Source: a virus. Taken from it: a stretch of DNA of 23,493 nt. The translations under genes were made by a program, and so were the position numbers. Below, piece after piece: positions 1 through 23,493 of this stretch (the first letter of the stretch is position 1; each line of letters begins with the position of its first letter). The notes below the pieces were generated by a model, which worked only from the letters and a program-made list of their open reading frames with translations, searched no databases and was not told the DNA's origin. Where the stretch lies: the IMG/VR virus record IMGVR_UViG_3300032242_001622, positions 1 through 23,493 of that record; one strand, written 5' to 3'.

Positions 1-390
1 GCCAAGGCTTTCGTCTTCAATGCAAACAACCCTATCGCCAACTTTTGGCATACGCATAGACACAGGCTCATCTTTTGTTTCTGGTTGTGGTGTGGTGGTG
101 TAGGTATACTGTTGTGCATAAAGTTTGTGTTTACCAACAGGTAAACTCATGTAATCAAGTCGCCAATCTTTTCCAAATACTTCTACGATTGCTACACACT
201 TTGGTTCATCTTTTGTTTCTAGTGCTTCTTTAATGGCGGTGATGGCTTCTTTGTATCGGTCAACAATAGGACAAGGATCAAGCCATTCATGCCTGTCTTT
301 TTTTGCATGGTGTGCGCCATTACAGACAACCTCAATGCTTACCAATTCCAACGCCTCCAATGCAAGGCGTAGTGTTTCTTCTTTAGTCAT
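1..390 (-). CDS. Hypothetical phage protein, cut by left window edge
   Basis: The reading frame is open from an ATG at 388-390 leftward to the window edge (130 codons seen), so the C-terminus is missing. It begins MTKEETLRLALEALELVSIE and continues with a helical, charged N-terminal part containing 'YKEAITAIKEALETKDEP'. An N-terminus of this type is common in small hypothetical proteins of proteobacterial phages. A later part contains 'MRMPKVGDRVVCIEDE', which could be a small beta-rich domain. The ATG overlaps the stop of the preceding 50-residue gene by 8 nt (383-390), and GAGGAGCG lies just upstream as ribosome-binding site. The tight overlap indicates translation within the leftward early operon. 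No function can be assigned. Confidence 0.75.
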   Translation of the reverse strand, partial: MTKEETLRLALEALELVSIEVVCNGAHHAKKDRHEWLDPCPIVDRYKEAITAIKEALETKDEPKCVAIVEVFGKDWRLDYMSLPVGKHKLYAQQYTYTTTPQPETKDEPVSMRMPKVGDRVVCIEDESLG

Positions 391-535
391 TTTTACGCTC
401 CTCAAAGTCTTGTATTAATTTTTTTAAATCTTCGGGCGTATACCACCCAGCCATCACATAGATTTTTTCTTTTTCGTATTTTTGGGTTTGCATCTTCTCG
501 ATGCGCTCGAACTCTTCATCTTCATACGTCTGCAT
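383..535 (-). CDS. Small charged hypothetical protein (50 aa)
   Basis: Short gene with ATG at 533-535 and TAA at 383-385. It starts MQTYEDEEFERIEKMQTQKY and ends in a lysine/glutamate-rich helix (DLKKLIQDFEERKND). AGGAG lies 6-10 nt upstream of the ATG, inside the end of the RuvC-like gene, which it overlaps by 14 nt. Its own end overlaps the start of the next gene by 8 nt. Overlap on both sides with a good ribosome-binding site argues that it is real. The composition suggests a soluble, mostly helical protein. No family is recognised. Confidence 0.7.
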   Translation of the reverse strand: MQTYEDEEFERIEKMQTQKYEKEKIYVMAGWYTPEDLKKLIQDFEERKND

Positions 536-986
536 AATGTTTTCTCCTCATGTATTCAGCAATTAATAACGCCTCAGCCCGTCCCCCATCTTTTACCCTT
601 GTCAATGGTGCGCTGGGAAACAAGTCACGCGCCAATGCCAAACTGACTTTCTTGTCAGAATCGATTTTGAGCCGTTTTTTCCAAACCTGAGGGGGTACTA
701 GCAACCACATCGATTCAAAGCGCTGTGCGAGCGATAAGGCCCCTCCATAGGCCATTCCGAACTTAAAGGTGGACGCAACGCCTTGGGTTGGCATTGAATG
801 TACCTTTTCTACAACAACCAAAATGTCTTGGCCGTCGCGGGCTTGGCTCATTTCATGCCAAATCTTTTGGGTATTGAGGACGCCTTGTTCGTCGTTGTGC
901 ATATCTCCACAAGACCAGTACTTGCCGTGAATGTCAATCATTCCCCAAGCGCCTGTCATCCCAGGGTCAATCCCGCATATCAGCAT
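522..986 (-). CDS. RuvC-like Holliday junction resolvase (phage type)
   Basis: This 154-residue protein has the RNase H-fold signature of phage RuvC-like resolvases. The first strand carries the catalytic Asp in 'CGIDPGMTGAWG' (D7). A second acidic residue sits after a hydrophobic strand in 'ILVVVEKVHSMP' (E60), followed by the usual 'GVASTFKFGMAYG' helix. A C-terminal acidic/basic helix 'KDGGRAEALLIAEYM' (D133, E138) completes the site. These enzymes are Mg-dependent, act as dimers, and cut four-way or branched DNA formed in replication, recombination or before packaging. The length is typical for phage versions, which are shorter than bacterial RuvC (about 170). The gene overlaps its upstream neighbour by 20 nt and the downstream 50-residue gene by 14 nt. 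The family assignment is firm; the exact in vivo substrate is inference. Confidence 0.9.
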   Translation of the reverse strand: MLICGIDPGMTGAWGMIDIHGKYWSCGDMHNDEQGVLNTQKIWHEMSQARDGQDILVVVEKVHSMPTQGVASTFKFGMAYGGALSLAQRFESMWLLVPPQVWKKRLKIDSDKKVSLALARDLFPSAPLTRVKDGGRAEALLIAEYMRRKHYADV

Positions 987-1188
987 CTTTGATCTCCTTC
1001 ATTCTGGCCGCCACCAACTTGCCCAGACCAATCCATTGGCCAGTTTCGTCCGACTCCATCTTGCGGACTTGATACCTCGCATGGTCTATTGCCCCAGCAT
1101 TGAGCGCCATTCGAGCATAGTGCTCCACAAATGTCTCCAGTGAGACAAAGCGCATGGTTGATTTCGTTGAGTCTTGTGGGTTGCCCAT
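967..1188 (-). CDS. Small hypothetical phage protein (73 aa), start uncertain
   Basis: ATG at 1186-1188, stop at 967, overlapping the RuvC-like gene by 20 nt. From residue 13 it reads as a plausible helical protein ('RFVSLETFVEHYARMALNAG', later 'QWIGLGKLVAARMKEIKD'). I see no good ribosome-binding site before the first ATG or before the ATG at residue 12 (MRFVSL). The preceding frame, opened by a TTG at 1231 with an AAGGA motif, also looks coding in its first ~35 residues and fades where this one begins. The pair may therefore be one gene joined by a frameshift, or two overlapping genes. Function unknown; the small size and position suggest an accessory early protein. Confidence 0.6.
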   Translation of the reverse strand: MGNPQDSTKSTMRFVSLETFVEHYARMALNAGAIDHARYQVRKMESDETGQWIGLGKLVAARMKEIKDADMRD

Positions 1189-1231
1189 TTTTCACTGCTG
1201 TGAGCAGGTCCTGTGCTTGAAAATAATTCAA
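980..1231 (-). CDS. Overlapping short frame, possible N-terminal part of the 967-1188 gene
   Basis: TTG start at 1229-1231, overlapping the TGA of the upstream gene (TTGA), with AAGGA 6 nt upstream. The first ~35 residues (NYFQAQDLLTAVKNG, then 'NEINHALCLTGD') look like a real phage N-terminus: an amphipathic helix followed by a 'N-x-ALxxTGD' turn familiar from small phage proteins. The remaining ~48 residues are rich in Cys, Gly and Trp and look like out-of-frame translation of the 967-1188 gene. I read this as either a short overlapping gene or the N-terminal half of a protein that continues in the +1 frame, through a real or sequencing frameshift around 1140-1185. Low confidence as an independent full-length product. 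Confidence 0.35.
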   Translation of the reverse strand: MNYFQAQDLLTAVKNGQPTRLNEINHALCLTGDICGALCSNGAQCWGNRPCEVSSPQDGVGRNWPMDWSGQVGGGQNEGDQRC

Positions 1232-1425
1232 AATTCGTCCTTCGGTTCATAGTAGCTGGGAGTCGCTAAGTTGTTACCGTTAATTTTGGCGGTGATTGCA
1301 CCCCATTCGTTAGGGCTTGACCACTGGTGAGCAGAGCACATAGGTCTCCCCATGTTGATTGACCACCTGTTGGGGCAACCGTTTACTGAACACATCAGCT
1401 TAGACTCTTCGTTGTTGTCAGACAT
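1228..1425 (-). CDS. Small cysteine/histidine (zinc-finger-like) protein
   Basis: A 65-residue protein with start chosen at ATG 1423-1425, which overlaps the upstream stop as TGATG and has AAGGGG upstream. A TTG one codon earlier is possible but less likely. The core is 'CSVNGCPNRWSINMG' followed by 'RPMCSAHQW', giving a Cys-x4-Cys ... Cys-x2-His arrangement that could bind one zinc ion. Small proteins of this form are common next to phage replication genes. It sits between the P-like replication gene and the RuvC-like resolvase, so a nucleic-acid-binding or protein-contact role in replication is likely by context only. Confidence 0.75.
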   Translation of the reverse strand: MSDNNEESKLMCSVNGCPNRWSINMGRPMCSAHQWSSPNEWGAITAKINGNNLATPSYYEPKDEF

Positions 1426-1817
1426 CAAAATTTCCCCTTGTACATTTTTTTGAGTTCATGCATTTTTTCGAGCCCCACTGCCTTTACTCGGTCGTACTCT
1501 TCTTGATTAAATTCTTTGGGCTTGTTTTCCAACTTCAGTTGTTTAGTCGGAATTGCTGGACCAGCATTACACAACTCGCGGAACTTGATTGCCGAGGGTA
1601 TGAACTCAGAGTTAAGGTGTTGAATAGCAAAATCCATTGATGGTCTGTAAGTCAAAAACTTGCCAATTTGCTCTTTCCAAACTGTCCTCACAACTTCACT
1701 GTGGACACCGTCAAAATGTCTCATGAAAGTTGCGCCAAAGATTGCGCCCAGTTTTGTAAAGATGTAATCAAGTCCTTCGTCTTCAGAACAAAAATCATTT
1801 TCCGAGTAGTCGTACAT
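1425..1817 (-). CDS. Putative replication P-like protein (helicase-loader partner)
   Basis: A 130-residue protein directly downstream of the DUF1376 replication gene and overlapping it by 23 nt. AGGAGA precedes the ATG. The central pattern 'YIFTKLGAIFGATFMRHFDG ... VWKEQIGKFL ... FIPSAIKFRELCNAG' resembles phage replication-P-type proteins: an opening helix 'F.kLgaifG..f...f.g', a 'W...l..f' helix, then 'P....FR.LC'. Such proteins recruit or load the host DnaB helicase onto an origin bound by an O-type protein. The C-terminal ~30 residues are a charged helix (EEYDRVKAVGLEKMHELKK). The gene order O-like then P-like supports the call, but no catalytic motif is involved, so it rests on pattern and position. 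Confidence 0.6.
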   Translation of the reverse strand: MYDYSENDFCSEDEGLDYIFTKLGAIFGATFMRHFDGVHSEVVRTVWKEQIGKFLTYRPSMDFAIQHLNSEFIPSAIKFRELCNAGPAIPTKQLKLENKPKEFNQEEYDRVKAVGLEKMHELKKMYKGKF

Positions 1818-2523
1818 TGCTGTCTCCTGAAATTAGTCCACGGGTTAATCCTGACATTACACGCTGATTGGTTTGACCTTGTTTTGACAAACCTCCACTT
1901 TGCTCTTGCTGTTGTTTTTCGTACCAAGCAGTTTTGAAACTTGCCCAGTTGGACAGGCAACAGTACTCAACCCCTTGTTGGTCAGATAAGTTGGATTTGC
2001 GGAACTCGCCTTGTATCTGCGACCAAGCAGTCTCGGTCATCGGTAATTTTTTGGCTTTCCGAATTTGCAACCAGTCGGACCAAACTTGCTGGTCAACAGT
2101 GGGTGGGCAAGCAACGGCAGTTGCCTTCTTCTCTTTACTGGGTATTGTGTTATGTGTCTTGGGTATTGTGTCTTGGGTAGCATTGCTATCGGATTGCGTT
2201 TGCAATGCGTTCGCATCCCATCTTTTCCTTGCAGAACAACGTGCTTTTTCTGCCTTATCGTTTACCCTCTGTACCTCTTGTTCAACCCTAGTAGAGAAGT
2301 ACCCCTGTTCAGACTCTTGAAAAAACTCTAGCAAAACAGTCGCAATGCATTCGCTATGCGATGGCATACGAATCAATCTGGCAATCTGTTTGTGGTCTTT
2401 TGGCAACGGGCGCTCATGCAAATAGCACCAATCAAGTAGGCGCCGATAAGCTATATCTTCTTCAAGGGATAAGTGAGCAGTGTGACTTTGATAGTCACCA
2501 ATATTGAACTGGTAATAGTGCAT
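1795..2523 (-). CDS. DUF1376 family phage replication (O-like) protein
   Basis: The N-terminus 'MHYYQFNIGDYQSHTAHLSL ... EEDIAYRRLLDWCYLHERPLP' is the DUF1376 signature, found in phage replication-initiation-type proteins. A hydrophilic linker rich in Thr, Gln and Ser follows (about residues 95-140), then a C-terminal helical part with 'WSDWLQIRKAKKLPMTETAW ... SNWASFKTAW', the wing often seen in this family. I prefer ATG 2521-2523 (242 aa): it gives the canonical family N-terminus and has AAGG 5 nt upstream. The frame is also open to ATG 2547 (250 aa), but that start has no ribosome-binding site and lies in a predicted hairpin. Likely role: binding the phage origin and starting replication together with the following gene product. 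Confidence 0.85.
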   Translation of the reverse strand: MHYYQFNIGDYQSHTAHLSLEEDIAYRRLLDWCYLHERPLPKDHKQIARLIRMPSHSECIATVLLEFFQESEQGYFSTRVEQEVQRVNDKAEKARCSARKRWDANALQTQSDSNATQDTIPKTHNTIPSKEKKATAVACPPTVDQQVWSDWLQIRKAKKLPMTETAWSQIQGEFRKSNLSDQQGVEYCCLSNWASFKTAWYEKQQQEQSGGLSKQGQTNQRVMSGLTRGLISGDSNVRLLGK

Positions 2524-2530
2524 ATTAACC

Positions 2531-2611
2531 TTACGTTTTTCGGTCATCGTTACTGAAAAAAACGATGGCAGGACGGTAACGAATCGTCTTTTCGGGAGCT
2601 ACCCTAGCCAT
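2531..2611 (-). CDS. Possible 26-residue peptide before the DUF1376 gene
   Basis: ATG 2609-2611, TAA 2531-2533, product MARVAPEKTIRYRPAIVFFS plus six residues. It fills the gap between the regulator gene and the preferred DUF1376 start and ends 7 nt before that ATG, so it could act as a coupled leader. An AGGA motif is present but only 2 nt from the ATG, which is too close to be convincing. Evidence is therefore only size, position and a basic composition. Confidence 0.2.
   Translation of the reverse strand: MARVAPEKTIRYRPAIVFFSNDDRKT
2545..2567 (-). promoter_or_regulatory. Hairpin at the upstream alternative start of the DUF1376 gene
   Basis: CATCGTT (2545-2551) and AACGATG (2561-2567) form a perfect 7-bp inverted repeat with a 9-nt loop. 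In the leftward mRNA the second arm contains the ATG at 2547, and the AAGG ribosome-binding site and preferred ATG of the DUF1376 gene lie just downstream. The hairpin could mask the upstream start. A role in translation control is inference. Confidence 0.3.
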
Positions 2612-2624
2612 GTTCCTAAAAATT

Positions 2625-2828
2625 TTACTCTAAAAACAAATCTGGCCTCAAGACATTTCTACTGACTAACCCTTGTGTTGCTTTTTCAATTGCAACTGCG
2701 AGCTTGGGACTTGGAACTCTGTGGCCATGAATAATCAACGACAGCCACGTTGCCGACACCTCTAAGTACTTTGCCATCTCAGCAATAGCACCTGTAGGTT
2801 CTTCATTGAAATATTCTTTTAAATTCAT
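2625..2828 (-). CDS. YdaS/Cro-like helix-turn-helix regulator
   Basis: A 67-residue protein with AAAGGA 7-8 nt before the ATG. The helix-turn-helix spans about residues 12-38 ('GAIAEMAKYLEVSATWLSLI' then 'IHGHRVPSP'). The C-terminal pattern 'AVAIEKATQGLVSRNVLRPDLF' is the hallmark of the YdaS/Cro-type family, small DNA-binding proteins that act as phage early-gene regulators and were once described as antitoxins of the YdaS/YdaT pair. No toxin-like partner follows, so a Cro-like repressor is more likely than an antitoxin. It is the first gene of the leftward early operon, below a ~240-nt leader and a promoter whose -35 box overlaps a palindrome, a layout expected for an autoregulator. Confidence 0.85.
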   Translation of the reverse strand: MNLKEYFNEEPTGAIAEMAKYLEVSATWLSLIIHGHRVPSPKLAVAIEKATQGLVSRNVLRPDLFLE

Positions 2829-2852
2829 TCTTTTTATCCTTTACCAACAGAA

Positions 2853-2975
2853 GTAGAGATTGATTGAGGTCATGACCCTCGTGGAGCATCGGGATGAAGA
2901 TGTTAACTGCCGTTTACTGGCCAGACACGACAGTTCAGCGCACCCATGACCGACTTCTTCCCACACAATCTCTAC
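2853..2975 (-). promoter_or_regulatory. Structured leader RNA element, nested inverted repeats
   Basis: The outer arms GTAGAGATTG (2853-2862) and CAATCTCTAC (2966-2975) are a perfect 10-bp inverted repeat enclosing 103 nt. Inside are the perfect 10-bp palindrome GGTCATGACC (2868-2877), the self-complementary CTGGCCAG, and a flanking pair AACTGCCGT / ACGACAGTT (8 of 9 paired). The block ends about 25 nt before the regulator ATG and would be transcribed from the promoter at 3073-3101. It may fold as a compact leader domain or serve as protein-binding DNA. It is too long and lacks features for a tRNA. Function unknown. Confidence 0.45.
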
Positions 2976-2983
2976 ATCTCTTA

Positions 2984-3068
2984 ATGTTGGCGCTCACATA
3001 AAGCAGTGTTAGGTGGAACAACACTCTATTTTGTTTTTCCCTACGGCGCTAACCCGTTCCGCCAACAT
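2984..3068. repeat. Second inverted repeat set with internal hairpin
   Basis: ATGTTGGCG (2984-2992) and CGCCAACAT (3060-3068) are a perfect 9-bp inverted repeat. Between them AGTGTT (3005-3010) and AACACT (3020-3025) form a 6-bp hairpin, and GGCGCT occurs directly repeated at 2990-2995 and 3046-3051. The right arm covers the predicted transcription start of the leftward promoter, so this could be either operator DNA or the first stem of the leader transcript. Confidence 0.4.
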
Positions 3069-3072
3069 CTCA

Positions 3073-3101
3073 ATTATAGAATAACTTCTTGTTAATAACA
3101 A
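3073..3101 (-). promoter_or_regulatory. Leftward sigma70-type promoter of the early operon
   Basis: On the minus strand TTGTTA (3101-3096) and TATAAT (3078-3073) are separated by 17 nt. This gives a perfect -10 and a 4/6 match at -35. Transcription would start near 3066 and give a leader of about 240 nt before the regulator ATG. Confidence 0.6.
3089..3101. promoter_or_regulatory. Palindromic operator candidate
   Basis: TTGTTAATAACAA is a perfect dyad around the central A at 3095. It contains the -35 box of the leftward promoter and lies 6 nt from the candidate rightward -10 box, so a bound dimer could control both directions. The YdaS/Cro-like product of the adjacent gene is the obvious ligand, by inference. 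Confidence 0.45.
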
Positions 3102-3107
3102 CACTTT

Positions 3108-3113
3108 TATAAT
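3108..3113 (+). promoter_or_regulatory. Candidate rightward -10 box
   Basis: A perfect TATAAT about 45 nt before the first rightward gene. The -35 region is poor (TTCTTG at 3086-3091, 16-nt spacing), as might fit a promoter needing an activator. A weaker TATTAT at 3141-3146 is an alternative. Confidence 0.3.
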
Positions 3114-3159
3114 TCATTTACTAAAAATTAATATCCATGTTATTATTTGTTTGCGGCAT

Positions 3160-3399
3160 ATGCCGTTTTACTGGAGAAAAAATTTGGAAAAATGCTTTTA
3201 CACAACCTCTACAGGAATCAAAATTGGTTCCTGTTACACACCACCACCTCCCATCTTAAACAGGGATGAGGAGCGTATCCAAGCAGTCTTGATCGGTATC
3301 GAGCACGACTGGTCACCCAGACGAACAACATGGTATTTTGCCTATGCTTGTGCCGTTTTATTGTTTGTTTCAACACTCATGATGTGGGCAAGACCATGA
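3160..3399 (+). CDS. Small membrane-anchored phage protein
   Basis: Start set at ATG 3160 (79 aa, beginning MPFYWRKNLEKCFYTTSTG). A TTG at 3151 would add three residues, and neither start has a clear ribosome-binding site. The N-terminal ~55 residues are soluble and contain a proline run and 'NRDEERIQAVLIGIEHDW'. The C-terminus is one membrane span (about 'WYFAYACAVLLFVSTLMMW') ending RP. It is the first gene of the rightward operon, and its stop overlaps the next start as ATGA (3396-3399). Function unknown. Confidence 0.65.
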   Translation: MPFYWRKNLEKCFYTTSTGIKIGSCYTPPPPILNRDEERIQAVLIGIEHDWSPRRTTWYFAYACAVLLFVSTLMMWARP

Positions 3400-3488
3400 T
3401 TGATAAATTCACAGACAAATTTACAAGAATCGTTTATTTAATCGCAATCATTGTTATTGCACTTGACCTTTTTTATTGGAGACCGTAA
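3396..3488 (+). CDS. Tiny single-span membrane protein (30 aa)
   Basis: ATG 3396 overlaps the previous stop (ATGA), and its TAA (3486-3488) overlaps the next ATG (TAATG). The product is a charged N-terminus (MIDKFTDKFTR) followed by one hydrophobic span (IVYLIAIIVIALDLFYW). Overlaps at both ends are the main reason to accept such a short gene. It may work with the preceding membrane protein, which shares the operon and the same C-terminal anchor layout. No known family. Confidence 0.6.
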   Translation: MIDKFTDKFTRIVYLIAIIVIALDLFYWRP

Positions 3489-3871
3489 TGCACTCAATCA
3501 TTCAACGTGAATTAGAAAGAGCCACAAGAATCTTAAATCAAATTCAATTTAAGTACGCAATTCAAGACTCCGATGGAGTTATTCATGGGGAACTAAAAGT
3601 TCCTGAAGAAAAATCAGAAAAGAAGTTGCCTAAGTATCCCCGCAATTCAATCAGAGACTGGATTGCACCTCACATTCAAGTCTTGAGTCGCGGCAAAGTG
3701 GGATTAATCCCCTACGGTGAATTTGACCGTGATAGTGTGCAGAGTGGGGCGTGTTCACAAGCCAATAAGAAGTGGGGTGCCTATAACTACACTACCCACA
3801 TGACGGTTGAAGGAATTGAAATTTATGTATACCCTGAAGGAGAAAGCAATGGGCAACAGAACATTATTTGA
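3488..3871 (+). CDS. Hypothetical phage protein (127 aa)
   Basis: Start chosen at ATG 3488 with GGAG upstream (3478-3481). The frame is also open to a TTG at 3476. The protein has an N-terminal helix (RELERATRILNQIQFKYAIQ), a short beta motif 'DSDGVIHGEL', a basic linker (EKSEKKLPKYPR), and a C-terminal part 'RDWIAPHIQVLSRGKVGLIP ... SQANKKWGAYNYTTHMTVEG'. The last block, an 'A-x-K-x-WG-x-x-x-YTTH' helix-turn with a closing beta strand, recurs in small hypothetical proteins of proteobacterial phages. Its basic character and position before the SSB gene suggest an accessory DNA-metabolism role, but no function is known. Confidence 0.75.
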   Translation: MHSIIQRELERATRILNQIQFKYAIQDSDGVIHGELKVPEEKSEKKLPKYPRNSIRDWIAPHIQVLSRGKVGLIPYGEFDRDSVQSGACSQANKKWGAYNYTTHMTVEGIEIYVYPEGESNGQQNII

Positions 3872-3974
3872 AACGACAGAGTACGAAGAGTGGAAAAGAG
3901 AAGTTGAAGAGTCTGGTGAGTATGACCAGTGGGTTAATGAACAATTATTGAAAGAACAGGAAGAACAATCATGA
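3849..3974 (+). CDS. Small acidic hypothetical protein (41 aa)
   Basis: ATG 3849 lies inside the end of the previous gene (23-nt overlap) with GAAGGAGAAAG upstream. TGA at 3972-3974 overlaps the SSB-like start (ATGA). The product (MGNRTLFETTEYEEWKREVE, then glutamate/glutamine-rich) is a single acidic helix. Good ribosome-binding site and coupling on both sides support it. No family recognised. Confidence 0.65.
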   Translation: MGNRTLFETTEYEEWKREVEESGEYDQWVNEQLLKEQEEQS

Positions 3975-4597
3975 GTTTTTATGTAGAAAGCAACCAAGAA
4001 CGTCAGTTCAAAAACGTACCCGCAGGTTCACACGTAGCACGGTGCTACCGCATTGTGGACCTCGGTAGCCAAAAGTCAGAGTACATGGGTGAAGTCAAGG
4101 TCCAACGCAAAGTCATGTTGGGCTGGGAACTCTTCGGTGAAGATGAGTCTGGCCAACCCCTTATTACTGATGACGGCAAACCCATGGCCATCTTTAAGAA
4201 CTACACGCTTAGTTGGTCAGAGAATGCCAACTTGCGTAAAGACTTGCAGTCATGGAGAAATAAACCTTGGACCGATGCTGAGGCTCGCAAGTTTGACTTG
4301 AAGAGCATCTTAGGCGCCTACTGTATGCTCAACGTCATTCACAGAGAAGTGAACGGCAAGACATACGCCAATGTGGCCACAATCTCCCCAGTGCCCACCA
4401 TCATCAAGCAAGCAGGGCTACCCAAGGCCATCAATGCCAATCAGTTGTTCACCATCTCTGACCCTGATATGACGCTCTTTGAGACGTTTGGTAAAGGTCT
4501 AAAAGAGAAGATATCTCAGTCGCCTGAGTGGCAAGCCAAAGGTATGGCCGCATCAACGGGTGGGTTTGAAGATATGGCCGACGATATTCCATTTTAA
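3971..4597 (+). CDS. Single-stranded DNA-binding-like phage recombination protein
   Basis: A 208-residue protein, AGGAAG 9-14 nt upstream, followed 14 nt later by the exonuclease gene. It matches the pattern of the SSB-like proteins encoded next to phage exonucleases. The N-terminal region is OB-fold-like ('FKNVPAGSHVARCYRIVDLG ... KVQRKVMLGWELFG'), then 'NYTLSWSENANLRKDLQSWR', 'GAYCMLNVIHREVNGKTYAN', and a glycine-containing linker leads to the acidic, aromatic tail 'DMADDIPF'. A D-D-I-P-F end is the classic SSB tip that recruits replication and repair partners. It probably coats single-stranded DNA produced by the exonuclease and at the fork. The fold is inferred from pattern only; the tail and gene pairing are clear. 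Confidence 0.75.
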   Translation: MSFYVESNQERQFKNVPAGSHVARCYRIVDLGSQKSEYMGEVKVQRKVMLGWELFGEDESGQPLITDDGKPMAIFKNYTLSWSENANLRKDLQSWRNKPWTDAEARKFDLKSILGAYCMLNVIHREVNGKTYANVATISPVPTIIKQAGLPKAINANQLFTISDPDMTLFETFGKGLKEKISQSPEWQAKGMAASTGGFEDMADDIPF

Positions 4598-4611
4598 CCA
4601 GAAAGTATTAC

Positions 4612-5367
4612 ATGATAGTCAGAGCATCAGAATCACAACATTGGTATGACCGACTAGGCAACCCAGCCTATAGTGTCACTGCCAAGAATGGCCTGCAACG
4701 GCCTACAACGCTCAGAGACGCTCGCAAATTAGATCTGGTACCTTCGGTCACCACCATCTTAAACGTCGCCGCTAGGCCCGCTTTAGAGGCTTGGAAACAG
4801 AATCAAATGATGCTGGCTTGTCTGACTCTACCAAGGGTCGAGGGCGAGACCGAAGAGCGGTTCATTGAGCGGATTGTCAAAGACTCTAAAGAACAAGGCA
4901 AAAAGGCGGCCGAACGCGGTACCACCATTCACGGTGCCCTTGAGTCGTTCTATGAGGGCATCTACTTAGCTGACTTCATGAACTACCAAACGGGTGTAGA
5001 TGGAGCCGTCCAAGGCGCCTTTGGTACGCCTGAGTGGTCAACAGAAAAGTCGTTCTGTCATGAGCTTGGGTTTGGCGGCAAGGTGGACTTGCACTCAAAG
5101 TCAGGCAACGGGATTGTGATTGACTTTAAGACTAAGGAGTTCAGCGACCCTAGCACGGTGGATGCCTATGACGAACAGTTGATGCAGTTGTGCGCGTATA
5201 GAGTGGGGCTGGGTATCCCCAACGCGCGTTGTGCAAACGTGTTTGTGTCGGTGACGGAACCTGGGCTAGTAAAAGTTATTGAATGGTCCGAAGACGAAAT
5301 GAAAAAGGGTTGGGTGATGTTTCAGTCACTCTTAAATTTCTGGCAAGCTAAAAACAATCACAGGTGA
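4612..5367 (+). CDS. PD-(D/E)XK exonuclease, phage recombination type
   Basis: A 251-residue protein of the Cas4/RecB-like PD-(D/E)XK nuclease group. The conserved helix 'AAERGTTIHGALESF' holds His107 (motif I). 'GFGGKVDLHS' supplies the metal-binding Asp159, 'GIVIDFKTK' gives Asp171-x-Lys173, and 'AYDEQLMQLCAYR' is the QxxxY-type motif (Q189, Y196). All active-site residues are present, so it should be active. In phage recombination modules these enzymes resect double-stranded ends 5' to 3', leaving single strands for the partner SSB or annealing protein. The SSB-like gene is immediately upstream. No RecT/Beta/Erf-type annealing gene is visible in this window. Confidence 0.85.
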   Translation: MIVRASESQHWYDRLGNPAYSVTAKNGLQRPTTLRDARKLDLVPSVTTILNVAARPALEAWKQNQMMLACLTLPRVEGETEERFIERIVKDSKEQGKKAAERGTTIHGALESFYEGIYLADFMNYQTGVDGAVQGAFGTPEWSTEKSFCHELGFGGKVDLHSKSGNGIVIDFKTKEFSDPSTVDAYDEQLMQLCAYRVGLGIPNARCANVFVSVTEPGLVKVIEWSEDEMKKGWVMFQSLLNFWQAKNNHR

Positions 5368-5370
5368 TCT

Positions 5371-5520
5371 ATGTGGGCAATTGGTGGATTCTTATGTTTT
5401 TTTGCATGGTTGACTCACATCTTCTTTTGCTTTGGCCACGCCGCTTGGGGCTTTTTAGTTGCAGGCGCTATTTTCTTCCCCATTGGAATTCTCCATGGGT
5501 TTTATCTTTGGTTTAATTGA
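5371..5520 (+). CDS. Small two-span membrane protein (49 aa)
   Basis: ATG 5371 with AGGTGA 4-9 nt upstream, 3 nt after the exonuclease stop; TGA 5518-5520. The product is almost entirely hydrophobic: one segment 'MWAIGGFLCFFAWLTHIFFC', a short turn (FGHAAW), and a second 'GFLVAGAIFFPIGILHGFYL' ending WFN. Very similar-looking short proteins occur in many proteobacterial phages and are called hypothetical membrane proteins. Possible roles are superinfection exclusion or membrane targeting of phage processes. Neither can be shown from the sequence. Confidence 0.7.
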   Translation: MWAIGGFLCFFAWLTHIFFCFGHAAWGFLVAGAIFFPIGILHGFYLWFN

Positions 5521-5528
5521 GGTGAATT

Positions 5529-5759
5529 ATGTTGAATGAATACTTAACAGAAAACGACATTAAACAAGTCTTTTTTCGCTCTAAGATGGACAACCCTGAG
5601 GGCTATGACTTTGATGAACTATTGGACTTCGCCGACAAGTTGATTGTTGTGGCAACTCTAGACATTGCCCGCCGCGAACGCGAGCTTTGTATTGAGTTTG
5701 TCGAGTCTCTCAACACTGAAGTGGCCAAGGCACTCAGAGAGAAACGCGGTCCACTATGA
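5529..5759 (+). CDS. Hypothetical helical protein (76 aa)
   Basis: ATG 5529 with GAGGTG 5-10 nt upstream; stop overlaps the next start as ATGA (5756-5759). The protein is acidic at the N-terminus (LTENDIKQVFFRSKMDN, 'YDFDELLDFADKLI') and continues as a long helix with 'DIARRERELCIEFVESLNTE'. It looks soluble and all-helical. No family recognised; an accessory early gene by position. Confidence 0.7.
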   Translation: MLNEYLTENDIKQVFFRSKMDNPEGYDFDELLDFADKLIVVATLDIARRERELCIEFVESLNTEVAKALREKRGPL

Positions 5760-5980
5760 CACCAGACGAACTCATCACTGAGTTGTTGGGGAGTGGTTGG
5801 CAACCTAGCATACTGCCACTCTTCCTCAATGAACTGAAGAAGGCATTTGATGATGCCAATAGGTACTACTTCATTCGAGACTTCGCTAAAGAGTTGTCGT
5901 TCAATAATGTTCCTAGGAGCAGAGAAGAACTAGAACTCTTTGATCGTATGCTAGACGAAAAACAGAAGAAGTTTTATTAA
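5756..5980 (+). CDS. Hypothetical helical protein (74 aa), last rightward gene
   Basis: ATG overlaps the previous stop (ATGA). Sequence features are an N-terminal 'TPDELITELLGSGWQPSILP', a central helix 'LNELKKAFDDANRYYFIRDF' and a C-terminal charged helix ending KFY. All-helical and soluble. Its TAA is followed at once by the A-tract and stem that form the terminator of the converging late operon. No function recognised. Confidence 0.7.
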   Translation: MTPDELITELLGSGWQPSILPLFLNELKKAFDDANRYYFIRDFAKELSFNNVPRSREELELFDRMLDEKQKKFY

Positions 5981-6006
5981 AAAAAGGGGGGTTTTTAGGC
6001 CCCCCT
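5979..6006 (-). terminator. Intrinsic terminator of the leftward late operon
   Basis: On the minus strand six G (6005-6000), an 8-nt loop, six C (5991-5986) and a run of T form a textbook Rho-independent terminator 32 bp beyond the stop of the last late gene. The same stem on the plus strand has no T-tract after it, so it would stop rightward transcripts only weakly. Confidence 0.9.
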
Positions 6007-6037
6007 AAACCTTCTTTGCAATGGCAACTGCTAGAAG

Positions 6038-7744
6038 TTATTCGGTTAACTTGCGCTCGGTTGGTACATTGGCAGTACCAGCACCACCTAGTGCCGATAA
6101 AGCACCAGAGACGTAAGGCTGTGCAGTCTTCATGAATTGTGGGCGCTCAGTGGCCAACACATTAGCCGCCCTCATAGCTGGCTTGTTGTACATCAGTGCA
6201 GACGCCACAATTGGAATACCAGAGCCTAGGTAGTTTACACCACCCTCCATGGTCAAGCCTTTAATCAAGTCTAAGACGGCCGCACGGCCTGCTGTACCAC
6301 TATCACTGACTGACGGTCCAATAACCGACATAGCGGCGTTTGAGACGTCTTTGAGCTTACCTTGACCCTTTGCTGTAGCCTCTTGGCCAGCTTTTCGCTC
6401 AACTGATCTCTCAAGTATCTGAGGTGTATAGATACCACCCTCTGTACCTGCGCGACTTGATGCATCTTGAAGAATTTTGTTTGTTTTGAACACTTCGTTT
6501 GTTTGTTCAAGCAATTTTCTGACGGCTGGATTTTGATGTTTTAATTCTTCGCGCAGTGTCATCAACATATTTTCATATGCTCTACCCAAGTCATCATTGG
6601 TTTTGTACGCCTCATTGGCATATTCACCTAATTTTTTCTCATAAGTACGGTAGGTTTTACCACTAATAATTTGTGCCTTATTAATGGGTTCAATCAAGTC
6701 TTGTCTAACATTTCTCTCAAATCTCTGTGCGTCACTAGGCACTACAGTGGTTTTGAGGTCTTTCATCATGTCTTCAAGACGTCCAGCCACATTTCTGCCA
6801 GCCACATCAAAATTGTCTCGAATTAAATTTGCATTGTGCGATACAGCCTTGTATGCATCAGCTATCTTTTCGGATATGTATTTGTTGGTCTCTTCGCCTG
6901 CTGGGATATTTTCTGGTATTTTAAAACCAAGGGGCTCGACTACTTTGTTGGCCACTGCCTTATTGAAATCGGCATTAACCGTATTCATTGCACCACCAAT
7001 GAACGATCCAGCAATAGGCAAACTGGTCAACTTCTTCTCTAAATTTTTGAGTATTTCAGATCCAGACAATTGCGCTGGAGTGAAGTACTTCATGCCCATG
7101 TCTTTGAGCTTTTGCAACTCAGGAGAAACACTGGGATTCATAATCATCTGGCCAGCTTTACCCAACAAGCCGCCAACTAATGCAGACTCTCCCACTTGCT
7201 CAGCCTTTTGTGCGGCAAAGTCACCAGCGTTTGTCGTAGGAGTGGTTGGAGTCAATAGACCAGCAGTTCCACTAGCAATACCAGCCCGTGCTAAGTCTGA
7301 CTTCCCAATAGCGCCAGGTATTTTTGACGCATACTTAAACGCCGCATACGGTGCAGGGTTAAGCAATTCTCCAGCAGTCGATCCAAGATTGGCGACTACG
7401 GGATACGACATATCAGCCGCCGATTGTTTCATTTTCTGCAACGCCTCGGCTGGCTGGTCATAGCCTGCAAACTGTGCAATGGCCGCCAGTGGACTCAATG
7501 CCCCAGCCACTCCAGATTGGACTAAAGCCGCAGGAATGTCTTTGGCGCGTTCTGGGTTCTGCTGTGACCTTACCCCCGACATCTGCGGATAAACGCCTAC
7601 AGCGGCCCCTCCTTGCGTTGTAGTGGGTGTTGTTTGACCATCTTGACTTCGCATCTGATACTGCGCCAACAAGTCTTGTTGACTGTAGTTATCAGGCACG
7701 TTTTGAATGATCGTGCCATCAGGCATTTTGACGTTCATGACCAT
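6038..7744 (-). CDS. Large virion protein, putative ejection/internal protein
   Basis: A 568-residue protein with TAGGAGAT before the ATG, the last gene of the late operon. The N-terminus 'KMPDGTIIQNVPDNYSQQDL' is a small domain repeatedly seen at the start of podoviral internal virion proteins. Next comes a Gln/Thr/Ala-rich part and an alanine/glycine-rich amphipathic stretch (about residues 70-200, e.g. 'ALVQSGVAGALSPLAAIAQF'). A long charged helical region follows (about 210-430, e.g. 'RTYEKKLGEYANEAYKTNDD'), then another Ala/Gly-rich part (about 470-560). This layout fits proteins packaged in the capsid and ejected with the DNA (P22 gp7/gp16/gp20 or T7 core type). There is no catalytic motif. 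The ejection role is inference from layout and gene position. Confidence 0.6.
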   Translation of the reverse strand: MVMNVKMPDGTIIQNVPDNYSQQDLLAQYQMRSQDGQTTPTTTQGGAAVGVYPQMSGVRSQQNPERAKDIPAALVQSGVAGALSPLAAIAQFAGYDQPAEALQKMKQSAADMSYPVVANLGSTAGELLNPAPYAAFKYASKIPGAIGKSDLARAGIASGTAGLLTPTTPTTNAGDFAAQKAEQVGESALVGGLLGKAGQMIMNPSVSPELQKLKDMGMKYFTPAQLSGSEILKNLEKKLTSLPIAGSFIGGAMNTVNADFNKAVANKVVEPLGFKIPENIPAGEETNKYISEKIADAYKAVSHNANLIRDNFDVAGRNVAGRLEDMMKDLKTTVVPSDAQRFERNVRQDLIEPINKAQIISGKTYRTYEKKLGEYANEAYKTNDDLGRAYENMLMTLREELKHQNPAVRKLLEQTNEVFKTNKILQDASSRAGTEGGIYTPQILERSVERKAGQEATAKGQGKLKDVSNAAMSVIGPSVSDSGTAGRAAVLDLIKGLTMEGGVNYLGSGIPIVASALMYNKPAMRAANVLATERPQFMKTAQPYVSGALSALGGAGTANVPTERKLTE

Positions 7745-7746
7745 CT

Positions 7747-9570
7747 TTATCTCCTAGGTGGCAAGGCATTGAAATCAACCGTTTTACCCTCATCTTTTTT
7801 CTCGCCTTTAGGGATAGCATATTCTTTTGTCTCATTCCAATGGTCAAGAATTTTTTGATTTAATTTATCTTGAGCATCATTGTCTTCACGCAAACGCTTA
7901 ATTGCATCAAGCCTCTGCTGGCGAGTGAGTCTATAGTCGTCCAAATTACCAATAATTTTGCCATGTAAGATTTCGTCATACACAGTACCCTTTTGACTGA
8001 ACTTTGGTATCTCAGTAACAGCCTTGGCTTTTTCACCAATTAAATTATTCATGGCACTGACCATGGGGTCATTTGAATTGGTAAGTCGTTTGACTTGATA
8101 TTGAGCAAACTCTAATGGACCATCGGGTGCATCTTTAGCGTATTGCTCAAGTTTTTCAAGTGTTTGATTGTAATTCTCAGACTTGGTTTGGTCAGTCTTG
8201 AGTGGAATGATCAACTTCTCATAAGTCTTCATCTGTTGAGGAGTCAGTGTCTCTTTCAATCTAGCTAACTTCTCTTCATTCAGAGCTTGTTGAGACATTT
8301 TGAGACCCTCTGCAATTGCAGTTTGACCACGTTGTGCGGCCAACAATTCTTGTTGATGCAATACGTCTTGTGCACGTTTAGATAAACGCTCTTCGGCTTT
8401 ATCAATCTCTTTTTGAGACATACCTTGCTCAAATCGTTTAGATAAATTTAGTGCCTCTTGTTGAATTACACGATTTGGAATTGTTGAATAGTACTTGAAT
8501 GGATTCTCTCGGTCGGTTTGCTCCATCATCATGCCTTGATCAAGCAGTGATTGGCGAAGTTCACCAAGATCTTTAAGCACTTTGACGGCATCAGGAGACT
8601 TCGTAAGAGCATTTTCCCAAGCGGCATTGTCCATGCTGAATTTTGTAACTTTTTCACCGTTTTTATTAGTGACTTCGTTAATCTTAAATACCTTGTTGAC
8701 AAGATCTTTTTGTTTTTGTGACGACTCTTCAGCAATTACGGTTTGCAAGAATTTAGTGTCACCCGTCATTGCCGCATATTGCTTGGCAATTGGAATATTC
8801 AACTTGTTATCAGCACCATATAGTTGCGGTACTAATTTTTGAATTTCTTTCTTGGTCTCGGTGTCAGACATTGACTTGCCTAACTCCATACGCATCATCA
8901 AGTCTTTGCGCTTTTGTTCGTTTTCAGTCTCATTCAACTTATTGATGTTGCCAGCAACGTTACCCAAAGCCTCACCAAATGAGCCAGTTCTTGTGGGTGC
9001 CAAAAATCCTTGAGCAACAGATAACCACTTAGGATCAAGCCCTAAGAATGAGTCTTTTTGTGGGTTCTTGCGACGATCAAGTGAATCAAGAAGTTCTTGC
9101 TGTGCTTGTTCAGCAATGTCCATCCCCTTGTTGCGATAGGGCTGTTCTGTTGGCGCTCTTTGTAGGGCTTGTTCAGGAACTGGCATCTCTGTACCGCCCA
9201 AAGGTGCAGTAGCAGGAGCTAAAGCAGGCGAATTTGCTATGCTGTTGGCCAACGCTGGATTGGTTGGCATTGACAGCGGTGCAGGCATCGATGGCATCCC
9301 CATGGATGGATTCTCGGGCGGCACGGGCGGGGTGAGGGAGACCCCTGGGTGCATGGCAGGGGGAAGACTGCCTGGGGCAGGTGGGTTCATGGCCAACTTG
9401 TTTGCAACCTGAAGTGCTCCAATTGATGGGGGCGTCAAGTTTGTATTTGGACCAAGCGTTGGACCACCCGTCATCTGGTTCAACATTTCATTAGTTGTCA
9501 ATGACAATGGATCACTCATCTGGCCAGACTGGCCATAGATTGACATTGGATCATAGGGTGTAGTTGCCAT
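7747..9570 (-). CDS. Large coiled-coil virion protein, putative ejection protein
   Basis: A 607-residue protein whose stop is 2 nt before the next ATG. Residues 1-145 are low complexity, rich in Pro, Met, Ala and Asn ('NPPAPGSLPPAMHPGVSLTP'). From about 145 the protein becomes charged and helical, with a conserved-looking 'FLGLDPKWLSVAQGFLAPTR ... SFGEALGNVAGNINK' block (residues ~170-215), which is often found in podoviral internal proteins. Long coiled-coil-like segments follow (~375-470, e.g. 'KEIDKAEERLSKRAQDVLHQ'). The end is Lys/Asp-rich. It sits between two other large low-complexity virion proteins, consistent with a set of three to four injected proteins. Function inferred from architecture and neighbours only. 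Confidence 0.55.
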   Translation of the reverse strand: MATTPYDPMSIYGQSGQMSDPLSLTTNEMLNQMTGGPTLGPNTNLTPPSIGALQVANKLAMNPPAPGSLPPAMHPGVSLTPPVPPENPSMGMPSMPAPLSMPTNPALANSIANSPALAPATAPLGGTEMPVPEQALQRAPTEQPYRNKGMDIAEQAQQELLDSLDRRKNPQKDSFLGLDPKWLSVAQGFLAPTRTGSFGEALGNVAGNINKLNETENEQKRKDLMMRMELGKSMSDTETKKEIQKLVPQLYGADNKLNIPIAKQYAAMTGDTKFLQTVIAEESSQKQKDLVNKVFKINEVTNKNGEKVTKFSMDNAAWENALTKSPDAVKVLKDLGELRQSLLDQGMMMEQTDRENPFKYYSTIPNRVIQQEALNLSKRFEQGMSQKEIDKAEERLSKRAQDVLHQQELLAAQRGQTAIAEGLKMSQQALNEEKLARLKETLTPQQMKTYEKLIIPLKTDQTKSENYNQTLEKLEQYAKDAPDGPLEFAQYQVKRLTNSNDPMVSAMNNLIGEKAKAVTEIPKFSQKGTVYDEILHGKIIGNLDDYRLTRQQRLDAIKRLREDNDAQDKLNQKILDHWNETKEYAIPKGEKKDEGKTVDFNALPPRR

Positions 9571-9573
9571 TTT

Positions 9574-10725
9574 TTAGGGTCCTTGCGATTGATCAATGGT
9601 ATCGCCAGTTTCAGGGTTGTAAGCTTGACCACCGCCAATATTGTAATAACCAGCAGGCAATGAATTATTAAATAATTGATCAGATGAAACTATGGGAGTC
9701 TTTGAGGAATTGGTGCCATATGATGGATCAACATAAACTTTACCGTCCGCACCCTGAAGTTGACCATAGCCTGCGGTGGTGGCATTTGGTACTAAAGTGA
9801 GGCCAGTAGTATCGTTCACAGTGGGTATACCAGACTTAGGCGCAGAACTCAACAGATCTGTTAATTTGGTACCCAAACCACTTAATGTGCCAGCAGGCAA
9901 ACTATTTGCCAAAGATCCAACAGCCAGCAATTGAGACAACTGCGAAGGACCATACACGTTTGCAGGTCCAGTGTAGTTCGTCGTTGAAGTTGTTGGAACA
10001 TTGAATCCTTTCATCAAACCAGCTACGCTTGTGGCGTTCTGCAATGGTGCATTGATGATGGCTTGTTTTTGGGCTTGCTCTTGTGCCCCTAAAGCGGCTT
10101 GTGTTGTCAATGCAGAATTGGCGGCTGACTGACCAGTAGAGGCCAAGTTGCCTTGTACGTTGGCAATATTGCCTAAATTTGACTGCTCTTGCAAAGCACT
10201 GGTCACAGCGTTCTTATAAGCTTCCGAGAGGTTAGCGCTCTCTTGTGCGCCTAAAGCCTGCTGGATGCCACCCAAAGCTTGTCCAGTGGCGTTTAATAGC
10301 CTGCTAGAGCCCGTTTGGCCAGTACTTGCACCCAATGCCTGCAATGAGGGCAAAATGCTTTGATTGATGTTCTGTTGGGTTGCCGTCTCTAAGTTTTTAT
10401 TAACGTCGCTGACGTAAGGATTAAAAAACTGATTAATCTGGCTGGCACCTAAAGGGCTGGCGGCTGTATTGGATGTTGCCAATGCATTGATAAGCGGTGT
10501 TTGGTACGTTGTTGCGGCTGTCGGGGCGGCACCAAAAGCACCAATTTGGTTTGAGCTTAAAGGTGCGACAAGTTGATTTTCTGGGGTAGCTAATGATGCG
10601 TTGCCAGCAGAGGCAATGTTTGACAAGTAGTCTTGATAGCTTTGAAACCCAGGGGAAAGGTTGGTGGCGGCAGTCGTCGTTGTATTGACGTTTGCTGGTG
10701 CTGTGCCTGAGAAAATATCTGCCAT
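9574..10725 (-). CDS. Virion structural/internal protein (383 aa)
   Basis: AGGA lies 8 nt before the ATG, which overlaps the upstream stop (TAATG). The central block 'FFNPYVSDVNKNLETATQQN ... LQALGASTGQTGSSRLLNAT' (about residues 110-160) is a recognisable phage signature: 'NPY...V...l......n......aga.Gqtgssr', seen in virion proteins of many podoviruses. It is followed by a long Ala/Gln-rich helix region (~160-235). The C-terminal third is Gly/Thr/Ser-rich with a 'DGKVYVDPSYG' beta motif. No enzyme motif. It probably belongs with the flanking large proteins as an internal or injected component. Family resemblance is moderate; exact role unknown. Confidence 0.6.
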   Translation of the reverse strand: MADIFSGTAPANVNTTTTAATNLSPGFQSYQDYLSNIASAGNASLATPENQLVAPLSSNQIGAFGAAPTAATTYQTPLINALATSNTAASPLGASQINQFFNPYVSDVNKNLETATQQNINQSILPSLQALGASTGQTGSSRLLNATGQALGGIQQALGAQESANLSEAYKNAVTSALQEQSNLGNIANVQGNLASTGQSAANSALTTQAALGAQEQAQKQAIINAPLQNATSVAGLMKGFNVPTTSTTNYTGPANVYGPSQLSQLLAVGSLANSLPAGTLSGLGTKLTDLLSSAPKSGIPTVNDTTGLTLVPNATTAGYGQLQGADGKVYVDPSYGTNSSKTPIVSSDQLFNNSLPAGYYNIGGGQAYNPETGDTIDQSQGP

Positions 10726-13700
10726 TATTTTTTCCTACCTTTCAGGTAATCAAGTGGTGATTTTAATGCAGGTGGGGGTAGGTCATCAACTTTAGTGGAT
10801 CTTGCCCGTGCACGTATTTCTTCCATCATTTTGTACAACTTGTCAGTTCCAGCCTTTGTGGAACCGTTTCCTAGGGCTGAGACCACATCAGCAGGGAAAA
10901 CGAACTCACCGTCGGCCAACATAGCAGGGATGTCGTCGCTTTGGCCGTCACCTTCGCCTGCTACGTGCGCTCCATGCCTAAAGTCGTGCCGTCCGTCTTT
11001 GCGTGGGATAGGTCCTAAAACGCTCAAAGGAGCCACGTAACCACCTTTTTTGAAGGCTTGGACTGGCTCTTCAGTCTCTTTTTTCTGGCCTAAAACTGAC
11101 TCAACACTGGCTGGTTTAATGCCGTAATTGTAGTAGCTAGACTGCTCAGTTGGTGTTTGTGTATTCATGGTTGGTTCAGGAGCTTTACGCCCCTCCGCAA
11201 GTTGCATCAGTTTTTCCAAGGGATTCTTGAAAGAACTTTGTGTCATCATCGATTTTAAAAATTGCGCCTTTGCCCCTGGATATCCTGGGCCTGAAATTGG
11301 TTGAGGGGTTTGGTCTTGTGTGCCTGCGGTAGTTGTAGGCAACTTAGTAGGAGTTGGTGTCGTTGTTTTTACTGTCGTAGTCGTTGGTGTAGGGGTCGGT
11401 GTAGGAGTTGGTGTAACAACATCAGGTTCTTTTTTTCCAATAACTGTAACGGGCGGTAAAACTACGTCTGGCTCTGTTTTTTTTCCTATAACAGTAACTG
11501 GTGGTAAAACTACGTCTGGTTCTTTTTTGCCAACCACTGTTACAGGCGGTAACACCACATCAGGTTCTTTTTTTCCCACCACAGTTACAGGTGGCAAAAT
11601 ATTATCTGGTGTATTGTCGGTTAACTTTTGTCCAGTTACTGTGACGGGATTTAGTTCTGTAGGTTTTTGTCCAACAACCGTCACTGGAGGCAAAATGTTA
11701 TCTGGCGTTGTGGCTGTTGGCTTTTGTCCAACTACAGTGACTGGAGCCAAAGAAGTTGATGCAGTAGTGCTTGCAGGCAACGTAACAGTATTATCAGGAA
11801 CAACATTTCCTGTCTGTTTTTGTCCAGTCACAGTAACTGGTGCCAAAGTTGTGTTTGCTCCAGTTGCGCTTGATGTTGTACCAGTAGGAACAACAGTATT
11901 ATCTGGCGTTAATACACCAGTGTCCTTCTGTCCAGTTACCGTTACAGGTTCAGGCGTGAGAGGGACAGAGTTATCGCCACCTTGCACCTTGACGCCAGCG
12001 CCAGAAAAATCTAAAGAAATAGAACCTATATATTCGCCGTTGACATACGTCGCTCTCTTACCAGTCTGGGGATTGTCTACGGTGTATATGTCTTCATTGT
12101 CATCTGTTTTTCCACCGTACTGAACATTTGGATTCTTGTCATCAATTAATTGTTGTAATTGAGAGGGAGACAAAGGTCCTGAAGGCGTAATTCCAAGTTG
12201 TACTGGACCAGCATCAGTCATTGTTCCAGTTGATGTACTGGCCAAACTTGTTCCGCCCGTGGTGCCAGAACTGGTTCCAAGTTGATCAATGATGGCTTGG
12301 GTGGCGGTGTCGATCCCTGGCAAGGACGAAGGCACAACATCTGCCGATGCAACATTTGTTGACGACTTTGCCTGCTGTGCTTTTGCGGCATTTGTACCAG
12401 CAGAAATTGCGGCATTTATCAATGTTTGTGTTGGATTGGCACCCGCTAATACGCCACCAATTATTTTGTTGACAGCGGCTTGGCTACTTGCGTTGAGGCT
12501 GGAATACCCTGGGATGTCTTTGGCGATAGAAGGTATTGCGGCGCTTACTCCACCAGCAGTCAGTAGCTGAAGTGGATCTGCTTTGCCTTGTGATGTAATT
12601 TCACCAGCAGTCAATGCGCTTGATGCACCTTTTGCAACATCACCAATAGTGCTTGCAAGAGTATCAGACATAGTTGTTGGCAGTGCATTCTCTACAAAAT
12701 TACCAACTTTACTGCCAACATACGGTGCGGCCAAAACTGCGGCCTCACTCAATGCGGCATTTTTTGCAACTGTTGCCAAGTCTTGGCCTGAGGCTAAACC
12801 TAGGCCAGCATTGATGGCAGGTATGAATGCACCATAACCACTTAGACCAGCAACAATGTCAGCAATAGGAATGACGTTTTGTGCAATGTTTTTTAGAAAA
12901 CCGCCAGCTTGGCCTGGTTGGTAGATGTTTTGTTTGGACGCATCATCAATTGGCTTGACATTACCATTTGCATCAATTCCAACAATCATGTGATAGATAC
13001 CACCAGCATCATTGATCTGTACGTCGTATGCATTACCACCTAAATTTTCAACACTTCTCACTGGAAGTTGAGTTCCATCAGCAGTAGTCAAATATGAATT
13101 GTTGATTGTTTGACCACGTGATTGGAATGTTGAAGGTACATATTTAGCTTGGCCAAGTTGAATGGTATTGTAAACAGAATTTACATCTTGATTTGAGTCA
13201 TTCAAAGTAGGCGGTGCCAACGCCGTTGAGTGTGGCGTTGGTGTCGTTGCTGTAGTTGTATCTGTTGTTGTGGCTGGTGTTGTTGTACTAGCCGATGGAG
13301 TCATCAACGCCGCAGTAACTTGGTCACCACTGACGCCAAAGTAAGGCGCTATTGCTTTTGCTTGGTCAGGTGTTAAGTTGTTCTGTGCAACAAAAGCCTT
13401 GATGTCGTCATTAGTAAAAGATACTGGACCTTTGCCTTGTAATTTAAGTACTGCATCAACCAAGGATGTGTCATAAGCCATTTGGCCTGTATCACCCATG
13501 TGAAAACCTTGTCCAACAGCGGTGTTGTCAACCAAGTTCTTTTGGTTTAACAGACCAGCCATTGAGTCAACAACAGTCACGTTTTTATTGTTGGCGGCAA
13601 CCGTGTTATACAGAGGGTCAAGCTTTAAATTTGTATTGCCAGTAACATCAGCAATTGAACTGACTTGTGGCGCTCCAGACAATACAACATTAACGCCTAA

Positions 13701-14366
13701 TGAACCAAGTTTTTTTGCAATAGTATCTAGATTTTTTGTGACGACATCTGCTGATACACCAGTCAACAAGTCATTGCCGCCTGAGTCTAAAACCACCGTA
13801 GTTCCAGGGGCAAAACTCCCCCCGCCCGCCAAAAAGTCATTCAACTGCTGTAAATTTTGCGTACTTGTTGTACCCCCAATTGCAACATTTGTAACTGGTG
13901 TATTTCCAAGTTGTTTTTGAATGTACGGCGTATTTAGTGCGTTATTTGCCAGCCAACTATCGCCAGCCAATACTACCCCTGACAACTGACCTGCTGGTGT
14001 AGTTGTCGCTGGTGTAGTGTTTGTTGCTTGAGTCAATGCTCCAGTAGTAGGAGTTGTGGCCGTATTATTGACTTGGCTCAATGCACCAGTGTTTACATTT
14101 GTCTGAGTTCCATCCGCCAAAGTTAAATTTGGATTTGGGTTTGGTAATGCGGGTCGCGGTGGTTCCGCAACAACTTCGGTGTTAATCACTGGAGCAGGTG
14201 CAGGCGTAGGCAAAGTCAAACCAGCGCCAGCTACATCAAAAGATGGGAAGTACTGCGCCACATCCGCAGATGTCACACCCATGCTGTTGACTAGATTTTG
14301 AAGGCCAGTATTTCCAGACGAATACGCCGCCGCAAGTTGATTTGCTTGTTCTTGGCTGATAGTCAT
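10725..14366 (-). CDS. 1213-residue virion protein with SGNH hydrolase domain and repeat region
   Basis: A very large multi-part late protein. Residues 1-50: short helical domain. 51-128: Pro/Thr/Asn-rich linker. 129-310: SGNH/GDSL-type hydrolase fold with 'VVLAGDSWL' (Ser137), 'NVAIGGTTS' (Gly164), 'LDSGGNDLL' (Asn198) and 'GFHMGDTGQMAYD' (His289). The Asp usually three residues before the His is Gln286, so the triad looks incomplete. About 490-660: Ala/Gly-rich amphipathic helices. 807-985: nine copies of a 'P-V-T-V-x-G-(Q/K)-K' repeat. 986-1020: Pro/Thr tract. The C-terminus 'GEGDGQSDDIPAMLADGEFV ... SALGNGSTKAGTDKLYKMM' is the conserved end motif of many phage virion and tape-measure-like proteins. 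A likely role is an ejected or tail-associated protein whose esterase-like domain trims surface polysaccharide or peptidoglycan substituents. That role is inference. Confidence 0.75.
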   Translation of the reverse strand: MTISQEQANQLAAAYSSGNTGLQNLVNSMGVTSADVAQYFPSFDVAGAGLTLPTPAPAPVINTEVVAEPPRPALPNPNPNLTLADGTQTNVNTGALSQVNNTATTPTTGALTQATNTTPATTTPAGQLSGVVLAGDSWLANNALNTPYIQKQLGNTPVTNVAIGGTTSTQNLQQLNDFLAGGGSFAPGTTVVLDSGGNDLLTGVSADVVTKNLDTIAKKLGSLGVNVVLSGAPQVSSIADVTGNTNLKLDPLYNTVAANNKNVTVVDSMAGLLNQKNLVDNTAVGQGFHMGDTGQMAYDTSLVDAVLKLQGKGPVSFTNDDIKAFVAQNNLTPDQAKAIAPYFGVSGDQVTAALMTPSASTTTPATTTDTTTATTPTPHSTALAPPTLNDSNQDVNSVYNTIQLGQAKYVPSTFQSRGQTINNSYLTTADGTQLPVRSVENLGGNAYDVQINDAGGIYHMIVGIDANGNVKPIDDASKQNIYQPGQAGGFLKNIAQNVIPIADIVAGLSGYGAFIPAINAGLGLASGQDLATVAKNAALSEAAVLAAPYVGSKVGNFVENALPTTMSDTLASTIGDVAKGASSALTAGEITSQGKADPLQLLTAGGVSAAIPSIAKDIPGYSSLNASSQAAVNKIIGGVLAGANPTQTLINAAISAGTNAAKAQQAKSSTNVASADVVPSSLPGIDTATQAIIDQLGTSSGTTGGTSLASTSTGTMTDAGPVQLGITPSGPLSPSQLQQLIDDKNPNVQYGGKTDDNEDIYTVDNPQTGKRATYVNGEYIGSISLDFSGAGVKVQGGDNSVPLTPEPVTVTGQKDTGVLTPDNTVVPTGTTSSATGANTTLAPVTVTGQKQTGNVVPDNTVTLPASTTASTSLAPVTVVGQKPTATTPDNILPPVTVVGQKPTELNPVTVTGQKLTDNTPDNILPPVTVVGKKEPDVVLPPVTVVGKKEPDVVLPPVTVIGKKTEPDVVLPPVTVIGKKEPDVVTPTPTPTPTPTTTTVKTTTPTPTKLPTTTAGTQDQTPQPISGPGYPGAKAQFLKSMMTQSSFKNPLEKLMQLAEGRKAPEPTMNTQTPTEQSSYYNYGIKPASVESVLGQKKETEEPVQAFKKGGYVAPLSVLGPIPRKDGRHDFRHGAHVAGEGDGQSDDIPAMLADGEFVFPADVVSALGNGSTKAGTDKLYKMMEEIRARARSTKVDDLPPPALKSPLDYLKGRKK
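11412..11948 (-). repeat. Nine-copy degenerate coding repeat (PVTVxG[QK]K)
   Basis: Within the 1213-residue gene, units of about 14-40 codons start with P-V-T-V-(T/V/I)-G-(Q/K)-K. The four most downstream units ('LPPVTVVGKKEPDVV' type) are nearly identical and only 14-15 codons long. The upstream units are longer and more diverged ('PDNT/PDNI' spacers). Synonymous changes between units show the array is not a fresh slippage product. The array is a likely site for copy-number variation. Confidence 0.8.
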
Positions 14367-14629
14367 GACGACACCGCTTGGAAGTTATTCATTAAATTAA
14401 GGGCCCACTCATCCCAGTTTGCATAGGCATATGGGTCAGGAACTTGAGAATTGGTGAACAAGTCAATGGACTTAACACCAACAGCCCAGCCTTGCCACGT
14501 TGTCGTGGGGCCAGGGATTTCTAACTGATTCGCCGCAAAACCCTCACACATCAAACTAGCCCAAGACTCAAACGTATGATGCCTCGGGTCATAAATGAGC
14601 GGTAAACTGTTCGAGTTATTAATAGCCAC
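14363..14629 (-). CDS. Small conserved phage protein after the gp10-like gene (88 aa)
   Basis: I start this gene at GTG 14627-14629, which has GGAGA 6-10 nt upstream and overlaps the end of the gp10-like gene by only 11 nt. The frame is open to a TTG at 14701, but that would lie deep inside the upstream gene. Its end overlaps the next ATG by 4 nt. The protein reads 'LPLIYDPRHHTFESWASLMC ... NQLEIPGPTTTWQGWAVGVK ... DPYAYANWDEWALNLM', rich in Trp and conserved-looking turns. Small proteins of this kind are found next to stabilisation/nozzle genes in podoviruses. A structural role in the tail or as an assembly partner is likely by position. No known enzymatic motif. Confidence 0.75.
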   Translation of the reverse strand: MAINNSNSLPLIYDPRHHTFESWASLMCEGFAANQLEIPGPTTTWQGWAVGVKSIDLFTNSQVPDPYAYANWDEWALNLMNNFQAVSS

Positions 14630-16859
14630 GAACGTCTCCAAAGTCTCCGCCAAGTAGCAATCGACCCAATTGGTAGTTGCCACCCGTGGTGTTGGAAACA
14701 AAACGCAACCTCATCTCACGACGCTGTTCTTTTAAGTCAATTTTATTGGTTGTAGATGTGAATGTGTAAGGCCCAGTCTGTACATCCGTGGATTGAGCAA
14801 ACGGTCGTCCAGTTATGTACATATCCATGGGGCCCGACAAGATAAAGTCAGGCTCCAAACGCTCTAGTCTGAACCACTGATTCTCACCAACCAATGCAGG
14901 CTGTGAAGGGCCACCCGTCACCCAGCCCAAGTTATTGGTTTCAAAGTAACTCAAAATGGCAACTTGGTTACCGCCTTGAACCGCATCTGTACCAATCTCA
15001 TGTTGGAACAATGAGACAAAATTAATAGTGGTATTCACTGTTAGGGTAAATCCTGAGCCAGTAGTACCAATAAACCCAGCGCCTGAACCAGTGGCGGCTG
15101 ACAAAACGTCGCCATTCACGTAGCCGTATCCATGTGAAGTGATATAGACCGTAGTCATGGCTCCACCCGTCACAAACACAATTGCTTGTGCGCCCGTTCC
15201 CGAGCCTCCAGTGAGGTTTACGGCCACATAGGTACCGTTGGTATAGGAAGACCCGCCTGTCGTGATTGTGGTGGCATTTACGCCGCCTGTGAGGTTAATT
15301 TGCCAATCGGCATTCACTGGATAGTGGAAAACCTGAGAGAAGTAACCAGCCGACCTCTGTGCGCCCACGGCTTGGCCAGCATCGTACCAAGTAGCCTCAC
15401 GCACGTTATAGATGATGGCGTCATTGCACTCGGTTGCATCTTGGCCATTCGGAAAAAACCACCAGATTTCACCAAAACGTGGCACTTTTGTTGCGTACAC
15501 TTTTTGACGCTGTGCATAGTTCAAGTTATCAAAAAAGTAGTTTTGATTCATGTCATTGGGAATTTCTTTGACAACACCGTTGTACAGTAAGAAACGATCA
15601 ACTCCACACCAATAGTAGATGCCGTCGTACTCAATGACTGACTGAGACGACAAAATAGAAGATTGAGACGTAATGACGTCATATCGCCAGTAAAACGATA
15701 CGGCTGTAGTGCCTGTAGTAACCGTGGTCGGCGTATAAGACACGCGAATCACAGAGTCTAGAGACCAAAATAGGCCAGACGGTGCATTTGATCCACCGCG
15801 AACTGGTAAACCTTGGACAATCTTGCCTGTTGCCACATTTGTAGCGTTGGCTGTTGCCGAGACCCAATCGTTAATGTTTCCAGCGCCTGAGTTCTGAATC
15901 AATCCATTGTTGCCAAAAATAAATACATATGGGTGCAAGACAACAATCCCGCCAGAGACGGCCAAGTTGTTGTCAAAGGTAACCAGTGCGGTTGCGTTGG
16001 TTGCCGTTGCAGGCTTACTCAAAGTAACCGTCGTACCAACAACAGATACCACCGTTGTACCAGCCGCGATGCCTGTACCTGAGACTGATTGGCCTGCACC
16101 AATAATGAATTCATTAGTCAATGGAGCAACAATAGTGGCTGTTGCGCTGGTGTTTGTAATACTTAAATTTTGCTGAAAAACACCAATTTTGCTCAATGTG
16201 AAGTTTGTGAACGTCAGTGAGGCAGTAGCGTTTGTGGCCGTTGCGTTTGCACTCAAAGTCACAGTAAGACCAGATGCGGAGACTACGTAAGTGTTAGTCG
16301 GAATACCTGTACCAGTGACGACTAGCCCAGCCTCAATAAAACTAGAAAAAGACGGCAATGTAATTGTTGGACTGCCAGATGATATTGAACCCGTTAAAAC
16401 AAAATACCCGTTGATTGGACCAGCCAATGGATAGGTGTTTGTTGTGCTGTCAATTATGTTCAGATTCTGCCCAGGGTGACTCACCAATAAATTATTCCCA
16501 GAGCCAGTGCTATCAAAAAAGGAATCGAATTGCCAAAGATTATTAGCATTAGCACTGAAGTTATACATAAGAAAATCACTGATGCCAGTACCAATACCGA
16601 CACTATTGATGGGTAGCACTTGAACACCATCAGAATATCCCGAAAAAATTTGAGTAAACCCGTTTTGAGGATTGACATAAATTCCCCTTGATGGGCCCGC
16701 CAAAAATGCTGTGATTTCCTTGTAACCTAAGATTTTTCTAGGCCGTGCACGTTGAAAACGCACCCACTGGCCATCACGATAGCAGATTGTGTCGGTGAGT
16801 GTGCCGTCGCGTTGGATGCCTGGCTTGGTGGCCAGTGCGAATGTTTTTGGCATTGACAT
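14619..16859 (-). CDS. P22 gp10-like tail hub/nozzle (DNA stabilisation) protein with inserted domains
   Basis: The N-terminus 'GIQRDGTLTDTICYRDGQWV ... RARPRKILGYKE' is the signature of P22 gp10-type packaged-DNA stabilisation proteins (T7 gp12-like nozzle), which close the portal channel and form the tail hub. Further family motifs are 'GLFWSLDSVIRVSY', 'YDGIYYWCGVDRFLLYNG', 'VPRFGEIWWFFPNG' and the C-terminal 'NQWFRLERLEPDF ... DLKEQRREMRLRF'. At 746 residues it is longer than P22 gp10 (472). The extra length is three Thr/Gly/Ala-rich beta domains: two tandem copies (about 156-217 and 232-296, both ending 'T-x-T-L-S-x-x-A-T-A-T-N-A-T-A') and a third at about 524-608 ('GGSSYTNGTYVAVNLTGGSG'). 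These look like surface decoration modules. Start ATG overlaps the upstream stop (TAATG). Confidence 0.85.
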   Translation of the reverse strand: MSMPKTFALATKPGIQRDGTLTDTICYRDGQWVRFQRARPRKILGYKEITAFLAGPSRGIYVNPQNGFTQIFSGYSDGVQVLPINSVGIGTGISDFLMYNFSANANNLWQFDSFFDSTGSGNNLLVSHPGQNLNIIDSTTNTYPLAGPINGYFVLTGSISSGSPTITLPSFSSFIEAGLVVTGTGIPTNTYVVSASGLTVTLSANATATNATASLTFTNFTLSKIGVFQQNLSITNTSATATIVAPLTNEFIIGAGQSVSGTGIAAGTTVVSVVGTTVTLSKPATATNATALVTFDNNLAVSGGIVVLHPYVFIFGNNGLIQNSGAGNINDWVSATANATNVATGKIVQGLPVRGGSNAPSGLFWSLDSVIRVSYTPTTVTTGTTAVSFYWRYDVITSQSSILSSQSVIEYDGIYYWCGVDRFLLYNGVVKEIPNDMNQNYFFDNLNYAQRQKVYATKVPRFGEIWWFFPNGQDATECNDAIIYNVREATWYDAGQAVGAQRSAGYFSQVFHYPVNADWQINLTGGVNATTITTGGSSYTNGTYVAVNLTGGSGTGAQAIVFVTGGAMTTVYITSHGYGYVNGDVLSAATGSGAGFIGTTGSGFTLTVNTTINFVSLFQHEIGTDAVQGGNQVAILSYFETNNLGWVTGGPSQPALVGENQWFRLERLEPDFILSGPMDMYITGRPFAQSTDVQTGPYTFTSTTNKIDLKEQRREMRLRFVSNTTGGNYQLGRLLLGGDFGDVRGY

Positions 16860-18136
16860 TAGAAGGTCCCGCCTGAAATGCCGCCAGTAAACGTGCCATT
16901 GACTGCTGATACGTTACCAGTGACTGTTATTCCACTCGCATTGACATCCAAAACTTGTGATCCAAGAATTGAAATGTCAAATTTACCAGATCCAGATCTA
17001 TATATACCCGTGTTATTTTCATTGGCAAAATTAATGGCTGGTGTTGATACCGTACCATCAATCACGCTCAAAGACGTCGCACCAACTTGTACAGTGTTGG
17101 CATTAAAGAAATTAGTACCATCACAGATCACCGATACTTGTGAGCCAGCAGGAACCGTGTAAGTGTTGCCGTACCCAGTGGTTATCCGTAATGAGTGGCC
17201 GTTGTTGGCCGCTTGATTACTGATTATGTAGAGGTTCACTACGGGTGGATAGACAATTGTCACGTTAGCCGTCATTGAACCAACGTACTCTTGAATAATA
17301 CTTTGAGCTTGGGCTGTCGTCAGCGTATACGTGCCAGCAGTGACGGGAAAAGTGAGGGCTGTAAAAACAAATACGTTACTAACACCATAGCCAACAGACA
17401 TAAATTGAGTGCCATCACACACAATAAATGAGGACTCATTAGGGTTGTAGGTTTTAGCTGTAGCCGTGTCAAAGGTATCAGACCCAGAGCAATTAATAGT
17501 TAAGGTGCCAGAGCCATTGTTCTTGAATAAACAAAACCAGTTGTTGCCTAGCGTGGACGCCAAAGGCAAGTTCCAGTTTCCTGCGCCACCAGACCACACT
17601 TTGACTTGTGCGCGATCGCTGGTCAAAAAGGTGTACCCATCGGTAGCTGATTGGGCTGGGTGAGTTTGATTTAATGTGTTTGAAGTTGCCTGCAAACCAT
17701 AGCCAGCAAGCGTTGTAGCATCAGGTGCAGACGTACCCACACCCATGGCAATATTGCCCCATGTGCCCGCTACATTGCTGTTTGCTGTCAAGTAGATGTA
17801 CTTTGTCTGGCCAGCAGTCACAGTGATGATGGTTCCACCACTATTGTCGTAGACAGTGAAGGTGCTCGAACCTAGGTTCCGAATGAATGCATCAGTCCCC
17901 AATGACGCTTGGTTTGCTGGAGGCATATATAGCCCTAGACCAGTCGTTGATGGCGTCACATCCATGATTCTCGCGGCGTATGTACCCGTCGTATTTGACG
18001 ATACTGGCCACAACAAATATGTGTTTGTTGTTAACGATAAATTAAGATAGGAAACGTCTGTTGGTTGTACAACATCCCCAGTAAAAGGGGATGTGAAACT
18101 GCCTGCCGAACCTGTGAATGGTGTGCTGTATGTCAT
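16859..18136 (-). CDS. Tail fibre/spike-like protein (425 aa)
   Basis: A Thr/Ser/Gly/Asn-rich, beta-dominated protein between the adaptor and gp10-like genes. The N-terminal 180 residues contain repeated beta motifs ('DAFIRNLGSSTFTVYDNSGG', 'TKYIYLTANSNVAGTWGNIA'), and a similar unit follows ('WFCLFKNNGSGTLTINCSGS'). The C-terminal segment 'PAINFANENNTGIYRSGSGK ... VLDVNASGITVTGNVSA' is a conserved motif of trimeric tail-fibre and spike shafts ('p.i.FaNe.nTGiyr.g...f.....G...l.vn.sG'). It likely forms a trimeric appendage that attaches near the adaptor ring. It overlaps the adaptor gene by 4 nt and ends one base into the gp10-like start. No enzymatic or chaperone domain is seen. Confidence 0.75.
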   Translation of the reverse strand: MTYSTPFTGSAGSFTSPFTGDVVQPTDVSYLNLSLTTNTYLLWPVSSNTTGTYAARIMDVTPSTTGLGLYMPPANQASLGTDAFIRNLGSSTFTVYDNSGGTIITVTAGQTKYIYLTANSNVAGTWGNIAMGVGTSAPDATTLAGYGLQATSNTLNQTHPAQSATDGYTFLTSDRAQVKVWSGGAGNWNLPLASTLGNNWFCLFKNNGSGTLTINCSGSDTFDTATAKTYNPNESSFIVCDGTQFMSVGYGVSNVFVFTALTFPVTAGTYTLTTAQAQSIIQEYVGSMTANVTIVYPPVVNLYIISNQAANNGHSLRITTGYGNTYTVPAGSQVSVICDGTNFFNANTVQVGATSLSVIDGTVSTPAINFANENNTGIYRSGSGKFDISILGSQVLDVNASGITVTGNVSAVNGTFTGGISGGTF

Positions 18137-18765
18137 GAATCCACCGCAATGGCTTGACGGTCAGCAACACGCAATTTGTCCTCTGTCGTCAGTGTAGATA
18201 CGATCAAGTCGTACTGTTGTTGCCACATAGCTACCCTAGGGTCGTTCTTTAGGTAGGGCATTGCTTGGAGCAAAGATCCGAAGAGAATTGCTTGTGGAGC
18301 GTATTGTGTGTACCAATTTGTCTGGTTTGTTGCGTCTAACGGCTGAACCCTTTGGTAGTAAAGTACCTCAAAAGAGTACGCTTGGTCAGGCGTGGGTGAG
18401 ACAAACCAATGCGAATAGTCGTAGTCACAATAATAAAGTGGTGCGCCAGTACCTGTAGTTGCATTCGGGGTATATTCTTTTAGGTATTCGTATTTTCTGA
18501 GTAATACGGGCTGTGAGGCGCCGTTTACCGTGATGTTAAAGGACACCGTCTTGTGCCAGTCTGTTGGCTTGGCAATGATCGGTGTGTTGGCTGTCATGGC
18601 GCTTTCGGCCACGTACAAGTTTCCCAAAAACTTCATTTGGCTGGCCAAAACCTGCTCGGCCAACATGATAAAAGTGGGAATATAGGATATTGTTTGGGCG
18701 TCTGTACGCTCAAGATAGACTTGAATGTTATCTACTAGACTGTTGTAAGTCATCACTTGAGCCAT
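18133..18765 (-). CDS. Head-tail adaptor protein (P22 gp4/T7 gp11-like)
   Basis: A 210-residue protein with the strongest ribosome-binding site of the region (AGGAGG, 6 nt spacing). The N-terminus 'TYNSLVDNIQVYLERTDAQT ... IPTFIMLAEQVLA' is typical of phage adaptor/tail tubular A-type proteins. Mid-protein motifs are 'PIIAKPTDWHKTVSFNI', 'LLRKYEYLKEYTPNATTGTG' and 'FEVLYYQRVQPL', and the end is 'FGSLLQAMPYLKNDPRVAMW'. These proteins form a dodecameric ring below the portal and dock the nozzle. Finding it with the gp10-like hub gives the standard podovirus tail. It is the first gene of this sub-block, preceded by a 53-nt gap that could hold a promoter. Confidence 0.85.
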   Translation of the reverse strand: MAQVMTYNSLVDNIQVYLERTDAQTISYIPTFIMLAEQVLASQMKFLGNLYVAESAMTANTPIIAKPTDWHKTVSFNITVNGASQPVLLRKYEYLKEYTPNATTGTGAPLYYCDYDYSHWFVSPTPDQAYSFEVLYYQRVQPLDATNQTNWYTQYAPQAILFGSLLQAMPYLKNDPRVAMWQQQYDLIVSTLTTEDKLRVADRQAIAVDS

Positions 18766-18786
18766 TTATGCCTCCTATTTAGCAGT

Positions 18787-18815
18787 ATTTTATCTCCACT
18801 CAAGCTTTCAAACAA
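18787..18815 (-). promoter_or_regulatory. Weak promoter candidate before the adaptor gene
   Basis: On the minus strand TTGTTT (18815-18810) and TAAAAT (18792-18787) are 17 nt apart in the 53-nt gap between endolysin and adaptor. The -10 match is 5/6 and the -35 only 3/6, so support is limited. Confidence 0.25.
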
Positions 18816-18818
18816 GAT

Positions 18819-19247
18819 TTAAGCGTAGATTCGAGTACCACTTTTATCAATAATTAATGCTTGTCTACGGGGCTTGTCATTTGGGTTTGAAACAATAGAC
18901 ACGTGAGTCCACCTGTCGAACTCTCTTATACACTGGTCATAGGGCAAATCAGAGGCTATGATGGCTTTAACTACCTCATCAGGGGTCATGCTTGGTATAC
19001 GCAAGTCAGCCGCACATCCTAGCCTATGCTGAGAGGTAGGAGCAGAACCCACCGCCTGATTTACTTGCGCTGATCGAAAGGCCGAGTTAACCATGACAGG
19101 CTTGCCACCCAACAAGTCTTTAACTTGCTCCAAGAAGATTGCAAGACGGACAAGGTTTGTTCTTTCAGTTTCGTTAGGTACATTGTCAAACTCCCTATGT
19201 TCAGTAATTGTTAACTCTTCAAGAGTAAAGTGTTTAGTTAGTATCAT
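18819..19247 (-). CDS. Peptidase M15-type endolysin (L,D/D,D-carboxypeptidase fold)
   Basis: A 142-residue protein with the full metal-binding set of M15 peptidases: 'VNSAFRSAQVNQAVGSAPTS' with conserved Arg58, then 'SQHRLGCAADLRI' giving His74 and Asp81, and 'FDRWTHVSI' giving His115. The length and the N-terminal start 'HFTLEELTITEHREFDNVP' match the phage/GTA M15 single-domain endolysins that cut peptide cross-links of peptidoglycan. There is no signal peptide, so release depends on the holin encoded just upstream, whose stop overlaps this ATG by 4 nt (19244-19247). Catalytic residues are intact. Confidence 0.9.
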   Translation of the reverse strand: MILTKHFTLEELTITEHREFDNVPNETERTNLVRLAIFLEQVKDLLGGKPVMVNSAFRSAQVNQAVGSAPTSQHRLGCAADLRIPSMTPDEVVKAIIASDLPYDQCIREFDRWTHVSIVSNPNDKPRRQALIIDKSGTRIYA

Positions 19248-19744
19248 TTTGTAGGTGTGCTTTTGTGTAGTAAATCATCTTTTGCTTGAGAACCGCTTGA
19301 TGATCCAAAATAGAATGACAAGACCAACATCAATGCGCCATCTAAAGTACCCAATACACGGGCGATGAGTTCACGCATGGATGGGTCAATAACATGGGTC
19401 AATAGGAAATACTGCACTGCTGACCATGCCACCACAATCATGATGGATAGGGTAGGGGGTACAAAGCTACCTGTGCTGATCTGCATCTGACGTGCGCTTG
19501 ATCGGTCGGCTACGGCCAACTTTTCAAAGTCAAGCCCCATCTCTTGCGCCCGAGCTTTCAAGGCAATCTCAGCAGTCTGGATCGAGGCGATCTGCTCGGC
19601 AGTCATTTTGCCAGAGTTGATGGTATTTTGCACTTCACTAGGGTCAACCCCTATAGCCTTGGAAACGGCTTCCAAAGCCATTCCTGCAAGTGGGCCACCC
19701 ATCGCAGTGGCTATCGTAGGTGCAATTGATTTAAGCCAATCCAT
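19244..19744 (-). CDS. Holin, 3-TM GTA-type family
   Basis: A 166-residue protein resembling the gene-transfer-agent holin family. The N-terminus is a hydrophobic/amphipathic stretch 'APTIATAMGGPLAGMALEAV' (about 8-27). The family linker 'SIQTAEIALKARAQEMGLDF ... VADRSSARQMQ' (~54-89) comes next. Two clear membrane spans follow ('PTLSIMIVVAWSAVQYFLLT', ~97-116, and 'GTLDGALMLVLSFYFGSSSG', ~132-151), with a hydrophilic tail after them. It would form the inner-membrane hole that lets the M15 endolysin reach the wall. AAGGACA precedes the ATG, and this start lies directly after the stop of the -1 frame of the previous gene (TAA-ATG), strong evidence for that frame's use. Confidence 0.85.
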   Translation of the reverse strand: MDWLKSIAPTIATAMGGPLAGMALEAVSKAIGVDPSEVQNTINSGKMTAEQIASIQTAEIALKARAQEMGLDFEKLAVADRSSARQMQISTGSFVPPTLSIMIVVAWSAVQYFLLTHVIDPSMRELIARVLGTLDGALMLVLSFYFGSSSGSQAKDDLLHKSTPTK

Positions 19745-19903
19745 TTATTGTCCTTTCGATCTTTGATAATCTAGATGGATGCCGTACATAAGCGAGCCAA
19801 AGACCAAGAGCCAAGCAATGATTCCTGCACAGATGGCCGCCCTGAGTTCCCACTTTGCAATGAATTGACGCCTTTTTCTATCAGCGTCTTCACGGGCTTT
19901 TTT
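19745..19903 (-). CDS. -1 frame extension giving a membrane-anchored 181-aa product
   Basis: After slipping at codons 130-131 the frame reads 'AREDADRKRRQFIAKWELRA' and then a hydrophobic span 'AICAGIIAWLLVFGSLMYGI', ending HLDYQRSKGQ: 50 extra residues. The charged coiled coil continues smoothly across the junction. The stop TAA (19747-19745) directly abuts the holin ATG (19744), and the holin ribosome-binding site lies inside this extension, the normal spacing of these overlapping genes. The zero frame instead leaves a 26-nt gap. Either programmed frameshifting makes both forms, or the seven-A run is one base short through sequencing error and the 181-residue protein is the only product. 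Confidence 0.75.
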   Translation of the reverse strand, partial: KKAREDADRKRRQFIAKWELRAAICAGIIAWLLVFGSLMYGIHLDYQRSKGQ

Positions 19904-20289
19904 TGTTCACGCTCGACTTTTTCGCGCTCTTTTCGGACAACCTCTCTCATGTCCACAAACTTTGACCAAAGACCTGGCATTCCGATTTGATAAATAATCA
20001 TCTCACGAAGCTCAGTCTCCATGCGGTTAATCTGCTCTTGGCGCAGAATCCTGTTCATTGCCTCTTCATTGATGCTGATCTTTTTGGGCAGTGGGTTCTT
20101 CTTGGCCTCTTTCTCAGCTTCTTTATATGATTCCTGATGTGTGAAGAACGCACCAAGGTGACTGCCAATGTCGCCAACAATATCACCTACATCTTTGCCA
20201 TCTTTTTTGAAATCTTGGTAGAGATCAATGCACTCACGAATCCCTGCGTGAGCCGCTTTACACGCCGCAAAGATGGTGATCGGATCCAT
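19771..20289 (-). CDS. Coiled-coil protein of the lysis region, zero-frame product (172 aa)
   Basis: ATG overlaps the upstream stop (TAATG). Residues 1-60 are an amphipathic region ('DPITIFAACKAAHAGIRECI ... KKDGKDVGDIVGDIG'), followed by a Lys-rich linker. A conserved-looking 'INEEAMNRILRQEQINRMET ... ELREMIIYQIGMPGLWSKFV' block (~72-112) and a coiled coil ('REVVRKEREKVEREQKK', ~114-131) complete the family body. This pattern is known from hypothetical phage proteins that normally end in a membrane span. In frame, the last 41 residues are unlike the rest and have no span. The -1 frame entered at codons 130-131 supplies the expected linker and membrane anchor. Function unknown; its position before holin and endolysin suggests a lysis or membrane role. 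Confidence 0.8.
   Translation of the reverse strand: MDPITIFAACKAAHAGIRECIDLYQDFKKDGKDVGDIVGDIGSHLGAFFTHQESYKEAEKEAKKNPLPKKISINEEAMNRILRQEQINRMETELREMIIYQIGMPGLWSKFVDMREVVRKEREKVEREQKKPVKTLIEKGVNSLQSGNSGRPSVQESLLGSWSLARLCTASI
19862..19903 (-). promoter_or_regulatory. Programmed -1 frameshift signal: slippery site plus hairpin
   Basis: On the minus strand A AAA AAG (19903-19897) is in the zero-frame phase required for tandem -1 slippage, the same heptamer as in E. coli dnaX. Five nt downstream GAAGACGC (19891-19884) can pair with GCGTC-AA-TTC (19871-19862), an 8-bp stem with a 2-nt bulge and 12-nt loop. Slippage would place GCC as the next codon. No strong upstream Shine-Dalgarno-like stimulator is seen. 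Confidence 0.65.
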
Positions 20290-20483
20290 TAAATTCCAAA
20301 GAACTTGTGAAAGAACTGAGCGGCAACCCCTGGCCCAAACATGACCATTGCCATCACAGCATAGATCAAATACTCGATCTTTGTCATGCGCCTTTCGCCA
20401 TTTTTCAATGATTGCTCAATGTTGCGGTAACGCTCATCACAGACTGCAACGTGAACAGCCAAGTCTTTTTCAGTGTCAGACAT
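20289..20483 (-). CDS. Small coiled-coil membrane protein (64 aa)
   Basis: ATG 20481-20483 has GGAG 8-11 nt upstream and overlaps the end of the adhesin gene's 3' region by spacing of 1 nt. Its TAA overlaps the next ATG. Residues 1-36 are charged and helical ('LAVHVAVCDERYRNIEQSLK ... ERRMTKIE'), and residues ~37-60 form one membrane span ('YLIYAVMAMVMFGPGVAAQF'). The 'H-V-x-x-C-x-x-R-Y' start followed by 'R-x-x-K-x-E-Y-L-x-Y' is common in small phage membrane proteins near lysis genes, similar in layout to XhlA-type haemolysin partners. It may assist the holin. Evidence is layout and context only. Confidence 0.75.
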   Translation of the reverse strand: MSDTEKDLAVHVAVCDERYRNIEQSLKNGERRMTKIEYLIYAVMAMVMFGPGVAAQFFHKFFGI

Positions 20484-20484
20484 G

Positions 20485-22173
20485 TCAACTCCACTTGATA
20501 ATTACGATACCTGAACCACCGTTGGCTGAATAAGCGGCTGTACTAGAATTTCCACCACCACCACCACCACCTCCAGTGCCAGCAACTCCTGAAGTCATGT
20601 TGTTGGAAGGATCACCATTGCCACCACCTCCACCACCACCTGTTCCACCATTGTTGTATGGCCCACCAGAATATCCACCACCTCCACCGCCACCAGCATA
20701 GTAAACAGTAGAGCCACTTAAACTAGATGATAATCCAGCGCCGCCTGCTCCTGGGCTTCCAGAACTTGCGGCATTACCGCCAGCGGCATTTGCACCGCCT
20801 CCACCACCTCCAGCACCGCCAGTATTACCTATGCCACCATTGTTTCCGCCAGTAGTTCCTGATCCGCCTGCTGTATAACTTGTTACATATCCGCCACCGC
20901 CACCAGAGCCTCCATTAGCACCAACACCATTAGTTGATGTGCTTGTTCCACCGCCACCACCACCTGTTGCAGTTACGCCATTGAATAATGAATTACCACC
21001 ATTAGAACCTTTTTGTTGTGCGTTACTTCCAACCCCAAAACCACCTCCACCTACAGTGACAGCATATTGTGTTCCAGCAGTAACTGATAAACCTGTGGCT
21101 GTTAAAAATGCACCAGCACCACCCCCACCGCCTCCACCACCACCGCCACCTCCACCTCCAACTATTAGATATTGAACTTGAGATGATCCTGTTGGGGCAG
21201 TCCACACACCTGAAGATAAGAACACCGCTGTGTTATCTGGTAAAACTTTAGTAGGAGCTTGAGATACTAAAGTGCCAGAAGTAGTGAATGTATGAATAAC
21301 AAAACCATTAGCGGCAGTAACAGTACCGCCTGTAAACCATTGTTGATTACCTTGATAACGAACAATAACTATTCCGCTACCACCTGTAGCTCCATTAGGA
21401 CTAACTCCACCATTAGTTCCTCCGCCTCCACCACCACCTGTATTGGCGGTTCCAGCGACAGCTACACCAAGCTGATTTCCGCCTGTTCCACCACCACCTT
21501 GACCGCCATTACCAGCATTAGCGGCATTACTATAACTATTACTTCCAAGTCCTCCACCTCCGCCTCCGCCATAGAGAACTACAGCGCCAGAAATTGAAGA
21601 TGCAATCCCAGCACCACCAGTGCCATTTACTTGACCTGATAATCCAACTAATCCTGCTCCGCCACCACCGCCACCTTGCCATCCAGTAGATGCACTACCT
21701 GTGCTATATCCTTTACCGCCAGCATTTCCTTGGCCTGACGTTCCCGATCCACCAATACCACCTACACCAACATTGCCATTGCTAGACCCACTACCACCAC
21801 CAGAACCACCTACTGCTCCTGTGCCGTCTGTTCCAGATCCACCACCGCCACCACCTAATGCAACAAAATTTCCTGTTGTAGCGCTAGAACCTGTTGCTAA
21901 TAAAACAGAATTGCCGCCAGTAGTACCTGGGGTAGAACTTGATGATCCTGGGCCGCCACTTCCAATAGTTACATAGCACGTTATGCCTTGAGTAATAGAT
22001 GTTTGTCCAGAAAGAACGCCACCAGCACCCCCACCACCACCTTGGTTGTATCCACCACCGCCTCCAGCGGCAACAACAAAATACTCAATTGTTTGCGGAA
22101 AACCTACCCACTGCCCATTCTGCACTGCTTGGGCAACTTGACTGAGAGTCCACATTCCGCTTAATTGAGCCAT
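20485..22173 (-). CDS. Glycine-rich tail adhesin with two polyglycine modules (562 aa)
   Basis: Start set at ATG 22171-22173, 4 nt after the upstream stop and giving 'MAQLSGMWTLSQVAQAVQNG'. The frame is open 25 residues further, but that part is Gln/Leu-rich shadow of the upstream gene. Two tandem modules each begin with a 'V-x-Y-(F/L)-(V/I)-V-x-GGGGG' strand (about 29 and 333) and close with 'GGSGIVI(V/I)(R/K)' (about 264-272 and the C-terminus). Between them lies a short beta linker ('FVIHTFTTSGTLVS'). Gly runs at regular spacing predict stacked polyglycine-II helices, as in phage S16 gp38-type receptor-binding adhesins. Likely role: host receptor recognition at the tail tip. No chaperone or peptidase domain is visible. 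Confidence 0.75.
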   Translation of the reverse strand: MAQLSGMWTLSQVAQAVQNGQWVGFPQTIEYFVVAAGGGGGYNQGGGGGAGGVLSGQTSITQGITCYVTIGSGGPGSSSSTPGTTGGNSVLLATGSSATTGNFVALGGGGGGSGTDGTGAVGGSGGGSGSSNGNVGVGGIGGSGTSGQGNAGGKGYSTGSASTGWQGGGGGGAGLVGLSGQVNGTGGAGIASSISGAVVLYGGGGGGGLGSNSYSNAANAGNGGQGGGGTGGNQLGVAVAGTANTGGGGGGGTNGGVSPNGATGGSGIVIVRYQGNQQWFTGGTVTAANGFVIHTFTTSGTLVSQAPTKVLPDNTAVFLSSGVWTAPTGSSQVQYLIVGGGGGGGGGGGGGGAGAFLTATGLSVTAGTQYAVTVGGGGFGVGSNAQQKGSNGGNSLFNGVTATGGGGGGTSTSTNGVGANGGSGGGGGYVTSYTAGGSGTTGGNNGGIGNTGGAGGGGGGANAAGGNAASSGSPGAGGAGLSSSLSGSTVYYAGGGGGGGYSGGPYNNGGTGGGGGGGNGDPSNNMTSGVAGTGGGGGGGGNSSTAAYSANGGSGIVIIKWS

Positions 22174-22177
22174 GATC

Positions 22178-22597
22178 TTATACCGATGGAGTTGAAGGAG
22201 TAGGTGTTGGAGTCGGTGTTGAATTTGGAGGAGGCGTTGGAGTCTCAACCACAGGGGCTACAAACTCAACCCAAGTCTTTGTATCTTCGTGCCATTCATA
22301 GCGCTTGCCATCTGTAGGCATAGGTGTAGGAGGTTCCCACAAATATGTATCTGCGTTCTTTGCCCATGATGCATATGGCTGTGGAGGCGCAAAGCCTGTA
22401 CCGTCCCATGTGTAGCCAATACCTGCATAATTTTTATGCAAGGGTGTACCGCCTTGGGAGTGCTTGCCACCTTGAGTATTGTAAGAAGTCTGAACCCACT
22501 CAGATGGGTCACCCCAATTACCAAGGGCTAATGTTTCAGCTTCAATAACGATGACGTTATCTACAATTCCATTTGTGATATGTGCAAAATGACTCAT
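22178..22597 (-). CDS. Fibre-associated protein, cyanophage-like type (139 aa)
   Basis: GGAGA precedes the ATG by 5 nt. The sequence 'MSHFAHITNGIVDNVIVIEA ... WVQTSYNTQGG ... LHKNYAGIGYTWDGTGF ... PPQPYASWAKNADTYLWEPP ... MPTDGKRYEWHEDTKTW' matches a small virion/fibre-associated family well known from cyanophages and other aquatic phages. The family body ends near residue 112; a Pro/Thr tail ('TPTPPPNSTPTPTPTPSTPS') is appended here. It lies between two glycine-rich adhesin genes, so it may cap, connect or help assemble them. The family is recognised with good confidence, but its molecular role is not established. Confidence 0.8.
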   Translation of the reverse strand: MSHFAHITNGIVDNVIVIEAETLALGNWGDPSEWVQTSYNTQGGKHSQGGTPLHKNYAGIGYTWDGTGFAPPQPYASWAKNADTYLWEPPTPMPTDGKRYEWHEDTKTWVEFVAPVVETPTPPPNSTPTPTPTPSTPSV

Positions 22598-22607
22598 GTG
22601 ATCTCCA

Positions 22608-23462
22608 TTAAAAAGTTACTGTACCAGAACCTGTCCAAATGTAAATTTGGTAGCCATTATTGTATAAAACTTGTGGGACATTAGAACCCCCAAATGATGC
22701 AGGAGGAGCGCAGTTTGCTGGGTAGCGAATAATGACTATGCCTGAGCCACCTGAACCACCATAAGGTATAGTTTGGTTAGATCCACCTCCACCACCGCCT
22801 GTATTTGCAGTTCCTGATGAACCAACATCAGGTGTCTTTTGTCCACCATTGCCACCACCGCCAGCACCGCCAAGACCACCAATATAAGTGTTTGTATTAC
22901 CAGAACCACCACCACCGCCCGCATAAAATACAGGTGACCCAGTTATGGTAGAAACTAATCCCGTTCCACCATTACCACCTGATCCTGTTGAAGAACCATT
23001 GCCACCTGGTGAGCCAGCGCCACCACCTCCACCTGCGCTATAGCTTGGGCCACTACCACTAGAACCAAGCCCACCATTATTACCTTGGCCTGATGTTCCA
23101 GAACCGCCAGGATTATTTCCATACCAACCGCCAGCGCCAGAACCGCCATTTGCAACTGCCCCACCCGCAGATGATTTGCTACCACCACCAGTTGCAGTAA
23201 TTGAACCAAATACAGAATTTGCTCCTGCACCACTTGTTGATGGTGGGCCACCTGCGCCAACGGTTACTGTAATGGAAACCCCAGGAGTTATTGCGTATCC
23301 AGTACCTGTTAAAAGTCCTCCAGCACCTCCACCACCGTCACTTCCACCGCTACCGCCAGAACCTCCGCCAGCAACGACTAAGTATTCAACAAAGCCTGTC
23401 ACCTGACCCGTCAATGGGGTCATCGTACCGCTAATCACACCACCAATATAACTTTGTGACAT
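22608..23462 (-). CDS. Glycine-rich tail adhesin, one polyglycine module (284 aa)
   Basis: AGGAA lies 7 nt before the ATG. The N-terminus 'MSQSYIGGVISGTMTPLTGQ' is short, followed by one module that opens with 'VEYLVVAGGGSGGSGG' and closes with 'GGSGIVIIRYPANC'. The last ~35 residues ('VPQVLYNNGYQIYIWTGSGT' then VTF) form a beta tail. The same module type occurs twice in the 562-residue neighbour. The upstream gene entering at the right edge ends in the same S-G-T-V-T-F. This indicates a family of related adhesins in tandem, probably at the distal tail for receptor binding. The poly-Gly sequence has many short in-frame repeats, so it could vary in length. Confidence 0.75.
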   Translation of the reverse strand: MSQSYIGGVISGTMTPLTGQVTGFVEYLVVAGGGSGGSGGSDGGGGAGGLLTGTGYAITPGVSITVTVGAGGPPSTSGAGANSVFGSITATGGGSKSSAGGAVANGGSGAGGWYGNNPGGSGTSGQGNNGGLGSSGSGPSYSAGGGGGAGSPGGNGSSTGSGGNGGTGLVSTITGSPVFYAGGGGGSGNTNTYIGGLGGAGGGGNGGQKTPDVGSSGTANTGGGGGGSNQTIPYGGSGGSGIVIIRYPANCAPPASFGGSNVPQVLYNNGYQIYIWTGSGTVTF

Positions 23463-23471
23463 TTGTTATTC

Positions 23472-23493
23472 CTAGAATGTGACTGTGCCAGAA
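23472..23493 (-). CDS. C-terminal end of another adhesin-like gene, cut by right edge
   Basis: Only the last six codons and stop are visible: S-G-T-V-T-F then TAG at 23472-23474. They match the final residues of the next gene (T-G-S-G-T-V-T-F), with several synonymous or diverged bases. The stop lies 9 nt before the next ATG, with that gene's ribosome-binding site between. It most likely belongs to a paralogous glycine-rich adhesin. Confidence 0.55.

Follow-up and report, generated by a model that had tools for sequence, protein, structure and literature searches.

SGNH hydrolases include the TesA-type enzymes (thioesterase I/lysophospholipase L1), bacterial esterases such as CrmE10 and AlinE4, and phage esterases, which in the literature examined are tail-spike, tail-fibre or tail-lysin domains. 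G7C gp63.1, Possum gp66 and Q19 are external receptor-binding spikes or fibres thought to be active at the start of infection, and gp59 (Tal) of the S. aureus phage 80alpha, a siphovirus baseplate protein, carries a C-terminal SGNH/GDSL domain for which a role in cell-wall degradation has been suggested (PMC7048315). Ejection proteins of P22 form a trans-periplasmic conduit (PMC8402733), and the vRNAP of N4-like phages provides a precedent for a large enzyme as ejected cargo (PMC12633501). Polyvalent proteins are large, multi-domain injected proteins with two or more effector domains (Iyer et al. 2017, PMC5512222); the words SGNH, GDSL, esterase and lipase have 0 occurrences in the main text of that paper. 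An SGNH domain in an ejection protein was not found described in the portions of open-licence full-text literature searched; PMC12323379 contains both terms but places SGNH in a tail lysin.

The window analysed here is a stretch of 23,493 nucleotides (positions 1 to 23,493 of IMG/VR virus record IMGVR_UViG_3300032242_001622), which comes from an uncultivated phage and encodes a 1213-aa putative ejection protein with an SGNH domain. The protein is comparable to 80alpha Tal in carrying such a domain in entry machinery, and to the spikes and fibres in being a phage SGNH hydrolase that would act as infection starts, but it belongs to an ejection block, and it differs from the spikes and fibres in C-terminus and position. 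It differs from the N4-like vRNAP in enzyme type, and from polyvalent proteins in having one enzymatic domain recognised by Pfam, whereas a relative in locus L111 resembles the latter in combining ART-PolyVal with SGNH.

The SGNH/GDSL hydrolase domain and its fold

The gene and the parts of its protein are located as follows.

10725..14366, minus strand: SGNH-bearing gene, 1213-aa putative ejection protein
14211..14366, minus strand: residues 1-52, N-terminal stretch preceding the first linker; by eye similar to short segments of relatives
13995..14210, minus strand: residues 53-124, linker rich in T/P/A and containing TGAL(S/T)Q motifs
13431..13994, minus strand: residues 125-312, SGNH/GDSL hydrolase domain (Pfam, PDB sequence match, AlphaFold2, fold searches, dN/dS)
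13302..13430, minus strand: residues 313-355, conserved segment behind the SGNH domain
11415..11745, minus strand: repeats encoding PPVTVVGKK/EPDVVL-type segments (TRF)
10728..10982, minus strand: residues 1129-1213, conserved C-terminal region, which contains GEFVFPADVVSALG

The open reading frame, for which the sequence-only reading had given no strand, is real and lies on the minus strand, and its start codon (ATG) overlaps the stop codon of the preceding small gene. A 267-aa plus-strand ORF (11320-12123), which runs antisense to the repeats, was rejected as a gene. Promoter and terminator scans gave 18 against a shuffled mean of 20.3 and 15 against 14.4, neither doing better than the shuffles.

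Residues 125-312 are an SGNH/GDSL hydrolase domain by sequence and predicted fold. Pfam PF13472 (Lipase_GDSL_2) matched residues 146-295 (42.1 bits, cutoff 32.9, E 1.7e-10) and Lipase_GDSL matched residues 152-295 (32.9 bits, cutoff 23.6), while the isolated domain gave a Pfam E-value of 1.7e-11 and a profile search matched CrmE10 (7c23) at 1.5e-10. Structure prediction, the check suggested in the sequence-only reading, left the domain unrefuted, as the AlphaFold2 model (pLDDT 90.4, pTM 0.88) and its structural matches have the three-layer alpha/beta/alpha SGNH fold. The best match was TesA 4jgg (Z 19.4, 167 residues aligned at rmsd 2.4), and the fold of TesA-type enzymes (4jgg, 9otv, 3hp4, 1u8u) is alike over the whole domain (Z 17.7-19.4); unlike these enzymes, to which its identity is 18-26%, the window domain has no acid three residues before the His (H-3) and is embedded in a 1213-aa phage protein. 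In the model, S137 (model residue 20) lies just after the first core strand (14-18) and H289 (model residue 172) just before the last helix (175-192), which we take to be the usual places for the SGNH fold. A loose S..G..GxND..H spacing pattern, written after the domain had been inspected, was present in one of 2000 shuffled versions of the protein. Chance origin of the four motifs was rejected on the basis of the Pfam scores above cutoff, the fold and selection. A putative ester hydrolase activity is likely, and deacetylation is only one option because the structural neighbours comprise thioesterase/lysophospholipases and other esterases besides acetylesterases.

Predicted active-site residues, subfamilies and selection

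The window domain is a member of a phage family collected from 127 IMG/VR loci, of which 80 were kept, yielding 68 distinct domains (duplicates and the truncated L139 left out); of a second set of 489 loci, 80 were kept. The residues that the sequence-only reading had assigned to the active site, and the Gln before the His (Q286), are present exactly as numbered.

13956..13958, minus strand: S137, predicted nucleophile, 68/68 family members
13875..13877, minus strand: G164, block II, 60/68
13773..13775, minus strand: N198, block III, Asn in 31/68, replaced by Val or Leu in 37/68
13527..13529, minus strand: D280, candidate displaced acid, invariant in subfamily A (31/31)
13509..13511, minus strand: Q286 at H-3, the usual Asp place in SGNH enzymes
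13500..13502, minus strand: H289, predicted catalytic His, 68/68

Blocks I (Ser), II (Gly), III (Asn) and V (His) are all present, as in the TesA-type enzymes and the bacterial esterases CrmE10 (7c23) and AlinE4 (7c2a), and D199 is invariant in all 68 family members. The family comprises two subfamilies: A (31/68) retains the block-III Asn and lacks an acid at H-3, but has an invariant Asp (D280) slightly further upstream, and B (37/68) has Asp at H-3 and Val or Leu in place of the block-III Asn. The Asp at H-3, usual but not universal in the SGNH superfamily, is replaced by Gln in the window protein, as had been pointed out together with the suggestion of altered activity or another acid. That suggestion can be refined, as only the window and L001 have Gln, the other members of subfamily A having Ser (27/31) or Thr (2/31), and D280 is a candidate acid; the invariant Asp is at H-5 in the subfamily, shifted to H-9 by a 4-residue insertion in the window and L001. 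A Ser-His dyad has been published for an S. rimosus lipase and an S. scabies esterase (PMC12313940). Since D280 is invariant in subfamily A, the putative enzyme of the window may have a displaced acid or be a Ser-His dyad. Either subfamily could be impaired, since N198 is missing in 37/68 and the H-3 acid in 31/68.

Between the window and L001, dN/dS was 0.037 in the SGNH domain, 0.094 in residues 1-52, and 0.42 (residues 53-124) and 0.18 in two linkers; across 302 domain pairs, which are not independent of one another, the median was 0.109 and the maximum 0.233. These codon comparisons point to strong purifying selection on the domain.

Ejection-block context and distribution of the domain

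The SGNH gene is flanked by the following genes.

18133..18765, minus strand: SU10-type adaptor (PF24175, 8.8e-23)
16859..18136, minus strand: 425-aa gene; the same-place gene in MW202545 is annotated tail protein
14619..16859, minus strand: 746-aa hub protein (phrog_3287), whose nearest relative is annotated as phage stabilization protein, a name used for P22 gp10
9574..10725, minus strand: 383-aa gene (ej383), phrog_4287 DNA ejection protein (PHROGs 3.3e-06)
7747..9570, minus strand: 607-aa gene (ej607) of the ejection block; several related loci have homologs in matching order
6038..7744, minus strand: 568-aa last gene of the block

The gene lies after the adaptor, the tail gene and the hub, and before the DNA ejection protein. 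As in P22, where the ejection genes follow the hub, and as for N4-like ejection proteins, the block sits after the hub. The hub gene was found upstream in 33 of 69 distinct SGNH ORFs (window included), with a gap of 173-768 bases in 32 fetched loci, and ej383 and ej607 homologs then follow in, for example, L088, L093, L097, L098, L100, L101, L106, L123, L140 and L141. In L116 and L117 a stretch similar to the 568-aa gene is in the same ORF as SGNH. Two observations run counter to the explanation favoured below: no ej383 homolog was found in the hub-slot carriers L122, L124 and L132 despite long downstream sequence, and SGNH is on a short separate ORF in L129 and L132.

The analysis bears out the SGNH domain and its predicted fold, its placement within a large virion-type protein and the ejection-block context, and the low complexity of the protein is directly visible in the T/P/A-rich composition. 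The linker motif TGAL(S/T)Q recurs in looser form in 36/75 hub-slot ORFs, and the SGNH-less relative L007 shows, on inspection by eye, a counterpart of residues 313-355. The conserved C-terminal motif noticed earlier was recovered as GE[FY][VI]x within the last 120 residues of 36/45 complete hub-slot ORFs (window excluded); this region is common to SGNH-less orthologs and resembles phage tape-measure or unnamed proteins, the tape-measure annotation coming from Arthrobacter phages, GB2A and DSL-LC04. In PHROGs the 1213-aa protein matched no ejection family, its sole match being a weak one to a tape measure (phrog_3547, 0.0095). The earlier designation as a putative ejection protein has the support of gene position, and the protein is probably ejected into the bacterium with the phage DNA. 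The tape-measure annotations and the Siphoviridae title of MW202545, the nearest annotated relative, are counter to a short-tailed reading. Besides SGNH, the domain search of the window protein detected no enzymatic domain, and among 29 SGNH-less proteins sharing the C-terminus Pfam (E up to 0.001) detected only DUF4214, in one of them, so that no alternative enzymatic cargo was recognised.

Phages whose hub proteins are about 90-98% identical nevertheless carry an A, a B or no SGNH domain. L038 and L028 have hubs 98.0% identical and ejection proteins 73.8% identical over 1150 alignment columns, with SGNH only in L038, whereas L098 and L138 have hubs of 94.7% and SGNH domains (A and B) of 45.7% identity. 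By these sequence comparisons the domain behaves as a cassette that is gained, lost and swapped among related phages. In the hub-slot comparison 16 of the 43 ORFs classed as lacking SGNH end at a contig end, and for L031, L054, L060 and L087 that label was based on a non-orthologous ORF of 370-374 aa. As the domain of L129 lies on the short ORF just before, this locus was relabelled by hand as SGNH-bearing before the tree; the two trees are of the 'quick' type and carry long-branch warnings.

Complete SGNH ORFs are between 327 and 2799 aa long. Eight of 1055-2799 aa, two of which end at a contig end, were grouped as terminase-portal neighbours (terminase confirmed in L111 and L113, portal in L113 and L117, the others by similarity and the SGNH tree). 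In L111, ART-PolyVal (7.7e-21) is upstream of SGNH in the same protein, and L113 and L118 have ASCH matches (0.00016, 0.00038) and GP88 matches below that family's cutoff. A scan of IMG/VR with the single domain found only L001, and 50,697 phage records searched with the window or L097 domain gave no match to it; in phage records the L155 protein matched one and the L111 protein three, all outside the SGNH domain. Two scans of 84,980 bacterial and archaeal genomes, which depended on short patterns (122 and 71 pattern stretches), yielded 0 confirmed relatives.

Proposed role and alternative explanations

From the observed domain, predicted fold, Ser/His conservation, selection, context and patchiness we infer, with a probability of about 0.5, activity, ejection, site and substrate as follows: the SGNH-fold serine ester hydrolase would be a cargo cassette near the N-terminus of a short-tailed phage's ejection protein, acting at the envelope conduit. 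The protein would be packed inside the virion, exit via the portal and tail with or before the DNA, and join or accompany a conduit across the envelope, where the SGNH domain would cleave a nearby ester, such as an acetyl or acyl group on peptidoglycan or another envelope glycan, or a lysophospholipid, and thereby ease penetration of particular hosts. S137 would be the nucleophile and H289 the base, the latter held in subfamily A either by D280 as a displaced acid or, in a Ser-His dyad, by a main-chain carbonyl near 286.

A broader reading, which is possible and offered tentatively, is that a phage-confined SGNH subfamily has turned into a mobile effector cassette carried by ejected proteins. 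It would have either of two active sites, one with the Asn and a displaced acid, the other with the acid in its normal place and no Asn, and would act inside the host as an injected ester hydrolase and not in adsorption. This reading spans P22-type ejection proteins, portal/terminase-adjoining proteins and an ADP-ribosyltransferase neighbour.

Rather unlikely is a cytoplasmic effector, an injected polyvalent-type protein in which the SGNH domain, as one weapon among others, attacks a small-molecule ester, an acyl-protein or a thioester and so counters, for instance, host defence or metabolism. The terminase-portal group, the ASCH matches and the TesA-type thioesterases as nearest folds are in line with it, and the ART domain beside SGNH in L111 fits a cytoplasmic role better than an envelope role; however, no second enzymatic domain was found in the window protein, and ART-PolyVal (one of its cases being among 34 further proteins) and ASCH were each found in 2/68 SGNH proteins scanned. 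It is quite unlikely that the domain is a catalytically dead module retained for binding or packing: each subfamily misses one canonical element, but the universal Ser and His and the selection argue against this, and active SGNH enzymes without an acid adjoining the His are published (PMC12313940).

A surface polysaccharide deacetylase for adsorption, like the G7C-type spikes, is very unlikely. Tail spikes and fibres are well known to carry SGNH domains (PMC9569702 and PMC7693777), and some BFVD matches are proteins named as tail fibre or tail spike, but these are at 14-16% identity against 38% for one close family member, A0A6J5LR05, and both the gene position between hub and ejection genes and the shared C-terminus speak against it. 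Finally, a tape measure of a longer-tailed phage, with SGNH helping the tail tip through the wall, is highly improbable, since the annotations, phrog_3547 match and Siphoviridae title that suggest it are opposed by the flanking adaptor and DNA ejection genes and by ORF lengths that poorly fit a length ruler.

A conserved esterase cassette in probably ejected proteins that is gained, lost and swapped between close phage relatives would suggest a host-specific ester barrier or target at entry, and the SGNH domain, being small and expressible, offers a handle for finding it.

An SGNH-hydrolase domain in a putative ejection protein

The gene under study and neighbouring features of the window are:

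14366 to 10725, minus strand: 1213-aa ORF of the putative ejection protein (ORF call)
14363-14701, minus strand: small gene separating the ejection protein gene from that of the hub, near-identical to one in the related locus L001
18819-19247, minus strand: M15-type endolysin (PF08291, 6.6e-18)
20485-22248 and 22608-23462, minus strand: proteins rich in glycine and resembling fibres, encoded upstream of the tail block
5985-6006, minus strand: hairpin resembling a terminator (AGGGGGGCC...CCCCCCT, followed by a run of T) immediately downstream of the ejection block's last gene; matches of this kind are not commoner in the window overall than in shuffles

The start codon of the ORF and the stop codon of the small upstream gene share bases in an ATGA. 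The sequence-only reading had placed an SGNH-hydrolase domain in this protein, with S137, G164, N198, Q286 and H289, the Ser, Gly, Asn and His being named by the usual SGNH block definitions; all five residues were confirmed on the translated protein, and the domain was supported by Pfam, PDB sequence matches and the predicted fold. Pfam detected Lipase_GDSL_2 at residues 146-295 (1.7e-10; 42.1 bits, cutoff 32.9 bits) and Lipase_GDSL at residues 152-295 (9.2e-08), and phmmer matched the carboxylesterases 7c29 (2.7e-06) and 7c23 (2.8e-06), the latter being matched at 1.5e-10 by a 68-member SGNH profile. The AlphaFold2 model of residues 118-322, built with 68 sequences, reached pLDDT 90.4 and pTM 0.88; its top Foldseek match in the PDB was TesA 4jgg (2.1e-07), to which VIA-align assigned Z 19.4 (rmsd 2.4, 167 residues), followed by 9otv (18.7), EstA 3hp4 (18.0) and E. 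coli TesA 1u8u (17.7). The domain of locus L155, a member of subfamily B described below, was modelled at pLDDT 91.8 and had mostly the same neighbours (4jgg, Z 18.4). The earlier reading had staked the domain on a predicted SGNH fold; both models match such folds, and thus this test does not speak against it.

Gene neighbourhood and cassette-like distribution of the domain

The window order is SU10-type adaptor (PF24175, 8.8e-23), 425-aa gene, 746-aa hub (phrog_3287), small gene, 1213-aa gene, and genes of 383 aa (phrog_4287, DNA ejection protein), 607 aa and 568 aa; P22 gene order and names served as comparison for the ejection block. The closest annotated relative of the hub is labelled phage stabilization protein (MW202545, a record titled Siphoviridae), and hub relatives occur in Caulobacter phages RW, GB2A, RLK and KcrB. 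In RW a 237-bp gene comes after the hub, at the position of the window's small gene, and then a 1743-bp gene that contains the match to the C-terminus of the 1213-aa protein. Before the adaptor, L001-L003 carry another ORF, alike among the three and unlike the window's endolysin (GH19 in L002, the one tested; PF00182, 1.4e-05), so that lysis genes also seem to have been swapped.

IMG/VR was queried with an alignment of five SGNH domains (window, L001, L013, L027 and L038), yielding 127 relatives, of which 80 were kept; a pattern-limited scan of 84,980 bacterial and archaeal genomes with the same query gave no confirmed SGNH-domain relative, and a phage record collection gave no match to the domain of the window or of L097. 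The sole close BFVD protein, A0A6J5LR05, has 1293 aa and matched with 38% identity at E 7.8e-19; its runner-up already lay at 4.1e-07. Six-frame ORFs of 166 loci contained 84 domain matches, reduced to 68 distinct domains by removing duplicates and the incomplete L139; Pfam assigned PF00657 to 66 and PF13472 to 35 (both at E up to 0.01), and NonGDSL to 31.

A hub homolog lies upstream of 33 of 69 distinct SGNH ORFs, window included, at 173-768 bases in the 32 fetched loci. Homologs of the 383-aa and 607-aa genes follow some of these hub-slot carriers; none was found in the sequence continuing downstream in L122, L124 and L132. Short unfused SGNH ORFs occupy the ejection slot in L129:6575-7558 (327 aa), whose stop is overlapped by the next long ORF, and L132:4670-5827 (385 aa). 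A TGAL-type linker motif occurs in 36 of 75 hub-slot ORFs.

On a hub tree of 76 rows (33 with SGNH, 43 without), for which sampling was biased because many loci were fetched via SGNH, the presence label requires at least nine changes, seven of them forced by starred branches; in the hub scan it occurred in 4 of 46 evaluable contigs (L001, L013, L027 and L038). L038 and L028 share 98.0% hub identity and 73.8% in their ejection proteins (1150 columns), with SGNH in L038 only, and L007, lacking SGNH, is sister to SGNH-bearing L088 on the hub tree (C-termini 86% identical over 196 residues). Hubs of L098 and L138 are 94.7% identical and those of L108 and L126 89.7%, versus 45.7% and 43.0% for their SGNH domains; in each pair the first locus carries a subfamily A domain and the second a subfamily B domain.

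The domain also follows a portal gene in five carriers (L107, L133, L153, L155 and L166) and a major head protein gene in L128. Eight further carriers (L099, L109, L111, L112, L113, L116, L117 and L118) were grouped as terminase-portal neighbours, the terminase being confirmed in L111 and L113 and the portal in L113 and L117. Large proteins combine the family domain with ART-PolyVal (7.7e-21; L111:3389-8467, terminase gene before) or with ASCH and weak GP88 matches (L113:5678-10447, terminase gene before and portal gene after; L118:3143-8200). The terms SGNH, GDSL, esterase and lipase are all absent from the main text of a survey of polyvalent proteins (PMC5512222).

Two subfamilies, selection and proposed role

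S137, W138, D199 and H289 are invariant in all 68 domains, and position 164 is Gly in 60. The domains split cleanly into subfamilies A (n=31) and B (n=37), which form two clades on the tree, so that 31 or 37 independent exchange events are not implied. Subfamily A has Asn at position 198 throughout and no acid three residues before the His (Ser 27, Thr 2, Gln 2); an Asp aligned with D280 is present in 31/31, normally at H-5 and, with a 4-residue insertion, at H-9 in the window and L001, and the Asp preceding the nucleophile is retained in 20/31. All subfamily B domains have Asp at H-3 and Ala just before the Ser, with Val (34) or Leu (3) at position 198. Active SGNH enzymes without an acid adjoining the His have been described (PMC12313940), as has an expressed GDSL-like enzyme whose model lacks the usual Asn and His (PMC11372007).

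Between the window and L001, the SGNH domain had a dN/dS of 0.037; the linkers at residues 53-124 and 356-395 had 0.42 and 0.18, and residues 1-52, 313-355 and 396-626 had 0.094, 0.019 and 0.094. SGNH domains are already known on tail spikes and fibres (PMC9569702, PMC7693777) and in staphylococcal tail lysins (PMC7048315, PMC12323379), and P22 ejection proteins form a trans-periplasmic conduit (PMC8402733). Among other explanations, a cytoplasmic effector is improbable, though the strongest of them; a catalytically dead module is less probable still, and the low dN/dS of the domain argues against its decay. A deacetylase acting outside the cell has slightly poorer prospects, and a tape measure role for the 1213-aa protein is very unlikely. 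The best reading, at a probability of about 0.5, is an active ester hydrolase: the SGNH domain would be delivered into the host together with the ejection proteins and would hydrolyse an ester close to the envelope conduit, where we infer its site of action.
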